DNA from: Chryseobacterium echinoideorum
GTDB taxonomy: Bacteria > Bacteroidota > Bacteroidia > Flavobacteriales > Weeksellaceae
Direction of reading: 5' to 3'
DNA length: 64,000 bases
Assembly: GCF_007474535.1 (NCBI RefSeq)
Contig: NZ_VKNW01000004.1
Location: 62,001-126,000, forward strand
Positions within the stretch are counted from its first letter, which is position 1; the number at the start of each line of letters is the position of its first letter. The notes under the pieces are model-generated. The model ran no database searches, was not told where the DNA came from, and worked only from the letters and a program-made list of their open reading frames with translations. The translations under genes and the position numbers were made by a program. Shown one piece after another: positions 1 through 64,000 of the stretch.

Positions 1-381
1 CAGAATGCCGGGCGTATTCACCGTTCCGGGCAGGTCGAAGAACACGACATCAATCGGAATAGGAGAAGCATCTACATATTCTTCGGCTTTTTCCAGTACA
101 CTGTCCGCCCTGTGCTGTATAATCTCATACGCCTTTTTGTTGATGGTCATAAACTGGTTGTACGCCTGTTTTTTCAGGACTTCGTTTTCCATTACCATTT
201 TCAAATCACGTTCTTTCATTTTCATCAGGCTGTGCTGTGGAAAATCCGTGTCGAATACGGCTACATTGTAGCCCAAACGATAATGCAGGGTACTCGCTAC
301 AAGCGTTGTGAATGTACTCTTGCCGACACCGCCTTTTTGGGAAGAAAAGGCGATAAATACTGTTTTTTGTTTTGTACTCAT
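1..381 (-). CDS. traA: ParA-family ATPase of the conjugative element (TraA-like), partial
   Basis: This gene reads leftward out of the window, so only its first 127 codons are present. The product starts MSTKQKTVFIAFSSQKGGVG and carries the deviant Walker A motif KGGVGKST near residues 17-24, followed by a switch segment FDTDFPQHS and the conserved stretch DVVFFDLPGT. These are hallmarks of ParA/MinD ATPases. CTnDOT-family elements of Bacteroidota begin their transfer region with such a protein, and the divergent mobA-mobB pair next door agrees. It probably acts in partitioning or in assembling the transfer apparatus. Its upstream region is full of short repeats that could be its own or a partner's binding sites. 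Confidence 0.85.
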   Translation of the reverse strand, partial: MSTKQKTVFIAFSSQKGGVGKSTFTTLVASTLHYRLGYNVAVFDTDFPQHSLMKMKERDLKMVMENEVLKKQAYNQFMTINKKAYEIIQHRADSVLEKAEEYVDASPIPIDVVFFDLPGTVNTPGIL

Positions 382-680
382 ATCTCTACTTATTTAGTGG
401 CTTACTTCATTACCTATGTGCGTAAGTGTTTATGCACTTATATGTTTAGGCACGTTGCTCTGCACCGATGCACTTGTGCAGGTACTTATCTACCTATGTG
501 CCAAATTGTCTATGCACTTAAATACACATTTACTTATGTGCCTGCATTTGTCCGTACCGTACTATATAATCAGGTAGCTGAACAGGTACTTTTCTATGTA
601 CCTGTTTGCTTGATTGCCTAACTCGGTAGTTAGGTACTTATGTTGTTACCTGCATAGTTATCTACACACTTACATCCTTT
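382..680. repeat. Iteron-like repeats upstream of traA
   Basis: This non-coding stretch holds several copies of an 11-bp motif. TACCTATGTGC occurs at 411-421 and 491-501, and TACTTATGTGC at 531-541. A companion motif TATGCACTTA occurs at 431-440 and 511-520, so a 30-bp unit repeats with an 80-bp offset. More degenerate copies such as CTATGTACCTG lie near 594-604. The arrangement directly in front of a ParA-like gene resembles a centromere-like or operator array. This function is inferred. Open frames crossing the region look fortuitous. Confidence 0.55.
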
Positions 681-723
681 TGTTGGTACAAATAAAAAGA
701 GATAAACAAGTAGTTCTTTCAAT

Positions 724-762
724 GTGGCAGTGTTTGGCGTTCAAAGGCAGTGTTTGGCACTC
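724..762 (+). promoter_or_regulatory. Tandem GGCAGTGTTTGGC boxes, copy A
   Basis: Two identical 13-mers GGCAGTGTTTGGC lie at 726-738 and 746-758, exactly 20 bp apart, in the traA-mobA intergenic region. Related boxes occur before the coupling protein gene, before the DUF1896 gene, and around the excisionase-like genes. A shared regulatory element for the transfer backbone is the simplest reading; no protein is known to bind it from the sequence alone. Confidence 0.5.
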
Positions 763-900
763 TTGTGCAGCACAATCCTTTCAGAAAGAGGGCTTTACTT
801 TGTATTGTAATTTTTATTAACGGATTTATGCAAAAGTCTTTTGACAAATCGGAGGTAACAGCAACGGCATCGAGCCGTTTTTCCCTGTTACTTTTAATCC

Positions 901-1005
901 GGTTCCGCCAACTGGCGGACGGATTATTGTGTTCACCGGAACACGGCAAGTTGTGTTTTGAGGCACTCGAAACCGAGTTAGTGCCTCAAAACAACTTGCC
1001 CTGCT
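901..1005 (+). other. oriT: Candidate origin of transfer (stacked hairpins)
   Basis: Three inverted repeats follow each other just upstream of mobA: CCGCC/GGCGG at 905-918, GTGTTC/GAACAC at 929-944, and a long stem from 945 to 1000. The long stem pairs GGCAAGTTG and TTTTGAGGCACT on the left with AGTGCCTCAAAACAACTTGCC-type sequence on the right, with a two-base bulge. Relaxase recognition sites of Bacteroidota mobile elements usually lie directly in front of the mob genes and contain such hairpins. The exact nick cannot be read from the sequence. Confidence 0.5.
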
Positions 1006-1066
1006 GGGAGCTTAAAAAACGTCTTCCGAAGTCAGCGTTTTGTGTGGATTTAAAAATGGATTAGTG

Positions 1067-1498
1067 ATGAACGAGAACAATAACAAAAAACAGAATAAGG
1101 GCGGACGGAGAGCTAAGACCGACCCAAGCATCCATCGCCACGTTTTCCGCCTTACAGACGAAGAAAACGCCAAACTTTTATCGCTTTTTGAAGCATCGGG
1201 AATGCCCAATAAAGCAAAGTTTATTATTTCCCTGCTGTTTAGTAAGGAAATGAAATCGGTTAAAATTGACAAAGGAACAGTTGATTTTTATATGCGACTG
1301 ACTTCTTTTCACAGCCAGTTTCGCTCCATAGGTGTAAACTATAACCAGATTGTAAAGCTGTTGTACAAGAATTTTTCGGAGAAAAAAGCCGCAGCGTTCC
1401 TGTACAAATTGGAAAAACAAACGGCTGAAATGGCGATGCTATGCCAAAAAATCATTCAGATAACCGAAGAATTTGAAGCAAAGAACCTGAAAAAATAG
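1067..1498 (+). CDS. mobA: MobA-like mobilisation accessory protein
   Basis: A 143-residue basic protein starting MNENNNKKQNKGGRR. It matches the small relaxosome protein that precedes the relaxase in Bacteroidota elements (MobC/MobA-type, ribbon-helix-helix N-terminus). The segment HRHVFRLTDEENAKL followed by a helix is the DNA-binding part, and the C-terminal half is a helical region. It is expected to bind oriT and help MobB load. The ATG at 1067 was preferred to an in-frame TTG nine codons upstream, which lies in the leader. It is eight bases from mobB and the two are surely co-transcribed. Confidence 0.8.
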   Translation: MNENNNKKQNKGGRRAKTDPSIHRHVFRLTDEENAKLLSLFEASGMPNKAKFIISLLFSKEMKSVKIDKGTVDFYMRLTSFHSQFRSIGVNYNQIVKLLYKNFSEKKAAAFLYKLEKQTAEMAMLCQKIIQITEEFEAKNLKK

Positions 1499-1506
1499 CA
1501 GTACAG

Positions 1507-2784
1507 ATGATAGCAAAGATTGGCAGAAGCGGGAATTTATACGGTGCATTGGCGTACAATCAGCTCAAAGTAGAGAATGAAAACGGGAAAATTCTGTTCG
1601 CAAATAAGATAATCGAAACGCCAACTGGAGCATATACTGTTGCACAATTAGCACAATCTTTTGCACCTTACCTGATTGCCAACCGCAATACGGAAAAGCA
1701 TACGTTGCATATTTCGCTCAATCCCGACCCGAACGACAAAGTAAGCGATGGGAGGTTTCGGGAAATCGCAGAACAGTATATGCGGGAAATGGGCTACGGC
1801 GAACAGCCTTTTGTGGTATTCAAACATACGGATATTGACCGCAGCCATATACATATTGTATCGGTTTGCGTGGACGAGCAGGGCAAAAAGATTTCGGATA
1901 AATTCGAGAAAATGCGGTCTATGAATGTATGCCGTGAACTGGAAAGACAACACGGGTTGATACCCGCAACAGATAAGGAGCGCAATCAAACGGATAAGGT
2001 TTTCCGTCCGGTAGATTATCGGGCAGGCGATGTAAAAAGCCAAATCGCTTCGGTCGTTCGCCACCTGCCGAACTACTACCAGTACCAAACTTTGGGCGAG
2101 TACAATGCCCTGCTTTCCCTGTTCAACATTACCGCCGAGAAAATAGAGGGCGAATTGCAGGGAAAGATGCAGCAGGGCTTATTATATATTCCGCTAAATG
2201 AAAAAGGCGAAAGAGCCGGGCATCCGTTCAAGGCTTCGCTGTTCGGAAAGAGCGCAGGGCTTCCGGCTTTGGAATTGCATTTTGCGAAATGCAAAACGAC
2301 TTTGAAAGATAGCCCCACCAAGCAGACCCTAAAATCTGCTGTTACCATTGCCCTGAAAACCACCAGCGATGAACAGGCTTTTAAAAAGCAGTTGGCGGAA
2401 CAAGGCATTAATGTTGTGGTGCGCCGGAATGATACAGGGCGTGTTTATGGCATCACATTTATTGACCACAATTCCAAAGCGGTATGGAACGGTTCACGTT
2501 TGGCAACAGAACTTTCTGCCAACACCTTTAATGATTATTGGAACAGTAACATCAAACCGGATATTAAAGAACCTGCCGTTTTACAACCCAAACTATCCAC
2601 ATCAAATGGTGCGGATCTTCCTGCGGAAGAACCACACCATTTGTTCGACTTCTTAACTACCGACAAACACGAAGACGGTTTGATTGAAGCACTGGGCGGC
2701 TTACTACCCGAAGCCCAGGGCGAAGATTATGAGGAACAGGATTTTGCTAACAAAATGAAGAAGAAAAAAAAAAGAAGACTGTAA
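1507..2784 (+). CDS. mobB: MobB relaxase (relaxase/mobilisation nuclease)
   Basis: A 425-residue relaxase that should nick oriT and stay bound to the transferred strand. The N-terminus MIAKIGRSGNLYGALAYNQL contains the candidate catalytic tyrosines at residues 12 and 17. The metal-binding histidine motif is HTDIDRSHIHIV at residues 107-118 (His107, 114, 116). These are the usual motifs of the PF03432 family. The C-terminus is low-complexity and lysine-rich, ending in a run of lysines and arginines. It follows mobA by eight bases. In related elements the coupling protein gene comes next, but here a metal module intervenes. Confidence 0.9.
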   Translation: MIAKIGRSGNLYGALAYNQLKVENENGKILFANKIIETPTGAYTVAQLAQSFAPYLIANRNTEKHTLHISLNPDPNDKVSDGRFREIAEQYMREMGYGEQPFVVFKHTDIDRSHIHIVSVCVDEQGKKISDKFEKMRSMNVCRELERQHGLIPATDKERNQTDKVFRPVDYRAGDVKSQIASVVRHLPNYYQYQTLGEYNALLSLFNITAEKIEGELQGKMQQGLLYIPLNEKGERAGHPFKASLFGKSAGLPALELHFAKCKTTLKDSPTKQTLKSAVTIALKTTSDEQAFKKQLAEQGINVVVRRNDTGRVYGITFIDHNSKAVWNGSRLATELSANTFNDYWNSNIKPDIKEPAVLQPKLSTSNGADLPAEEPHHLFDFLTTDKHEDGLIEALGGLLPEAQGEDYEEQDFANKMKKKKKRRL

Positions 2785-2868
2785 GAGGTCAGATTTTGGA
2801 ATTAAAAATCTGTTTTTAAAAAGATTTATTGAGCTGTCACTTTATAATTCTGAAAGAATTTGAGTTGT

Positions 2869-2908
2869 ATTTAAGTAATTGCTTAAATAAACAAATTGAC
2901 TATCTTTG
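2869..2908 (+). promoter_or_regulatory. Operator and promoter of the mercury-type module
   Basis: A near-perfect palindrome ATTTAAGTAATTGCTTAAAT lies at 2869-2888 and differs from a full dyad only at the centre. This is typical of ArsR-family operators. It contains the -33 TTG (2879-2881), which is followed after 19 bp by TATCTTTG at 2901-2908, a consensus Bacteroidota -7 element. The regulator's ATG at 2913 is so close that the message may be nearly leaderless. Binding would block RNA polymerase directly. Confidence 0.7.
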
Positions 2909-2912
2909 TGCT

Positions 2913-3287
2913 ATGGACAATAATTCTTGCATACGACAACAAGCAGACATTAAACAAATAAACCGCTGTAAAGACCGAGTTTCAGAACTCAACGGTTCTT
3001 TTGACTATTTATCGAACGGACTTGAATTAGCGGGAAACAATGTAAGACTGAAAATACTCTTTCTACTTTATGAAGAAAAACGACTTTGTGTTTGTGATAT
3101 AAGTGATATTCTTGGTATGACAATTTCAGCGGTTTCACAACACTTGCGGAAACTCAAAGACAGAAAACTTATTGAAACCGAACGAGAAGCTCAAACTATT
3201 TTTCACTCACTGACTAAAGAGTATGAAAAAATGCTGAAACCATTTTTCAAAATACTTGACGAAAACAAAATATTAGAAACAATATGA
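2913..3287 (+). CDS. ArsR/SmtB-family metal-responsive repressor
   Basis: A 124-residue winged-helix repressor. The metal-sensing segment RLCVCDIS carries the CVC pair found in the ArsR/CadC class, and an N-terminal cluster of cysteines (NNSCIRQQ and NRCKD) may add ligands. The recognition region reads ISAVSQHLRKLKD. It should sit on the palindrome at 2869-2888 and release on metal binding. The ATG at 2913 is chosen because the longer frame would begin at a TTG upstream of its own promoter. It overlaps the following merTP gene by four bases, so the pair is an operon. Confidence 0.85.
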   Translation: MDNNSCIRQQADIKQINRCKDRVSELNGSFDYLSNGLELAGNNVRLKILFLLYEEKRLCVCDISDILGMTISAVSQHLRKLKDRKLIETEREAQTIFHSLTKEYEKMLKPFFKILDENKILETI

Positions 3288-3883
3288 AAACTGACAAAAA
3301 ATTAATTGGTGCAGGACTTTTGACTACAATTGCAGCTTCTCTTTGTTGCATCACACCAGTATTGGCTCTTATTGCAGGAACAAGCGGTCTTGCTTCCACT
3401 TTTTCTTGGCTTGAACCTTTTCGACCCTATTTTATCGGGTTGACAATTTTGGTTCTTGGTTTTGCTTGGAATCAAAAGTTGAAACCCAGAAAGCAGATAG
3501 ATTGCAATTGTGAAACAGAAGAAAAACCAAAATTCATTCAGTCAAAAATGTTTTTAGGAATAGTAACAGCATTTGCAATCGTAATGCTTGCCTTTCCATA
3601 CTACTCAAGCATTTTCTACCCAAAGACAGAAAAGCAAATCATAGTAGTGGACAAATCCAATATTCAAAAAGTAGAATTTACGATTAGCGGAATGACTTGT
3701 GCAAGTTGTGGCGAACACGTAAATCACGAAGTAAATAAATTGACAGGAATAATAAGTTCAAACGCTTCTTATGAAAATGGAAATGCAATCGTAGAATTTG
3801 ACAACTCAAAAACAAATATTTCTGAAATCGAAAAAGCAATAAACTCAACAGGATATTCTGTAACCGACAAAAAAGAAAATTAA
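3284..3883 (+). CDS. merTP: MerTP mercuric transport protein (MerT-MerP fusion)
   Basis: A 199-residue inner-membrane protein. Residues 1-125 resemble MerT, with transmembrane segments and a Cys-Cys pair at residues 21-22 (SLCCITP). The C-terminal part is a heavy-metal-associated domain with the motif GMTCASC at residues 136-142, equivalent to periplasmic MerP. Such fusions carry Hg(II) across the inner membrane. Transcribed with the ArsR regulator and the small Cys-rich gene behind it. No mercuric reductase gene is present in this window, so import would not be followed by reduction here. Confidence 0.85.
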   Translation: MKTDKKLIGAGLLTTIAASLCCITPVLALIAGTSGLASTFSWLEPFRPYFIGLTILVLGFAWNQKLKPRKQIDCNCETEEKPKFIQSKMFLGIVTAFAIVMLAFPYYSSIFYPKTEKQIIVVDKSNIQKVEFTISGMTCASCGEHVNHEVNKLTGIISSNASYENGNAIVEFDNSKTNISEIEKAINSTGYSVTDKKEN

Positions 3884-3884
3884 A

Positions 3885-4091
3885 ATGGAAATCAAATTAC
3901 AATCAACAATCACTTGTCCCAACTGCGGACACAAGAAAGAAGAAACAATGCCGACAGACGCTTGTCAATATTTTTACGAATGTGAAAAATGCAAACAAGT
4001 TCTAAAACCAAAACAAGGCGACTGCTGTGTTTATTGTAGTTACGGAAGTGTTGCTTGTCCACCAATTCAGCAGGACAAAAAATGTTGCTGA
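3885..4091 (+). CDS. Small Cys-rich protein of the GDCCVYCSYG family
   Basis: A 68-residue protein with nine cysteines. It contains two CxxC-type pairs (TCPNCGHKK and CEKC) and the signature GDCCVYCSYGSVACPPIQ. Small proteins with this signature accompany mercury and other metal genes in Bacteroidota. A metal-chaperone or buffering role is plausible but not proven. It starts one base after merTP ends and belongs to the same operon. Confidence 0.75.
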   Translation: MEIKLQSTITCPNCGHKKEETMPTDACQYFYECEKCKQVLKPKQGDCCVYCSYGSVACPPIQQDKKCC

Positions 4092-4192
4092 CGGACAGAA
4101 AACAGAAGAGCAACTAAAAGTATTTTTTATTTGGATGCTTCATAAATGTTACGATACAAAAGGATCATAGAAGCTACAACTCTTATCACTTC

Positions 4193-4227
4193 GCCAAACA
4201 CTGCCACGCACCGCCATTGACTGCCAC
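4193..4227 (-). promoter_or_regulatory. Tandem GGCAGTGTTTGGC boxes, copy B
   Basis: In inverse orientation, GCCAAACACTGCC lies at 4193-4205 and the variant GCCATTGACTGCC at 4213-4225. The 20-bp period equals that of copy A. The pair sits about 60 bp in front of the coupling protein gene. It may be the element's own regulatory site that once followed directly on mobB before the metal module was inserted. Confidence 0.5.
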
Positions 4228-4288
4228 ATTCTTATAGCCGCTGTGTAGAGCCTTTAAATTCACGCCCGAACATTAAAACTAAAAAAGA

Positions 4289-6283
4289 ATGCAGGGAGAA
4301 GACGATTTAAGAGGTTTAGCCAAAATAATGGCTTTTATGCGGGCAGTCAGTATTCTTTTGGTGCTGATGCACCTTTATTGGTTCTGCTACGGGTTCTTTT
4401 TAGAACGTGGTTGGACGTTGGAAATAATCAACAAGATATTAGGCAATTTCGACCGGACGGCGGGCTTGTTTTCACATACCCTTTATACCAAGGCGTTCGC
4501 TTTGGTTTTGCTTGCTTTGAGTTGTTTGGGAACGAAAGGCGTAAAGAATGAGAAGATAACCTGGGCTAAAATCTACGTGGCTTTGGGCGTTGGTTTTGTG
4601 CTGTTCTTTCTGAACACGCCGTTGTTAAAGCTATCTCCGGTAATAGGCACATTTCTGTATATCCTTACTATCTCGTTAGGTTATATTGCTTTGCTGATGG
4701 CGGGCGTATGGATGAGCCGCTTGCTTCGTACCAACTTAATGGACGATGTTTTCAACAACGAGAACGAGAGCTTTCAACAGGAAACAAAGCTGATGGAAAA
4801 TGAATATTCCGTTAACCTGCCCACCAAATTTTACTACAAAGGCAAATGGAACAACGGTTGGATAAACATTGTAAATCCTTTCAGGGCATCAATCGTGTTG
4901 GGTACTCCGGGTTCCGGTAAATCTTATGCCATCGTAAACAACTACATCAAGCAGCAGATTGAAAAAGGCTTTAGTATGTACATCTACGATTTCAAGTTTG
5001 ATGACCTTTCGACAATAGCCTACAACCACTTACTAAAGCATCGGGATAAGTACAAAGTACAACCCAAATTCTATGTGATAAATTTCGACGACCCACGCCA
5101 GAGCCACCGTTGCAATCCCCTTAATCCCGACTTTATGACGGACATTTCGGATGCTTACGAGGCCGCTTATACCATAATGCTGAACCTCAATCGAAGCTGG
5201 ATACAGAAGCAAGGGGATTTTTTCGTAGAGAGCCCAATAATCCTTTTAGCTGCCATTATTTGGTATTTGAAAATTTACGATAATGGTAAATATTGCACAT
5301 TCCCACACGCCATTGAATTGCTGAATAAAAAGTATTCGGACGTATTCACGATTTTAACTTCCTATCCTGATTTAGAAAATTACTTATCGCCCTTTATGGA
5401 TGCTTGGCAGGGAGGCGCACAAGACCAATTACAGGGGCAGATAGCATCGGCTAAAATTCCTTTGTCAAGAATGATTAGCCCGCAATTGTATTGGGTAATG
5501 ACCGGCGATGATTTTTCGTTAGACATCAACAACCCGGAAGCCCCTAAGATTTTGTGCGTGGGTAACAATCCCGACCGCCAAAATATTTACTCTGCCGCAC
5601 TAGGCTTGTATAATTCGAGGATTGTAAAGCTGATTAACAAAAAAGGACAATTAAAGAGTTCGGTTATCATAGATGAGTTGCCTACGATTTACTTCAGGGG
5701 ACTGGATAATCTTATCGCAACTGCGAGAAGTAATAAGGTGGCTGTATGCCTGGGCTTTCAGGATTTTTCGCAGTTGATACGTGATTATGGCGACAAAGAG
5801 GCTAAGGTTATTCAAAACACAGTCGGTAATATTTTTAGTGGACAGGTAGTTGGAGAAACAGCAAAGAGCCTTTCGGAACGTTTCGGTAAAGTATTGCAAA
5901 AACGTCAGAGTATGACGATTAACCGCAACGATAAATCTACCTCTATCTCCACACAGTTAGACAGCCTTATTCCGGCTTCCAAAATCTCAACATTGACACA
6001 GGGTATGTTTGTCGGTTCTGTATCGGATAACTTTGATGAACGTATCGAACAAAAAATATTTCACGCCGAAATCGTGGTGGATAATGAAAAGGTCGCAGCA
6101 GAAAGCAAAGCCTATCAGCAAATACCGCAGATCTTATCTTTTGTAAATGAGCAGGGCGAGGATAAAATGAAGCAAGAAATTGAAACCAATTACAAAAAGA
6201 TAAAATCAGACATCCTGAATATTGTTGTGAGCGAAATGGAGCGCATCAAGAATGATCCTAATTTACAGCACCTGTTACAATAG
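4289..6283 (+). CDS. mobC: MobC/TraG-like type IV coupling protein
   Basis: A 664-residue VirD4/TraG-type ATPase. Four hydrophobic segments occupy about residues 15-150, including YWFCYGFF. The P-loop GTPGSGKS lies at 205-212, and the Walker B-like segment SSVIIDELPTIYFRGLDN follows near residue 460. It couples the relaxosome to the conjugation channel at the inner membrane and pumps the DNA. It is full length. In CTnDOT-like elements it normally follows mobB; here about 1.5 kb of metal genes separate them. Confidence 0.9.
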   Translation: MQGEDDLRGLAKIMAFMRAVSILLVLMHLYWFCYGFFLERGWTLEIINKILGNFDRTAGLFSHTLYTKAFALVLLALSCLGTKGVKNEKITWAKIYVALGVGFVLFFLNTPLLKLSPVIGTFLYILTISLGYIALLMAGVWMSRLLRTNLMDDVFNNENESFQQETKLMENEYSVNLPTKFYYKGKWNNGWINIVNPFRASIVLGTPGSGKSYAIVNNYIKQQIEKGFSMYIYDFKFDDLSTIAYNHLLKHRDKYKVQPKFYVINFDDPRQSHRCNPLNPDFMTDISDAYEAAYTIMLNLNRSWIQKQGDFFVESPIILLAAIIWYLKIYDNGKYCTFPHAIELLNKKYSDVFTILTSYPDLENYLSPFMDAWQGGAQDQLQGQIASAKIPLSRMISPQLYWVMTGDDFSLDINNPEAPKILCVGNNPDRQNIYSAALGLYNSRIVKLINKKGQLKSSVIIDELPTIYFRGLDNLIATARSNKVAVCLGFQDFSQLIRDYGDKEAKVIQNTVGNIFSGQVVGETAKSLSERFGKVLQKRQSMTINRNDKSTSISTQLDSLIPASKISTLTQGMFVGSVSDNFDERIEQKIFHAEIVVDNEKVAAESKAYQQIPQILSFVNEQGEDKMKQEIETNYKKIKSDILNIVVSEMERIKNDPNLQHLLQ

Positions 6284-6407
6284 CAACGCTTCAAACACTG
6301 ATATTAAACATTATTTGAGATTTAGAAAGTATCTGTAAACCAATCTTTTTTGACTTTTGATAGACTAATATATGGTTTACTATTTAATTAACATTAGATG
6401 GTAAATG

Positions 6408-7055
6408 TCATTCTTTGCTGCCGTCCTTGTTTTCCGATGATTTTCCACTCTTCTTTTTATTATAGCGTTTCATTTTATCAGAAGTGCCACAATATTTTGG
6501 ATTACACCATTTTCGGCTACCATTTCTTGTTTCATCCAGAAAAACCCACCCGCACTTGGGACACTGTTTTACCCTTTCCAAGCTATGTTGCGTTAGCAGG
6601 TTTACCAATGAATGCAATACTTTCCAAACAGGAAAGATAAGATCGCCGGAAGCCTCTATGTGATCCAAAAAGAATTTATCTTCTGCAAACTGTAAACGCT
6701 GTCTCGAAAATGCATCAACAATCAAAAGATTTGTTGCAGGCAAAAATATTTGTTTTTTATCATCATCTTTTTCGGCAACCGCAGAAATAAGCCCTTGTAA
6801 AATCCTACGGATTTCCTTAATGCGGTTTAGGGCTGCTAAGGCTTCTTCTGGTTGTCTCTCTGCAAGTTCACGAAGCGTCTGAAGGAGATGCGGATTAGAA
6901 ATTTTCAATTTTGAACACCAGTCGACAAAATCCAAGTACGTTGCAAAATAATCATAGTTTTCTTCTGTTTTCCAAGAACTGACCGTATTTACAAAATTGC
7001 AGCATAAGATATTACTATCAATGACTAATGTTCCTATGCTACGAAATTTTCCCAT
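6408..7055 (-). CDS. CGNR zinc-finger protein (ABATE-type regulator)
   Basis: A 215-residue protein with a helical N-terminal part and a C-terminal CGNR-type zinc finger. Cys165 and Cys168 (QCPKCGW) pair with Cys184 and Cys189 (RKWCNPKYCG), followed by a basic tail. Members of this family are described as stress-linked transcription factors. It stands alone on the minus strand between the coupling protein gene and the cargo. The extremely basic end after residue 193 (KKKSGKSSENK) is probably disordered. Its target is not known. Confidence 0.7.
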   Translation of the reverse strand: MGKFRSIGTLVIDSNILCCNFVNTVSSWKTEENYDYFATYLDFVDWCSKLKISNPHLLQTLRELAERQPEEALAALNRIKEIRRILQGLISAVAEKDDDKKQIFLPATNLLIVDAFSRQRLQFAEDKFFLDHIEASGDLIFPVWKVLHSLVNLLTQHSLERVKQCPKCGWVFLDETRNGSRKWCNPKYCGTSDKMKRYNKKKSGKSSENKDGSKE

Positions 7056-7306
7056 ATTACAAAGTTATGCTATTTAATTTTTAACCGAAACATACCGTCT
7101 CAATTATTAAGCTATATAAACATCTGAAAACAAAATTTATATAAATGGAATAGATTTTTTGCCAATACTATTGCCTGTATTATAAAAATATGTAAATTTA
7201 CTACCTAAATCAAAATAAATAGTAAAAATTTTAAGGTTGATTGTAGCGTTCTCGTTTACCCGCTCGTATTAAGTCTAAAAAATTTACTCACTTTAAAACT
7301 TTAAAA

Positions 7307-7783
7307 ATGAAGACAAATTTAATTTATGTAGCCTTCGCATTGCTTTTCTGCTTTGCTTTCATTTCTTGTGAAAAATCTGACAGCAATCCGGAAGCAGTTC
7401 TTGAAAACAACCTGCTTAAGAGTGCCGACAAATATGCGGCATTGGTACAAACAAGGAATAGTGGAGCCGGAAACTTCTCGATTGAAAACATAAAAAGAGA
7501 AGCTAATATGCTTACCATTACCGTAAAAGGCGGTTGTAAACAAGACGACTTTCATATCATTTGGGACGGGTCGATTATGTTTTCCAGCCTAGGGCAGATC
7601 AATCTTGTGCTTTACAACAAATCTGAACAAGACTGTGGCACAGAAAAACAATTTGACATAAACATCAATCTCAGCAAGGTCATTGGAAAGTACGATCCTA
7701 AAGATTTTATCTTCAATGTAGCTAATGGTTCAAAAAAACAGGACAAATCACTAAATCCTAATGGATCTATTACAACCAAGTAA
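7307..7783 (+). CDS. Hypothetical lipoprotein
   Basis: A 158-residue protein with a lipoprotein signal: a hydrophobic stretch followed by the lipobox FISC with Cys at residue 21. The mature part begins EKSDSNPEA. Two further cysteines (GGCKQDD and QDCGTEK) may form a disulfide. It is predicted to be anchored to a membrane facing the periplasm or surface. No family is recognised. It is monocistronic, since a strong stem-loop follows its stop codon. First gene of the plus-strand cargo. Confidence 0.6.
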   Translation: MKTNLIYVAFALLFCFAFISCEKSDSNPEAVLENNLLKSADKYAALVQTRNSGAGNFSIENIKREANMLTITVKGGCKQDDFHIIWDGSIMFSSLGQINLVLYNKSEQDCGTEKQFDININLSKVIGKYDPKDFIFNVANGSKKQDKSLNPNGSITTK

Positions 7784-7820
7784 AATTTAATCTATAAATC
7801 ATATTCAATGTAATAGTAAC

Positions 7821-7865
7821 ATTCGTCAGGTCTCAATTTAAAACTACAAAATTGACCTGACGAAT
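7821..7865 (+). terminator. Stem-loop terminator after the lipoprotein gene
   Basis: The left arm ATTCGTCAGGTC plus AATTT pairs with AAATTGACCTGACGAAT on the right. The stem has 17 pairs with a two-base bulge and a loop of about ten bases. No long T tract follows, so it may work as a terminator or as a 3' stabilising structure. Confidence 0.55.
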
Positions 7866-7934
7866 ATTAAGACTAAGAAGTATAGATGTACCTGCCTACT
7901 TAAACTATAAAACTTCACTGAACACTTTAATTAA

Positions 7935-8450
7935 ATGGAAACAACCCTAAACAAGTTTCAACATACTATTGAGGAGTTAACGGAAATGTTAGAGACTTTT
8001 AATACTAAACAGTTCAATACAATTCCTTTTCCAAACAGTTGGACAGCAGGTCAGGTAGGTGATCATCTTTTAAAATCGTATGGCTCTTGGAAAATTTTCA
8101 AAGGAGCAACAGTGTTTGCTGACAGACCATATAATGAGAATTGCAAAGCACTAAATGAGCTTTTTTTGGATTTCAAAACAAAACTAAGCGCAGAGCCTTC
8201 GGATTTTATCTATCCCTCAGATGGATATATTGGAAAGGAAGATTTGATCTTAAATATACGGGCAATATGTGACGATATTATCAACTTCTCATGTCGACAC
8301 GATCTTAGAATGCTGTGTTTAGATTTTGAATTTCCAACCTTAGGATACATGACCCGGTTTGAATGGTTACATTTTTATGTTGTACATACTCAAAGACATA
8401 TTAACCAATTAGCGAAGATTTTAAACATTTTAAATGGTATAGATGAATAA
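7935..8450 (+). CDS. DinB-family protein
   Basis: A 171-residue four-helix-bundle protein of the DinB/YfiT superfamily. It has the usual histidines, one in WTAGQVGDHLLKS and one pair near the C-terminus in HTQRHINQLAK, which bind a divalent metal. Characterised relatives are thiol-dependent transferases that modify electrophiles or toxic compounds; the substrate here is unknown. Its last eight bases overlap the start of the SRPBCC gene, so the two are translationally coupled. The same pair of domains is fused into one protein at 24593-25501. Confidence 0.75.
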   Translation: METTLNKFQHTIEELTEMLETFNTKQFNTIPFPNSWTAGQVGDHLLKSYGSWKIFKGATVFADRPYNENCKALNELFLDFKTKLSAEPSDFIYPSDGYIGKEDLILNIRAICDDIINFSCRHDLRMLCLDFEFPTLGYMTRFEWLHFYVVHTQRHINQLAKILNILNGIDE

Positions 8451-8901
8451 GCCACTTATCGTCAACAAAGAAAAGGTAATAGACGCAACGCAGCAGGAAA
8501 TTTGGGAAGTTATCACAACTCCTAAATATTTTAAAGATTGGATGCTTGTACCAGCAAAAGCTGAAGACGAAAAAGCCATCGAATTAGGAAGTAAAATTTA
8601 TTGGACTGATGATAATGACATGGTTTACCTTGAAGGTGAAGTCATAGCATTTGTTCCAAATACAAAACTGGTTATTTCATTAAAGGATATCAGTTGGGAG
8701 CAAACCGTTCCTAAAGATAGTGTAACATACGAATTTCATCTCGCAGAAGCGAAAAATGGCACACTAATCAAATTTCTCTTAGGGGATCTTTCCATAGATC
8801 CGGAAGGTTCATCATGGTATCGTTCTTACAAAGCAAGTGACGAAATCGGTTCCATAGAAAAAGTGGTTAACGCTATCAGAAAGGTAGCAAGGGACATCTA
8901 A
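8443..8901 (+). CDS. SRPBCC (START/AHSA1-like) domain protein
   Basis: A 152-residue single-domain protein. The opening NKEKVIDATQQEIWEVITTP followed by FKDWMLVP and later WYRSYKASDEIGSIEKVVN fits the hydrophobic-pocket SRPBCC fold, which binds lipids, polyketides or drugs. Function of this member is not known. It overlaps the DinB gene upstream by eight bases and is followed eleven bases later by the beta-propeller gene. One of four SRPBCC genes in the cargo. Confidence 0.7.
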   Translation: MNKPLIVNKEKVIDATQQEIWEVITTPKYFKDWMLVPAKAEDEKAIELGSKIYWTDDNDMVYLEGEVIAFVPNTKLVISLKDISWEQTVPKDSVTYEFHLAEAKNGTLIKFLLGDLSIDPEGSSWYRSYKASDEIGSIEKVVNAIRKVARDI

Positions 8902-8912
8902 TAAAAATCAAA

Positions 8913-9902
8913 ATGAAACTTTACGGAACGTCTGTTATCGTATTATTATTGGTGCTTTTATCATGTGGTAAAAGATACAGTGCAAACATGTATTTCAATT
9001 CAGAAAAGCCATCAAAAGATACAGCATCCTTATTCGCTAACGGAATTATTTCGACCCATTTAAATGAGTATAACATAACATTTTCACCTAATGGGCAAAT
9101 GGTTCTGTTTACCATTGCAAATAATACTATGGCAAACAGGTTCTATACAATTTTCATTTCAAAAATGATGCAAGACAAATGGACAAAGCCAGAAATCGCT
9201 GAATTTTCCGGGCAATTTAGCGATGCTGATCCATTCTTCGATCCCAACAGTAATAAACTCTACTTTATTTCAACAAGACCAGTAACACCAGGAGTGCTAA
9301 AGTCGGACTTTGACATTTGGTGGGTAGACTATGCAAATGGAGATTTCAGTAAACCAAAGCATTTGGGCAATGAAATCAATTCGGATAAAGACGAACTTTA
9401 TCCAGTTATATCAAAAAAAGGGAATTTATTTTTTTCTGCTGAAAATGGTGAAAACGGATACGATATAATAGTTTCTAAATATAACAACGGTAAGTTTTTG
9501 CAACGGGTAAGTTTGGAGGGCTTCCTTAATACGAAGAATATTGAATTTGATGCATTTGTTGATCCGGATGAAAAATATATCATCTACACGGGAATGGGAT
9601 ACGGAGATAGCTATGGAAGTGGCGACCTCTATATAAGCTTTAATAAAAATGGTCACTGGGAAAGAGGAAGGAATATGGGAAAGCAAGTCAATTCCTTGCA
9701 TATGGATCAATGCCCGATGTTATCAACTGATGGCAAATACCTGTTCTTTACTTCTTTTAGGGATGGTCAACCTTATAATAGCAAAGAACCAATGACCACA
9801 AAGGAATACCTCGATATATTAAACTCTCCCCTAAATGGGCTTGGTAATATTTTTTGGATTGATTTCCAAAAGTATTCCCAGGACGAAAAACTATTTAAAT
9901 AA
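8913..9902 (+). CDS. PD40 (WD40-like) beta-propeller lipoprotein
   Basis: A 329-residue protein with a lipoprotein signal (VLLLVLLSCGKRYS, Cys at residue 18). Repeated blades of the PD40/TolB type follow: FSPNGQMVLFTIAN, DPNSNKLYFISTRP, SKKGNLFFSAENG, DPDEKYIIYTGMG and STDGKYLFFTSFRDG. It is probably attached to the outer membrane facing the periplasm, where such propellers serve as binding platforms. No partner is obvious. It is the last of three closely spaced genes. Confidence 0.75.
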   Translation: MKLYGTSVIVLLLVLLSCGKRYSANMYFNSEKPSKDTASLFANGIISTHLNEYNITFSPNGQMVLFTIANNTMANRFYTIFISKMMQDKWTKPEIAEFSGQFSDADPFFDPNSNKLYFISTRPVTPGVLKSDFDIWWVDYANGDFSKPKHLGNEINSDKDELYPVISKKGNLFFSAENGENGYDIIVSKYNNGKFLQRVSLEGFLNTKNIEFDAFVDPDEKYIIYTGMGYGDSYGSGDLYISFNKNGHWERGRNMGKQVNSLHMDQCPMLSTDGKYLFFTSFRDGQPYNSKEPMTTKEYLDILNSPLNGLGNIFWIDFQKYSQDEKLFK

Positions 9903-9918
9903 ATAAAGTAAAAGTAAA

Positions 9919-10449
9919 ATGAGAATAGCTACTGAAAGACTTACCCTATCGTCATTTTCCGAGAAAGACGCAGCTTTTGTTGCTGAACTTTTAAATACTG
10001 ATGGATGGATAAAAAATATTGGAGACCGAAACATCCGTTCGGAAAAGGATGCGAGGGAGTACATCAAAAAAGTGACGGACAATCCCCATATTACCTATTG
10101 GACGGTAAAGTTAAAATTGGAACGCGTAGCAATCGGTCTGGTAACCTTGATAAAGCGGGACTATCTACAATTTAACGATGTCGGTTTTGCCTTGCTTCCC
10201 CAATTTATTAATAAGGGATATGCATTTGAAGCCACAAAAGCTGTTTTGCTGTATTTGATCAACAACAATCTATTGGAAGATATCCTGGCGATCAGTCTTA
10301 AGGAAAATGGTGCATCCATTAAACTGATTGAAAAACTCGGTCTGACCTTTGAAAAAACAATTGATCATGACAATAATATTTTGGGTGTATATAGAGCATC
10401 AAAAGGAGAATTGCTTTCCAAGTTGCTGAAAACAGGAAATGAAGTATGA
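9919..10449 (+). CDS. GNAT-family N-acetyltransferase
   Basis: A 176-residue acetyltransferase of the RimJ/RimL type. The N-terminus RIATERLTLSSFSEKDAAFV, the acceptor strand DVGFALLPQFINKGYAFEAT and the C-terminal NGASIKLIEKLGLTFEKTI are typical. The family moves acetyl groups from acetyl-CoA to amines of proteins or small molecules, sometimes antibiotics. The substrate is not visible from the sequence. Seventeen bases separate it from the propeller gene. Confidence 0.8.
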   Translation: MRIATERLTLSSFSEKDAAFVAELLNTDGWIKNIGDRNIRSEKDAREYIKKVTDNPHITYWTVKLKLERVAIGLVTLIKRDYLQFNDVGFALLPQFINKGYAFEATKAVLLYLINNNLLEDILAISLKENGASIKLIEKLGLTFEKTIDHDNNILGVYRASKGELLSKLLKTGNEV

Positions 10450-10516
10450 AATTCTTGTCATACGGTAACCTTACCTAAAGGAAGTTGTACTAATTTTATA
10501 ATATAAACGTAGACGG

Positions 10517-10927
10517 ATGGACCAATCGAAGAATAATGCCAATGCACTGATACTTTCTGCCGGAGAAGGAAGAACCTACAACTGCGGAACGATGACCGCA
10601 GTTTTTAAGGCTGATGAAAATGAAACCAATGAAAAATACAGCATTTCCGAGTGGTGGCTGGAACCGAACTCTGATGGTCCCGGAGCACACCGGCATGAAG
10701 ACAACGACGAAATTTTTTATGTGCTGGAAGGAACAATAGCTATTCTTGTTGGCGACAAATGGATAGATGCGGAAAAAGGAACTTTTATACGTATACCTGC
10801 AAAAACCACACATGATTTTGCAAATAGGACAGGCGAAGAAACAGGCGTACTTAATTTTTTCATTCCGGGCGGATTTGAAAGAAATATGCCCGCCATAGTC
10901 AAATGGTTTGAAGAAAACGAAAAATAA
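10517..10927 (+). CDS. Cupin-domain protein
   Basis: A 136-residue single cupin. Motif 1 reads GAHRHEDNDEIFYVLEG, with two histidines and a glutamate as metal ligands. Motif 2 reads IPAKTTHDFANRTG with the third histidine. Such proteins are isomerases, dioxygenases or simple binding proteins. The next gene starts six bases after its stop codon and is presumably co-transcribed. Confidence 0.8.
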   Translation: MDQSKNNANALILSAGEGRTYNCGTMTAVFKADENETNEKYSISEWWLEPNSDGPGAHRHEDNDEIFYVLEGTIAILVGDKWIDAEKGTFIRIPAKTTHDFANRTGEETGVLNFFIPGGFERNMPAIVKWFEENEK

Positions 10928-10932
10928 TCTTT

Positions 10933-11376
10933 ATGGAAAATTATAGCAATACCATTCAGCTCAAGGCCACAACAGACAAGGTTTTCAACGCCCTAACCAA
11001 CGAAATTCCGCTCTGGTGGACTGAAATGTTTGAAGGATCTGCAAACAGAGAAGGCAGCAGTTTTACTGTTCGTTTTGGCGACAATGTTTACAAAACAATG
11101 TGTGTAGAAGAATTAGTGCACAATTCCAATGTGGTTTGGTATGTAGAAAAATCATTGATAGCCGTTCCCGGATTAAAAAAACAAACCGAATGGATTGACA
11201 CTACAATCGTTTGGGAAATAACGGAGAAAGGGAACAGTACGGAACTGCACCTTACCCATATCGGTCTAAACCCTAATGTGGAGTGTTACGACATTTGTAC
11301 AAATGGCTGGCAACAGTTTACAAACAGCCTCAAAGAATTTGTCGAAACAGGAAAAGGAAATCCATATCGAGCATAA
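10933..11376 (+). CDS. SRPBCC-domain protein
   Basis: A 147-residue protein starting MENYSNTIQLKATTDKVFNA. The region PLWWTEMFEGSANREGSSF and the final helix CTNGWQQFTNSLKEFVETG match AHSA1-like SRPBCC domains, which bind hydrophobic ligands. Function unknown. It lies in a tight run with the cupin gene upstream and a methyltransferase gene 17 bases downstream. Confidence 0.7.
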   Translation: MENYSNTIQLKATTDKVFNALTNEIPLWWTEMFEGSANREGSSFTVRFGDNVYKTMCVEELVHNSNVVWYVEKSLIAVPGLKKQTEWIDTTIVWEITEKGNSTELHLTHIGLNPNVECYDICTNGWQQFTNSLKEFVETGKGNPYRA

Positions 11377-11393
11377 ACATCATAGGTGGATGT

Positions 11394-11834
11394 ATGAAAA
11401 ATAAGTTATCAGACAGGCTTGCTGCAATTGTAGTTGCACTTCCAATACATGATGGTAGTCGGATTTTAGAAATAGGTTGCGGATCGGGAGCAATGGCAAG
11501 GGAAATATCCAGACAAGTAAAAAATGGGTATGTGCTCGCCATCGATCGCTCTGCGAAAGCCATTCGTCAAGCCATTGCCAGTTCAACCAATGCATTGGAA
11601 AGTGGAAAGCTCACGTTCAGGCAAGTTGCTATAGAAGATTTTGAGATGGATGCCGATGAAAAACCTTTTGATATGGCTGTAGCGATAAGGGTTGGAGCTT
11701 TGGATGGAAGACACCCGGAAATTGAAAAGCAGGCACTGCAGAAAATTGCTCGATCCCTGACTAAATCGGGAAAACTATTTATCGACGGAGGAAATCCCTT
11801 AAAAGAAATACATCTTGATGAATATAGAACATAA
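11394..11834 (+). CDS. Small class I SAM-dependent methyltransferase
   Basis: A 146-residue Rossmann methyltransferase. The SAM-binding motif is ILEIGCGSGAMARE near residues 23-36, with an acidic motif II residue in VLAIDRSAKA. The protein is short and ends after RSLTKSGKLFIDGG, so it lacks a separate substrate lid. The ATG at 11394, preceded by AGGTGG, was preferred over a start 37 codons upstream that would lie inside the previous gene. Substrate unknown. Confidence 0.7.
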   Translation: MKNKLSDRLAAIVVALPIHDGSRILEIGCGSGAMAREISRQVKNGYVLAIDRSAKAIRQAIASSTNALESGKLTFRQVAIEDFEMDADEKPFDMAVAIRVGALDGRHPEIEKQALQKIARSLTKSGKLFIDGGNPLKEIHLDEYRT

Positions 11835-11857
11835 ATTTACAATAAAACCTTATTACA

Positions 11858-12241
11858 ATGGAAAATTTTAAACCCCAACATTACAATTCCCTTTCGCCCT
11901 ATCTCATCGTAGATAATGCCCAAAGGTTAGTAGACTTGCTGAAAACAATTTTCGATGCTAAAGAACTCAGACGCTATGACCGTGAAGACGGAAAAATTAT
12001 GCACATAGAGCTTCTTTTGGACGACAGCGTGATGATGATCAGCGATAGTACCGACCAATATGCGGCTAACAAAACAATGCTGCACATGTATGTGCCTGAT
12101 GTTTTTGCAGCGTTTAACAAAGCCATTGAAAGTGGTTGCGAAATCATAGAAAAACCAGTGAATAAAGATGGAGATACAAGAGGTTCATTTTACGATTTTG
12201 CCGGAAACTATTGGTCGGTAAGCACACAAGCCAATACGTAA
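11858..12241 (+). CDS. VOC-family (glyoxalase/PhnB-like) protein
   Basis: A 127-residue vicinal-oxygen-chelate protein. SPYLIVDNAQRLVDLLKTIF and MHIELLLDDSVMMISD form the first beta-alpha-beta-beta-beta module, and HMYVPDVFAAFNKAIESG with GSFYDFAGNYWSV the second. The PhnB-like subgroup is common in resistance and unknown-function loci. It lies in the same dense run as its neighbours. Confidence 0.75.
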   Translation: MENFKPQHYNSLSPYLIVDNAQRLVDLLKTIFDAKELRRYDREDGKIMHIELLLDDSVMMISDSTDQYAANKTMLHMYVPDVFAAFNKAIESGCEIIEKPVNKDGDTRGSFYDFAGNYWSVSTQANT

Positions 12242-12252
12242 ATAAGATTAAG

Positions 12253-12624
12253 ATGGAAAAATCACGATCAATTGCAAAAATTGTTGGACCGACATTGACT
12301 GTAATGGTTTTTTCCGAAATGCGGTTTTGGAACCCGACGCTTTATGATACACAGATTGTACCTCTTATTTATCTGAACGGAATGATACTTTTTGTGGCTG
12401 GATTAGCAATCATAAGCAATCATCATATTTGGGTTTACGGTTGGCAGACCATAGTAACAATAATTGGATATGCATGTATGCTGATCGGTTTACTGAGAAT
12501 GCTTTTCCCGGAAATACAAAAAACGGCATTCAAAAATGATAAGCCAATTATGATTATAGAAGTTATTCTCATTTTAATCGGCGTGTTTCTGACATGGAAA
12601 GCCTATTTGCCCATAAAAAAATGA
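12253..12624 (+). CDS. Small four-helix membrane protein
   Basis: A 123-residue protein with four hydrophobic segments at roughly residues 8-25, 35-53, 60-80 and 98-115. No family is recognised. The ATG at 12253 was chosen because the longer frame would start inside the preceding VOC gene; it then follows that gene by eleven bases. Function unknown. Confidence 0.55.
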   Translation: MEKSRSIAKIVGPTLTVMVFSEMRFWNPTLYDTQIVPLIYLNGMILFVAGLAIISNHHIWVYGWQTIVTIIGYACMLIGLLRMLFPEIQKTAFKNDKPIMIIEVILILIGVFLTWKAYLPIKK

Positions 12625-12691
12625 AATATTTAGTTTTTAACTCTTGAACACCATCAAATAAACAGATATTAACAAATTAAATAAAATCGAT

Positions 12692-13114
12692 ATGCAAACA
12701 AAACATCAATCAAAGTATCAGACCATCATCAAGGCACCCATTGATAAAGTGTGGGATGCATTAACCAATCCCGAAATCGTAAAGCAATATTTCTTCGGTT
12801 CTAACCAGGAAACAGATTGGAAGGTTGGCAGTAAAATCCTGTGGACAGGGGAATATGAAGGAACAACCTACATAGACAAAGGTATAGTTTTGGAGTATGT
12901 GCCCAACAAGAAACTTTCGCATAGTTATTTAAGCAGTTGGAGTGGATTGGACGATAAGCCTGAAAATTATTTATTGGTTTCTTATGAAGTAGGCGAAACT
13001 GAAAGCGGAACCGAACTAATAATTACGCAATCAAACTATGATGAAGAAAAGGCACAACATTCTGCCGAGAATTGGGGCGTGGTGATAGACGGACTAAAAA
13101 AACTTATTGAATAA
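12692..13114 (+). CDS. SRPBCC-domain protein (AHSA1-like)
   Basis: A 140-residue protein with the typical AHSA1 pattern: TIIKAPIDKVWDALTNPEIV, KQYFFGS, WTGEYEGTTYIDKG and HSAENWGVVIDGLKKLIE. Activator-of-Hsp90-like SRPBCC proteins of this size bind hydrophobic small molecules. It is close in sequence pattern to the SRPBCC half of the fusion protein at 24593-25501, which shares the segment YVDKGI. It is followed eleven bases later by the esterase gene. Confidence 0.75.
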   Translation: MQTKHQSKYQTIIKAPIDKVWDALTNPEIVKQYFFGSNQETDWKVGSKILWTGEYEGTTYIDKGIVLEYVPNKKLSHSYLSSWSGLDDKPENYLLVSYEVGETESGTELIITQSNYDEEKAQHSAENWGVVIDGLKKLIE

Positions 13115-13125
13115 AAGAATTATAG

Positions 13126-13968
13126 ATGAAGATTTCACTGAACCTCTTATTCTTAGTTTTTTCTACAACATTAACTTTTGGACAGAAGCCAATACCCGAA
13201 CAAACAGGAGTTTCCAAACCTTTTATCCTTGGTGTAATTGATGAAATCCAGTCGAAAGAGCTTAACGAAAAAAGGATTTTAAACATCTATCTGCCCGAAG
13301 GCTATAATCCTAAGGACACGGTACGCTATCCGGTCATCTATTTGCTTGACGGTTCGGCAGATGAGGATTTTATCCATATCGTGGGGCTTACGCAGTTCAA
13401 TAGTTTTGAATGGGTCAATAAGGTTCCAAAGTCGATAGTGGTTGGTATCGGGACGGTAGACAGGAGAAGGGATTTCACATTCCCTACCACTGTGGTAGAA
13501 GATAGAAGTGCAAATCCGACCTCAGGGCATTCCCATAGGTTTATATCGTTCATTGAAAAAGAGCTGCAACCATATATACAGGAAAAGTATAAAACGAGTT
13601 CTTCAAAAACTATTATTGGACAATCGTTAGGTGGGCTTTTGGCAACTGAAATCCTGTTTAAAAAACCGGAACTTTTTAACAAGTATATCATTGTCAGCCC
13701 CAGTTTGTGGTGGGATAATGGCTCATTATTAAACCAGCCCTTTGCCCGTTTTGAGCATACAGATATCTATATCGGAGTTGGAAAAGAGGGTTTGGCTCCC
13801 ACTAAAATTGCCCGTGTTATGGAAGTAGATGCCAATGTTTTAGCCGACAAAAGCAGAAACCTGAAAAGCAGAAACGTAAATGTCTATTTTGATTTTCTGC
13901 CGCAGGAAAACCACGCAACAATAATGCATCAGGCTGTATTTAATGCTTTCAAACTCGTATACCGATAA
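13126..13968 (+). CDS. Secreted esterase of the IroE/Fes-like alpha/beta-hydrolase family
   Basis: A 280-residue protein with an N-terminal signal peptide (LLFLVFSTTLTFGQ). The nucleophile elbow reads GQSLGG, the strand YPVIYLLDG precedes it, SPSLWWDNG follows, and the catalytic histidine lies in QENHATIMH. These features fit the family of siderophore and related ester hydrolases (BesA, IroE). The true substrate is uncertain. Expected location is the periplasm. Confidence 0.75.
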   Translation: MKISLNLLFLVFSTTLTFGQKPIPEQTGVSKPFILGVIDEIQSKELNEKRILNIYLPEGYNPKDTVRYPVIYLLDGSADEDFIHIVGLTQFNSFEWVNKVPKSIVVGIGTVDRRRDFTFPTTVVEDRSANPTSGHSHRFISFIEKELQPYIQEKYKTSSSKTIIGQSLGGLLATEILFKKPELFNKYIIVSPSLWWDNGSLLNQPFARFEHTDIYIGVGKEGLAPTKIARVMEVDANVLADKSRNLKSRNVNVYFDFLPQENHATIMHQAVFNAFKLVYR

Positions 13969-14017
13969 TTACAAATCGTATATTAATTAAAAAACAACTA
14001 TAAAATGGTTCCGATAG

Positions 14018-14104
14018 CACTTTGAAAACATCTTTCAGCTTCTGGTTGGACTGGCCGGAAAACTTGCTGAGCAAACAACAGAAGATATTTTAGAAAATTC
14101 TTGA
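14018..14104 (+). pseudogene. Possible remnant of a gene 3' end
   Basis: Between the esterase gene and the MerR promoter a frame reads HFENIFQLLVGLAGKLAEQT and ends TEDILENS before a stop at 14104. It is preceded by an in-frame TAG and has no start codon. The stretch looks like coding sequence left over from an older gene, but no family is recognised. The rest of this 317-base gap holds only the MerR promoter. Confidence 0.25.
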
Positions 14105-14228
14105 CATTTTATGAGAAAATTGCAGTGACCAACTGTTCGAGAAGAGTGTGTTTAGAGGTTGAAACAAAAATTATTCACCTTATTTTCAGATGTTTATAAT
14201 ATTTTTTAAAAATAATTTCAAAAAACAT

Positions 14229-14261
14229 TTGACTCTAACGTTACGTCATAGCCTACCTTTG
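14229..14261 (+). promoter_or_regulatory. MerR-type promoter with long spacer
   Basis: TTG at 14229-14231 and TACCTTTG at 14254-14261 form a Bacteroidota promoter with a 22-bp spacer, at the long end of the usual range. The spacer contains the dyad TGACTCTAACGTTACGTCA (14230-14248). MerR-family activators bind such dyads in overlong spacers and untwist them. The next gene encodes a MerR protein, so autoregulation is likely. Confidence 0.55.
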
Positions 14262-14285
14262 TACAGTCGATAAGGATAAGAAAGA

Positions 14286-15068
14286 ATGAAAACTCTTACA
14301 GTTAAAAAATTGGCGGAAATATCAGGTGTGAGCGTACGCACACTTCATTATTATGACCAGATCGGCCTGCTCCGTCCATCAGTAAGAACTGAGAAGAAAT
14401 ACAGGCTTTATGGAAATGACGAGCTATTGCGCTTGCAGCAAATTCTGTTTTTCCGTGAACTGGACTTTCCACTCAAGGATATTCTGGAAATGATGGACGA
14501 GCCTGACTACGATCTGGTTAAAGCGCTGATGCAGCACAAGTCGGCACTGCTCAACCGCAAAAGAAGAATTTCTGACTTATTGAGAACGATCGACATCACT
14601 ATTAATAATCTTAAAAAAGGAGAAATGATGAAAGATCCAGAAGAATTGTATAAAGGTTTTCCCAAAGAAGTTGGAACGGCCTACAGAAAAGAAGCAATTA
14701 ATAAGTACGGCGCACAAACCGTTGAACAATCTGAAAAAGAGCTGATGAAGCTTGGTAAGTCGGGTGTTGAAGCGCTTCAAAAGGAAATGGAAAACGTTTT
14801 CAGCGAACTATTTGCACTGAGAAACGACTGTCCGGAATCGGACATCGTACAGCAGCACATTGAAAGGCATTATGGGATAATTAGCAAATTTTGGGGCAAT
14901 TCAGTTGTGCCAGATCAAAAAGCTTGTGCTTATGCGGGGCTTGGTGATCTTTTAGTAAATGACGAGCGCTATTTAGCTAATGTTACAGACGGAAATCCGC
15001 AACCTGAATTTGCGCTGTTCTTGCAGAAAGCAATGAAATATTTTGCTGAAAATAATTTGGAAAAATAA
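14286..15068 (+). CDS. MerR-family regulator with TipAS drug-binding domain
   Basis: A 260-residue protein. Residues 1-70 are a MerR winged helix (KLAEISGVSVRTLHYYDQIG, then KKYRLYGNDELLRLQQILFF). A coiled-coil dimerisation helix follows, and residues 130-260 form a TipAS domain as in TipA of Streptomyces, which traps thiopeptide and other drugs (GIISKFWGN and AYAGLGDLLVNDERYLANV). It should activate the promoter in front of it and perhaps neighbouring resistance-type genes. Terminator-like stem-loop follows. Confidence 0.85.
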   Translation: MKTLTVKKLAEISGVSVRTLHYYDQIGLLRPSVRTEKKYRLYGNDELLRLQQILFFRELDFPLKDILEMMDEPDYDLVKALMQHKSALLNRKRRISDLLRTIDITINNLKKGEMMKDPEELYKGFPKEVGTAYRKEAINKYGAQTVEQSEKELMKLGKSGVEALQKEMENVFSELFALRNDCPESDIVQQHIERHYGIISKFWGNSVVPDQKACAYAGLGDLLVNDERYLANVTDGNPQPEFALFLQKAMKYFAENNLEK

Positions 15069-15086
15069 TGTAAGCAAAAAACAGTT

Positions 15087-15118
15087 AGGGAAAGTCCTGA
15101 TAACATCGGGCTTTCCCT
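15087..15118 (+). terminator. Stem-loop after the MerR gene
   Basis: AGGGAAAG at 15087-15094 pairs with CTTTCCCT at 15111-15118, and the stem can extend inward by CC/GG pairs. A clear T tract is absent. Probable terminator separating the MerR gene from the next operon. Confidence 0.5.
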
Positions 15119-15140
15119 TATCCTAATAAAAGATTGAAAT

Positions 15141-15521
15141 ATGAATGAAATAGATCTAATTAAGGAATTTCAACACATTGAAGACAACTTCAACCGGGCG
15201 GTTGTCACAAATGACATCGCAGAAATAAAAAAATGTATCACATCCGATTGGGTGTTGGTAGACAGTCAAGGTGGAATAATACCACAAGAGCGGTTTTTTG
15301 AAGTTCTGAAACAAGGGTTGCTATCCCATTCGGCGATGAGCAAAGAAGTGTTGCGGGTAAAAATGTACAGAGGTGTAGCACTGGTAACTGGCCGGGGGCA
15401 AAATACCGGAACCTGGCAAGGAGAACCAATGGAAGCTGATGAATGGATTACAGATGTGTACAAAAAAGACGGAGACGAATGGTTGTGTGTACTGACCCAT
15501 TTGACCCCGGTAAAAAAATAA
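15141..15521 (+). CDS. NTF2-like (DUF4440/SnoaL-type) protein
   Basis: A 126-residue cone-shaped NTF2-fold protein. The pattern EFQHIEDNFNRAVVTNDIAE, then SDWVLVDSQGGIIPQERFFE, and the strand WITDVYKKDGDEWLCVLTHL is typical of DUF4440. Members are small-molecule isomerases, hydrolases or binding proteins. No catalytic residues can be assigned. The next gene follows after six bases. Confidence 0.75.
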   Translation: MNEIDLIKEFQHIEDNFNRAVVTNDIAEIKKCITSDWVLVDSQGGIIPQERFFEVLKQGLLSHSAMSKEVLRVKMYRGVALVTGRGQNTGTWQGEPMEADEWITDVYKKDGDEWLCVLTHLTPVKK

Positions 15522-15527
15522 TTAGTT

Positions 15528-15887
15528 ATGGTAACAGTTGAAAAATTGCGGAAACTGGCACTTTCCTTTCCCGAAACGACGGAAGAGCCCCACTTCGAAA
15601 AGACTTCTTTCAGGGTGAAGAAAAAAATATTTGCAACGTATGATGATAAGCTAAAAAGAGTTACCGTCAAGTTATCAGAAATAGATCAGGATATTTTTTC
15701 TTCCGCAGATAAATCTGCCATTTATCCGGTTAAAAACAAGTGGGGCAAGCAGGGCTGGACTATAATAGAGCTCGAAATGGTAAGTAGGGAGCTTTTCGTT
15801 GAAGTTTTGACAACGGCGTTCTGCGAAGTCGCACCCGAAAAACTAGGCGCCTTAGTTAGATCAGATAAAAATGGACTAAATAACTAA
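15528..15887 (+). CDS. MmcQ/YjbR-family protein
   Basis: A 119-residue protein with the YjbR signature. LRKLALSFPETTEEPHFEKT opens it, followed by FRVKKKIFATYDD and SAIYPVKNKWGKQGWTIIEL. The family has a double-wing DNA-binding-like fold, yet its function is not established. It is in a run with the NTF2-like gene upstream and a GNAT gene twelve bases downstream. Confidence 0.75.
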   Translation: MVTVEKLRKLALSFPETTEEPHFEKTSFRVKKKIFATYDDKLKRVTVKLSEIDQDIFSSADKSAIYPVKNKWGKQGWTIIELEMVSRELFVEVLTTAFCEVAPEKLGALVRSDKNGLNN

Positions 15888-15899
15888 ATATACGCTTTC

Positions 15900-16412
15900 A
15901 TGGCCATTGAATTTACTGATATAAGCGACCAAAAGCTACTATTAAAACGGCTAACTGAAAAAGATGCTATTGCATTTCACAGTTTGTATTTCCAAAAAGA
16001 CGGGCAGGAAAGTGAAAAAGTCGAATCAAAGAAGAACAGCAGAGCTGCTTTCGAGTTTACTGAAAATATCATTTCACAATGCAATGATATTTTCACAATA
16101 CGCACCACCGTAAACCCAGAAAAAATCATTGGAGATTGCGCATTGCACCATTGGGACAAACTGAGGAACGAAATTGAAATCGGCGGCTCACTGCTTCCCG
16201 AATATTGGGGAAAAGGTTTGATGGCAACAGCCTTTCTCTTATTGATCCCCTATGCGCAACAGATCTATGCAGTAAACAAAGTCGTAGCGAATACAACCGC
16301 TGAAAATATAAACGCATTAAAATTCGCCGAAAAACTAGGTTTCAGAATAGCAGGAACTATGGAAAACAATGTACTGTTAGAAAAAGATTTATTAGATTTT
16401 TTGGCGAATTGA
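15900..16412 (+). CDS. GNAT-family N-acetyltransferase
   Basis: A 170-residue RimJ/RimL-type acetyltransferase. It shows the acyl-CoA-binding segment GGSLLPEYWGKGLMATAF and the C-terminal NINALKFAEKLGFRIAGTME. Family members acetylate amino groups of proteins or small molecules; this substrate is unknown. The second GNAT protein of the cargo and not closely similar to the one at 9919-10449. Confidence 0.8.
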   Translation: MAIEFTDISDQKLLLKRLTEKDAIAFHSLYFQKDGQESEKVESKKNSRAAFEFTENIISQCNDIFTIRTTVNPEKIIGDCALHHWDKLRNEIEIGGSLLPEYWGKGLMATAFLLLIPYAQQIYAVNKVVANTTAENINALKFAEKLGFRIAGTMENNVLLEKDLLDFLAN

Positions 16413-16426
16413 TTTAATACCGAACA

Positions 16427-16798
16427 ATTACAAAACGTGAAGAAATTATAAAAAATTATGTTGACGGCTATAATGCATTCGACATTGACAAGATGGTCCG
16501 GGATTTTAACGAAGCTATCATTTTTAAAAACATCAATAATGATGAGGTTACGATGGTGTTAAACGGGATTGAAGCGTTTAGAAAACAAGCTGACCAGGCA
16601 AAATCCTATTTTGAAAGCCGGCTGCAAACCATAAAATCTTTCAAGCATAAGGGCGATACCACCGAAATTGAAATAGATTACATTGCAACTTTAGCTTCTG
16701 ATCTTCCCAACGGATTAAAAAAAGGCGAGCAAATTGATTTAAGCGGAAGATCCATATTCAAATTTTCTGAGGATCAAATTGTTGAGTTAATCGAATAG
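16427..16798 (+). CDS. NTF2-like protein without a normal start codon
   Basis: The first ATG of this frame is at 16493, but the conserved first helix of the NTF2 fold is encoded upstream of it: TKREEIIKNYVDGYNAFDID, in frame with the ATG. The frame is open back to a TAA at 16415-16417 and contains no ATG, GTG or TTG. An ATT at 16427, fourteen bases after the previous stop, is where a start would be expected. Either a rare ATT start is used, a shortened protein starts at 16493, or the start codon has mutated. The rest (SGRSIFKFSEDQIVELIE) is intact. Confidence 0.55.
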   Translation: MTKREEIIKNYVDGYNAFDIDKMVRDFNEAIIFKNINNDEVTMVLNGIEAFRKQADQAKSYFESRLQTIKSFKHKGDTTEIEIDYIATLASDLPNGLKKGEQIDLSGRSIFKFSEDQIVELIE

Positions 16799-16845
16799 CT
16801 TAGTAAGCGGTACAGATACGAACCATTTAAAAAATTGATCTGACA

Positions 16846-17196
16846 ATGACAATTGAAACACACCATACCAACAGTTTAAAAATAGCTGAAATTATTTCTG
16901 ACGAAATTATTTTAAGATCTGTCGAAGACGGATTGGATCTATTGGGCGATCTATACTATCAGGGATTTGATAAGATTCTTATTCATGAAAAAAACATTAC
17001 GCCCGATTTTTTTGATTTAAAAACCAAAATTGCAGGTGAGATACTCCAAAAATTTGCTCAGTACCGAATGCCTTTAATCATTATAGGTGATTTTTCAAAA
17101 TGTGAAACCCAAAGTTTAACGGACTTCATTTACGAAAGCAACAAAGGCCGACAGATCAATTTCGTTGGCTCTCTGTCGGAAGCAATAAAACGATAA
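16846..17196 (+). CDS. DUF4180-family protein
   Basis: A 116-residue protein matching the DUF4180 pattern: IISDEIILRSVEDGLDLLGD, then YYQGFDKILIHEKNITPDFF and LKTKIAGEILQKFAQYRMPL, ending with GRQINFVGSLSEAIKR. The family has an alpha/beta fold of unknown function and is often encoded near small stress or resistance genes, as here. Confidence 0.7.
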   Translation: MTIETHHTNSLKIAEIISDEIILRSVEDGLDLLGDLYYQGFDKILIHEKNITPDFFDLKTKIAGEILQKFAQYRMPLIIIGDFSKCETQSLTDFIYESNKGRQINFVGSLSEAIKR

Positions 17197-17293
17197 CTCA
17201 TCGGTTCTTTGGGATTTGCCATTTTAAGAAAAGAAATCTGATTTCGAAAGTGAAACACAGCAAAAAAAATGAAAAACATGTAAATAAAATACG

Positions 17294-17860
17294 ATGAGAA
17301 AAGTAATTGCAGCAATCAACACCACACTAGACGCGGTTTGCGACCATACCGCAGGAATTCCTGATGATGAAATACATCAACATTACACAGATTTACTGCG
17401 CCATGCGGATGCTATTCTGTTTGGGAGGGTAACGTATCAGCTTATGGAATTTTGGCGGACTTTAGTTGAAAAACCCTCCGGCGAAAAATCAATGGACGAC
17501 TTTGCCGCGGTTATAGATAATATCCCAAAAATTGTTTTTTCCCGAACCCTCGAAAGCGTAAACTGGAAAAGTGCAAGGTTGGCAGATCAGAATATAGAAA
17601 AAGTGATATTAGAGCTTAAACAGCAACCGGGGAACGACATCCTTATTGGTAGCCGAAGCCTGATTTTACAACTGATGAAACTTGATTTGATTGACCAATA
17701 CCAGCTCTGTATTCACCCTATGGTGGCAGGAGGCGGTTTGCCGTTGTTTGAAGACATAGACAGAACTGTTTTTAAGCTCAATAAAACAAAAATATTCGGC
17801 AATGGAGCCGTAATGCTTTACTATGAACCGACAACGAAAAGCGCTACAAATGGCCAATGA
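17294..17860 (+). CDS. Dihydrofolate-reductase-like (RibD C-terminal) protein
   Basis: A 188-residue protein of the RibD C-terminal/DHFR-like family. It begins RKVIAAINTTLDAVCDHTAG, has ADAILFGRVTYQLMEFW, the NADPH-contacting GNDILIGSRSLILQLMKLDL and the strand IHPMVAGGGLPLFED. Such stand-alone proteins are reductases of unknown substrate in many soil bacteria. A generic NADPH-dependent reductase role is the best guess. Confidence 0.75.
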   Translation: MRKVIAAINTTLDAVCDHTAGIPDDEIHQHYTDLLRHADAILFGRVTYQLMEFWRTLVEKPSGEKSMDDFAAVIDNIPKIVFSRTLESVNWKSARLADQNIEKVILELKQQPGNDILIGSRSLILQLMKLDLIDQYQLCIHPMVAGGGLPLFEDIDRTVFKLNKTKIFGNGAVMLYYEPTTKSATNGQ

Positions 17861-17895
17861 CATCCTTCATGTTAACCATCTTATAACAAAGAGAA

Positions 17896-18462
17896 ATGTC
17901 AGAGAAGTTACAATCAGTGCTCAAAATGTTTTCCGACTTTGACGAAAACGAGCTGGTTAGAATATTAAGTTCTTTTAAGCGAAAATCCGTCAGCAAAAAT
18001 GATGTTTTATTGCATGAGGGAAGTATTTGTAAAGAATTTTACTTTGTGAAAACCGGTTGTGTCCGTATATTTTTTGTAGATAAAAACGGGCATGAAAAGA
18101 CAAGATACATTATGCTCGATAATCATATTGGAACAGCTTTAACAAGTTTCATTTCTCAAAAGCCCTCCGTAGAAATGATAGAAGCTCTTGAAGATACCGA
18201 GCTTTTAGCAATCAGTCATGCGGATTTTTATCGTCTGAATAGCCAAATGGATAATTGGAGAAATTTTTATCAGCGAATTTTGGAAATGGCTTATTCGTTT
18301 CAAAACAGGAAAATTGAGCAAAGGGTAACCCTAACAGCGAAGCAACGATATGAAATTATTTTGAATGAAAATCCTGCTTTAGTTCAACAGGTATCCAACA
18401 AGATATTGGCGTCTTATCTGGATATCCGGGAAGAAACTTTAAGTAGGCTTAAATCAAAATAG
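17896..18462 (+). CDS. Crp/Fnr-family transcription regulator
   Basis: A 188-residue regulator. Residues 1-125 form the cyclic-nucleotide-binding-like beta barrel (LLHEGSICKEFYFVKTGCVR and RYIMLDNHIGTALTSF). The C-terminal residues hold a helix-turn-helix (SNKILASYLDIREETLSRLK). It is of the common Bacteroidota type that lacks an obvious cAMP-contact Arg-Ser pair. It probably regulates neighbouring cargo genes. The DUF1761-like gene follows after about 70 bases. Confidence 0.8.
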   Translation: MSEKLQSVLKMFSDFDENELVRILSSFKRKSVSKNDVLLHEGSICKEFYFVKTGCVRIFFVDKNGHEKTRYIMLDNHIGTALTSFISQKPSVEMIEALEDTELLAISHADFYRLNSQMDNWRNFYQRILEMAYSFQNRKIEQRVTLTAKQRYEIILNENPALVQQVSNKILASYLDIREETLSRLKSK

Positions 18463-18533
18463 AACGATTTTGACCTATGTCAATAGCAATATGTGTGAGA
18501 CTAAGCATTTTTGCATTTACAAAACGCAATGCA

Positions 18534-18962
18534 ATGGAAAAACTTACACAACACAATTATTGGACGATAATCGCAACGGGATTGATAGCATTTGTTCTCA
18601 GTGGAATTTGGTACAGCCCGATGGTTTTCGGCGAAATATGGGAGACATACCGAAACCCACCAAACCCCGAAATACCCAGATGGACGATGGCGTTTGCTCC
18701 CTTAAGAGAATTGATTGTTTCATATGTGCTGGCGAAATTAACTCTGCTATTGAATTTATCACAATATAAGGACACCTTAAAGCTGGTTTTTCTATTGTGG
18801 ATTTCCTTCCATGCTGTTGGAATGGCGGGAGCAGTTTTATGGGATCACATGCAATGGCAGTTAGGTGCTGTCCATGCTGGCGACTGGTTAATGAAAATGA
18901 CATTCATGGGAATTGTGTTGACCAAATGGCTTAAAAGAAAAACAACATCATTAAAAGTTTAA
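18534..18962 (+). CDS. DUF1761-like membrane protein
   Basis: A 142-residue protein with four hydrophobic helices. The opening NYWTIIATGLIAFVLSGIWY followed by SPMVFGEIW is characteristic of DUF1761. The ATG at 18534 is used; an upstream in-frame start would add 19 residues with no family support. Inner membrane, function unknown. The YCII gene starts four bases later. Confidence 0.7.
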   Translation: MEKLTQHNYWTIIATGLIAFVLSGIWYSPMVFGEIWETYRNPPNPEIPRWTMAFAPLRELIVSYVLAKLTLLLNLSQYKDTLKLVFLLWISFHAVGMAGAVLWDHMQWQLGAVHAGDWLMKMTFMGIVLTKWLKRKTTSLKV

Positions 18963-18966
18963 TAAA

Positions 18967-19317
18967 ATGAAAGAATTTGTATTACTGTTCAGAATGGACA
19001 TCACCAATCAGCAAGCTCAACCTACTAAAGAGCAGATGGATATATACATGCAACAGTGGATGGCGTGGATTAATGAAATTGAGGAAAATGGTCAACTTGC
19101 CGATGGCGGAAACCATTTCTCACGAGAAGGTCGAGTATTAAAGCCTAATAGCGAAATTATCGAGAAACCCTTTACTGCGGATGATATATCTGTGGCAGGA
19201 TACATAATTATATTAGCTGATAGCATGGAAGGTGCAACAAAAATAGCTCAGAAATGCCCGATACTGAATGGACAAAACACGAGTGTGGAAATAAGAGAGA
19301 CAGCCCAGCCAGGGTAA
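18967..19317 (+). CDS. YCII-related protein
   Basis: A 116-residue protein with the YCII/DGPF-like ferredoxin fold: KEFVLLFRMDITNQQAQPTK, MQQWMAWINEIEENGQLADG, and the C-terminal AGYIIILADSMEGATKIAQK with CPIL. Members are often encoded near ECF sigma factors and may be small-molecule enzymes or binding proteins. Part of the run starting at 17896. Confidence 0.75.
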   Translation: MKEFVLLFRMDITNQQAQPTKEQMDIYMQQWMAWINEIEENGQLADGGNHFSREGRVLKPNSEIIEKPFTADDISVAGYIIILADSMEGATKIAQKCPILNGQNTSVEIRETAQPG

Positions 19318-19329
19318 AATAGCTTACCT

Positions 19330-19851
19330 ATGACGATACAGAAACGTGAAATTTTCAATCAGGTTATTAATTTTTTCTGGTCAATACTTTGTATTGCACC
19401 CATTTTCTGGTTTTGGTTCGATGAAGGTATTAATAACATATACTTTTACTTATTTCTGGGAGTTGCGCTTTTAATTGGTGCATTACCTCCGAAAATATTG
19501 GACGCACTAACATTAAGCCCTTATAAAAATTTTTATGAAAGACTTGGTGTGAAATTCATCCGTAAATTTGTTCAAAACGGGGATGTCATCAATTCGATAG
19601 ATAATGCAGGAGGAAATGTTTTCACAAAGCGAAAAGGTCAATTAAAAACTTACCTGAAAACCATTGCCATGTATGAAAGATATCATTGGATCTGCCTCAC
19701 CTTTTTTCTTCTTACTACATTATATTGTTTCGTCAGCGGTCATATTAAATTCGGTATATTAATATTAATTGCCAACATATTGTATAATTTCTGTCCAATA
19801 TTATTGCAACAGTACAATATGATCAGATTAAAAAAACTACTTAATGACTAA
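19330..19851 (+). CDS. Membrane protein of unknown function
   Basis: A 173-residue protein with hydrophobic segments at roughly residues 14-32, 37-57, 122-140 and 145-165. The central loop ERLGVKFIRKFVQNGDVINS recalls glycosyl-diaponeurosporenoate acyltransferase-like proteins, but the similarity is weak. It starts 13 bases after the YCII gene. The rteC gene follows 54 bases after its stop codon. Confidence 0.5.
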   Translation: MTIQKREIFNQVINFFWSILCIAPIFWFWFDEGINNIYFYLFLGVALLIGALPPKILDALTLSPYKNFYERLGVKFIRKFVQNGDVINSIDNAGGNVFTKRKGQLKTYLKTIAMYERYHWICLTFFLLTTLYCFVSGHIKFGILILIANILYNFCPILLQQYNMIRLKKLLND

Positions 19852-19904
19852 ATGGAAAAAGTACTGACTTTTCCACTTAATAATTAAGACTTCAAGATTT
19901 TAAA

Positions 19905-20726
19905 ATGACTAAATTTTATAATGAAATACTGTGTAAACTTGAAACGGCAATCCAAGATTTGGAGATTGAGACAGACTACTCAATACAGCGTATAGAAACA
20001 GTTATTGACTTAATTATAAAAAGTTTATTAGAATTAAAACAGTTTGTCTTAGCAAAAGGATTTAAGAATACGGATGATGAAATCCATTTTTTCAAATATC
20101 AAAAACCAATCATTGTTGCCAAATTGATATACTATAATTCTGTCTATAAGATAGAAGCAAAGAAGCCCTATGGAGATAAGCAAATAAAAAAATTCCTGAA
20201 CAAAGAATTAATTAAACTCAAAAAGTTTTTCGATAACAATATTGATTTCTACAAATATTACCGGAGTAATAACTCCTTTCTTGACGATAAATTTTTTGTG
20301 CGGGGAAAACACGATATAAGATTGTGGCTGGACACCTTTTATTTTGAAGCAGACCACCGTTTTTCTACTTCACACGATTATAAAGTTGCTAAAATAATTG
20401 CCAATGATCTCATACAAGTTTATCTTGAAGACCAGTTAAATAGTAATCATACCAAGATTTCTGACAATTCTTCACTCAATTGGACAGGAAGCAAAACAGC
20501 ACTCATAGAGCTTATTTATGCATTGTACGCCCACGGTGTATTTAACAATGGGAATACAGACATAAAATTGATTGCCAAAACTTTTGAAGATGCTTTTAAT
20601 ATTGAGTTAGGCGATTTTTACCACACGTTTATGGAATTGGAAGCCCGTAAGATAAACCGAACGAAATTTCTTAACAGCCTATGTGAAGCACTGGTAAAGA
20701 AAATGGACGAGCAAGACGAGAAGTAA
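19905..20726 (+). CDS. rteC: RteC-domain protein, copy 1
   Basis: A 273-residue RteC-like protein. RteC of CTnDOT binds DNA upstream of the excision operon and activates it. Characteristic segments are KPIIVAKLIYYNSVYKIEAK, FYKYYRSNNSFLDDKFFVRG, SLNWTGSKTALIELIYALYA and FYHTFMELEARKINRTKFL. It is very similar over its full length to copy 2 at 31373-32197 and only distantly related to copy 3. It closes the first cargo block. Confidence 0.85.
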   Translation: MTKFYNEILCKLETAIQDLEIETDYSIQRIETVIDLIIKSLLELKQFVLAKGFKNTDDEIHFFKYQKPIIVAKLIYYNSVYKIEAKKPYGDKQIKKFLNKELIKLKKFFDNNIDFYKYYRSNNSFLDDKFFVRGKHDIRLWLDTFYFEADHRFSTSHDYKVAKIIANDLIQVYLEDQLNSNHTKISDNSSLNWTGSKTALIELIYALYAHGVFNNGNTDIKLIAKTFEDAFNIELGDFYHTFMELEARKINRTKFLNSLCEALVKKMDEQDEK

Positions 20727-20857
20727 AGATCGCATAAGGCAGACTGATTAATAAATTCTATTTATAACAATTCTATTATTTGCTACTAAGGATTAATTCA
20801 TTACCCAATTAAATTTTTTGCGTAAATTTACAACTCGTTAATAGCTCAAGATGTAAA

Positions 20858-21676
20858 TTGAAGATTGCAGCAGAAATAAGAAAACTTTATAAACCCATTC
20901 AGCCGGCTGTAAAGCAATCGGATGGAGATGTGATGTACAACGAATTTCTGCCCCATATAAGTTTACAACCTTACATCTATTGTTATTGGCAGCTTAGAAC
21001 AACAAAACCTCTTTTTTCTGAATACAGTTATCGTGTGGTTGCTGATGGTTGCATAGATATTGTTTTCAGCCTTGACGATCCTGAAGACAGCTATGTAATG
21101 GGCTTTTGCAACACGTACAATGAGTTTCCTCTAATCGGTAGCTTCAATAAGATTGGTATCCGCTTTCTGCCTACAATGTTTCCCCAAATATTCCGATTAA
21201 ATGCTTTGGAAGTGAGCAACAGGCTTGTAGAACTCCAGTTGATAATTCCTTATATATCCCGGTTTATTGCGCACAATATTAATGAAAATCAAAACATAGA
21301 CGAAGTTGTTGCCATTCTCGATAGCTACTTCGTCAAACTTTTTTCCAAAGTAACCTTTGACGGTGATAATCGATTATATGAAGCTATTGATATCATATTA
21401 AAGAACTGTGGAACCCTTGATGTCCAAAATGGACTGAACACTGGGATCAGTGCAAGACAATTAAGAAGACTTTTTGAATTTTATGTAGGCGATACTGCCA
21501 AAACATTCAGTAAAGTAGTTCGTTTTCAGAATATCCTCAACGCTAAACCATCCACCCAGAGCCTTCGGAAAAACAAGCTTTTTTTCGATGCGGGTTATTA
21601 TGATCAATCGCACTTTATAAAAGAGTTCAAGAGCTTTTACGGTGTTACTCCCGGCAAAGCATTTGAGAATTATTAG
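20858..21676 (+). CDS. AraC-family regulator with DUF6597-like N-terminus
   Basis: A 272-residue regulator. The N-terminal half carries PHISLQPYIYCYWQLRTTKP and VVADGCIDIVFSLDD, as in DUF6597 proteins. The C-terminal half is an AraC HTH domain (ISARQLRRLFEFYVGDTAKT, then GYYDQSHFIKEFKSFYGVTP). The frame is open from a TTG at 20858; an ATG at 20933 would shorten it by 25 residues and is possible. It stands directly in front of four promoters that share a 17-bp box and is the nearest candidate for their activator. Confidence 0.75.
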   Translation: MKIAAEIRKLYKPIQPAVKQSDGDVMYNEFLPHISLQPYIYCYWQLRTTKPLFSEYSYRVVADGCIDIVFSLDDPEDSYVMGFCNTYNEFPLIGSFNKIGIRFLPTMFPQIFRLNALEVSNRLVELQLIIPYISRFIAHNINENQNIDEVVAILDSYFVKLFSKVTFDGDNRLYEAIDIILKNCGTLDVQNGLNTGISARQLRRLFEFYVGDTAKTFSKVVRFQNILNAKPSTQSLRKNKLFFDAGYYDQSHFIKEFKSFYGVTPGKAFENY

Positions 21677-21911
21677 GTTGATATAGTGTCATTCAATGGA
21701 CATTATTCTAGTAAAGCGATTGTAGGTTGTAAACTTGTATAGATTTATTGATAGGGACAGCCACAGCCTAAATTTGCTGTATTCCTGCACTAAACAATTA
21801 AATTATTTGCAAAAACTAAACTGAGATAAGTTTATTTCTTAGTGCTAGGTAAGTTTTGAGAAATCTCGAAAACAGGTCTTTCTTATACTTAATTTCATCC
21901 GAACTCCAATG

Positions 21912-21956
21912 TGTCCGTTTTGTACTATTGTATAATTATTTTTTCTTACAGATTTG
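21912..21956 (+). promoter_or_regulatory. Shared-box promoter 1
   Basis: The box TGTCCGTTTTGTACTAT lies at 21912-21928. The -7 element CAGATTTG ends at 21956, exactly 44 bases after the box begins, as in the three other copies. No -33 TTG is present, so an activator bound at the box probably replaces it. It would serve the small gene at 22062. The remainder of the gap 21677-22061 shows nothing further. Confidence 0.6.
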
Positions 21957-22061
21957 TGTCGAAAATAGAATTTTAATTGAGTTGGTTGAGTATAAACCAC
22001 AGAGAAGCGAATTGGTAATTAAAATTGCGATAAAAAAACATCTATTGAAGCTTTAAAATTA

Positions 22062-22274
22062 ATGATTGAAATTTTTAGAACAAATGTGATTGAAGCAACC
22101 GAGGCAAAAAGCATAATTGAAGTGATATTGTCAAAATATCCTGATTTAGAAGTAAATTTTGATCTGGAAGACTGCGATAAAATTCTTAGGGTATGCGGTT
22201 TTAATTTCAGCAACCTCGAAATTTCAGAGCAATTGCATAAAATGGGGCATCGATGTGAAGTATTAGAAGGATAA
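22062..22274 (+). CDS. Small conserved protein of unknown function
   Basis: A 70-residue protein starting MIEIFRTNVIEATEAKSIIE with the acidic segment NFDLEDCDKILRVCG and a final GHRCEVLEG. The predicted beta-alpha-beta-beta-alpha-beta pattern resembles a ferredoxin-like fold seen in metallochaperones, without their CxxC motif. Similar small proteins occur in other Bacteroidota, from general familiarity rather than a search. The gene follows a shared-box promoter by about 100 bases. Function unknown. Confidence 0.55.
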   Translation: MIEIFRTNVIEATEAKSIIEVILSKYPDLEVNFDLEDCDKILRVCGFNFSNLEISEQLHKMGHRCEVLEG

Positions 22275-22400
22275 AAATTTAGTAGCGGGAAGTCACAAAA
22301 TGCCAACAAAACCTAATAACCAAAAAAATCTAAAACGCTAATTAGAATTTTAGTAATACTAATATAATTAATAGCTATTGATTAATCCTCTCCGGTATTT

Positions 22401-22445
22401 TGTCCGTTTTTTACTATGCCAGAAACTTCAATTGTTTGTTTTTTG
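22401..22445 (+). promoter_or_regulatory. Shared-box promoter 2
   Basis: The box TGTCCGTTTTTTACTAT lies at 22401-22417 and is identical to copy 3. The -7 element GTTTTTTG ends at 22445, again 44 bases after the start of the box. The start codon of the AhpD-like gene follows after twelve bases. Confidence 0.65.
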
Positions 22446-22456
22446 TACATGGAAAA

Positions 22457-22909
22457 ATGAGCATTATGTCACAAAGATTAATAATTGAGAACATTGAGCC
22501 ATCCGCAATTAATGTTTTGTTGAAGTTGGAACAATACTTAGATACCGTTTCGGTTTCAAAAACTAATCAATATTTGATAAAAATCCGGGCCTCGCAAATT
22601 AACGGCTGTACCTACTGTATAGATATGCACTCCAGACACGCCTTAGAATTTGGAGAAATGCCAGAGCGCATTGATTTGATTAGTAATTGGAGAAATAATA
22701 CCAATTCCTTTTCAGAAGAAGAACAATTGTTACTTGCAGTTACCGAAGAAATAACCTTGATAAACGAAAAAGGCTTGAGTGATGATTTGTATCGCAAAAC
22801 AGAATTATTTTTTGGGCAAAAGCAGACGGTACAAATCGTTATGGTTGTCATTACCATCAATGCCTGGAACAGGCTTGTTGTTTCATTTAAAAGTGCCCCA
22901 ACGCATTGA
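22457..22909 (+). CDS. Carboxymuconolactone decarboxylase/AhpD-like protein
   Basis: A 150-residue protein of the CMD family. The redox motif CTYCIDMHSRHA (CxxC followed by His) is that of alkylhydroperoxidase AhpD. The segment KIRASQINGC precedes it and TINAWNRLVVSF ends the domain. A peroxidase or thiol-disulfide activity in the cytoplasm is expected. The ATG at 22457 is chosen because earlier starts lie in the promoter; an ATG three codons later is also possible. It is under a shared-box promoter. Confidence 0.8.
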   Translation: MSIMSQRLIIENIEPSAINVLLKLEQYLDTVSVSKTNQYLIKIRASQINGCTYCIDMHSRHALEFGEMPERIDLISNWRNNTNSFSEEEQLLLAVTEEITLINEKGLSDDLYRKTELFFGQKQTVQIVMVVITINAWNRLVVSFKSAPTH

Positions 22910-22962
22910 AAACAGTAAGAATTGAAAGGAAATTAATTCCGTAACAAATTGAATATTTTGAT

Positions 22963-23412
22963 ATGAAAAATAATTTGGCTAGAATAATCCTAATAACCGC
23001 TTCAGCAGTTTTACTGTTTTTTGGCTTGCTGCATTTACACGGCACATTTTACTCAACGGATCTTCATCCTGAAGATGCGAGCCTACTGGATGCCCTGCAA
23101 TCAACTCATATAAAAATGGATAAAACCGGAAACTTCTGGAACCTGTGGATAGGCTTTAATGCCATGTTTAGTCTTGGACTAATTTTCATCGGCGCTATTA
23201 ATTTATACTTTTCGGTAAAACAATTCAAGACATTGGTGAGCAATCGTTTTATATTGTTATTGACCATATTTTCCAATGGCTATTTAATATGGATTGGGAA
23301 CCGATATATGATCGCTGCTTTTACTATCAGCATGGCCATTCCATTCTTGCTTTATGCAACAGGTTTTTTATTAATAAGGTTTAAATATTTCAATAATGAT
23401 CAAATTATATAA
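22963..23412 (+). CDS. Four-helix membrane protein
   Basis: A 149-residue protein with hydrophobic helices near residues 7-24, 64-85, 93-110 and 118-140. The conserved-looking motif GLLHLHGTFYS follows helix 1 and FWNLWIGFNAMFSLGL opens helix 2. No named family was assigned with certainty. It overlaps the next membrane protein gene by 17 bases, so the two are translationally coupled and may work together. Confidence 0.55.
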   Translation: MKNNLARIILITASAVLLFFGLLHLHGTFYSTDLHPEDASLLDALQSTHIKMDKTGNFWNLWIGFNAMFSLGLIFIGAINLYFSVKQFKTLVSNRFILLLTIFSNGYLIWIGNRYMIAAFTISMAIPFLLYATGFLLIRFKYFNNDQII

Positions 23413-23740
23413 AATATGCAATTGGCTATTGTTTGCCTTTGCTGTTCTGCATTTCGTTTATCCATTTTTTGATACGTTTCAATTTGATGAAGAACTGATG
23501 TGGTATCATTCCGGTGGGCTTTCAATGCTATTGATTTTTTCAATCAATTACATTAATTCCAACAGCACATTAAAAATGATCCAGAGGATTGCCAATCTAT
23601 GTAATGTTGCAACTGCATTATTTATTTTCTTCTTGTGCATTGCAGTACCAGAAATTCAAGTGTATGTTTTAAGCTTGATTATTTCGGCAACAACTATTAT
23701 TTCATTTAGAAAATCGTTTCAAACAAATATTAAAAATTAG
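23396..23740 (+). CDS. Four-helix membrane protein, partner of the preceding one
   Basis: A 114-residue protein with four hydrophobic segments (residues 8-24, 43-57, 70-88, 90-105) and motif ELMWYHSGGLSMLLIFSINY. Its coding region starts within the 3' end of the previous gene. Both are small inner-membrane proteins of unknown function. About 90 bases without features separate it from the ubiE-like gene. Confidence 0.55.
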   Translation: MIKLYKICNWLLFAFAVLHFVYPFFDTFQFDEELMWYHSGGLSMLLIFSINYINSNSTLKMIQRIANLCNVATALFIFFLCIAVPEIQVYVLSLIISATTIISFRKSFQTNIKN

Positions 23741-23829
23741 ATAAGCTTTTAAGGGCTGATGTATTCTTAAATATGTAGAATTGAGCAAACCGGTAAAATT
23801 AAAGCTTACAAACTATTTATAAAAAAACA

Positions 23830-24561
23830 ATGAACAAACAGGTTATAGTACCGTACAAAACCTCCAACAAGGGCAAATCGGCACAGGTTGAAAAAATGTT
23901 CAACGACATTTCTAAAAATTACGATTTTCTGAACCGACTGATAACATTTGGAATGGATAGAAAATGGCGGAACAATGTTTTAGAGCTTGTGAAGAAGAGC
24001 AATCCGGAAAACATTATTGATGTTGCAACGGGTACGGGGGATATGGCAATTCTATTTTCAAAAACAAATGCAAAAAGCATTGTTAGTGTTGACATTTCAA
24101 AAGGTATGCTAGAAGTAGCCAACAAAAAAATAATGAAAGAAAATCTGCAAAAGAGAATTACAACAGAACTCAGCAATGCGGAGAATTTAAGCTTTAAGGA
24201 TAGTACATTCGACGTTGCATCAGTAATATATGGTATCAGGAACTTTGAAAATCTGTCAAATGGATTATCAGAAATACACAGGGTGTTGAATAAGAATGGC
24301 ATAATTGTTATTCTTGAAACATCGCAACCTACCAACCGTTTTCTACGAGCTTTTTATCTACTATACACAAGGATACTAATGCCATGTATTGCAAAGATTG
24401 TTTCAAAAGATAAATATGCCTATCAATATTTATCTAAATCGGCAATCAATTTTCCATACGGCTCGGAGTTAAAAACAATCATTCAAAATGCAGGTTTCAA
24501 AAGCGTGAGCTTATACCCGCAATTCTTTGGAGCTTCAACCATCTACTATGCAGAAAAATAG
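23830..24561 (+). CDS. ubiE: UbiE/MenG-like methyltransferase
   Basis: A 243-residue class I methyltransferase of the UbiE/MenG type, whose usual reaction is C-methylation of demethylmenaquinone. Signatures: VPYKTSNKGKSAQVEKMFN, YDFLNRLITFGMDRKW, the SAM motif DVATGTGDMA, VIYGIRNFENL and the C-terminal FPYGSELKTIIQNAGF. Because the host must have its own menG, this copy on a mobile element is either a spare or has a new substrate. Length is normal for the family. Confidence 0.75.
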   Translation: MNKQVIVPYKTSNKGKSAQVEKMFNDISKNYDFLNRLITFGMDRKWRNNVLELVKKSNPENIIDVATGTGDMAILFSKTNAKSIVSVDISKGMLEVANKKIMKENLQKRITTELSNAENLSFKDSTFDVASVIYGIRNFENLSNGLSEIHRVLNKNGIIVILETSQPTNRFLRAFYLLYTRILMPCIAKIVSKDKYAYQYLSKSAINFPYGSELKTIIQNAGFKSVSLYPQFFGASTIYYAEK

Positions 24562-24592
24562 AAATAAATATAACCTTATCAGATTTTATACA

Positions 24593-25501
24593 ATGAACAA
24601 GAAAATAAAATTTTCACAAAGCATAAAAATATATGCCTCAAAGGAAACGGTTTGGAAAACCGTTTTATCAGATGAATTTTATCAAATATCGTGGGGTGCT
24701 GCACTTTCTACGACGTGGCAAACAGGCTCGATAATTCAATTTACAGGGACTTGGGAGGATGTTGAGTACGTAGATAAGGGCATAATTAGAGAACACATTG
24801 AGAATAGCTTTCTGAAGTTTACTTACTGGAGTTCTTTTTGGAAAGCTGAAGACGTTCCAGAAGAATATTGCGACATTTCGTACACGGTAAAACAGTTAGA
24901 TGAACATAGCTGCGAGTTTACGATTAAACAAGTCGGGTTTAGGGACCAAGTTCATTATGACGATACCGTGGAGTTTTGGAAAAACAGTAGCCAAACACTT
25001 AAATATCTATCTGAAAAAGATGGATTGACGTTAGTTAGCAATGCGGTTTTCAACGAGCTTGTTTCGATTATAGCAACAATTCCCGCCGAAAAATACAATG
25101 CTGAAACATCAGGAAATTGGAACCCAGCTCAAATTGTTGAGCATATTATTATGGGCAATACAGGGATGAAGCAATTCTTAACGGAAGTACCTTACACTTC
25201 GGATATTCCTTTTGATTATAATGTTCAGGCGATACGGGATTTTATGTCTAACAATGATGTTAAGTATCAAGCTCCTGATTTTTTAATTCCTGCCACAAAG
25301 CAATACGATATGAATGAACATCGTGAGTTACTGCTAAACTTGCAGGCAGAAATAAATGATTGCATCGCAACATTGGATTTTGAAGATAAATGCGGAATAA
25401 CTGATATGCCGCCATTTGGGTTTATGAGCATATACGAGTGGTTAAATTTTTCCGTATTCCACATTTTGCGTCATAAGGATCAACTGAAATCTTATAGGTA
25501 A
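24593..25501 (+). CDS. SRPBCC-DinB fusion protein
   Basis: A 302-residue two-domain protein. Residues 1-145 form an SRPBCC/AHSA1 domain (SIKIYASKETVWKTVLSDEF, YVDKGII, DDTVEFWKNSSQTLKYL). Residues 150-300 form a DinB domain with metal histidines in WNPAQIVEHIIMGN and FHILRHKDQL. At 7935-8901 the same two domains are separate overlapping genes in the opposite order. The fusion suggests that the two act together on one compound. The start at 24593 avoids overlap with ubiE. Confidence 0.75.
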   Translation: MNKKIKFSQSIKIYASKETVWKTVLSDEFYQISWGAALSTTWQTGSIIQFTGTWEDVEYVDKGIIREHIENSFLKFTYWSSFWKAEDVPEEYCDISYTVKQLDEHSCEFTIKQVGFRDQVHYDDTVEFWKNSSQTLKYLSEKDGLTLVSNAVFNELVSIIATIPAEKYNAETSGNWNPAQIVEHIIMGNTGMKQFLTEVPYTSDIPFDYNVQAIRDFMSNNDVKYQAPDFLIPATKQYDMNEHRELLLNLQAEINDCIATLDFEDKCGITDMPPFGFMSIYEWLNFSVFHILRHKDQLKSYR

Positions 25502-25505
25502 TATT

Positions 25506-26528
25506 ATGGTCCAAAAATTCCTGATAGCGCTGATGACATTACCTTTCAGTTGGCAAATTTGTAATGCGCAGGCCAATTCGGTCAACGAATACAATCGTAT
25601 CGTACTGAATGGTGTGGAACATGGTGTATTCATCAAAAGCAATAACGTCAAAAATCCGGTCTTACTCATCCTGCACGGTGGCCCCGGCTTTTCAGATTTT
25701 TATTTTTGGCAAACCCATAACAAGGATTTAGAGCGACGTTACACTGTCGTCACATACGATCAAAGAGGAACAGGGTTATCCTACAATGATGCGGTTGCTC
25801 CTGAAAGTATGACATTTGACCAACTTGAAAGAGATGCTTTGAGTTTGATCAATATATTGAAAGAACGGTTCAAAAAAGATAAGATCTTTCTTGTGGGCTA
25901 CTCTGCAGGTACTATCACAGGTGTCAATCTTGTCAAAAAACACCCATCATTGTTTTATGCGTATATAGGTGTTGGTCAGGTCACAAACTTGTATCTGAAC
26001 GAAAAGACTTCGCTTAGCTATTCAATCCAGCAGGCAAAATTACAGAAAGATATCACAGCTTTATCACAATTGCAGGAACTCCAAAAGCGTTACCCCTCGC
26101 AAACGAAAAATGACCTGCAAGACCTTTATTTATCACGGAAATGGCTTAGGCACTTCCACGGCGATTTTTGCAAAGGCACAAGCGTAGGACAGCTCTATAA
26201 GAATATGGACACGTTTGCCAAACAACATTACAACGATAGCCTGATTGCGAAAGGGCAATCATTCACGATGGAAGCTATGTGGGCAGAAGTGATGAAAGTT
26301 GACTTGTTTAGAACGGCAAAGGAGTTAAAAGTTCCGGTTTATTTTATTGCAGGTAGGTGCGACTACAATGCGCCATCTAAGCTTGCATTTAAGTTTTACA
26401 AGAAACTAAAAGCACCATCTAAAACATTCATTTGGTTTGAAAATTCCGGGCATTACGCACCATTTGTAGAAGCTGAAAAGTTCAATAGGCTTTTATTGGA
26501 TGAAATTTTAGCGAATGAAAAATTATAA
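25506..26528 (+). CDS. Alpha/beta hydrolase, proline iminopeptidase-like, exported
   Basis: A 340-residue hydrolase with a signal-peptide-like start (FLIALMTLPFSWQICNAQA). It has the oxyanion motif HGGPG, TYDQRGTGLS, the nucleophile elbow GYSAGT, the acid in AGRCDYNAPS and the histidine in NSGHYAPFVEAEKF. This is the S33 peptidase/hydrolase pattern. A role in cleaving or detoxifying amides or esters is likely. It starts five bases after the fusion gene. Confidence 0.8.
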   Translation: MVQKFLIALMTLPFSWQICNAQANSVNEYNRIVLNGVEHGVFIKSNNVKNPVLLILHGGPGFSDFYFWQTHNKDLERRYTVVTYDQRGTGLSYNDAVAPESMTFDQLERDALSLINILKERFKKDKIFLVGYSAGTITGVNLVKKHPSLFYAYIGVGQVTNLYLNEKTSLSYSIQQAKLQKDITALSQLQELQKRYPSQTKNDLQDLYLSRKWLRHFHGDFCKGTSVGQLYKNMDTFAKQHYNDSLIAKGQSFTMEAMWAEVMKVDLFRTAKELKVPVYFIAGRCDYNAPSKLAFKFYKKLKAPSKTFIWFENSGHYAPFVEAEKFNRLLLDEILANEKL

Positions 26529-26570
26529 CCCATACCCTTATAAAGTAAAAAACCGTCAAACAGTAAATTT

Positions 26571-26615
26571 TGTCCGTTTTTTACTATCCCAAAAGGTTTT
26601 CTTCTGCCAACTTTG
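26571..26615 (+). promoter_or_regulatory. Shared-box promoter 3
   Basis: The box TGTCCGTTTTTTACTAT at 26571-26587 is followed by a -7 element CAACTTTG ending at 26615, with the same 44-base distance as in the other three copies. It precedes the exported VOC gene by 25 bases. Confidence 0.65.
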
Positions 26616-26639
26616 AACGATCGAATAAATTCAATAACA

Positions 26640-27107
26640 ATGAGAAAAGTAGTTTTAATCATTATGGCATTCTGCATAACTGCAAATGTCTATTCACAAA
26701 CAAATTCAACCACTAAAAAAGAAATCAAAATGAAATTGAACGCTGGTATCCTAACAGAAAAATTGGAAGAAACAAAAGCCTTTTATCTTAAAACATTGGG
26801 TTTTGGTGTAAGCTTTGAAAACGAGTTTTACATATTATTGCACACGCCCGGCAAAGAAGCGGAAATAAGCTTTCTATTGCCCAACCACCCAAGCCAGCAA
26901 CCATTCTTTCAAAAGCCCTTTCAGGGGCAGGGAATGTATCTTACCATTGAAGTGGATGATGTGGATAAGATCTATCAAGAATTAAAGCAGAAAGGTGTCA
27001 AAATCGAAATAGACATACGTAACGAACCGTGGGGCGACAGGCATTTTGCAATTAAAGACCCAAATGGCATTGGTATAGACATCGTAAAATATTCAGCACC
27101 TCAATAG
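26640..27107 (+). CDS. VOC-family protein with a signal-peptide-like N-terminus
   Basis: A 155-residue protein. The first 20 residues (RKVVLIIMAFCITANVYSQ) look like a cleavable signal peptide. A glyoxalase/VOC domain follows: KLNAGILTEKLEETKAFYLK, FENEFYILLH, MYLTIEVDDVDKIYQELKQK and RHFAIKDPNGIGIDIVKYS. Most VOC proteins are cytosolic, so export would be unusual. The ATG at 26640 is preferred since an earlier TTG lies within the -7 element. It heads a two-gene unit with another VOC protein. Confidence 0.7.
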   Translation: MRKVVLIIMAFCITANVYSQTNSTTKKEIKMKLNAGILTEKLEETKAFYLKTLGFGVSFENEFYILLHTPGKEAEISFLLPNHPSQQPFFQKPFQGQGMYLTIEVDDVDKIYQELKQKGVKIEIDIRNEPWGDRHFAIKDPNGIGIDIVKYSAPQ

Positions 27108-27119
27108 AAGATAAAAGAT

Positions 27120-27575
27120 ATGACAAATAAAGGATTACTAAAAATGAACAACGTAGGTATCGTTGTAGAAAATCTTGATGATACGATTTCATTTTTCAAG
27201 GAGTTAGGAATGACACTTGAAGGACGGGATATTGTTGATGGCAAATGGGCAGGAAGGGTAACAGGGCTTGGAAACCAATCAGCAGAAATAGCGATGATGG
27301 TTACCCCGGACGGACAAAGCCGACTTGAACTTTCGCGTTTTATAATACCGGAAACCGTTTCAGACCATAGAACTGCACCGGTTAATTCGTTGGGATATTT
27401 GAGAGTAATGTTTGAAGTGGACGACATAGACGAGGTTATGTCCAGGCTATCAAAACACGGTGCCGAACTCGTTGATGAAATAGTCAACTATGAGGATATT
27501 TACCGACTTTGTTATATCCGTGGTGTGGAGGGACTTCTTATTGGGCTTTTTGAAAAAATTAATAGAGATTTGTAG
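27120..27575 (+). CDS. VOC-family (glyoxalase/bleomycin-resistance-like) protein
   Basis: A 151-residue VOC protein: MNNVGIVVENLDDTISFFKE, SRLELSRFIIPE, GYLRVMFEVDDIDEVMSRLS and YRLCYIRGVEGLLIGLFEK. The histidine and glutamate ligands seem partly changed (NNVGIVV in place of a His-containing strand), so metal binding is uncertain. It starts 13 bases after the exported VOC gene and is followed by a strong terminator. Confidence 0.75.
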   Translation: MTNKGLLKMNNVGIVVENLDDTISFFKELGMTLEGRDIVDGKWAGRVTGLGNQSAEIAMMVTPDGQSRLELSRFIIPETVSDHRTAPVNSLGYLRVMFEVDDIDEVMSRLSKHGAELVDEIVNYEDIYRLCYIRGVEGLLIGLFEKINRDL

Positions 27576-27577
27576 CT

Positions 27578-27603
27578 AAAGCCCCGTTAACAGGGGCTTT
27601 TTT
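27578..27603 (+). terminator. Rho-independent terminator
   Basis: AAAGCCCC at 27578-27585 pairs with GGGGCTTT at 27593-27600 around a short TTAA-containing loop and is followed by further T residues. A textbook intrinsic terminator ending the VOC operon. Confidence 0.85.
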
Positions 27604-27673
27604 ATGCAACTCTTTTTGTGGAAGTAATCAACCTTTACTTACACCATTATCAATAAACTTCCTTTCACAACAT

Positions 27674-27718
27674 TGTCCGTTTTATACAATGATTTGCAAA
27701 CGCTTTGTAATTAATTTG
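27674..27718 (+). promoter_or_regulatory. Shared-box promoter 4
   Basis: The most divergent box, TGTCCGTTTTATACAAT, at 27674-27690, with -7 element TTAATTTG ending at 27718, again 44 bases from the box start. It serves the membrane protein gene at 27791, leaving a leader of about 70 bases. Confidence 0.6.
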
Positions 27719-27790
27719 CAATGTGAGTTTCGTTATTCACTGCAACATATCGCCAATTGTTTCAAGTGCGGATTTTGTAAAAGAATTAAG

Positions 27791-28180
27791 ATGAATACCC
27801 TTTTGATTATAGCGAATGTAGTAGTACTGGCATCGGTCATTTTCCATATATTTTGGGGAGATAAAGATATTAAGTTGATTGAACCGGACATTTTCGAGCA
27901 TAAAAAATTTGAAAACTGGATAATGGCAAGAGGCGCATTCCACGCTGTTTCAGTGGATATGCTGATGATTACTGCCGGACTTACTTTGATAAATTTCACA
28001 GACCTATTAAATCAACATCGAACAATTCTCCTAATGATTATGAGCATCTACTGTCTGTTGTATGCTATCTTTTTCTTTATTGTGATAACGGTGTCAGGCA
28101 AATTGCCTCAAAAATTTCTGAAACTATGCCAATGGGCATTGTTCCTGATATTAAGCGGACTGATTTATTTCGGTGTCTAA
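27791..28180 (+). CDS. Small membrane protein under a shared-box promoter
   Basis: A 129-residue protein with four hydrophobic helices (residues 3-22, 48-66, 78-98, 108-127) and motif HKKFENWIMARGAFHAVSVD between helices 1 and 2. Inner membrane, family not recognised. The ATG at 27791 is used because the longer frame begins in the promoter region. Function unknown. Confidence 0.55.
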   Translation: MNTLLIIANVVVLASVIFHIFWGDKDIKLIEPDIFEHKKFENWIMARGAFHAVSVDMLMITAGLTLINFTDLLNQHRTILLMIMSIYCLLYAIFFFIVITVSGKLPQKFLKLCQWALFLILSGLIYFGV

Positions 28181-28258
28181 TTAAAGATTTATTGCTTTGA
28201 TATTTTTTAAATAAGCACATAGAAAACGAATGAAATTTTGAAAACAAAACAAAAATGT

Positions 28259-28705
28259 ATGGAGCATATTGAAAATAAATTAGTGCCCGAAAACCCTAAG
28301 CATAATCCATTTGCACAAACGTTCTTCCACGGAACTAAAGCCGACTTAAAAATCGGCGATCATATTTATCCGGGGCATCAATGCAATTATATGGAAAACA
28401 GAAAATTGAACCACGTATATGTGGCATCTACATTGACGGCAGCAATATGGGGTGCAGAGTTGGCTTTAGGCGATGCGCAGCAGCAGATTTACTTAGTCGA
28501 AGCTACCGGAGAAATTGAAAATGACCCAAATGTTACGGATAAAAAAATGCCTGGCAACCCTACGATGTCGTACAGGTCTTCGAAACCTTTTAAAGTCATT
28601 GGAGAATTGGGAACTTGGCAACCTCATTCGGCAGAGGAAATTCAAGTGATGCAAGATGGTCTTCGCAGGCTGAAAGAGCAAGGGCATAACCTTATTATTG
28701 ATTGA
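28259..28705 (+). CDS. arr: Rifampin ADP-ribosyltransferase (Arr)
   Basis: A 148-residue Arr enzyme, which transfers ADP-ribose from NAD to the 23-hydroxyl of rifamycins and so inactivates them. Signature segments: FAQTFFHGTKADLKIGD, HVYVASTLTAAIWGAELALG, QIYLVEATGEIENDPNVTDK and MPGNPTMSYRSSKPFKVIGE. All are in the expected order and the length matches known Arr proteins. The ATG at 28259 is preferred to a TTG seven codons upstream. It stands alone between two membrane protein genes in the cargo. Confidence 0.92.
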   Translation: MEHIENKLVPENPKHNPFAQTFFHGTKADLKIGDHIYPGHQCNYMENRKLNHVYVASTLTAAIWGAELALGDAQQQIYLVEATGEIENDPNVTDKKMPGNPTMSYRSSKPFKVIGELGTWQPHSAEEIQVMQDGLRRLKEQGHNLIID

Positions 28706-28805
28706 GGGTAGCACCAAATAGTCTTCAAAATAAGAATAGACGAAGGCTTTGTATTCAGAACATCGTTATAGAAGTAAAAAAAAAACCTATTAAGCATCAG
28801 AAACA

Positions 28806-29471
28806 ATGAAACGAATAGCATTTTACAGAACTATTCTATGGGCAGGCGTTTTTATAATGGTTGTGACGTTATTGGTTTCTTCCTGCATACGATTGGCCAG
28901 GGTAACACATTCCTTAAATTACGGCGAAATCCCTGCTGTCGGCACCATTGATATCGGATACGTGCAAAACCCAGTTTTAACGTTCCTGCATATCCTGCCG
29001 GGATGTTTCTTTATGCTTTCGGGTGCTTGGCAGTTCATACGTCCAATTAGAAATCGCCTTATTCACGTTCATCGATGGAATGGCAGGATATATATCGTCT
29101 TGGGGTTGGTAATAGGAATTACCGGAATAGCAATGGGAATAAAGTTAAGTTTTGGAGGTATGGCGGAAGCATCAGCATCCATAGTTTTCGGCTTGTTTTT
29201 CCTATATGCCCTCCTAAAAGCCTATTGGTGTATTAGGAGAAAGCAGTTCACATTGCATAGAGAATGGATGATAAGAGCGTATAGTATAGGCTTGGCAGTA
29301 GCTACCATACGACCGTTGACCGGACTTTTCTTTAGCTTTACCGCTATTCCATTCCATACTTTTTTCGGGATATCATTTTGGATAGCTTTTATCTTAAACG
29401 TAGGTATTGCAGAAATATGGATCAGATATACCCGTAGTGGATCTGGAAAGAAGATGAAATCATTATCATAA
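28806..29471 (+). CDS. DUF2306-like membrane protein
   Basis: A 221-residue polytopic protein with about six or seven helices. Conserved-looking histidines occur in LTFLHILPGCFFMLSGAWQF, NRLIHVHRWNGRIY and KQFTLHREWMIRAYSIGLA, as in DUF2306 proteins, where they may bind heme. Inner membrane. Function unknown. Confidence 0.7.
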   Translation: MKRIAFYRTILWAGVFIMVVTLLVSSCIRLARVTHSLNYGEIPAVGTIDIGYVQNPVLTFLHILPGCFFMLSGAWQFIRPIRNRLIHVHRWNGRIYIVLGLVIGITGIAMGIKLSFGGMAEASASIVFGLFFLYALLKAYWCIRRKQFTLHREWMIRAYSIGLAVATIRPLTGLFFSFTAIPFHTFFGISFWIAFILNVGIAEIWIRYTRSGSGKKMKSLS

Positions 29472-29504
29472 AATATTTTGTTATAAATCAATTAATTACT
29501 GATT

Positions 29505-29945
29505 ATGCAAGTAAAATACAACACAACAATTGTTCAAAGGGGAAATACAACAGGTATTCAGGTTTCTGAAGGTATTCTCGAACAACTAAACGGAGGCAAA
29601 AAGCCGCTCGTGAAAGTAACTTTAAATGGCTATACCTACCGCAGTGCAGTAGGAAAAATGGATGGCGAATTTATGATTAGTTTGAGTGCTGAAAACAGGG
29701 CGAACGCTAATGTACAAGGCGGTCAGACGTTAGAAGTAATCCTCGAATTGGACACCGAACAACGAACAGTAGAACTCCCTAAAGAGCTTCAAGACGAATT
29801 TGACAATAACGAGGATGCCAAATCAGCATTTGAGAAACTTGCGCCAAGTCGGAAAAAAGCAATGGTGCTTTCAATCAACGAAGCCAAAACCGATGAAACA
29901 AGAAAAAAACGGATTGAAAAAGCTATTAACTCTTTAAAAAATTAA
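29505..29945 (+). CDS. YdeI/OmpD-associated-like protein (DUF1905 type)
   Basis: A 146-residue protein. Residues 1-85 fit DUF1905 (MQVKYNTTIVQRGNTTGIQV, KPLVKVTLNGYTYRSAVGKM). The C-terminal FEKLAPSRKKAMVLSINEAK with RKKRIEKAINSLK is the YdeI bacteriocin-protection-like tail. Function is not established. It is four bases from the DoxX-like gene. Confidence 0.75.
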   Translation: MQVKYNTTIVQRGNTTGIQVSEGILEQLNGGKKPLVKVTLNGYTYRSAVGKMDGEFMISLSAENRANANVQGGQTLEVILELDTEQRTVELPKELQDEFDNNEDAKSAFEKLAPSRKKAMVLSINEAKTDETRKKRIEKAINSLKN

Positions 29946-29948
29946 AAT

Positions 29949-30323
29949 ATGACAACAACCCTACTTTGGATTGGAAAAATTCTTAAAATTCTTATTTGCC
30001 TGTTTTTTCTTTTTGATGCCATAATGAAAGTTATCAAGAGCAAAAGTTCAGTAGATGCCACAGTTCAACTTGGTTTGCCACCAAATTGCGTACAGTTTAT
30101 TGGAGCGATTTTATTAATAGCAACTGCACTATATGCTTTTCCTAAAACTTCTTTTTGCGGATTGCTTTTAGTAGTAACCTATCTTGGAGGAGCAGTTGCT
30201 ATTATGTACTCATCTAAACCGGATAGTTTATCCTTTTTGTTTCCGCTTGTTTTTGGTTTGCTTGCAGTTATTGCAGAATATTTTCTTAACGACAGTTTCA
30301 GAAAGGCTTTGCAATTGAATTAG
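29949..30323 (+). CDS. DoxX-like membrane protein
   Basis: A 124-residue four-helix protein of the DoxX superfamily. LKILICLFFLFDAIMKVIKS forms helix 1, followed by TVQLGLPPNCVQFIGAILLI and LVVTYLGGAVAIMYSS. DoxX relatives take part in redox or envelope stress responses. It directly follows the YdeI-like gene and is co-transcribed. Confidence 0.7.
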   Translation: MTTTLLWIGKILKILICLFFLFDAIMKVIKSKSSVDATVQLGLPPNCVQFIGAILLIATALYAFPKTSFCGLLLVVTYLGGAVAIMYSSKPDSLSFLFPLVFGLLAVIAEYFLNDSFRKALQLN

Positions 30324-30438
30324 CAATCGAGCCAATTTTTTAAAGGAATTATAGTTAGAAAAATCCATATTAACTTTTCTCATTCCAAAAATTTATCGGT
30401 AGATGAACATCATAGTAATCATCAATTGCTTACTGATT

Positions 30439-30507
30439 ACGGAAGGTACTTTTTTTTAAGAGCCTAACAGGATTGGGATTGATATTGTAAAAAATATCAT
30501 ACCGTAG
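30439..30507 (+). pseudogene. Remnant of a VOC-family gene
   Basis: Just before a TAG at 30505-30507 the frame reads EPNRIGIDIVKNIIP, the C-terminal signature of VOC proteins; the intact gene at 26640-27107 has DPNGIGIDIVKYS at the same place. Upstream, LITEGTFF with a stop resembles the preceding strand, shifted by a run of T residues. No start codon or first module remains. It indicates decay of an earlier VOC copy in this 240-base gap. Confidence 0.5.
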
Positions 30508-30564
30508 AAACACAAAGCAAAATTCCTTTGAGGAAAAATATTACAAAATATTAATCACATAGAA

Positions 30565-31305
30565 ATGGGTACAACATTCAGTATTACTGAAAAATTTGGC
30601 AAAGAGTTGGCAGAATTGCTTGCAGAAAAGATTAGTATAGTATTTCCACAATTTCCCAATGAAAATTTTATAAATGATGTAGATCTTGCAGTTATAGGGA
30701 AATCATATACACAACGGATTGATGCTATTGCAGATCTGTTGTACAAATATTTACCACAAAGTTATCCTAAAGCACTTTCGGTTTTGATGCAGATTTTGGG
30801 AGAACCTAATCCAAATGAAACAGGAATGTTTACGTATTACTATTGGTTGATGCCTATCGGAAAGTTTGTAGAAAAATTTGGTTTGGAAGATCTCGAAATA
30901 TCACTGAAATCCATTGAAGAAATCACTAAAAGAAATACAGGTGAATATGCCATTAGACCATATATAAGAAAGTACCCTAAAGAAGTATTGGCTAAGATGT
31001 CAGAATGGGCAAAATCACACGATTTTCATCTACGTAGATTGGCAAGTGAGGGACTGCGGCCAAAATTACCTTGGGCTTCCAAACTTGATACATTTAATGA
31101 TACACCTCAGCCAGTTTTCGAGATTTTAGATTTATTGAGAGAAGATGATGTGAAATTTGTTAAAAAATCTGTCGCTAACCACCTGACTGATTGGCTAAAG
31201 GTTAACAAGGAACAAGTATCAACATTAATTCGGGAATGGAGTAAATCCCCTAACCCTAATACACAATGGATCGTGAGATATGCGACCCGAAAAATCAAGG
31301 CTTAA
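30565..31305 (+). CDS. AlkC/AlkD-like DNA alkylation repair protein
   Basis: A 246-residue protein of HEAT-like repeats as in AlkC/AlkD glycosylases, which remove 3-methylated purines. Typical segments are DLLYKYLPQSYPKALSVLMQ, FTYYYWLMPIGKFVEKFGLE, RPYIRKYPKEVLAKMSEWAK, FHLRRLASEGLRPKLPWASK and VANHLTDWLKVNKEQVSTL. The last part (NPNTQWIVRYATRKIK) is also conserved. It would act in the cytoplasm against alkylating agents. Confidence 0.8.
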   Translation: MGTTFSITEKFGKELAELLAEKISIVFPQFPNENFINDVDLAVIGKSYTQRIDAIADLLYKYLPQSYPKALSVLMQILGEPNPNETGMFTYYYWLMPIGKFVEKFGLEDLEISLKSIEEITKRNTGEYAIRPYIRKYPKEVLAKMSEWAKSHDFHLRRLASEGLRPKLPWASKLDTFNDTPQPVFEILDLLREDDVKFVKKSVANHLTDWLKVNKEQVSTLIREWSKSPNPNTQWIVRYATRKIKA

Positions 31306-31372
31306 TTATTATATGAGTATTGGTCGATAACATTATTGCAGAAAAAATGAATACGGAAATTATAATTTGTGA

Positions 31373-32197
31373 ATGGATAATTTTTACAACGAATTGCTTT
31401 ACGAATTGGAAATGGAAATCGACAAATTGGAAATTGAAGCCGATTGTCGGATCCAAAAGATAGAAACTGTTATACACGAAATAGTTAAGTGTTTATCAAA
31501 ATTAAAGGAGTATATCCAAAAAAGAGGATTTAATAATACGGAAGAAGAAATTCGCTTTTTCAAACATCAGAAGCCTGTCATTGTTTCCAAACTAATTTAT
31601 TATAATGCCATTTATAAAATAGAGAGTAAAAAACCAAATGAAACAAAGTCTGCAAAGAAGTACATTCATACTGAATTGAAAAAACTCAAAAGGTTTTTTG
31701 ATAATAATCTTGAATTTTATAAGTATTATCGTACTAATAATACCTTTATTGATGATCAGCTTTTTGTTCGGGGTAAGTATGACATTAAGTTAAATTTGGA
31801 CACAATCTATTTTGAAACAGACCATTCCTTCTCCACTGTTGCCGATTACAAAGCTGCTAAAATACTTGCTAACGATTTAATACAGGTTTATCTTGAAGAT
31901 CAATTAAATAATAGACACTATAAACGGGTACATCGAAAATCTCCTTTGACCTGGACAGCAAGCAAAACTGCATTGACGGAACTTATTTATGCACTTCATT
32001 CACAGGGTGTATTTGACAGAGGAAATGCAGAGATAAAACTTATTGCGAAGACATTTGAAAGTGCTTTTAATATAGATTTGGGCGATTTCTATCATACGTT
32101 TATGGAGTTGAAAGCCCGAAAAATAAACCGTACCAAATTCCTTGACAGTTTGTGTGAAGCTCTGATAAAGAAAATGGATGAACAGGACGAGAGGTAG
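31373..32197 (+). CDS. rteC: RteC-domain protein, copy 2
   Basis: A 274-residue RteC-like protein, close along its whole length to copy 1: KLIYYNAIYKIESKK, FYKYYRTNNTFIDDQLFVRG, NDLIQVYLEDQLNN and FYHTFMELKARKINRTKFLD. It closes the second cargo block and converges on the helicase gene, from which only three bases separate it. Two such similar copies in one element suggest duplication or stepwise insertion of cargo. Expected role: transcriptional control of excision. Confidence 0.85.
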   Translation: MDNFYNELLYELEMEIDKLEIEADCRIQKIETVIHEIVKCLSKLKEYIQKRGFNNTEEEIRFFKHQKPVIVSKLIYYNAIYKIESKKPNETKSAKKYIHTELKKLKRFFDNNLEFYKYYRTNNTFIDDQLFVRGKYDIKLNLDTIYFETDHSFSTVADYKAAKILANDLIQVYLEDQLNNRHYKRVHRKSPLTWTASKTALTELIYALHSQGVFDRGNAEIKLIAKTFESAFNIDLGDFYHTFMELKARKINRTKFLDSLCEALIKKMDEQDER

Positions 32198-32200
32198 TGT

Positions 32201-35200
32201 TTATATTATCCCTCTTGGCAGATGAGTACCTTTTGTCTGAATAATACTACCAGCAACAATGGGTGTATGCTCTTGTTTCTCAACTTTATTTTCGGCTTCA
32301 TCGTTGGGGTCTTCTTTAGATTTTTTCATAGATAGCAGTATCTTCCGTTCAACGGAAGCTAACTCCGTTTTGAGTTCGCTCAATCGGTTCTCCTTACTCC
32401 ATGTACCGTTAAGAACTTCCTGAAGAACAGGTAAATCCTTTTGTATTTCCACAATTTTCTTTTGCTCCTGTTCGATATAGCCGGGCAATTTCTCCAGTGC
32501 ATTAAGGAAGTTCGTAGCAGCCAGCTTTTCATCTTTGGCGATGATACCGTTGTTGTAGGTATATTTGATATTACCCTCGCCCTGTACAAAAAAACGGTTT
32601 ACCCGAATATCCACATCCTCTTTTTCGGACATTTCAGTTTTGACCAACAGCGTAAAACCGTACAGGCTTCCTATTTCTTCGTACTGACCTCCGGTGCGGG
32701 CTTTGTCCGCAAGCTGGTTGAGCTTTGCACCGATTTGTTTCATATCCGCATTGGGCGGTACTCCGTCCAACTGCACAGGATTTGCAATTGTACCGTCCGA
32801 ATGTTTTTGTATGCGTTGCTGCAAGTTTTCCCAATCGAGGCTCATTCGGTTGAAACGGGATTGCGTACTATCCAACTCTTCCGTATAATCTTGCAGTTTG
32901 GATTTGGCACTGAATTTAGAACGGTTGAACGCCTGTTTTTCGCTTTCCAGTCCAGCAATTTGTTTTTCTAACTTGGCTTTATCCAACAGGTCTGTATTTC
33001 CTGATAGGATGGCCACATATTCCGAAAAATTCATTCCCGATTTTTCGTCCATACTGCCCTCGTCAATGGTTCGTTTGCCGAGATTGTTTTTTTTTAATTG
33101 GTCTATAAAAAGTTGCTTATTATACAGCAGGTTAAATTTATAGCTGTCCAATGATTTTTCTACGGCATAAATGATTACATCTACTTTATTTTCTGCAAAA
33201 AACTTGGCGATCTCATTGCCTTTACGAACAGCTCTTCCGTCCCTTTGGGCAAGGTCGCTTGGTCGCCACGGCGTATCGAGATGATGAACGGCAACGGATT
33301 TTTTTTGTGCATTCACACCAGTACCCAACATACTGGTTGAACCGAACAGTACACGGATTTTGCCTTCGTTCATCCCTTTGATAAGCTCCTTACGTTGCTT
33401 ATCATTTTTTGCTTCTTGTATAAAGCGGACTTCATGAGCCGGAATGCCGTGGTCTTCCACAAGTTTGCGTTTGATTTCTGAATACACATTCCATTCGCCT
33501 GGCTTGTAGGTTCCCAAATCCGAGAAAACAAACTGCGTTCCTTTTTGTGAGTTGTATTGGTTGTAGTACTTAGCAATGTTTACTGCACAATGCGAAGCTT
33601 TGCTATCGGGATGGTCTTCATATTTTCCATTTACCATCCGCATATCGAGTGACATTTTGCGGGCGTAATCCGTAGCAATGAGCATCTTCGCCTTTTCTTC
33701 GCTTTGCGACAACGGTGGTCTTCCGAGCAACTCGGCATTTCCCGTTTTTGCAAAATCCATCAATTTTTGAATAAATGCAGACTGGTCTGGAGTGGGCGGA
33801 ATATTATACAATATCTCATTCTTATTCGGTCGGTCAATGCCTATATCCTTTGCGGTTCGGTAATCTGTGATTTCCGAGTAGAATTGCGCCAGCTCCGGCA
33901 CTTTGATAAAGTAGCGGAAACGCTCTTTTGCTACAATGTTGTTAGCAACCGAAAATTCATAATCGGTCGTTTTCCTTGCATAAATAGCTGCCCACGCATC
34001 AAAAGAGTGAATACCCTGTTTTTCTATTGCCCGTGGTCGCAGGTACTTAAATAGCAGATACAGTTCCGTCAGCGAATTACTGATAGTTGTACCCGAAAGG
34101 AAAGTTGCTCCCATATCCGCATTGATGCGTTCCTGAATGGTACGAATGGCAAAAAGTAGGTTCATAGCTTTTAGGCTTCCGTCAACATTACCCAATCCCG
34201 CAACTCTTGAATGCCTTGTGTTAAACATCAGATTTTTGAATTGATGGCTTTCGTCCACAAACAAATGGTCAATGCCCATCATCTTAAAATCAACCACATC
34301 ATCTTTGCGGTTATCAATATCGTGTTGCAAGGTTTTGAGCTTCACTTCGAGGTTTTCTTTTCGCTTGATTACTCCTGCAAGCATTCCTCTGGTAATTTCT
34401 TTGCCTTGCGATTGCAGCGCATCGAGGTTTCGTTCTACGCTATCTAACTCGATTTGGAGAATTTCCTTTTGCATTTCGGGCGATTGCGGTATCATTCCGA
34501 ATTGGTCGTGTGTGAGAATAACACAATCCCAATCGTTGTTTTTAATATCGCCAAAAATCCGCAGACGTTTTTGGGGCGTAAAATCTTCTTTGCCCGGAAA
34601 CAGTATTTTGGCGTGTGGGTAAGCGGTGCGGTAGGCTTCGGCAATTTCGTGAACATTGCTTTTCAGCCCGATAATCATCGGCTTATGGGCCAATCCCAAA
34701 CGTTTCATTTCCTGTGCTGCGGTACACATCACAAGGGTTTTTCCTGCACCTACTTCGTGGTCACAAATTGCCCCGTTGTTCAGCTTTATCATCCAAACGG
34801 CATCCTTTTGGCTTGAATACAGGTCTTCAATGCCCAACGCCTTACGGTCTAAGCCCGGAAAGTCCTGATGGCTTCCGTCATAGTTCGGTCGGACGAAGCA
34901 GTTAAACGTATCGTTGTATTGGTCGGTAAGTCTTGTCTTAAATTCACCATTTTGGGCATGAAGCCATTCGGTAAAGGCGGTACGGATTTCATCAATCTTG
35001 GTATTCGCCATTTGTATGGCTTCCTTATCCCGCACCTTGACCTCTTGGTCGCCAACCGTAATTTTTTTGGTAATATCAGGCGTGGTATTGACAAGGGCGT
35101 GTTTGAACAGGGCAATCCCATCAAACGTCCGGCTTTCAGCTTTGACAGCATATTTCTCCCATATATGCAAATTCTTACGGCCGCACTTTACTGAAAAGTC

Positions 35201-36088
35201 ATCGGAGCTTTCAGAGTAATGAACGAGTACGTCCGTATCAAAAAGATGTGAAGCAAATCGGGCATAAATACCTGTGGGTATCCAGCGTTCGCCCAAATTA
35301 AAATCGAGTTCCTCAAATTCGATACGCCTTGGTCGGACTTCTTCTATGACTGTAAGGCTTGCTTTGGCTTCGGCATCATCGGGATTGCGTTCGAGATACG
35401 CTTTGACCTCTTGGGCTTTCTCTACTACATTCCCTGCAATCCAGCGTTCGGATATTTCATATTCCTGTTGCAGAGGATTGTAGTAAATACGACCGTGCAA
35501 TGCTTCTTTCAAAGCATCGTCCGTCATACCGCTGATTTCGGACATATACTCCAAATCCACGCTTCCGTATTTGTTCAGCGAAGCCGCTAACGCTTCTTCG
35601 GGATTGTCCGTTGCTATTGTTAAGGTGGAGAAACTTACAGGACGGCTGAATATATCCGCTTTGTGTACCACGCCACCAACGACACGTTCCAAATAAGGGA
35701 TTTCCTTACCTGAGCTATCCGTTTTGATGAGCTTGATATTATCGGCACTGTTGAGATTTCCGTACCTTTTGACAAAGGCATCGTAAAGGCGGTTAAGCGT
35801 TTCCCTTTCTTCCTTGTATTCGGTCTGAAACTTTGCCTCTTTATTATAAAGGTCTTGGTAAACATCACGTACAGCAATGTACGCTTCGGCTCTTGCTTTC
35901 TGTAAGGTCGGTAAAGTTAAAGGGTGGAAAACTGCCGTACCGTCTGATGTATCTACATCTTGCAGATAACCGACCCAACCATTATCCACAACAAGACAAT
36001 CGTTACGGTTGGTACGATTGCAGTTTGCCACTATAAGGGGCAGGTTCGGGAATGGTATTGGGAACGGCTGGCTTATCAGTTTGGCCAT
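32201..36088 (-). CDS. SNF2-like helicase part of the giant methylase-helicase
   Basis: This frame encodes about 1290 residues of the downstream half of the large DNA methylase-helicase of Bacteroidota conjugative elements. It has Walker A GAGKT ([11 protein letters not shown] near residue 445), the DEAH-like box VDESHQF near 610, and the motif VI segment [12 protein letters not shown] near 950. A helical C-terminal region follows. The true reading starts near 36010, where the sequence [17 protein letters not shown] begins; the residues encoded upstream belong to the other frame. Together with the frame upstream it would make a protein of about 1830 residues. Confidence 0.8.
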
Positions 36089-37643
36089 TCCCGTTTATTT
36101 GTGAAAACAGGTCGCCGATAGCTTCCTGTTTTTTACCGTTATTAGATGTATTTCCATTGGTAGCTCTATTAATAACAGGGGGCGTATAAGGTTGCTGCAT
36201 CGCACTGCTGAACAGGTCAGGTTGGCGACCTATTGCACCTCTTCTTTTGTTGGTGCTTTGCCTTTTAACTTGTGTCGTTCTTTTGGGCGGAGCAGCAACC
36301 ATTACAGGTTCGTCCGCATTTTCAAACAAGTCGAAAATGCTTAGTTGCTTTAATTCCTGCGGACTTTCCCGATTGATTATAGGAGCAGATAAAGATTGTA
36401 TTTCCGGTTGAATGGTTACAGGTTCGATAACCGGAGGTGTAACCTTTGGTGTTGGTGTAACAGGAACTTGTAATACAGGCTCATCGTTTAGTTCGCCTTT
36501 ATATAAATTCAAATTCAGGTGCTTTCCAAAATCTTCTGAAAGCATTTGTTTGAGGTCTTTGGCAATGCTCTCAACGCCTCCTTTATGCGTATAGATTAGG
36601 GCAGGTTGTCCGTAAGGGTCGGTATCTAATTTGCGGTCGGTATGCACAATTCTTGTGCTGTCCTGAAAGAGTGCATTGCCCGGAGTATTATATTCCGTTT
36701 GCCTGCTTTGGTAAAACAGTTCTTCCGCTTCGGTCAAGTTTTGTTTTGCCGTATTCTTTTGCAGGATAATCAAATCACTGCCGACTTCCGTTCCTGCATA
36801 TTCCGTAAACAGGTTGTTGGGTAAGCGGACAACCGAAACCAAATTATTATCCTGCATCAACACCCTGCGTATCGGTTCGTTCTTTGGGCTGTTGAGAATG
36901 CCCTGTGAAGTAATGTAAGCTAGCAAACCGCCCTCACGGAGCATATCAGCACCTTTCAGAAAGAAGTAATTGTGTATGCTTCGGGCTGCCTGTACTTTTG
37001 CAGTGTCCTTGCTTCGGGAATAGGAAAGGTCGAATACGGAAGTATCGCCAAACGGAATGTTACTTGCAACGACATCATAACTGTTTTGTTCCTTTTCGGA
37101 AATTTCCTCAAAACCACTTACACGGATATTGCTTTCGGGATAAAGCTGTTTTAAAATCTTGCCTGTCAGCAAGTCTTTTTCATAAGCGGTAACATTTGCC
37201 GATTGATTTTCCGAAAAGGATTGTATGAATGACCCTATACCTGCGGAGGGTTCAAGGAATTTATCAATGTTCAGACCGCTTTCACGCAAAGTTGCGGAAA
37301 TCGCATCTATGACCTGTGGCGGTGTATAAAAAGCCGTCAGAACAGAGCTTTTCATACTATCTATATACCTGCGGTATTGTTTTTCGTCTTCTGAATTTTC
37401 TTTGAGTAATTGATGGAGTTCCTGTGTGAATGGAAAAAGGTCGTGTTCTGTTTTTCTCCAATGATTGATGTCTATTTCGTTTTCTACGGGGTTCAGCACA
37501 AACTTAAGACCGCCAAATCCGCTGTATTGCATCATTAGCAGTCTTTCACCTTCGGTGGCTTTTCGGTTCTCCTTTTCTAGTTTAAAAGCAATTCGCAGGG
37601 CATCAATGTTCTGTTGGAGATGTTGCTTTTTACTGAAGCCCAT
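36003..37643 (-). CDS. N-6 DNA methylase part of the giant methylase-helicase (frameshifted)
   Basis: A 546-residue frame with adenine methyltransferase motifs: [10 protein letters not shown] (motif I, near residue 130) and ASNIPFGD (a variant of NPPF, motif IV), then a Pro- and Asn-rich linker. It stops at a TAA (36003-36005) exactly where homologous proteins would continue. The end reads [12 protein letters not shown], while the next frame continues RNDCLVVDN; removal of a single C would join them. This may be a real mutation, a sequencing error or a +1 slip. The intact protein is thought to protect or process transferred DNA. Confidence 0.75.
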
Positions 37644-38067
37644 TTTCCTCTATCCATATTGCGATGGTTCCGGTTATTTCGGTATAGAGTAAATCAAACT
37701 CATAACCGTATGCGAAGTCATCGGTTAGTTCATAGCCGGAGAAAACAGGCTCACAAACAGGGAACATTTTTAGAGCAAAGGGCCGCAGTTCCTCGTCTGC
37801 CATTAGGGTATCAAACTCATTGCATACCACCTGAAACACGGTGTCGAATTTGGAGAAATGCAAGCCCTCAAAAAGTATGTAATTGACTATTTCGTTGCAT
37901 TGCTCAATAGCGTTTCCCGAACTAAAAGCCCCTTCGTAGGCATTGGCAGCCCACGAGGAACGCTGCTCAATAAATTTCTGGTCGTTGGCTTTTTCGGGAA
38001 AGCTGGAGTTTAATAATTCTTGCAGTCGTAACCTGAAATACGATAGGTCTTTTTGTTGTGTATCCAT
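37630..38067 (-). CDS. DUF1896-family protein
   Basis: A 145-residue acidic protein: DLSYFRLRLQELLNSSFPEK, SWAANAYEGAFSSGNAIEQC, FSKFDTVFQVVCNEFD and the C-terminal [21 protein letters not shown]1896 is a standard part of CTnDOT-like elements and lies upstream of the large methylase-helicase, as here; the two genes overlap by 14 bases. Function unknown, probably linked to its neighbour. Confidence 0.85.
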   Translation of the reverse strand: MDTQQKDLSYFRLRLQELLNSSFPEKANDQKFIEQRSSWAANAYEGAFSSGNAIEQCNEIVNYILFEGLHFSKFDTVFQVVCNEFDTLMADEELRPFALKMFPVCEPVFSGYELTDDFAYGYEFDLLYTEITGTIAIWIEENGLQ

Positions 38068-38137
38068 ACTATAATTTTGTTTAGAATTTTATTTGAAGCC
38101 TAAAATTATAGCAGTAGATAAGCCACTTTGCAGAAGT

Positions 38138-38150
38138 GGCAGGGTTTGGC
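38138..38150 (+). promoter_or_regulatory. GGCAGTGTTTGGC-like box, copy C
   Basis: A single variant GGCAGGGTTTGGC about 70 bases upstream of the DUF1896 start. It belongs to the same family as the paired boxes at 726-758 and 4193-4225. In the short gap between DUF1896 and the HEPN-like gene nothing else stands out. Confidence 0.4.
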
Positions 38151-38247
38151 TTTAAGAGGTAGGATTTGTCGTAAACATAATCGGTTAAGCAACGGAATAC
38201 AGATTGGTTTTGATTAAATTTGACGATTAAACTATGTGAGGAAGAAT

Positions 38248-39861
38248 ATGGCTAACAAGGATTTTGACAATAAGAAACCAAATAACATTGTAGAGTATGT
38301 AAACCTTGCAAATGATATATCAGACTACCGGAATAGGTTGAACGCAATAGACTTCCTTTCAAAGTATAAATGCTTTGAAAGCAAAAGGGAATTGTATCGT
38401 TTGATGAAAACGGATAGAATATTTGAAGTTAAGGAGCAAGCCTTTAGAGCCTTGCAAAATTTTGGCGAAGATGTTAGATTGACCAAAAAAAAGAAAGGAA
38501 AGCCAGTTAAAACTATAAATGATAAACTTTTGATTTTGCACAATTCATTTAATGGCGACCCTTATACATTAACAGATTTCAAGATAAAGTTTAAGGATTT
38601 ATATCCCGACGTTTATGATATTTATAATTATGAAAAGAAATCAAGGTTTGACAGTTTTATAACAAGCTCCATTAAGACATTCGCAAAAAATAAAATAAAG
38701 CACAATTATTCCATAAATATACGTTTTGATGCTCCTGACATTTCAATTTCTCGGGAAGTATTTGGAATGGAGTATAAAGGAAGTTCAGATACAAATGACG
38801 AATTAGTGATTGAGAATGATACACTAACAATAAAGTGCAATAGAACTGCAAAAATCAATCTCATAAATATTGTTTTTTCAGAAAGCAGTTCAATTCATAA
38901 TCAGATTATAAAATCTCTGATTTACTATTACATCCGAGTAAACCGCTTCGTTCCTATACAGCATATCTCTATTAACCGAATAAAGCAAACAGGAGAAGAA
39001 ACAATGCTTGCCTTACCAACTTCAAAAATTGGTATAGAGCAAATATTGAACGATAAATTTTCAGGTATTGACATTTCAACTGCCAATATCAACGACATAT
39101 TCAAGATTAATGATAAATCTAAAGCAATTCAGTATGCTTTAACCTATCTTATGAAATCTAAAATTACCAATGAAGAAAGTGAGCGGTTTGAAAAGTTATG
39201 GAAATCTTTTAATTCAATCTATTATTATTTTGGAAATGGTGCAAACGAAAATGAATGCCACCGATTAATGCGAAATTTCATAATTACTAATCCAACATTG
39301 TTTCCAAAATCACTGCATAGAGCAAGAAATATTACAGCTAAAGAACTTCGAGAAAAAGTTCGTTTCAATGAGCTACTAAGTAATGATTATGATACTAAAG
39401 AAAAGATAGTTTCCTTTATTGCATTTATCTTCAGGTATCAAAATAAGATTATTTGTAAAAATCTGCTTGATAATATCAGTTATTTTGAAGCTGATTTAAA
39501 AGATATTTTCAATGTGGATAAGGTTGAAAATAAGTTTAATAAGTTCGACTATATCAAAGACCTTTATCACAATAATAAGTCCTCAACTGACAGCGAAATA
39601 ATCTTTAAAAGGATTACTGGATATTTGGAGGACAAGGTTAAAAATCCTGTAACAAATACCGAATTAGAAATTACTGTATTCATCTGTATTAAATACTGTT
39701 ACTATTTACGGAATAAGATATTCCACGCAGAAAAGCAAGATTTAACTTTTAGGTTCGCTAAGAACAATTTGATTTTTGAATTAGAATGGGTAAACGAAAT
39801 ACTGGAAACCCTAATAGTTGAATTAATATCTGCTAATTTAAGTTGGACAAGAAGAAATTAG
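38248..39861 (+). CDS. Large protein with HEAT-like N-terminus and HEPN-like C-terminus
   Basis: A 537-residue protein of no recognised family. Residues 10-75 look like HEAT repeats (RLNAIDFLSKYKCFESKREL, VKEQAFRALQNFGED). The middle is rich in lysine and asparagine. Near the C-terminus the helix CYYLRNKIFHAEKQ contains R-x4-H, the catalytic motif of HEPN ribonucleases, in a context like the Apea/RloC-type HEPN helices. It is on the opposite strand to the surrounding transfer genes and AT-rich, as expected for inserted cargo. A defence role is possible. The ATG at 38248 was preferred to a GTG four codons earlier. Confidence 0.6.
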   Translation: MANKDFDNKKPNNIVEYVNLANDISDYRNRLNAIDFLSKYKCFESKRELYRLMKTDRIFEVKEQAFRALQNFGEDVRLTKKKKGKPVKTINDKLLILHNSFNGDPYTLTDFKIKFKDLYPDVYDIYNYEKKSRFDSFITSSIKTFAKNKIKHNYSINIRFDAPDISISREVFGMEYKGSSDTNDELVIENDTLTIKCNRTAKINLINIVFSESSSIHNQIIKSLIYYYIRVNRFVPIQHISINRIKQTGEETMLALPTSKIGIEQILNDKFSGIDISTANINDIFKINDKSKAIQYALTYLMKSKITNEESERFEKLWKSFNSIYYYFGNGANENECHRLMRNFIITNPTLFPKSLHRARNITAKELREKVRFNELLSNDYDTKEKIVSFIAFIFRYQNKIICKNLLDNISYFEADLKDIFNVDKVENKFNKFDYIKDLYHNNKSSTDSEIIFKRITGYLEDKVKNPVTNTELEITVFICIKYCYYLRNKIFHAEKQDLTFRFAKNNLIFELEWVNEILETLIVELISANLSWTRRN

Positions 39862-39867
39862 AATTTT

Positions 39868-39892
39868 AAATCCCTGTCAAAAACAGGGATTT
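39868..39892. terminator. Bidirectional terminator
   Basis: AAATCCCTG at 39868-39876 pairs with CAGGGATTT at 39884-39892, with A and T tracts on both sides. It lies between the convergent HEPN-like gene and the ORF6N gene and can end both transcripts. Confidence 0.8.
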
Positions 39893-39894
39893 AA

Positions 39895-40776
39895 TTAAAC
39901 TCTATTCAGTAATTGGAGCATTCTGCCCACCTCAATATCCATTCTCGAAAAGGCAAACCATTTTTTGCCCAGGTCTTTTAGTGATGCTCCGATATGGTAA
40001 AGTTCCACATCGTCAATAATCAAAAAGCGGTCGTGAGCATCGGAAAAAATCTTAATTTCAATCCGAGGATATTGGCTGTTGTACCGTTGTACATCCAGCC
40101 GTAGCTGATTACTGATGTTTTTGGTATAGATAGTGGTAGTTGCATTATTATTCCGTTTACCCAATAAAGTCAATACCGTATCATCTACATAATTATCCAG
40201 CAGGATAATGGAGGTTTTTGCATTTCGGATAATATCACATACAAAGGCGTAGGCATCAAAAATCTGTCCGTTGTAAAAGATACCTTTTTCGCTGTGGAGC
40301 TTGTCGCTTTCCAGTGCCTTAAAAATCTCTTCAAATCTTTGGTCGGCTTCTAATTGTTTCAATTCAATCTTATCCAAACGATGAAAAAGAGAGGCATTGC
40401 TGGCAAGCATTCTCCGCATTTCTACAAAGGCTTCCATAATTTCAACACTGACTTTAACCGCTATATCTGAACGGAGTATGGCAGAAGCCATTGCGACCCC
40501 TTGTTCGGTAAAAACATAGGGCAGATAACGTCTTCCGCCGTAGCTCAAACTTGAGGTTCCAATTTGGAACCTCAAGTTTTCAACTTCCTCTTCGGTCAGT
40601 TGAAAGCAAAAAGAAGCAGGAAACCGCTCAATATTTCTTTTTACGGCTTTGTTGAGGTTTTTTGTTTCCACTTGATATAAGGAAGCGAGGTCGCTATCCA
40701 GCATCACTTGCTTTCCACGTATAGAATAAATCAGGTTCTTGATTTCCATTGTGCTACTGGTAGGCTTATTTTCCAT
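39895..40776 (-). CDS. ORF6N-domain protein with a PLD-like C-terminus
   Basis: A 293-residue protein. Residues 10-100 are an ORF6N/KilA-N-type DNA-binding domain (GKQVMLDSDLASLYQVETKN, RYLPYVFTEQGVAMASAILR). Residues 165-290 resemble a phospholipase-D-like fold with SDAHDRFLIIDDVELYHIG and GASLKDLGKKWFAF. This combination is common near topB in Bacteroidota elements. It overlaps the topB stop by one base and is its operon partner. Role in regulation or DNA processing is not established. Confidence 0.8.
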   Translation of the reverse strand: MENKPTSSTMEIKNLIYSIRGKQVMLDSDLASLYQVETKNLNKAVKRNIERFPASFCFQLTEEEVENLRFQIGTSSLSYGGRRYLPYVFTEQGVAMASAILRSDIAVKVSVEIMEAFVEMRRMLASNASLFHRLDKIELKQLEADQRFEEIFKALESDKLHSEKGIFYNGQIFDAYAFVCDIIRNAKTSIILLDNYVDDTVLTLLGKRNNNATTTIYTKNISNQLRLDVQRYNSQYPRIEIKIFSDAHDRFLIIDDVELYHIGASLKDLGKKWFAFSRMDIEVGRMLQLLNRV

Positions 40777-42860
40777 TACTTTTTGTAGCTTTTATTTTTA
40801 TCAAACTCAAAAGAGGTTGTACAATCCTCTTTCAATACGATATACGCATCGAATTTCTTTCCTGCCTTGCTTTTCATCCCTTTGATAAGTGAAGTTTTCC
40901 TTTTATTAACAAGGTTTTCAATATCGGCTATGCCGATTTGTATCCCACACACATTGCGGAACTGCACCCAATTACAAACCTCATCAGGACACTTCACTAT
41001 TTTATCACGGATAATGAGTTGCTGGCTTTTACATTTCGGGCAAACCAATTTTGGCAGGTTATTTTGAGCAATCGAAGTTTGCAACAGTTCATTGGTAATA
41101 GATGAAGCGTAAGTTTCCATTTCTTTTTGAAATGCCCCTGCATCGGCTTCGTTATTTTCGATTTTTTGTAAAGCCAATTCCCATTCGGCAGTCATTGCCA
41201 CGTCTGCAATTTTGCGGTCTTTGACCAATTCGTACACCTGCAATCCTTTTTCGGTAGGGATTAAGGATTTCTTTTCACGTTGTACATAGTTGCGGGTAAA
41301 CAGGGTTTCAATTATTGAGGCTCTTGTAGCCGGAGTGCCAATACCGATATTTTGCAGGGCTTTCCGTTCGTCTTCATTTTCGATTTCCTTTCCTGCACTT
41401 TCCATAGCCGACAAAAGCCCTGCTTCGGTATATAATACAGGCGGTTTGGTTTTTTTTTCCAAAACGGAGGCTTCTTTTATTTTAAGTTCATCGCCTTTTT
41501 TCAGTTCGGGCAAATCCTGTACAGGCTCGGTATCATCATCGGAGAAACTGCCTTTGATGGAACGCCAGCCCGCTTCTATAACCTTACAACCCTTTGCCGT
41601 AAAATCATAATGCAACGCCTGTAAACCCACATCGGTTATCTCTTTGATGCAGGCTTGTGAAAGGGCTTCGAGCAATCGAAAGGCAATCATATCATAAACG
41701 GAGTTTTCCTTTGCGTTCAGGGCTGATGGGATTTTATCAGTAATCAATAATCCGTGGTGGTCGGTAACACGCAAATCGTTTACAATACGTTTATTGAACC
41801 GTCCCCATATCAATTTCCCTACGGCTTGCTTGCAGGTTTCGCTGTCCTGCAAAGCCCTTACGAGGTTGGGGATTTCTGCCCACATATCTTCAGGAATGTA
41901 CTTGCTTCCGGTGCGTGGGTATGTGATAAACTTCCTTTCATAAAGGCTTTGGGCAATATTGAGCGTTTCTTCCGCAGAAAGGTTCAGCTTTTTGTTGGCT
42001 TCTTTTTGCAAGCCAGTAAGGTCGAACAATAGAGGCGGTTGCTCTGTAATACTTTTGGTTTCCACCGATGTAACCGTTGCCGTTTTACTTCGCTGAATGG
42101 ATTTCAGCGTATCATCGGCAAGTTTTTGGTCTTCCCATTTGGTTTTGGAAATGCTTTTAAAATCTATCAGTTCTTTGTTGTGCGATAACTGTATCTGCCA
42201 GTATTTCTTTACCGAGAAATTTTTATTTTCCAAATAGCGTTTGCATATCAAAACCAGTGTAGGCGTTTGCACTCTTCCGAGCGAATAAATGCCATTTCCT
42301 GCGGCTATGCTCAACGCCTGTGTAGCATTGATGCCCACGAGCCAATCGGCACGGCTTCTTCCTTGTGCCGCCTGATACAATCCATCAAATTCTTTTCCGT
42401 CTTTGAGGTTATCAAACCCCTGCTTAATGGCTTTTTCGGTAAGCGAACTAATCCAAAGCCGCTCAAAGGGCTTGTTGCATTTCAGGTATTCATAAATGTA
42501 CCTGAAAATGAGTTCGCCTTCACGTCCTGCATCGGTGGCTACAATGATGCTGTTACTACGGTTAAAAAGCTGTTCAATGACTTTCAGTTGCTTTAATGCA
42601 CCCGTATCCGCTGTATAACCTTTGTCTTTTTTGACCTTTCGGACGGTCAGCAAAAACGGGTTTGGGAGTATTGGCAAAGCTGCTTTGTCAAATCCCGAAA
42701 TCCCGTAATCTTCGGGCATTCCCAATCCTATTAAATGACCGAATGCCCACGTAACAAAATAGCCGTTACCTGTCAGGTAGCCGTCCTTTTTATCGGATGC
42801 TCCCAAAAGTCCGGCTATTTCCCTTGCTACGCTTGGTTTTTCTGCGATTATTGTTTTCAT
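40776..42860 (-). CDS. topB: DNA topoisomerase III
   Basis: A 694-residue type IA topoisomerase, as carried by many conjugative elements. The Toprim start is KTIIAEKPSVAREIAGLLGA, with VATDAGREGELIFRYIY holding the acidic residues. The active-site tyrosine is in FITYPRTGSKYIPED. A C-terminal zinc-ribbon-like segment has CPKCKS and CPDEVCNW. It relaxes and decatenates single-strand-containing DNA and would help transfer or replication of the element. Six bases follow the DUF3945 gene. Confidence 0.93.
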   Translation of the reverse strand: MKTIIAEKPSVAREIAGLLGASDKKDGYLTGNGYFVTWAFGHLIGLGMPEDYGISGFDKAALPILPNPFLLTVRKVKKDKGYTADTGALKQLKVIEQLFNRSNSIIVATDAGREGELIFRYIYEYLKCNKPFERLWISSLTEKAIKQGFDNLKDGKEFDGLYQAAQGRSRADWLVGINATQALSIAAGNGIYSLGRVQTPTLVLICKRYLENKNFSVKKYWQIQLSHNKELIDFKSISKTKWEDQKLADDTLKSIQRSKTATVTSVETKSITEQPPLLFDLTGLQKEANKKLNLSAEETLNIAQSLYERKFITYPRTGSKYIPEDMWAEIPNLVRALQDSETCKQAVGKLIWGRFNKRIVNDLRVTDHHGLLITDKIPSALNAKENSVYDMIAFRLLEALSQACIKEITDVGLQALHYDFTAKGCKVIEAGWRSIKGSFSDDDTEPVQDLPELKKGDELKIKEASVLEKKTKPPVLYTEAGLLSAMESAGKEIENEDERKALQNIGIGTPATRASIIETLFTRNYVQREKKSLIPTEKGLQVYELVKDRKIADVAMTAEWELALQKIENNEADAGAFQKEMETYASSITNELLQTSIAQNNLPKLVCPKCKSQQLIIRDKIVKCPDEVCNWVQFRNVCGIQIGIADIENLVNKRKTSLIKGMKSKAGKKFDAYIVLKEDCTTSFEFDKNKSYKK

Positions 42861-42866
42861 ACTTTA

Positions 42867-44333
42867 CTACATTTTTCTGCCTTTGGACTTTGCAGGTGTT
42901 TCGGATTTTTCCTGCTGTTGTTTGTTTTTCGGTCTTTGTTGCCCAGATTTTAAAGGCTCGTTGATATTTTTGGTCGCTTCGTTGGTCTTGCCCTCTGAAT
43001 TGACGGCGGTTTGCGTTTTGTGGGCTTCGGCAGGTTTTGCCTGTGCTTTAACCTGGCTTGGAAATTGGAAGTTCGTTTTTCCTGTTTCTGCATTGAAAGT
43101 GATATAACCCTGATACGGTTGCCCTTTCTTATCTTTCAATCCGTCAATGTAAACGGTTTGCCCGGCTTTGAAATCCTTATGCTGCTCATCGGTCAGTTCT
43201 TTGCCCCTGAATGTTTTTGGAGCTTCCTGCGGCTGGCTTTGCTGATTACTTTGTCCGTTGTTTTGAGTTTGCCCATTGCTTTGGGTCTGCCTGTTGGAGT
43301 TATTGCGGTCAAACAGGAACTCAACATAACGCTTGTCTGCATTGAACTGTACCGTTGCCGAAAACTCCGTTCCTTTGGTGGAAATCATACCCTCTAACTT
43401 TAGTGGTTTACCCTCTATTAAAGTTTGCTTTTGCTCATCGTTCAGTTTCACGCCTTTAATTTCATCGGGAATTTTTATGAAATCCGTCCGCAACGCAATT
43501 ACATCATTTGTTAGCCTGTCTATACTGATAATGGACGGCATCAGTTCGCCCGTTTTGGTATTGGTCAGGTTAACTACACGCCCCATATTACCTGTTTCGA
43601 GCAGGTTCTTTTTGTCCTCATCGGTAAACTTGTGTCCGAAAAACTCAAAATGGAGGTTTGGTTCTTTTTTGATGCCGTGTATTGCTACAATAACATTTCC
43701 ATCTTCGGCTTGCTGTAAAGACAATCGGGCATCTGTGCGGAGAATAGTACCGCCGAAATTAACGCCTATCGGCAAAAGTTCATTGGTTTTATAACCTCGT
43801 AACAAAGGGTCAAGCAGGTTTCTTTTTTCAAGATACTCCTTGCTTAATCCGAGGTTTTTCATTGTGTCCCAATCAATCTGCTCCGGTTTGTAGCGGTACT
43901 CGCTGGCTTCCGGTGTTGTTTGTGTTGTTGCCATATTATTTTGATTTTCTTGTTTTTTATCCTGTTGCGGTTCTGTTTTTACTTCGTGTTCTTTCATCAC
44001 TTTTTCACCTTCGGGAGTGGGCTTATCAACCTGCTTTTGCATTTCCTGTGCTTTTTCAACCGCAATAGGTGCAGGCACTTTGAAGAATGAAAAATTGGTA
44101 GGGTTCTTTAACTGGCTGAAAAAATTAGAGAAGAAGTTGGAAAAAAAATCACCGCTTTTATCCACACGCATAAACTGGTTTTGGTTTTTCTTAGTGGGGT
44201 CAACGGTTTCCATTTTCCCGTTCTCGTCAATACTCTTTACGGCTTGGATTTTCATTTTTTCTTTATCCAGCACCAATAATATGTCCGATAATTGTTCGGG
44301 CATTTCCTGCTTATTTGTTGTTTCTTCGCTCAT
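42867..44333 (-). CDS. DUF3945/DUF4099-domain protein
   Basis: A 488-residue hydrophilic protein. Residues 145-330 match DUF4099 (YRYKPEQIDWDTMKNLGLSK), and two or three DUF3945 repeats follow (KLNDEQKQTLIEGKPLKLEG, ELTDEQHKDFKAGQTVYIDG). Low-complexity Gln/Asn and Lys-rich tracts flank them. The protein is a constant neighbour of topB in CTnDOT-like elements. Its function is unknown, although it may bind DNA or the topoisomerase. Confidence 0.8.
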   Translation of the reverse strand: MSEETTNKQEMPEQLSDILLVLDKEKMKIQAVKSIDENGKMETVDPTKKNQNQFMRVDKSGDFFSNFFSNFFSQLKNPTNFSFFKVPAPIAVEKAQEMQKQVDKPTPEGEKVMKEHEVKTEPQQDKKQENQNNMATTQTTPEASEYRYKPEQIDWDTMKNLGLSKEYLEKRNLLDPLLRGYKTNELLPIGVNFGGTILRTDARLSLQQAEDGNVIVAIHGIKKEPNLHFEFFGHKFTDEDKKNLLETGNMGRVVNLTNTKTGELMPSIISIDRLTNDVIALRTDFIKIPDEIKGVKLNDEQKQTLIEGKPLKLEGMISTKGTEFSATVQFNADKRYVEFLFDRNNSNRQTQSNGQTQNNGQSNQQSQPQEAPKTFRGKELTDEQHKDFKAGQTVYIDGLKDKKGQPYQGYITFNAETGKTNFQFPSQVKAQAKPAEAHKTQTAVNSEGKTNEATKNINEPLKSGQQRPKNKQQQEKSETPAKSKGRKM

Positions 44334-44392
44334 AATCTGAAAAATTTAAAGTTTACCGCCGAATGTAAATTAAGCGTTGGCTGTATTGCCCA

Positions 44393-44430
44393 ATGTGGCA
44401 CTCAAAGGCAGTCTTTGTCTTTCATTGGCG
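44393..44430 (+). promoter_or_regulatory. GGCAGTGTTTGGC-like boxes, copy D
   Basis: The sequence AATGTGGCACTCAAAGGCAG with GTCTTTGTC following resembles copy A with part of the first box lost. It lies between the DUF3945 gene and the HTH gene upstream of it and could control the topB operon. Confidence 0.35.
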
Positions 44431-44431
44431 T

Positions 44432-44722
44432 TCATTTTGAGGGTGGATTAAAACTCTCTCTAATGAACTGATGTACATCGGATAGCTTGTAATACAATTT
44501 TCCGCTTATGGTATAATAGGGCAGCTTACCGATGGAGCGATACCGTTGCAGGGAGCGGTTGCTGATTTTAAGCATTTGAAGCAAATCCTGATTATCCAGC
44601 AATTCCTCGCCGTCTATGCTGTTGCGTTTCTTTTGCAGTTCATCTATATTGTCGCCCAGCATATCCAAGCGACCCATTAAGCGTTCCATCCACGCCAAAA
44701 ATTCCATTCTGTCAATATTCAT
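44432..44722 (-). CDS. Excisionase-like helix-turn-helix protein
   Basis: A 96-residue protein with a winged HTH of the excisionase/HTH_17 type: DNQDLLQMLKISNRSLQRYR followed by IGKLPYYTISGKLYYKLSDV. The N-terminus is a coiled helix. In CTnDOT-like elements such small proteins control excision and transfer genes. It lies 26 bases downstream of a second protein of the same type. Confidence 0.8.
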   Translation of the reverse strand: MNIDRMEFLAWMERLMGRLDMLGDNIDELQKKRNSIDGEELLDNQDLLQMLKISNRSLQRYRSIGKLPYYTISGKLYYKLSDVHQFIRESFNPPSK

Positions 44723-44748
44723 AGGAATATACTTTTAAGGGTTCATAC

Positions 44749-45102
44749 CTATTTTTTATCTGTCTTTAGCTTTCTGCCTTTTTCGATAAAGCTTTTGCCT
44801 TTTGCCATAAGCTCCTGCATAAATTCATCACTGCTCTGTACGGCATTGGCATTGAGCATATCCTTAATTGCTCCTATGGTGTAGAAATATTGACCATAGA
44901 TTTTTGAATAAGCAATCTCGCCTTTGGTACGCATACGCCACAGCGTTTTCTCGCTGATGTGCAGGTATTGGCATACCTCGTGGTTATTGAGCCACAGATC
45001 ATCATAGCTTTTATCTTCCTGTCTTTTCAGATAGTCGGCAATGGCATTGATACTGCTGTTAAGCTGTTGCCAGGCTTCCTCTTCAATGGTTATTATTTTC
45101 AT
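44749..45102 (-). CDS. Excisionase-like helix-turn-helix protein
   Basis: A 117-residue protein with the HTH_17 pattern LNNHEVCQYLHISEKTLWRM then RTKGEIAYSKIYGQYFYTIG. It is a paralogue of the downstream HTH protein with the same domain plan. The two probably act as small DNA-bending factors or regulators of the element. Its upstream region contains GGCAGTGTTTGTC and TTGCCAATTGG repeats. Confidence 0.8.
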   Translation of the reverse strand: MKIITIEEEAWQQLNSSINAIADYLKRQEDKSYDDLWLNNHEVCQYLHISEKTLWRMRTKGEIAYSKIYGQYFYTIGAIKDMLNANAVQSSDEFMQELMAKGKSFIEKGRKLKTDKK

Positions 45103-45143
45103 TGCATATCATTTAAAGTTCTTTATGCAAAATTGTGAAAGGT

Positions 45144-45292
45144 GGCAGTGTTTGTCTGCCAATGCTTGCCAATTGGTTTGGCGGTTTTTTGAAATTTTCT
45201 ACAATTTGGTAAACCCTTGTTTAATAAGGGTTTTAGGGATTTGAGTGAGTTTAATTATGAGGTTGTATCAACATTTGCCAATTGGCAGATAT
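45144..45292. promoter_or_regulatory. GGCAGTGTTTGGC-like box (copy E) and TTGCCAATTGG repeats
   Basis: GGCAGTGTTTGTC lies at 45144-45156, about 40 bases in front of the HTH gene start. Two copies of the palindromic core TTGCCAATTGG follow, one near 45167-45177 and one near 45277-45287. The region is the intergenic space between the HTH operon and the third rteC and may bind the RteC or HTH proteins. Confidence 0.4.
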
Positions 45293-45303
45293 GGGCAAAG
45301 AAA

Positions 45304-45330
45304 AAAGCAGTACGTTTTGGGTACTGCTTT
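45304..45330 (-). terminator. Terminator of rteC copy 3
   Basis: On the minus strand AAAGCAGTAC pairs with GTACTGCTTT around a seven-base loop and is followed by a run of T. It lies 21 bases after the rteC stop codon. Confidence 0.8.
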
Positions 45331-45351
45331 CAAATCTTTATTTTGATATAG

Positions 45352-46197
45352 CTAAAGGTCTTTATCCATATATTCTTCGAGGGATATTTTAAGCTGGTCT
45401 AAAAATGCAGTTCTTGAACCTGCTCTTGTTTTCATTCGGTGGAAAGAATGATGAATATCGTTTAACGGAGTTCTAAACAGCACTTGAAAAATCAAAGCCA
45501 ATTTTCTTATCCCTATTTTTCCGTATGCAATGGAATTTGAAGCATAGAGAGCGTATATGAGCTCAATAAGTGCATTTTGAGAATTTGTCCATGAAATATC
45601 CTTATTTGTATCTAAATTCTGTAAAATCGTGTCTGGGTTTTCTTCGGGATTGATTTTGCTGAGCATGTAAGTATAAAGTAATTCATTAGCAATAATATGT
45701 GCAATCTTATTATCATAATACGTTGAGAAGCTGAGGTCAATTTCAAATACGCCACTTTTCAAACCATCGTGATAATTGATCTTTCCAAGTTTGAAATAAG
45801 TATGGTCACGATCTGTTCTACCAGCACGGTAATATCTATAAAAATCTTCATTACAAATATTTTCCTTATATTCTGATTTCAGATTTTTTAATAGGTTTTC
45901 GTAGTAGCTATGATGTATTTTGCCGTTATTGACAGGACAGGTTGTTTCTATGCGGAATACTTTATTGTAGTAAATTAGTTTTCCTAATATTTGCGGTTTG
46001 ATATTCCTGAAAAATTCAATCTCCTGTTGTTCATCTTTAAATCCGGCTTGTAAGACTTTGATTTTTATGGCACAGAGCAGTTCTTTTAGGAACAACGTCA
46101 TTTGATAAGCCTCATTCGCTGTTGGCATCATTTGAGAAGATAGTTTGTCTTCTTGATAATGAATTTGCGATAATATTTTATTCAACACGATTTCCAT
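45352..46197 (-). CDS. rteC: RteC-domain protein, copy 3 (divergent)
   Basis: A 281-residue RteC-like protein. It shares the frame of the family (KPQILGKLIYYNKVFRIETT, FYRYYRAGRTDRDHTYFKLG, ISWTNSQNALIELIYALYAS, IHHSFHRMKTRAGSRTAFLD) but is much less similar to copies 1 and 2 than these are to each other. It is probably the element's own backbone rteC, adjacent to the HTH genes as in CTnDOT. It would activate excision functions. Confidence 0.85.
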   Translation of the reverse strand: MEIVLNKILSQIHYQEDKLSSQMMPTANEAYQMTLFLKELLCAIKIKVLQAGFKDEQQEIEFFRNIKPQILGKLIYYNKVFRIETTCPVNNGKIHHSYYENLLKNLKSEYKENICNEDFYRYYRAGRTDRDHTYFKLGKINYHDGLKSGVFEIDLSFSTYYDNKIAHIIANELLYTYMLSKINPEENPDTILQNLDTNKDISWTNSQNALIELIYALYASNSIAYGKIGIRKLALIFQVLFRTPLNDIHHSFHRMKTRAGSRTAFLDQLKISLEEYMDKDL

Positions 46198-46296
46198 AGC
46201 ATAGTCGTTTAGAGGTTCTCACAATTTGTTTCGGAGTTGCATCTATTGTTGATATGTCAAAATTTGGGAATAATATTGAAACTATTATCACAGTTT

Positions 46297-46311
46297 CTCC
46301 CCAGTGGGGAG
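46297..46311. other. Short perfect hairpin upstream of rteC copy 3
   Basis: CTCCCC and GGGGAG flank a three-base loop about 100 bases in front of the rteC start. It is GC-rich in an otherwise AT-rich gap. It could be an operator or a leader hairpin; T tracts are too weak for a confident terminator call. Confidence 0.35.
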
Positions 46312-46387
46312 ATTTTATTTGTTATTAAGTAGAAGGAAAGGGTAAAAATAAAGGATAAAGAACCAATACTCTTTACCCTTTATTTTT

Positions 46388-46395
46388 TATATTTG
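46388..46395 (+). promoter_or_regulatory. Possible promoter of a small plus-strand ORF
   Basis: TATATTTG matches the Bacteroidota -7 element TAnnTTTG and lies 25 bases before an ATG at 46421. No -33 TTG is present at the usual distance. It would drive transcription against the guide RNA candidate. Confidence 0.35.
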
Positions 46396-46420
46396 CAATA
46401 TTGATTTACAAGGTAATCAA

Positions 46421-46561
46421 ATGAAAATAAGTGCAGTAAGCACCATTACTAAATCGTTACCGATAGTGTTTTCCACTCTTGTAAACTACTCTTTATTAGC
46501 CGCTTTGGGCTATATTAATCTTTTTTTGAAAAAAAGCCCACGCCGTTGTATATACAATTAA
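46421..46561 (+). CDS. Possible 46-residue peptide
   Basis: A short frame starting MKISAVSTITKSLPIVFSTL with a hydrophobic middle (NYSLLAALGYINLFL) and a basic end (KKSPRRCIYN). A -7-like element precedes it and a weak GGGTG/CACCC hairpin with a T run follows at 46595-46619. It could be a small membrane peptide, but its 3' half is antisense to the proposed guide RNA. It may be chance. Confidence 0.3.
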   Translation: MKISAVSTITKSLPIVFSTLVNYSLLAALGYINLFLKKSPRRCIYN

Positions 46562-46621
46562 GTATTTAGTGAGTATTTCAAGACCTCACCCTACGGGTGT
46601 ACAAGCACCCTCATTAATTTT
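46501..46621 (-). ncRNA. Candidate guide RNA of the dead-Cas12f-like protein
   Basis: Directly after the dCas12f-like stop codon the minus strand shows a row of short structures: GGGTG/CACCC (46595-46610), alternative CACCC/GGGTG (46587-46599), GTGAG/CTCAC (46569-46589) and the palindrome TTGTATATACAA (46546-46557). The last ends in ACAAC, similar to the ends of Cas12f repeats. The next bases, GGCGTGGGCT (46544 to 46535) then a T run, would be the guide. Position downstream of the effector gene fits TnpB and Cas12f-derived systems. The strand, ends and guide are inferred from sequence only. Confidence 0.4.
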
Positions 46622-47716
46622 TTATCCAATGATCAACTCAATGCCAGCTTTTTCAGCCTTGTATTTGATTTTGGTCTGCAATTCATAATAACTCCAATTG
46701 CGAAGAACAAATTCATTTTCTTTTGCAATGCCTATTTTTTCTTCGTGATTTTTAAGAATAAGTGTGCCTGCTTGTTGACGGATGCAGAAATCTATAAGCT
46801 GTCGACTGTACACGTGAAGACGATTACTTACGTATCTGCTTTCCAAATTCTTTGTTTTGTGTAATGCCTTCTGTTTTCGTTTTACTCCATTTCCAGAACG
46901 GGCATACGATATACAGTCTTCAATTCTTTTTTGACTTGCCTGAATTGCAAGCCTGCGGTACAAGAATTCTTCTTTTGACCCAATATTGATTCTTACGTTG
47001 TTAGCTTTTGCAACTATGGGATGTTCCAAAGAAAGCGAAGCTTCCGCAATGATTTCAGGTTTTAAAAGGTTTTCCTCTTTTTCGAATTCAAAAACCGCAA
47101 GCCAAAAGATTTTCCTGTCTTTCAGTTGGATCTGCGAAGTGCAAAGTTTTATCTCTTCTTTTAGTAAGCGCTCCATGATTGTTCGTTTATCAGTGTAGTC
47201 ATTACCTAAGTATGTTTTGACAGGTATTGCAAACATATTGAAGCAAAAGGCTTTTATTTCTTCTTCATATCTCATCTTGCTGATACATTTAACAGGAAGC
47301 GGAATAGGAATATCTTTTTTAAAATTTCTCAATGATTTTGTTCCCTGCCAATAGTCGGCTTTATTTTTAGAAAAAGTAGATTGAATCGTATTGTTAAGGC
47401 TCCCTAGAATGTCGGTCGGAATCTCTCCTTTGAAACGGTCAAAGACCATTCTTGCGGTGGTTCCGGTTTTCGAACGGTTAAACATTCCCATCTCATCTTT
47501 TTTTTCATCAGCCAACTTGTATTGGATTTCTTCTGAAAGGTAAAAGAAGTCTTTAATCATTTCCTGAACATACAAATGAGAAGCTATTAAGTTGGCCGCT
47601 CGGAAACATCGGTTTTGATATCGATAGAGTTTTTCCCATATTTCATTTTTTTGATCTGATGGAACGTCAATCAGCAACTGAATTTTTCGGGTAAGTGTCA
47701 TCGTCGATTTTTCCAT
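46622..47716 (-). CDS. Nuclease-dead Cas12f/TnpB-like protein linked to a sigma factor
   Basis: A 364-residue protein with the plan of compact Cas12f/TnpB proteins: an alpha-helical recognition half followed by a RuvC-like half. The RuvC I motif, normally GIDLG, reads RINIG at 242-246, so the aspartate is Asn244. The RuvC II motif reads LILKNHEE (319-326) with Lys322 where the glutamate should be. The final part NWSYYELQTKIKYKAEKAGI (340-359) is the conserved segment before the zinc finger, but the protein ends five residues later, so the finger and the third RuvC aspartate are missing. It cannot cut DNA by the known mechanism. It begins one base after the sigma factor gene, so the two are an operon. 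Best reading: the RNA-guided DNA-binding subunit of an RNA-guided transcription activator. Confidence 0.78.
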   Translation of the reverse strand: MEKSTMTLTRKIQLLIDVPSDQKNEIWEKLYRYQNRCFRAANLIASHLYVQEMIKDFFYLSEEIQYKLADEKKDEMGMFNRSKTGTTARMVFDRFKGEIPTDILGSLNNTIQSTFSKNKADYWQGTKSLRNFKKDIPIPLPVKCISKMRYEEEIKAFCFNMFAIPVKTYLGNDYTDKRTIMERLLKEEIKLCTSQIQLKDRKIFWLAVFEFEKEENLLKPEIIAEASLSLEHPIVAKANNVRINIGSKEEFLYRRLAIQASQKRIEDCISYARSGNGVKRKQKALHKTKNLESRYVSNRLHVYSRQLIDFCIRQQAGTLILKNHEEKIGIAKENEFVLRNWSYYELQTKIKYKAEKAGIELIIG

Positions 47717-47717
47717 A

Positions 47718-48530
47718 TCAAATATGTATTTCAGAGTTGTTTTGATTCTGTAAATATTGATAGGCGTAAAGAAACTCCTGATGGACTTCTTTTTCAGAAA
47801 GTTTTAGTTCCCGTGCAATGACAGCAAATGAAGATTTCTGTTCAAATCTTTTGGTTATAATTTCAATTTGTTGACTGCTAAGTTCAGATTTTTCTATGTT
47901 ATCAGAATTTTTTCTTTTTGGCTCTTCAAAAGAGCTTGTATTAAGGATTTTCCTTAGATCAACAATTGCTCTATTTACTTCATTGCTAATGTCTTTTACA
48001 TTGCTTCCCATTGCTTCTGCAATGGGTTTGTAATGAAAGCCATACTCAAGACACAACCCGATGAGATGTTTTCTTTTAGGATTTAGAACATTTAAAACCT
48101 TTTGGACTTCATCAAAATGTTTTTGATCAGATTCCTGATTGAAGATATGCTCTTTATCTTCCGTTGGATCGTAACCAACAAGATAATCCTGATAATTCTC
48201 AAAACTTTCAAGCGAAGCTGTCAAACGTGCGAATTTGTTTTTTGGAGTATTGAAATAAGATATGCAATCTCTTTTGAGGACAAACCGCAAAAAACCAAGG
48301 ATATGATTCGGAGTTTCTATGGAATCACGATTTAACCATAGTTTGAGAAAGACATCCTGAATTAGGGTTTCAACAACAAAATCATCTTCAAGCATTTGTT
48401 TCCCTATCCAAAACAGCAGCCTTTTGTATTTTAAATGTATATGATTTAGTGCAGAGGGATTACCTTCTTTTAACAGTTTATACAAATGATCTTCAGTAAA
48501 CTTACGGGATAAAATGTTTGTTCTTTTCAT
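47718..48530 (-). CDS. ECF-type sigma factor with an additional C-terminal HTH
   Basis: A 270-residue sigma factor. Residues 5-95 form region 2 (FTEDHLYKLLKEGNPSALNH, LIQDVFLKLWLNRDSI). Residues 135-200 form region 4 (VLNPKRKHLIGLCLEYGFHY, AEAMGSNVKDISNEVNRAIV). After a linker, residues 220-265 add a second HTH-like unit (KSSFAVIARELKLSEKEVHQ) absent from ordinary ECF sigmas of about 190 residues. No anti-sigma or SusCD genes lie nearby. Linked to the dead Cas12f-like protein, it is likely recruited to DNA by it rather than by a promoter motif. The ATG at 48530 is preferred: an ATG at 48536 is possible, and a TTG at 48548 lies in the -7 element. Confidence 0.82.
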   Translation of the reverse strand: MKRTNILSRKFTEDHLYKLLKEGNPSALNHIHLKYKRLLFWIGKQMLEDDFVVETLIQDVFLKLWLNRDSIETPNHILGFLRFVLKRDCISYFNTPKNKFARLTASLESFENYQDYLVGYDPTEDKEHIFNQESDQKHFDEVQKVLNVLNPKRKHLIGLCLEYGFHYKPIAEAMGSNVKDISNEVNRAIVDLRKILNTSSFEEPKRKNSDNIEKSELSSQQIEIITKRFEQKSSFAVIARELKLSEKEVHQEFLYAYQYLQNQNNSEIHI

Positions 48531-48545
48531 AAGCATTGTACTTAG

Positions 48546-48553
48546 CAAAATTA
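48546..48553 (-). promoter_or_regulatory. -7 element of the sigma/dCas12f operon
   Basis: On the minus strand TAATTTTG fits TAnnTTTG and ends 16 bases before the chosen sigma start. No TTG is found at the -33 distance, so the promoter seems to need an activator. About 85-160 bases upstream lies the GC-rich structured region. Confidence 0.5.
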
Positions 48554-48634
48554 TGGCTGGAAGTAAATGCTTATATCTACTAAGAGAATTCTACTCATTT
48601 TCAATACCCTATTTATTTAAGTTTACGAAAAATA

Positions 48635-48740
48635 AACGGCGTGGAACTCAACTTATAGCATTAGAGGCACTGGTATACCCGTGTACGATAAGTGAGCCCA
48701 CGCCGCGGTCGTGGGCAAAGATACTTATCTTCTCGTACAC
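48635..48740. repeat. GC-rich nested inverted repeats upstream of the sigma gene
   Basis: This island holds AACGGCGTGG at 48635-48644 (plus) and GGCGTGGGCT at 48704-48695 (minus), facing each other with ACTTAT-type extensions. Within it, GCCCACG (48696-48702) pairs with CGTGGGC (48710-48716). Around this, GTGTACGATAAGT (48681-48693) pairs with ACTTATC (48723-48729) and CGTACAC (48734-48740). The stems exclude each other partly. GGCGTGGGCT is identical to the start of the proposed guide. Confidence 0.55.
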
Positions 48741-48837
48741 ATAAAAATTACCAGTTTTCTAATGCGAGATTCTAAGCAATTGCTTCAATTTTTAAATTGG
48801 AATAATTGCGTTTTGTTATTTACAAATATAAAAAATT

Positions 48838-48869
48838 CTTTATTGTAATCCAAGTGGATTACAATAAAG
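48838..48869. promoter_or_regulatory. Perfect 32-bp palindrome, operator of the HTH gene
   Basis: CTTTATTGTAATCCA at 48838-48852 and its exact complement TGGATTACAATAAAG at 48855-48869 are separated by AG. The palindrome lies immediately upstream of GTTTTTTG (48875-48882), the likely -7 element, and would cover the -33 position. It is the obvious binding site for the small HTH protein encoded next, as in controller-protein circuits of restriction systems. Confidence 0.7.
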
Positions 48870-48894
48870 TTATGGTTTTTTGCAAAATTGCAAG

Positions 48895-49137
48895 ATGGCC
48901 GCACTCACCGAGGAAGATATAATATTAAAAAATAAAATTGCTGACAGAATTAAGTTTCTTAGAGCCAGTACTGGTTTGTCGCAATCTGAATTTGCCAAAA
49001 AGTTCGAAATTGATAGGCAAATATTAAATCGTTGGGAAAGTAAAAATAATAAGAGAGGATTAACTATTTATACGATAGCAAAATTTTCTAAGCTCATTGG
49101 AATTTCCCTGAAGGATTTTTTTGACTTTGAATCATAA
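48895..49137 (+). CDS. XRE-family HTH regulator (controller-like)
   Basis: An 80-residue Cro/C1-type HTH protein. RIKFLRASTGLSQSEFAKKF and DRQILNRWESK make up the HTH, and IYTIAKFSKLIGISLKDFFD the closing helices. Size and location match controller proteins of restriction-modification loci. It most likely represses its own promoter through the 32-bp palindrome and may control the defence genes behind it. The ATG at 48895 is chosen since the earlier TTG is part of the -7 element. Confidence 0.8.
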   Translation: MAALTEEDIILKNKIADRIKFLRASTGLSQSEFAKKFEIDRQILNRWESKNNKRGLTIYTIAKFSKLIGISLKDFFDFES

Positions 49138-49288
49138 CGATCATAGAAATTTTTCTTGCCATTTTTTAGAGTTTGCAAATGAAATAAATTTATCAGAATC
49201 TTTATTTTTTTTGAAATTAGGATGCTATTACTAGTGATATCGATGTATTAAAATTCAAAAGTTCCATAATCATATTTTTTTCTTTTCG

Positions 49289-49296
49289 TATTTTTG
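49289..49296 (+). promoter_or_regulatory. -7 element before the WYL gene
   Basis: TATTTTTG is a perfect TAnnTTTG element ending 22 bases before the ATG at 49318. A -33 TTG is not seen, so regulation by an activator or a relaxed promoter is possible. Confidence 0.5.
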
Positions 49297-49317
49297 GAAA
49301 ACTTACGTGAAGACATT

Positions 49318-50307
49318 ATGGCAAGTAATAAAAATGCGGTAATCAGATATAAAGCACTGGATAAATGCTTATCTAATACTTACAAGAAATTCTATATACA
49401 AGATCTGATTAATTATTGTTCTTTTGTTTTAACAGAACATTTCGTAAGGGAAACAACTATTTCTCGTAGACAAATTTTCGCAGATATCAATTTTATGCGC
49501 AGTGAAGCTGGTTTTAGTGCACCTATTGAAAGCTATAAAGATGGTAAGAAAGTTTTTTATAGGTATGCAGATCCAGAATTTTCTATTTTAAATAGTCCGT
49601 TAAATCCATCAGAATTAAACTCGCTTAATGAGGCGATGGAAACTCTGTCTAGAATAAATAATTTGCCAGGCTTCGATTGGGTAAATACGATGCAGGCAAA
49701 ATTAAATTCCGGTATAAACCAATCTCAAAACCAAAGACAAATCATCAGTTTTGAAGATAATGAATTTTTAAAGGGTATTGAACTGCTAAATCCTTTGTAT
49801 CATCATATTGCAAACACTCAAGCTTTAGATATCAAATATCAAGGTTTTAATTCGGACAAAGAAAAAACTTTCAATATATCTCCTTATTATCTAAAACAAT
49901 ACAATAATAGATGGTTTTTATTCGGTCATAATCATAAATATGATAAAATTCAAAATTTAGCTTTAGATAGGATGGTTGATATTCAAACGTCTAAAACAGA
50001 ATTTAAAACATGCGAAATTGATTTTAAATATTATTTTGATGATATCATTGGAGTTAGTAACGACGAATCCAAGGAAGTTGTTGATGTTAAAATAGAGCTT
50101 TCGGAAAACATTATTCCATATGTCCGCTCGAAACCTATTCATGGTTCACAAAAGATCAGAGGAAATGTACTACATCTTCAAGTGAAGCTTAATTATGAAT
50201 TGGAATCTTTAATTTTATCTTATGGTGAAAAAATGTATGTTTTGGAACCGAAGGAGTTAGCTCTAATTTTAAAGAAAAGGCTAGATAACATTAAATTTGC
50301 TTTTTAG
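49318..50307 (+). CDS. WYL-domain transcription regulator
   Basis: A 329-residue regulator. The N-terminus is a winged HTH (TISRRQIFADINFMRSEAGF) and residues 160-230 form the WYL domain (ALDIKYQGFNSDKEKTFNIS, YYLKQYNNRWFLFGHNHKYD, LALDRMVDI). WYL proteins such as BrxR and CapW repress defence loci until a nucleotide or DNA fragment is sensed. It precedes the methyltransferase-kinase gene by 60 bases and likely regulates the whole island, including perhaps the CBASS genes. Confidence 0.85.
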   Translation: MASNKNAVIRYKALDKCLSNTYKKFYIQDLINYCSFVLTEHFVRETTISRRQIFADINFMRSEAGFSAPIESYKDGKKVFYRYADPEFSILNSPLNPSELNSLNEAMETLSRINNLPGFDWVNTMQAKLNSGINQSQNQRQIISFEDNEFLKGIELLNPLYHHIANTQALDIKYQGFNSDKEKTFNISPYYLKQYNNRWFLFGHNHKYDKIQNLALDRMVDIQTSKTEFKTCEIDFKYYFDDIIGVSNDESKEVVDVKIELSENIIPYVRSKPIHGSQKIRGNVLHLQVKLNYELESLILSYGEKMYVLEPKELALILKKRLDNIKFAF

Positions 50308-50367
50308 TGCAGTTAGGTTGCACATTAAAAACGGATATTTGCAATAAGAAAAATTAGACCATATTTT

Positions 50368-52893
50368 ATGATTACTTTTAACTCTCAGAATCAAGCACAC
50401 TTACAAACAATTACATCTGATATTTGGAACATATTTAATATTTTACGACATGAAAATATAAAGCCTGAAGACTATCACGTTGTGCTGTTTTTCTTGTCCA
50501 TATATAAAGATGGTTTAATAAATGAGGAATTTTTTTTAAGGCAAGATTATCCATTAAGTATATGGATTAATCGTCAAATATTGAACTCTGATACGTATTC
50601 TTATTACGAATTTAAAAACCTGTATGGAGATATTTATATCTACTTCGAGCCAATTATAAATAAAATTAGTGATCATAGTTTACGGTATGTTTTTCAGACA
50701 ATACTCAGATTAAATTACTCAGATTTCTCACAGAATTTCGCGGAAATTTTCGATGATATTTTATACAAAATAGCTGAAGCACAAGGTAAATCAGGTGGGA
50801 ATTTTATTCAACCCGTTGAGCTGACCTTGGCAATGTTAAGTTTGGCTAATTTGAAAGGCTACTCAAAAATTTACAATCCTTTTGCTGGGCTTGCTTCTTT
50901 TGGTGTTTTTTTGAAAAACGGACAAGAATATTTTGCGCAAGAACTTAATCCTGAAACATGGGCACTGGGAAAACTGAGACTACATGCACATCGGAAGAAA
51001 AATGAAAATTTTTTACTTCAAAATTCATTGGAATACTGGCCAAATAGTATAGAAAAGTTTGATTTAATAATATCAAATCCCCCTTTTGGAATCAGATTAT
51101 CAAGATTTAATCATTGGGGTGAGTATTCAAGTAAACAAACAATTGATGAGTTCTTAATCAGAGAAGGGATAAAATCATTAAGTGATGAAGGTAAATTAAT
51201 TGCTGTAATTCCACCAAAAACTTTATTTAGTGGTGGAAATGATTTCCAATTACGAAAATTTTTAATTGAAGAAGATTTAATTGATACAATAATAGCACTC
51301 CCAGGAGGATTGTTATTAAATTCCGGAATGCCTTTGACTATTATTCTTTTAAATAAAGCAAAAACAAATTCCGGGAAAGTTAAATTTATTGATGCTAAGA
51401 ATTTTGTCACAAATAGTAATTCGAGATTAAAAGTTTTAAATTCTAAAGAATTAACTAATTTTCTTAATGATGAAATATTAGATGAAAATATAATCCGAAC
51501 TATTGATGCAAATGAAGTTCGTGAGAATGATTATAATCTGAATGTGCCAAGATATTTTAAAAAAGAGACTGAAGGTGTAAGGTTAGGAGATCTCATTGAA
51601 GTTATAACTAATCGTAAGACAAATCTTCCTGAAAAAGGAAAATTAATTCGAATTCGAGATTTAAAAGATGACAATGTAGATTTTCTATTGGATGAATATG
51701 CTTTAGAAAACTCAGAGTTGAAAAAAAATAATGTTCAGCCAATATATGATACTTGTTTGTTAATGGCAATTCGATGGAAAACGCTAAAACCAACGCTCTT
51801 CGAATACAAAGAAACACCAGTTTATAAAAGTTCCGACATATTAGCTGCTAAAGTAAACGAACTTAAAGTAGAAAAAGCTTATTTGATCACTGAATTGCAG
51901 TCTGAATATGTAAAACAGCAATTGGATTCTTATCGGTTAGGCTCCACAATTCCGTTTATCCGACAAGTTGATTTACTTGAAGTTAAAATTAAATTACCCT
52001 CGCTAGAGGAACAGAGAGCAAAAGTTAGTGGAATTGTTGAACTTTCATCAAAACTTAAACAGTTTGAAATCGAAAAAAACAATTTATTGACTGGGCTTAA
52101 AAAAAATGAGATGGAAAGCTCGACATCTTTGAGTCATATTCTAGGAAAACCATTATTAAGCATCGGATCATCCCTAGAAATTATACAAAGCGCGTTAAGT
52201 AAGTTGCATCCCAATTGGAAAGAGATTATCATAAGTGAAAGTCGGCAGTTTAAAATGGTCGATGCATTTGAATCTATATCAAAGAATTTAAAATACATTC
52301 AAGAGTTAACAGATAAAAATACATCGTTAATGAGTATTTCTTCATTTGATTTGAATGAGGTTAATTTCTTGAAATTTTTATCTGAATTTATTAAAAATGA
52401 AAGAAAGAGCTTATCTAGCAGTATCGAATTAACTCTTGATATTCATGAAGATATAAAGGAAATGACAAAACAAATACTAATTTTAGGTAATGAGCAAAAA
52501 CTAAAAATTGTATTAATAAATCTAATTGATAATGCTAAAAACCATGCTTTTATCGATAAAGAGATTGAAAATGAGATAAATATCGAAATCCTGCCATATA
52601 CGGGTAATGAGGATGAGGCCAATTCTCTGAATTACAATATTAACAGTAAAAAATCGTATGTTGAAATTCGAGTTTCTAATACAGGAAAAGGATTCCCGAA
52701 AAATTTTACACTTGAAGATTATGTTCGTAAAAATTTTGCTGTAGGTAAAAACGCAAACAGGGGTTTGGGTGGTTACGAAGTGAATGAAATTATAAAAGCA
52801 CATAATGAAGGAAGAAAAGCTCTGAATCTTTTTTCTTTCGCTGAAGATCAAAAATATAGTTCAACTATTTCTTTTTTAATACCAATGATTTAA
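50368..52893 (+). CDS. Adenine methyltransferase fused to a specificity-like region and a histidine kinase domain
   Basis: An 841-residue multidomain protein. Residues 140-330 are a type I-like N6-adenine methyltransferase with NPFAGLASFG (motif I, about 170) and SNPPFG (motif IV, about 236). Residues 400-560 look like one HsdS target-recognition domain (GVRLGDLIEVITNRKTNLPE, IRQVDLLEVKIKLPSLEEQR). Residues 585-840 resemble a histidine kinase: a helix with SLSHILGKPLLSIGSSLEII, and the GHKL ATPase boxes LINLIDNAKNHAF (N box), VSNTGKGFP (G1) and NRGLGGYE (G2). A response regulator follows after two bases. Coupling of DNA methylation to phosphorelay is highly unusual. Its GC content is much lower than that of hsdM and hsdR. 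Confidence 0.8.
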   Translation: MITFNSQNQAHLQTITSDIWNIFNILRHENIKPEDYHVVLFFLSIYKDGLINEEFFLRQDYPLSIWINRQILNSDTYSYYEFKNLYGDIYIYFEPIINKISDHSLRYVFQTILRLNYSDFSQNFAEIFDDILYKIAEAQGKSGGNFIQPVELTLAMLSLANLKGYSKIYNPFAGLASFGVFLKNGQEYFAQELNPETWALGKLRLHAHRKKNENFLLQNSLEYWPNSIEKFDLIISNPPFGIRLSRFNHWGEYSSKQTIDEFLIREGIKSLSDEGKLIAVIPPKTLFSGGNDFQLRKFLIEEDLIDTIIALPGGLLLNSGMPLTIILLNKAKTNSGKVKFIDAKNFVTNSNSRLKVLNSKELTNFLNDEILDENIIRTIDANEVRENDYNLNVPRYFKKETEGVRLGDLIEVITNRKTNLPEKGKLIRIRDLKDDNVDFLLDEYALENSELKKNNVQPIYDTCLLMAIRWKTLKPTLFEYKETPVYKSSDILAAKVNELKVEKAYLITELQSEYVKQQLDSYRLGSTIPFIRQVDLLEVKIKLPSLEEQRAKVSGIVELSSKLKQFEIEKNNLLTGLKKNEMESSTSLSHILGKPLLSIGSSLEIIQSALSKLHPNWKEIIISESRQFKMVDAFESISKNLKYIQELTDKNTSLMSISSFDLNEVNFLKFLSEFIKNERKSLSSSIELTLDIHEDIKEMTKQILILGNEQKLKIVLINLIDNAKNHAFIDKEIENEINIEILPYTGNEDEANSLNYNINSKKSYVEIRVSNTGKGFPKNFTLEDYVRKNFAVGKNANRGLGGYEVNEIIKAHNEGRKALNLFSFAEDQKYSSTISFLIPMI

Positions 52894-52895
52894 TT

Positions 52896-54077
52896 ATGAG
52901 TAAAATATACAATGTACTTTGGATAGATGATGAACATGATGATGATGCATTATTACCATTTCTTGTTCAAGCCGAATCTGAGGGAATAAAATTAGAAGGA
53001 TACGGTTCATTTAAAGAAGGTTTTTATGCGCTTGAATCAAATATAAATAATTATGATGTTATATTGCTTGATGCACTTTTTTTTGAAGATGAAACCTCAG
53101 AAACACCTAATCCTGCCGGTTTAGGCTCTGCTATTAAGAAAATAAATGAGTTAAGAAGTAAAAAAACTTTTCCATTTTTTGTACTATCTGGGCAAACTCA
53201 CTTTACTGATGTTACAAATCCCATACTTGAAGCTTTCAAAATTAGATGTTACAATAAAAAAAATCCAGAAGATGTAAAGGAGCTATTAATTAATATCAAG
53301 ATTGAAGCAGATAATCAAATCGTATCTCAAATTAAACATGAAAATCAATTACTTTTTAAAATTTTAAAAGAATATCCAAACGAAGTTAGAGATACATTTA
53401 TTACCTTTTTTAGAAATCAAAAAGAAGGTAATAATTACTTTGATGATCAATTATATTTTACACAATTAAGAATTATTTTAGAGCATTTATTTAGGAAAGC
53501 AAATGCTATTGGATTACTTCACGATGATTGTGTTCAAAAAGGAAATAATCAAGTGAATTTAACAGAGTCTTGTTTGTTTTTATCGGGCTTTGATACAAGA
53601 CATTTGACTGTAAATTGTGAAATAACTCATTTTCCAAAATTAATCGCTCAAAATGTAAAAAATATTATTCATACTACAGGTGCTGCATCTCATACCTCCA
53701 ATGTAGATGTAACTCAAAATATCGATATACAAGCATATAGAAATGAAATAATTTCACCATATCTTTTGTATTCTTTAGCCTTTCAACTAATGGATGTGTT
53801 AATATGGTTCGATAGTTACAGTAAAAAGAATAGTGATGTAGCAACCAATAAATCCTATTGGAAAAGTTTTAATAAAGATGCCTACGGAAACAAAATCGAA
53901 ACCGAAGCTATTATTAGCATTGCTACAAATGGTTGGGGAACTGTTGAAATTAACAAAAGGACGAAGAAAGTTAGTATTCATAAGAATGAAATTACTCAAA
54001 ATGGATTATCTCTCGGCGATCAGATTTCATTTGTTGTTAAAGACAGCTCCCTTGCACAAAACATAACAAAAATTTAA
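52896..54077 (+). CDS. Response regulator with unusual effector part
   Basis: A 393-residue protein. Residues 1-130 form a receiver domain: acidic pocket LWIDDEHDD (Asp11, Asp12), phosphoacceptor Asp59 in YDVILLDALFF, Ser98 in VLSGQ and Lys121 or 122. The remainder has no DNA-binding HTH. A helical middle (QLRIILEHLFRKANAIGLLH) is followed by a C-terminal segment NGWGTVEINKRTKKVSIHKN that resembles a cold-shock/OB-fold strand pattern. It is the partner of the kinase domain encoded two bases upstream and may bind nucleic acid or a nuclease subunit when phosphorylated. Confidence 0.78.
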   Translation: MSKIYNVLWIDDEHDDDALLPFLVQAESEGIKLEGYGSFKEGFYALESNINNYDVILLDALFFEDETSETPNPAGLGSAIKKINELRSKKTFPFFVLSGQTHFTDVTNPILEAFKIRCYNKKNPEDVKELLINIKIEADNQIVSQIKHENQLLFKILKEYPNEVRDTFITFFRNQKEGNNYFDDQLYFTQLRIILEHLFRKANAIGLLHDDCVQKGNNQVNLTESCLFLSGFDTRHLTVNCEITHFPKLIAQNVKNIIHTTGAASHTSNVDVTQNIDIQAYRNEIISPYLLYSLAFQLMDVLIWFDSYSKKNSDVATNKSYWKSFNKDAYGNKIETEAIISIATNGWGTVEINKRTKKVSIHKNEITQNGLSLGDQISFVVKDSSLAQNITKI

Positions 54078-54095
54078 TTAGAATTATAATAATCA

Positions 54096-55733
54096 ATGAT
54101 CACCGGAGAATTAAAATCCCAAATAGACCAAATATGGAACACCTTCTGGACTGGAGGCGTTACCAACACCATAACCATCGTAGAGCAGTTGACCTATCTT
54201 ATTTTCATCAAAGATTTAGATGAAAAGGAAATCAGAAACGAGCTCAAAGCCAAACGAGGTTTCAAATACACCCCGGTTTTCACAGAAGACCAGCAAAATT
54301 TCCGTTGGAAAAATCTCAAGGAAATGGATGTCAACTCCAGACATCAGATTTTTTCCAATACCGTCGACGGTATTTTCCCTTTCATCCGTTCATTAGGAAA
54401 AGAAACCAGCCTTTTTGCGACACACATGAAAGGCGCAACTTTCGGAATTTCTAAACCTTCAGTCTTGGATCAGGTGATGGAAAAACTGGAGAATATCGAT
54501 ATGTCTAACCAAGACACCAAAGGAGATATTTACGAATATCTTTTGTCTAAACTGGAAGGTGGTGGTACTGCAGGTCAGTTCCGTACCCCAAGACATATTA
54601 TCAAAATGATGGTAGAACTGATGCAGCCTACTTTAGAAGATACCATTTGCGACCCTTCCGTAGGTACAGCCGGATTTTTGGTCGGTGCCAAAGAATACAT
54701 CGACAAACACAACGATGTAACAGAGCTCGACAAATATTCCGCTCACATCAACACCAAGATGTTCAACGGAACCGAGTTTGATGCTACCATGTTGCGTATC
54801 GCCTCGATGAACTTGTATCTTCACGGTGTAGAAGAACCCAACATTATTGATGTAGATGCCGTTTCTAAAGACAATAGCATTGCCAACGAGCATACCTTAA
54901 TTCTCGCCAATCCGCCTTTTAAAGGAACCATTGACAAAGAAAGCATCGCTCCCGGACTAAAAAACGTAACCGATACTTCCAAAACAGAATTATTGTTTTT
55001 AGCCTTGATGCTCAGACAACTGAAAATTGGTGGTCGTGCTGCCGTGATTGTTCCCGATGGTGTTTTATTCGGAAGCGGAAAAGCCTACAAAAGCATCCGT
55101 GAAGAGATTATCTCGGGCAACAAACTGGAAGCCGTGATTTCTATGCCAAGTGGCGTGTTTAAACCTTATGCCGGAGTAAGCACCGCCATTATTATCTTTA
55201 CCAAAACCGGAAACGGCGGTACCGACAACGTGTGGTTCTACGATATGCAAGCCGACGGAAAATCTTTGGACGACAAACGCTCGCTTTTGGTAGATGAAGA
55301 CCTCTTTACCTCGTTCTCTTTTGGCAACGCTTTGGAAACCATGGATCTGGAAGCCAAGCAAAAACTGCATGATAAATTTAACCTTCCCCAGATTATTGAC
55401 CATTACCATTATTACAAAAGTGATTTCTTTGCAAAGAAACACGGCAAAAACGGTGAAATTTTAGAGGTAAATGATGCGCCTGAAAATTTAGGCTACAGCC
55501 ATTTTATGCCTGAAACCATTACCCACGATTACAGCAACCGTACTTCACAGTCTTTCCTCGTGCCTTTTAAAGAAATTGCAGCCAACGATTGGGATTTATC
55601 GATTAACCGATACAAAGAAATCGTGTACGAAGAAGTAGCTTATGATGCGCCGAATGTGATTTTGGAGAGGATTAGTTCTTTAGGAAATGAAAGAAACTCT
55701 TTGGTTGAAAAATTAAGAATAAATCTAAACTAA
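54096..55733 (+). CDS. hsdM: Type I restriction-modification methyltransferase subunit
   Basis: A 545-residue HsdM. The N-terminal helical domain (IDQIWNTFWTGGVTNTITIV) is followed by the methyltransferase core: YEYLLSKLEGGGTAGQFRTP, DPSVGTAGFLVGA (motif I) and LANPPFKG (motif IV). It makes N6-methyladenine with HsdS and protects host DNA. It begins 18 bases after the response regulator, hence perhaps in the same transcript. Its codon use is more GC-rich than that of the genes before it, suggesting separate origin. Confidence 0.93.
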   Translation: MITGELKSQIDQIWNTFWTGGVTNTITIVEQLTYLIFIKDLDEKEIRNELKAKRGFKYTPVFTEDQQNFRWKNLKEMDVNSRHQIFSNTVDGIFPFIRSLGKETSLFATHMKGATFGISKPSVLDQVMEKLENIDMSNQDTKGDIYEYLLSKLEGGGTAGQFRTPRHIIKMMVELMQPTLEDTICDPSVGTAGFLVGAKEYIDKHNDVTELDKYSAHINTKMFNGTEFDATMLRIASMNLYLHGVEEPNIIDVDAVSKDNSIANEHTLILANPPFKGTIDKESIAPGLKNVTDTSKTELLFLALMLRQLKIGGRAAVIVPDGVLFGSGKAYKSIREEIISGNKLEAVISMPSGVFKPYAGVSTAIIIFTKTGNGGTDNVWFYDMQADGKSLDDKRSLLVDEDLFTSFSFGNALETMDLEAKQKLHDKFNLPQIIDHYHYYKSDFFAKKHGKNGEILEVNDAPENLGYSHFMPETITHDYSNRTSQSFLVPFKEIAANDWDLSINRYKEIVYEEVAYDAPNVILERISSLGNERNSLVEKLRINLN

Positions 55734-56918
55734 ATGATAGCTTTAAAAGAATTAATTGAAAAGCCGATAAGTGGTGATTGGGGAATTGAAGGAGAAAATG
55801 TTAATGTATTAAGAACAACCAATTTTCAGAATAATGGTGTAATCAATTTTGAAAATGTGGTTAAGAGGAATGTGCCAGAAAAAGTAATTGAACAAAAAAA
55901 ATTACTGAGAGGTGATATCATAATTGAAAAATCTGGAGGAAGTCCTACACAGCCAGTTGGAAGAGTGGTTTTTTTTGATACTGACGGCGAATATATTTGT
56001 AATAATTTCACATCGATTCTTCGTCCGAAGAAGGATTTAATCAATTCTAAATATCTGCATTATATACTTTTTGCAAACCACAAAATTGGTATCACAGAAA
56101 AGTTTCAAAATAAAACAACTGGCATTATAAACCTTCAATTATCTCGATTTATTGAAGACATCCAAATCCCACTTCCTCCCCTCGCAACCCAAAAACACAT
56201 TGCCCAGATTTTAGACGATGCCGCTGCGTTGCGAGAAAAAACCGCCCAACTCATCGCAGCATACGACGCCCTTGCGCAATCTATCTTTTTGGATATGTTT
56301 GGTGATCCGGTGAAAAATCCAAGAGGTTGGAAATCCAAGAAGTTAGGAGACATTTGTGATATAGGTTCTAGTAGGCGAGTTTTTGTTGATGAACTTGTTG
56401 AAAGAGGAATTCCTTTTTATAGAGGAAAAGAGATTGGTGAATTAAGTATAAGCAAATCCATTAAATCTGAGTTATTTATTTCGAAGGAGCATTATGAAAA
56501 ATTAAAAAAAGAAACTGGTGTTCCTAATATTGGTGATTTATTATTGCCTTCAATTTGCCCCGATGGAAGAATCTTAAGAGTAAATGATAATAATCCTTTC
56601 TATTTTAAAGATGGTCGTGTTTTATGGATAAAAGTAGATAATTTGAAAATCAATAGTTTTTATTTAAAAACTTTTTTAAAGGAATTATTTTTTACAAATT
56701 ATAGTAATATAGCATCAGGAACTACTTTTGCAGAATTAAAAATAGTTGCATTAAAGAAAATTAAGTTCCTTGAGCCTCCACTTAGTTTACAAAATGAGTA
56801 TGCCGATAAAATTGCTTTAATAGAGCAGCAAAAAGAGCTGGCAAAACAGGAGCTCGCAGCAAGCGAAGATTTGTTTAATTGCCTGTTGCAGAAAGCCTTC
56901 AAAGGAGAATTAGCATAA
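55734..56918 (+). CDS. hsdS: Type I restriction-modification specificity subunit
   Basis: A 394-residue HsdS with two target-recognition domains (about residues 1-130 and 195-345). Each is followed by conserved helices (IPLPPLATQKHIAQILDDAA, then PPLSLQNEYADKIALIEQQK). The first TRD starts without the usual lead-in helix. Both TRDs are clearly more AT-rich than the conserved parts, a sign of domain exchange. It determines the DNA sequence recognised by the complex. It follows hsdM directly. Confidence 0.9.
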   Translation: MIALKELIEKPISGDWGIEGENVNVLRTTNFQNNGVINFENVVKRNVPEKVIEQKKLLRGDIIIEKSGGSPTQPVGRVVFFDTDGEYICNNFTSILRPKKDLINSKYLHYILFANHKIGITEKFQNKTTGIINLQLSRFIEDIQIPLPPLATQKHIAQILDDAAALREKTAQLIAAYDALAQSIFLDMFGDPVKNPRGWKSKKLGDICDIGSSRRVFVDELVERGIPFYRGKEIGELSISKSIKSELFISKEHYEKLKKETGVPNIGDLLLPSICPDGRILRVNDNNPFYFKDGRVLWIKVDNLKINSFYLKTFLKELFFTNYSNIASGTTFAELKIVALKKIKFLEPPLSLQNEYADKIALIEQQKELAKQELAASEDLFNCLLQKAFKGELA

Positions 56919-57047
56919 GTCATTGCGAGGAGAGACAAAGGAACGACGCGGCAATCCTTTGAATGTGGCGTACCAGTTCAACAGATTGCTTCGTGCCTCG
57001 CAATGACGCACCAGTCGAACAGATTGCTTCGCTTCGCTCGCAATGAC
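56918..57047. repeat. REP-like GTCATTGCGAGG repeats
   Basis: GTCATTGCGAGG at 56919-56930 is found inverted as CCTCGCAATGAC at 56996-57007, and again as CTCGCAATGAC ending at 57047. The two inverted copies are each preceded by AACAGATTGCTTCG, giving a tandem unit of about 39 bp. Such elements are dispersed in many Bacteroidota genomes. It splits the restriction operon and may stabilise the upstream message. Confidence 0.7.
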
Positions 57048-57117
57048 AAAAAAAATAAAATAATATTACAATAAATCACTATCTTGGAGAATTGTAAATA
57101 AAACCCCAAAATAACCA

Positions 57118-58245
57118 ATGGAGCAAAGGTTTTCAGACATCGTCGCACTCATCACGCAGTCTCGGGCAACGGCAATCAAAGCCGTCAATATCGAGCTCAT
57201 CAATCTCTACTGGAATGTTGGTGCTTACATCAAGCAAAAACTGTCCGTAGCAGAATGGGGCGATAAAACCGTAGACGAGTTGGCCGTTTTTATTCAGAAA
57301 AACAATCCCGAGCTCAAAGGTTTTAACCGAGCTGGTTTGTTTAGAATGATTCAGTTTTATGATACCTATGCTTCAGTACATTTTGTGTCCTCAGCGCGGA
57401 CACAATTACAAAGTTCAGAAAATCAAGAATCTACAATTGTCGCCTCACTGAGGCGACAATCAGAAAATACGGATAATAAAGATCCTGAAATTGTCGCCGC
57501 ACCGGGGCGACAATTTCCGGTTGAGTTGCAGGACATCAGAAAAACCATTCTTGCCCAGCTTAGTTGGACGCATCACCGCACGATTTTTTCACGTTGCAAA
57601 ACCGAGGAAGAAAGAGAATTCTACATCCGTTTAAGCATCAAAGAAAATTACAGTGTGCGTGAGCTGGAAAGACAGATCAACGCAGCGGTTTTTGAGCGTA
57701 CCATGATTAGCGATGCCCAAGTTTCTACATTGCCTACTGAATTGAAGGCTGATGTTACTAAGGTATTTAAAGACAGTTACGTATTCGAGTTTCTTAATTT
57801 ACCTGAAATCCACAGCGAATCTGATCTTCAGAAAGGTTTGCTGAAGCAGATGAAAAATTTTATTCTGGAACTGGGAAGAGATTTTCTTTTCATCGGAGAA
57901 GAATATAAAGTGCAGGTAGGAAATTCAGATTTTTATATCGATCTTTTATTTTACCATCGTGGGTTGCAGTGTTTGGTAGCTTTTGAACTGAAGGCAGATA
58001 AATTTAAACCTGAACATTTGGGGCAACTTAATTTTTATCTCGAAGCCTTAGACCGAAACGTAAAAAACGACAACGAAAACCCAAGTATCGGGATTTTATT
58101 GTGCAAAGACAAAGACACTGAAGTGGTAGAGTTCGCTTTAAGCAGAAGTCTTTCTCCCACCATGGTTTCAGAATACAAAACCCAGCTGCCGGATAAGAAA
58201 GTATTGCAACAAAAATTACATGAATTATTTGATGGAGAAGTATAA
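57118..58245 (+). CDS. PDDEXK nuclease-domain protein of the DUF1016/YhcG family
   Basis: A 375-residue protein. The N-terminal DUF1016 part (RATAIKAVNIELINLYWNVG, LSWTHHRTIFSRCKTEEERE) is followed by a PDDEXK nuclease fold at about residues 240-345. The catalytic residues are seen in NSDFYIDLLFYH and VAFELKADKFKPEHLGQLNF. The family often sits inside type I restriction loci of Bacteroidota and probably adds a nuclease function. Residues 88-135 form a repetitive insert encoded by three palindromes. It lies between hsdS and hsdR in the same direction. Confidence 0.85.
   Translation: MEQRFSDIVALITQSRATAIKAVNIELINLYWNVGAYIKQKLSVAEWGDKTVDELAVFIQKNNPELKGFNRAGLFRMIQFYDTYASVHFVSSARTQLQSSENQESTIVASLRRQSENTDNKDPEIVAAPGRQFPVELQDIRKTILAQLSWTHHRTIFSRCKTEEEREFYIRLSIKENYSVRELERQINAAVFERTMISDAQVSTLPTELKADVTKVFKDSYVFEFLNLPEIHSESDLQKGLLKQMKNFILELGRDFLFIGEEYKVQVGNSDFYIDLLFYHRGLQCLVAFELKADKFKPEHLGQLNFYLEALDRNVKNDNENPSIGILLCKDKDTEVVEFALSRSLSPTMVSEYKTQLPDKKVLQQKLHELFDGEV
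57383..57514. repeat. Three in-frame palindromes inside the DUF1016 gene
   Basis: TTGTGTCC/GGACACAA at 57383-57405, ATTGTCGCCTCA/TGAGGCGACAAT at 57436-57460 and ATTGTCGCC/GGCGACAAT at 57490-57514 recur every 53-54 bp, that is every 18 codons. They encode the repeats TIVASLRRQ and EIVAAPGRQ. They resemble small palindromic elements that insert without breaking the reading frame. Confidence 0.65.
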
Positions 58246-58275
58246 AAGCTTCATCTTAATATAAAAACATAAACT

Positions 58276-61200
58276 ATGAACACCAATTTCCAGTTTCTAG
58301 CCCAAGAATGGCCCGAATTTTTTGACCGATGCGTGAAAGCAGAAAAATTCGTCATTACCGATCCACGTACTTCATTGATGATTGCAAGATCGGCACTGGA
58401 ACTGGCGGTAAACTGGATGTTCAGCCACGATGAAGAATTGGAATTGCCTTTTGATACTTCACTCAACTCTTTGATGAAGCAGGGAAGTTTCCAGGATCAG
58501 TTTCAACAGAAATTTTATACAGAAATTGATCTCATCCGTAAAACCGGAAATCTTGCTATTCACAACAAACAAGTTTCCGATTACGACTCCCGAAACATTA
58601 TCGATCATTTATTCTATTTTGCTAAATGGTTTGCAAAGTCATACTCTGAAAATGATTTAGGTGATTTAGGATTTTTCGACTGGGATTTTATACCTACCGA
58701 TGGAGCCGATGCATTATCTAAAAAAGAGCTTGAAAAACAGCAGACGCAATTTGAAGGTCATCTTAATCAGTATAAAAATAAATTAGAAGAAGCCTCCAAA
58801 AAATATGCGGAGCTGGCTGAGAAAAGCGAGCTGTATCAAAGACGAATTGAAGAGCAACAGGCACAGATTGAAGCCAACAAAAAAGCAGCCAACGAAGCCG
58901 ACGAAATTACACACCCAAGAAACGAGTACGAAACACGAAAGTACTTCATCGATGTTTCGTTGCGTGAAGCAGGCTGGGATTTGTCGGGAAGCAAAGACAA
59001 AGAATTCAAAGTGCAGTATATGCCTTCTTCCACCAATATTTCAGAAACAGGCTATGTAGATTATGTGCTTTGGGACGATGACGGTTTGCCATTAGCTGTA
59101 GTTGAAGCCAAAAAAACGATGGAGAATGCTTCCAAAGGTGAAAATCAGGCACAACTCTACGCAGAAGCTATGGAAAAAATGTCTGGCCGCCGCCCCGTGA
59201 TGTACTACACCAACGGTTTTGAAATCTATCTCTGGGATGATCAGTTTTATAAAAAGTCAAGACTCGTTCACGGTTTTTACACCAAAAAAGAACTGCAGAC
59301 TTTGATGTTCCGCAGAACCAACAGAAAGGATATCAGAACGACAACGATAGACCAGACCATTACCGACAGAGCGTATCAGCTGAGAGCCATCCGTTCGGTA
59401 GCCGAGCGTTTTGCAGGAAATGATAAAACTTCTGGCAAGCTTATCGGCACGCATCGTGGCGCTTTGTTGGTTTTGGCCACAGGAACCGGGAAAACAAGAA
59501 TCAGTATTGCCATTTCTAAGTTGTTGCTGGAAGCCAACTGGGCAAAAAGAATTTTGTTTTTGGCCGACCGAAGAAGTTTGGTAAGACAGGCAAAAAACAA
59601 CTTTGTAAAGCTGATGCCCGAACATACCAGCGTGAATCTTCTCACAGAAAAAGACAACCCCGAAGCCAGAATTGCCTTCTCTACCTATCCCACCATGATG
59701 GGTTTAATAGACGGTTCCAAGGAAAACGACAAACGTTTTTATGGTGTGGGACATTTTGATTTAATCATCATCGATGAAGCTCACCGCTCGATTTATAAAA
59801 AATATCAGGCGATTTTTGATTATTTCGATGCCTTATTCTTAGGATTAACAGCCACACCGATTGATAAAGTTGATAAAAGTACGTATGCGATGTTTGGTTT
59901 GCCAGACAAATCGCCTACCGATGCCTATACTTTTCCGGAAGCAGTTGCCAATAAACATTTGGTTCCGTATCATTCCATAGAATTACCTACCAAGTTTATG
60001 AGGACTGGTATCCGTTACGATGAACTGTCGGAATCAGAAAAAGAAGAATTTGAAGAAGAAATTCTGGACGGCGACGAAGCTTCAGGAGAAGAGGTGGTAG
60101 AAGCCAATGAACTTAATAACTGGCTTTTTAACAAAGACACGGCACTGAAAACGCTACAATATCTCGTAGACAACGGCATTAAAAAAAGAGATGGCAGCGA
60201 GCTTGGCAAAACCATTATTTTTGCCCGAAACAAAAAGCACGCTCAGTTTCTGAAAGATATGTTTCTGGAGCTTGATCCTGAACTTTATGGTAATGAATAT
60301 GTAAAAGTCATCACCCACGGAGAACCAAAAGCGGAAGAATTTATAGACCGCTTCTGTGATGAGGAAAAAGACAGACTTCCGCAAATCGTCATCTCGGTAG
60401 ATATGATGGATACAGGGATTGATGCACCAAGCTGTGTAAATCTGATGTTTTACAAACCGGTAAAATCCTATGCTAAATTCTGGCAGATGATTGGCCGTGG
60501 CTCCCGTTTGCGAAAAGATCTTTTTGGGGAAGGTTTAGACAAACAACATTTTCTAATTTTTGACCTCTACCAAAATTTTGAATTTTTTAATCAGAATCCG
60601 AAAGGCACAGAGGCAAGTTCACAAAAAAGTTTAAACGAAATTGTTTTTGGTTTAAAACTGCAACTAGCTTTATATCTGAAAGGAGAAAACTTCAGTGCTG
60701 ATGAAGAACTGAAAAACTACAGCGAAAGGTTGCTCGACGAATTGCATCAGTCGGTTGCAGACTTGAACAAAGAACGTTTTGATGTAAAAATGAAACTCGA
60801 AACCGTGATGAACTATCAAAACCGTGAAGTTTGGAATCATCTGGAAAAAGGCGATGTAAAAAAGATTCAGGATGTTTTGGCGCCATTGGTTCGTCCCACT
60901 CAATCGGATACCGACTTGGCTCGTTTTTATGATAAAATGATTTATGCCTTGATGCTGAAACGCATTGAAACACCAAATACTGAAGAGTTTTTGGCAAAGC
61001 TGACGGTGCCTATCAGTAAAGTAGCAACTATTTCTAAGAAACTTTTAAAAAAGACATCCGTTCCCGAAGTTAAAGACAATGAAGAACTTGTAAAGCTTCC
61101 ATTACAGGAAACATTCTGGAAAAATGACGGATTGAAACATCTTGAAAAAATAAGAACGGGAATTCGGGAACTGGTAAAATATCTGGATCCTGCCGACCAA

Positions 61201-61758
61201 AAATACGCCACTACCAATTTTGAAGATGCTATTCTGGAAAGTGATATAAAAACCGGAAGTCTAGGTGATGAGAGAGCACCTTACGAAAGCCCTTTCACCA
61301 ACAACACCCATCGTTTGGAAAAGCTGGTAAGAGAGAATCAAAGTAACATTACCATCAAAAGAATTCAAAACGGAGAAATTATCACTGAAGCTGAGCTGCA
61401 GTCTTTGGAACAGATTCTTTTCTCGGATCAGATGGAAAAGGAGCAGGTAGAGAATGAAATTGGACAGCCTCTGGATTTAAAATCCTTTATTATCGATTTG
61501 ATTGGTCTTTCTGCAGATAAAGTGAATAGCGCCTTTTCAGAATTTATCAACCAGTACCAACTTTCGGCGGTTCAGATTCAGTTTTTGGACACTCTCAAAC
61601 TGTTTCTTACCAAAAACGGAAAAATAGACCCCGAAAAACTCTACGAATCGCCATTCAAAACCTTCCACAATCAAGGCATAGACGGTGTTTTCAACAATGA
61701 GCAAGCCGATAATATTTTCAGTATTATCGAGCATTTTAATGAGAGACAGGCGAATTAA
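58276..61758 (+). CDS. hsdR: Type I restriction endonuclease subunit with DUF4145 N-terminus
   Basis: An 1160-residue HsdR. Residues 1-130 form a DUF4145 domain (TSLMIARSALELAVNWMFSH), a coiled coil follows, then the HSDR_N nuclease region (residues 210-320, with LAVVEAKKTMENASKGENQA holding the E-x-K pair). The translocase has ATGTGKTRIS (Walker A), IIDEAHRS, LGLTATP and the C-terminal helicase part QMIGRGSRLRKDL. It cuts unmethylated DNA after ATP-driven translocation. It is full length and near hsdM in GC content. Confidence 0.93.
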   Translation: MNTNFQFLAQEWPEFFDRCVKAEKFVITDPRTSLMIARSALELAVNWMFSHDEELELPFDTSLNSLMKQGSFQDQFQQKFYTEIDLIRKTGNLAIHNKQVSDYDSRNIIDHLFYFAKWFAKSYSENDLGDLGFFDWDFIPTDGADALSKKELEKQQTQFEGHLNQYKNKLEEASKKYAELAEKSELYQRRIEEQQAQIEANKKAANEADEITHPRNEYETRKYFIDVSLREAGWDLSGSKDKEFKVQYMPSSTNISETGYVDYVLWDDDGLPLAVVEAKKTMENASKGENQAQLYAEAMEKMSGRRPVMYYTNGFEIYLWDDQFYKKSRLVHGFYTKKELQTLMFRRTNRKDIRTTTIDQTITDRAYQLRAIRSVAERFAGNDKTSGKLIGTHRGALLVLATGTGKTRISIAISKLLLEANWAKRILFLADRRSLVRQAKNNFVKLMPEHTSVNLLTEKDNPEARIAFSTYPTMMGLIDGSKENDKRFYGVGHFDLIIIDEAHRSIYKKYQAIFDYFDALFLGLTATPIDKVDKSTYAMFGLPDKSPTDAYTFPEAVANKHLVPYHSIELPTKFMRTGIRYDELSESEKEEFEEEILDGDEASGEEVVEANELNNWLFNKDTALKTLQYLVDNGIKKRDGSELGKTIIFARNKKHAQFLKDMFLELDPELYGNEYVKVITHGEPKAEEFIDRFCDEEKDRLPQIVISVDMMDTGIDAPSCVNLMFYKPVKSYAKFWQMIGRGSRLRKDLFGEGLDKQHFLIFDLYQNFEFFNQNPKGTEASSQKSLNEIVFGLKLQLALYLKGENFSADEELKNYSERLLDELHQSVADLNKERFDVKMKLETVMNYQNREVWNHLEKGDVKKIQDVLAPLVRPTQSDTDLARFYDKMIYALMLKRIETPNTEEFLAKLTVPISKVATISKKLLKKTSVPEVKDNEELVKLPLQETFWKNDGLKHLEKIRTGIRELVKYLDPADQKYATTNFEDAILESDIKTGSLGDERAPYESPFTNNTHRLEKLVRENQSNITIKRIQNGEIITEAELQSLEQILFSDQMEKEQVENEIGQPLDLKSFIIDLIGLSADKVNSAFSEFINQYQLSAVQIQFLDTLKLFLTKNGKIDPEKLYESPFKTFHNQGIDGVFNNEQADNIFSIIEHFNERQAN

Positions 61759-62142
61759 AAAATGACATTGATATATATATTAGTCTAGTGCGAAATCATT
61801 TAGAAGTTCGAATAAATTTTAGAAACGAAATATTTTAAATACATCTATTCTTAAAATACAATATTGCTTCATTTAAAGTAAGCATGTATAAATTCACGGG
61901 TCGAAAAAATTGATCAAAATATAGCTAAAGATAAATTATTTTTTGCTGTGCAGATACATTGCGCACGTAGCATCTAAATTTGTTTCAAAGTTTAGAAGAA
62001 ATATCAAATAATGCCGTTTCAAAATTATTCTTTACACTGTTTTAAGAATGTGTAAGAGAAGAAATTAAATATGGGTTTTGATGCTAAACTGACAGTTACA
62101 TAGCTGTCAAAGATAATTTTCAAATAATAAAATTATAAGCAT
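61759..62142. other. AT-rich gap before the CBASS genes, with a 20-bp palindrome
   Basis: Only one clear structure is visible: TGACAG at 62090-62095 and CTGTCA at 62104-62109 flank a partly symmetrical core, giving TGACAGnTAnnTAnCTGTCA. A -7-like TAATTTTC follows at about 62113-62120, so the palindrome covers the -33 region. It is a candidate operator for the CBASS operon, perhaps bound by the WYL protein. The rest of the gap shows nothing that can be named. Confidence 0.5.
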
Positions 62143-63429
62143 ATGTTAATATCTAGTCAAAAAATTCAATTTGAAGATTTGTTGAAAAAATTATCAACAA
62201 ACTTAAGTATCACAAGATCACAGCATGAAGCTGCAGTAGAAAGCTATAAAGCTGTAGGGAAGTATCTGTCTTCCGAATATTCTCCTCTTTCGCAATACGA
62301 ACCACACTTACAGCCACAAGGTTCTTTTATTATTGGAACAACAATCCAATCTATTGAAGAAGATGGAGATATTGATTTAGACGTGGTGTGTGAATTTAAA
62401 AGAAAAAAAACGACTTGGACGCAATATCATTTAAAGAACGCAGTGGGAGATCATTTAAAAGCACATGGAACTTATGTTAAGCTTTTAGATGAGGAAGGTA
62501 GAAGATGTTGGACTCTAAAATATCGCGAAGAAGGATTAAAAAACCAAAGATATCACATGGATATTCTTCCTGCAATAGTTACAGATGGATACTCGTTTAT
62601 TCTTGAAAACTCATTCAAAAACTTAATGGCTGAAGATTATGAAAAGCTACAGCTTAGTATTACTGACAAAGAGAAAAACAATTACTGTGTATCTACATTT
62701 CCTGAAGAGTGGTTGCAAAGTAACCCGTACGGTTATGCCAAATGGTTTATGAAAAAAGCTTTATCAGTAGGAATAGAATTCAAAAATTTATACTCTCTAA
62801 ATGAATCAGTAAAACCAACTCCAGATTATCAGGAAGAAAGGCTACCGTTGCAAAGAGTTGTGCAGCTTCTTAAAAGACATAGAGATATTTATTTTTCTAA
62901 GGAGCAAAATGATGATATTAGAAAACAAAAACCAATCTCGTGCATTATAACAACCTTGGCAGCAAGAGCTTACCGCGGTGAAGCTCAATTGATTGATGCA
63001 ATATGGGGAGTTATTAATCGAATGAAAGGTGAGATAGAATTTAAATACGTTGCAGAGTATGGAAAAGAAGTAGAGTGGATATCAAATCCTGTAAACGCTA
63101 CAGAAAATTTTGCAGACAGATGGAATGATAAAGGCTCTTACCGTAAAAGCAATTTTTATCGCTGGTTAGATCAATTAAGTATTGACCTTAATGATGCAGA
63201 AAACAAAACTGGCTTAAAAAATATTTCGGAATCACTTTCAGCGTCATTTGGTAGAAAACCAGTAGAAGCTGCTTTTAGTCAAATGGCAAATCAAATGAGA
63301 GATTTAACTAATAGTGGCAATAATAATATTGATCGCAGTAATGGCCTTGTTGGGCTCGCTACTGCAGGATTAACTTCTCTCAACACAGTAAAAAAACATG
63401 ATTTTTATGGCACAAACCAAGAAGAATAA
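62143..63429 (+). CDS. CBASS CD-NTase (cGAS/DncV-like nucleotidyltransferase)
   Basis: A 428-residue nucleotidyltransferase. The active-site pattern is QGSFIIGT at residues 59-66 followed by DGDIDLDVV (Asp76/Asp78/Asp80) and a third acidic residue in YHMDILPAIV (Asp140). This is the G-S...D-x-D...D arrangement of CD-NTases, which make cyclic oligonucleotide signals when phage infect. The E2-like gene downstream overlaps its end and an HNH effector follows, in a CBASS-like order. The kind of nucleotide made cannot be told from the sequence. Confidence 0.85.
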   Translation: MLISSQKIQFEDLLKKLSTNLSITRSQHEAAVESYKAVGKYLSSEYSPLSQYEPHLQPQGSFIIGTTIQSIEEDGDIDLDVVCEFKRKKTTWTQYHLKNAVGDHLKAHGTYVKLLDEEGRRCWTLKYREEGLKNQRYHMDILPAIVTDGYSFILENSFKNLMAEDYEKLQLSITDKEKNNYCVSTFPEEWLQSNPYGYAKWFMKKALSVGIEFKNLYSLNESVKPTPDYQEERLPLQRVVQLLKRHRDIYFSKEQNDDIRKQKPISCIITTLAARAYRGEAQLIDAIWGVINRMKGEIEFKYVAEYGKEVEWISNPVNATENFADRWNDKGSYRKSNFYRWLDQLSIDLNDAENKTGLKNISESLSASFGRKPVEAAFSQMANQMRDLTNSGNNNIDRSNGLVGLATAGLTSLNTVKKHDFYGTNQEE

Positions 63430-63859
63430 AATTTCGATTTCTGATCAAATCCGAGTCTTACAAAATTATTTTCCGGATAGCCAAATTCTGCTAAACAAAA
63501 ATAAGGGATTTACTTGGTTAGGAGAATTAAAATCCTCTCCTTTGGGCGATACGTACAAGATTAAAGTAGTTTTTGGAAAAAAATGTTCACCTGCCGTTTA
63601 TGTATTTGATCCAGCAAAATTAAAATTGGCTGAAGGTAGAACGAAATTGGAACATGTATATAGTCAAGAGAATCAGAAGTTATGTCTATTTTATCCTGAC
63701 GGGTCTCAATGGAATGATTCAAAAATAATTGCCAGCACAATTATTCCATGGACAATAGAATGGCTATATCACTATGAAATTTGGCTAATTACCAGTGAAT
63801 GGCTAGGTGGTGGAAAACACCCAACTTCAGCTAGTAATAGAAACAAAATGAAAAACTAA
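63407..63859 (+). CDS. E2-like (ubiquitin-conjugating-like) CBASS protein
   Basis: A 150-residue protein with the pattern of bacterial E2-like proteins of short type II CBASS operons. The candidate catalytic Cys93 is in NQKLCLFYPDGSQW, and the C-terminus carries WTIEWLYHYEIWLITSEWLG then GGKHP. These proteins attach to or prime the CD-NTase by a covalent link through its C-terminus. No E1-domain or JAB peptidase gene is seen in the part of the operon visible here. The ATG at 63407 is preferred over one three codons earlier; it overlaps the CD-NTase end by 23 bases. Confidence 0.75.
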   Translation: MAQTKKNKISISDQIRVLQNYFPDSQILLNKNKGFTWLGELKSSPLGDTYKIKVVFGKKCSPAVYVFDPAKLKLAEGRTKLEHVYSQENQKLCLFYPDGSQWNDSKIIASTIIPWTIEWLYHYEIWLITSEWLGGGKHPTSASNRNKMKN

Positions 63860-63875
63860 CAATTAAAAAATATAA

Positions 63876-64000
63876 ATGAGCGTAAGTTACATACCAGAAA
63901 AAATAAAAATTCTCTTATGGGGGAAATCTGCGGGTCGTTGTCAATACAGAGGTTGCAACACTTCGTTATATAGAGATGATTTAACTCAGGCGGAATTTAA
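63876..64000 (+). CDS. HNH-type CBASS effector (Cap5-like), partial
   Basis: The first 41 codons of a gene that runs out of the window. The product starts MSVSYIPEKIKILLWGKSAG and has two cysteines of an HNH zinc site in RCQYRGCNTSL. This start is typical of HNH endonucleases fused to a SAVED sensor (Cap5), which cut DNA when the CD-NTase product binds. Since the SAVED part is outside the window it is inferred. It is 16 bases after the E2-like gene. Confidence 0.7.
   Translation, partial: MSVSYIPEKIKILLWGKSAGRCQYRGCNTSLYRDDLTQAEF

Follow-up and report, generated by a model that had tools for sequence, protein, structure and literature searches.

A gene for an ECF sigma factor that directly adjoins a gene for a nuclease-dead relative of Cas12f raises the question of whether the two proteins form an RNA-guided transcription system and, if so, which genes such a system addresses. 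This question was followed up here by computational analysis of a 64,000-nucleotide stretch of Chryseobacterium echinoideorum DNA (the window), of the 3.8-Mb genome from which it comes (G000), and of related loci in other genomes. Sigma-E–dCas12f systems, described in preprints of 2025, bind DNA in an RNA-guided manner and recruit RNA polymerase without a promoter motif, whereby the target is preceded by a minimal 5′-G TAM and transcription starts at a fixed distance, tens of bases past the target. Our literature search found no paper on sigma-E–dCas12f. RNA-guided transcription by such systems is already known, and what the present analysis adds are the likely targets. A first-pass annotation of this DNA had called the targets unknown. 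In place of this statement, specific predicted targets are named below.

The sigma factor–dCas12f gene pair and its surroundings

Both genes lie on the minus strand and are separated by a single base (Table 1). The sigma ORF yields 276 aa when it is read from the TTG at 48548 and 270 aa plus stop when it is read from the ATG at 48530, whereby the latter start position agrees with the starts of the sigma relatives. Pfam matches were obtained to Sigma70_r2, Sigma70_r4, and r4_2, and the protein combines a region 2 with two stretches that resemble region 4, of which the second is the extra C-terminal HTH (Pfam, NCBIfam). Among the PDB sequences, it is matched best by the RpoE chain of 9n9q (E 3.1e-79), whereby the match covers residues 23-269 of the ORF read from the TTG. 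For the neighboring protein, the top PDB-sequence match is “Nuclease-deactivated Cas12f” (9n9c, 9n9m, 9n9o, 9n9q; E 6.7e-156, residues 1-364), a homology that is not due to chance. Further Cas12f relatives rank behind these entries with E values of 1.7e-36 and weaker, the match to 9nzo_B (E 1.7e-36) covering residues 84-361. Against the guided_TnpB profile, dCas12f aligned to positions 24-338 of 389 and stayed under the cut-off of that model, and only the first 20 of the 60 positions of the Cas12f1-like TNB domain were matched (E 0.046). Judged from these early ends of the family matches, the C-terminal zinc finger and the RuvC-III part are absent. In the alignment to 9nzo, which unlike the dCas12f of the window retains both the Asp and the Glu of the RuvC site at the corresponding positions, the RuvC-I Asp (VGVDLGI) stands opposite Ser227 within AEASLSL and the RuvC-II Glu opposite Lys322. 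The first-pass annotation had already described a sigma gene of 271 codons with an extra C-terminal HTH that ends one base ahead of a 364-residue Cas12f/TnpB-like gene, as well as the Lys322 replacement and an end short of the zinc finger and RuvC III, all of which agrees with our analysis. It had named Asn244 as the replacement of the RuvC-I Asp, and here the alignment corrects it to Ser227.

The locus had also been proposed to be a sigma-E–dCas12f system, and this assignment is borne out: both proteins are near full-length relatives of two chains of 9n9q, including the extra C-terminal HTH of the sigma factor, the RuvC catalytic residues are lost together with the C-terminal part, the sigma and dcas12f genes are adjacent in the window and in the relatives that were read, and a conserved predicted gRNA lies alongside the gene pair, as in these systems. 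Cas12f nucleases (type V-F) and IS605 TnpB are sequence relatives of dCas12f over residues 84-361, but the RuvC site is not intact here, with two acidic residues replaced and the C-terminal part missing. Unlike in these comparison systems, there is no array near the pair, since a repeat search of 45300-50400 yielded nothing CRISPR-like, and no TnpA, Cas1, or Cas2 was detected among the 20 window proteins scanned with Pfam; both absences had been noted before. A further comparison concerns TldR, which represses and is not known to have a sigma partner, whereas an ECF sigma gene adjoins dcas12f at the present locus. TldR is nuclease-dead and RNA-guided with a short 6-nt seed (PMC13418256), and the present locus resembles TldR in its nuclease-dead protein, its nearby gRNA, and the RNA-guided regulation that is predicted here.

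Downstream of the pair lie genes for RteC, for two HTH-sized proteins (the one scanned matching HTH_17), for a DUF4099/DUF3945 protein, and for a topoisomerase, which we take to be the excision-side genes of a CTnDOT-like conjugative element. On the other side, in divergent orientation, genes for an XRE-type regulator, a WYL protein, type I restriction-modification, a YhcG-like nuclease, and a CBASS-type cyclase are found, which confirms the earlier placement of the locus between a conjugative element and a defense island. The island with the WYL regulator, the restriction-modification genes, the nuclease, and the cyclase extends over 49294-63429, and one methylase in it (50368-52893) also has a weak HATPase_c match. 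A second sigma–dcas12f copy (91% identical) is present on contig C8 of G000. This copy (L043) is close to DarT and DarG genes and to an AAA/OLD-like gene. A defense-specific role, to which the neighbors had prompted us, was rejected: in a survey of 149 proteins around 41 loci, of which 128 were scanned and 21 left out for size, the neighbors are mixed mobile and defense genes, and the commonest Pfam family reaches 5/128. In plasmid and phage collections, only distant TnpB-like matches with <30% identity were obtained, in 4 and 2 records, respectively.

Table 1. Features of the sigma factor–dCas12f locus, in coordinates of the window.
Feature	Position	Strand	Details and basis
TATATTTG box upstream of the leader	48815..48835	minus	sequence position
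Structured leader element upstream of the sigma gene, holds the predicted target	48633..48768	minus	fold z; covariance model R1
Predicted target in the leader: G (possible TAM) at 48704, then GCGTGGGCT...	48687..48704	minus	12/16 guide positions
Leader tail GAGTTCCACGCCG ahead of a T-rich stretch	48637..48649	minus	possible attenuator; tail-helix covariation
ECF sigma factor gene	47718..48530	minus	270 aa plus stop; extra C-terminal region-4-like HTH
dCas12f gene	46622..47716	minus	364 aa; RuvC-I Asp replaced by Ser227, RuvC-II Glu by Lys322
Predicted guide-RNA scaffold	46545..46613	minus	ends ...GTATATACAAC; block 3′ of dcas12f in 42 close loci
Predicted guide GGCGTGGGCT, then T-run	46528..46544	minus	sequence after the scaffold in close loci

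The predicted guide RNA and the structured leader element

Two RNA elements had been overlooked in the first-pass annotation, a gRNA downstream of the gene pair (46613-46528) and a structured leader upstream of it (48768-48633). The predicted gRNA follows directly after dcas12f and consists of a scaffold and the guide (G)GCGTGGGCT. The same block is located 3′ of dcas12f in all of the 42 close loci (40 from named genomes, the second copy in G000, and the window), whereby the copy of L008 ends ahead of the guide. The scaffold end ...ACAAC, which resembles Cas12f repeats, is followed by GGCGTGGG in 40 of the 42 close loci as detected by script and, with L016 added by reading, in 41 of them. In a set of 27 scaffolds drawn from four families, pairing in three helices amounts to 97.4%, with 17 double-change cells compared to 4.2 in shuffled data. 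The scaffold plus guide of the window, when folded alone, reached a z of -0.90 and thus was no better than shuffles, so that the case for a gRNA rests on conservation. A gRNA with a conserved scaffold and a 3′ guide next to the genes, which belongs to a sigma-E–dCas12f system, is predicted here by sequence and covariation. In L025 and in most loci of family f3, one dcas12f is followed by a series of two or three gRNAs that differ in their guides. In other families, what follows the same scaffold is variable, also between the tandem gRNAs of one locus. Such tandem gRNAs (L025:5109-5566, L186, L187, L188) constitute a small array-like arrangement.

The leader upstream of the sigma gene is preceded by the TATATTTG box, which we assume to resemble the -7 motif of Bacteroidota promoters, and folds with a z of -4.36 (147 nt). 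In an alignment of 64 copies (60 distinct; A2) that was fitted to the covariance model, pairing in the nested helices reaches 99.5%, and double-change cells number 166 compared to 37 in shuffled data. The leader tail GAGTTCCACGCC can pair with the guide-matching strand in place of the hairpin, and this tail helix is 98.9% paired over the 60 distinct rows, with 12 double-change cells compared to 2.7. Since the two pairings compete for the same bases and exclude each other, the leader may function as a switch or an attenuator. The scan of the window with Rfam (15) gave nothing at gathering score, and permissive Rfam scans of two leader copies led to weak matches to other families only, none of them meaningful on the element. 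A 6S-like RNA was considered as well, and no 6S family came up in these permissive scans. By its covariation, the leader is a structured RNA family of Bacteroidota without an Rfam match in the scans run.

Five leader copies were identified in G000, where the covariance model counts six. They precede both sigma–dcas12f operons, a SusC–SusD operon on contig C1 whose third gene encodes an S9 peptidase, a 144-aa gene at another place on C26, and the gene of a small predicted protein on C12. According to the covariance model, the element occurs in 107 of 118 genomes of the genus. dCas12f was found in 9/36 genus genomes, 23/395 genomes of the order sample, and 8/395 genomes of the phylum sample. Since the element is commoner than dCas12f within the genus, the leader must have a role without dCas12f. 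All of the 40 sampled leaders have a same-strand gene downstream, which encodes a protein of ~175 aa (25), SusC (12), or both (3); these are 40 of 45 consecutive rows of the model list (left out: G126:C4:215296, G112:C59, G112:C54, G012:C28, and G000:C1), which score below the best ones, the latter being mostly located before sigma–dcas12f. The ~175-aa protein (L139:960-1484, with relatives in L131-L170) follows 28 of the 40 sampled leaders, and no Pfam family was assigned to it in the two that were scanned. The gene after SusD encodes an S9 peptidase in all seven leader-linked SusC operons examined (L215-L221), which comprise six of the 15 SusC-bearing sampled loci and that of G000, with SusD scanned in two of the seven. 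An M16 peptidase is encoded in leader- or target-linked SusC–SusD operons of two f3 genomes. The peptidase genes in these SusC–SusD operons hint at peptide uptake.

Sites that match the guide

Within the window, CGGCGTGG has three occurrences where 0.36 would be expected, one of them in the gRNA and the other two in the leader, and this recurrence is not due to chance. At the level of the genome, the 10-mer GGCGTGGGCT has seven sites in G000, namely one gRNA, four leader elements, and two others that fall outside leader elements, whereas the reversed control has one. The guide sequence recurs before the operon of the window, before the second G000 copy, and before the SusC–SusD–S9-peptidase operon. 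Against the region upstream of the sigma gene, the guide of the window matches at 12 of 16 positions, a short match whose value 5 of 200 shuffles reach. An intact target lies ahead of the operon’s own sigma gene in 27 of the 42 close loci, and none intact is present in the other 15. The base 5′ of the target, which was tested in the window and four other close loci, is a C when the guide is read directly after ...CAAC, and in the close loci it is a G only when the guide is read from one base later. In the sites used, guide, target, and gene have the same orientation, which suits initiation downstream. A possible difference from the published sigma-E–dCas12f systems is that, in the present loci, nearly all members of a family-level group have one guide in common and that this guide fits a structured leader.

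Families with other guides, which offer the better test, also yielded guide matches. In G239, whose dCas12f is 65% identical, the guide matches its sigma leader at 15/16 positions (0/200 shuffles), and a second element is located before SusC–SusD. The guide of the second gRNA from G816 matches at 14/16 (0/200 shuffles), with a second element before SusC–SusD–M16 peptidase genes, and for both of these guides the base 5′ of the target is directly a G. In the distant genome G767, no leader element was found at the sigma gene, and the guides carry GCCTTCCC. Here, AAAGCCTTCCC has six sites in the genome and the reversed control none; of these sites, one precedes the sigma gene, two belong to gRNAs, two fall inside genes, and one is located 83 nt ahead of susC in a SusC–SusD–M16 operon. 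The 15-nt guide of the third G767 gRNA occurs exactly twice in 4 Mb, namely in that gRNA and 83 nt before the susC start, and a related guide matches the region upstream of the sigma gene at 13/16 (0/200 shuffles). For G512 (41%), there was no guide match upstream of the sigma gene; GGCTCNCTTATC has three sites (gRNA, leader element, and one inside a coding frame; control one), whereby the leader site has one mismatch at the N and a register that is shifted along the element. In the tested region upstream of sigma, no convincing target was detected for G742, whose guide matches at best at 10/16 (reached by about 72% of shuffles), nor for G524, G492, and the guide of the first gRNA in either G816 or G791; for the third guide of G791, the closest match is on the opposite strand and outside the element. 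Going by these matches, the guide differs between several families while the class of matched gene stays. We regard such a joint change of guide and target between families as strong sequence evidence that guides of this kind are used.

Proposed mechanism and alternative explanations

The homology, the lost residues, the conserved scaffold, and the guide-matching sites on the same strand upstream of genes can be read from the DNA itself, and RNA-guided polymerase recruitment at the locus is predicted from this homology together with the preprints on the family. We consider it probable that the predicted sigma–dCas12f–gRNA complex recruits RNA polymerase at leader elements and in this way switches on its own operon and the SusC–SusD–S9-peptidase operon. 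The gRNA would load into dCas12f, the loaded complex would bind DNA at the guide-matching leader sites, and the bound complex would activate the genes downstream, whereby its action on its own operon would close a feedback loop. The likely function would be an RNA-addressed activation of SusCD–peptidase operons plus autoregulation. If transcription started tens of bases beyond the target, the strand that the leader tail needs would be missing from the transcripts, and without one arm of the possible terminator these transcripts might read through; this anti-attenuation is the most speculative step. It is conceivable, although we would rather doubt it, that sigma–dCas12f is an RNA-guided anti-attenuator, which starts transcription within leaders of a new structured family of Bacteroidota, past the stopping arm, and that a single guide thereby lets a mobile cassette control both itself and SusC–SusD–peptidase operons, a guide that different lineages have re-aimed along the same regulatory region.

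The same sites could also be read differently. If dCas12f–gRNA were a repressor that sits on the leader and blocks an upstream promoter or elongation as TldR does, the sigma factor would serve ordinary promoters; the target is located downstream of a promoter-like box, and TldR proteins are inactivated TnpB relatives that are RNA-guided repressors with that 6-nt seed (PMC13418256). However, 9n9q contains dCas12f together with a sigma factor of this type, and the two genes are neighbors both in the window and in the relatives that were read; we regard repression as unlikely. It would be more surprising still if the shared GGCGTGGGCT were a by-product, that is, if gRNA and leader shared a motif for some other reason and the post-scaffold sequence were no working guide. 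The near constancy of the guide in the close group and the frequent leaders without dCas12f would suit this explanation, but in the other families the post-scaffold sequence varies, even among tandem gRNAs, and follows local sites.

The lowest probability is given to a guide that acts on RNA, where it would pair with the leader tail GAGTTCCACGCC and free the transcript from termination, DNA not being the target. Although the tail is able to base-pair with the guide core and also with the hairpin strand of the leader, the G767 guide is identical to the 5′ arm of another inverted repeat close to susC, the G512 guide is shifted along the element, and TnpB/Cas12f proteins are established to act on DNA. 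Under the preferred reading, polymerase recruitment at leader elements, the predicted targets are named sites that are open to reporter testing, and through them RNA-guided transcription would be tied to uptake operons of the SusCD–peptidase type as well as to a conserved leader RNA without an Rfam match.

Shortened or decayed-looking dcas12f copies were observed as well. These include L042, where the match covers residues 47-364 only, as well as G024:C15:572659-573754 and G005:C3:372752-373129. Such apparently decayed copies are consistent with gain and loss of the system.
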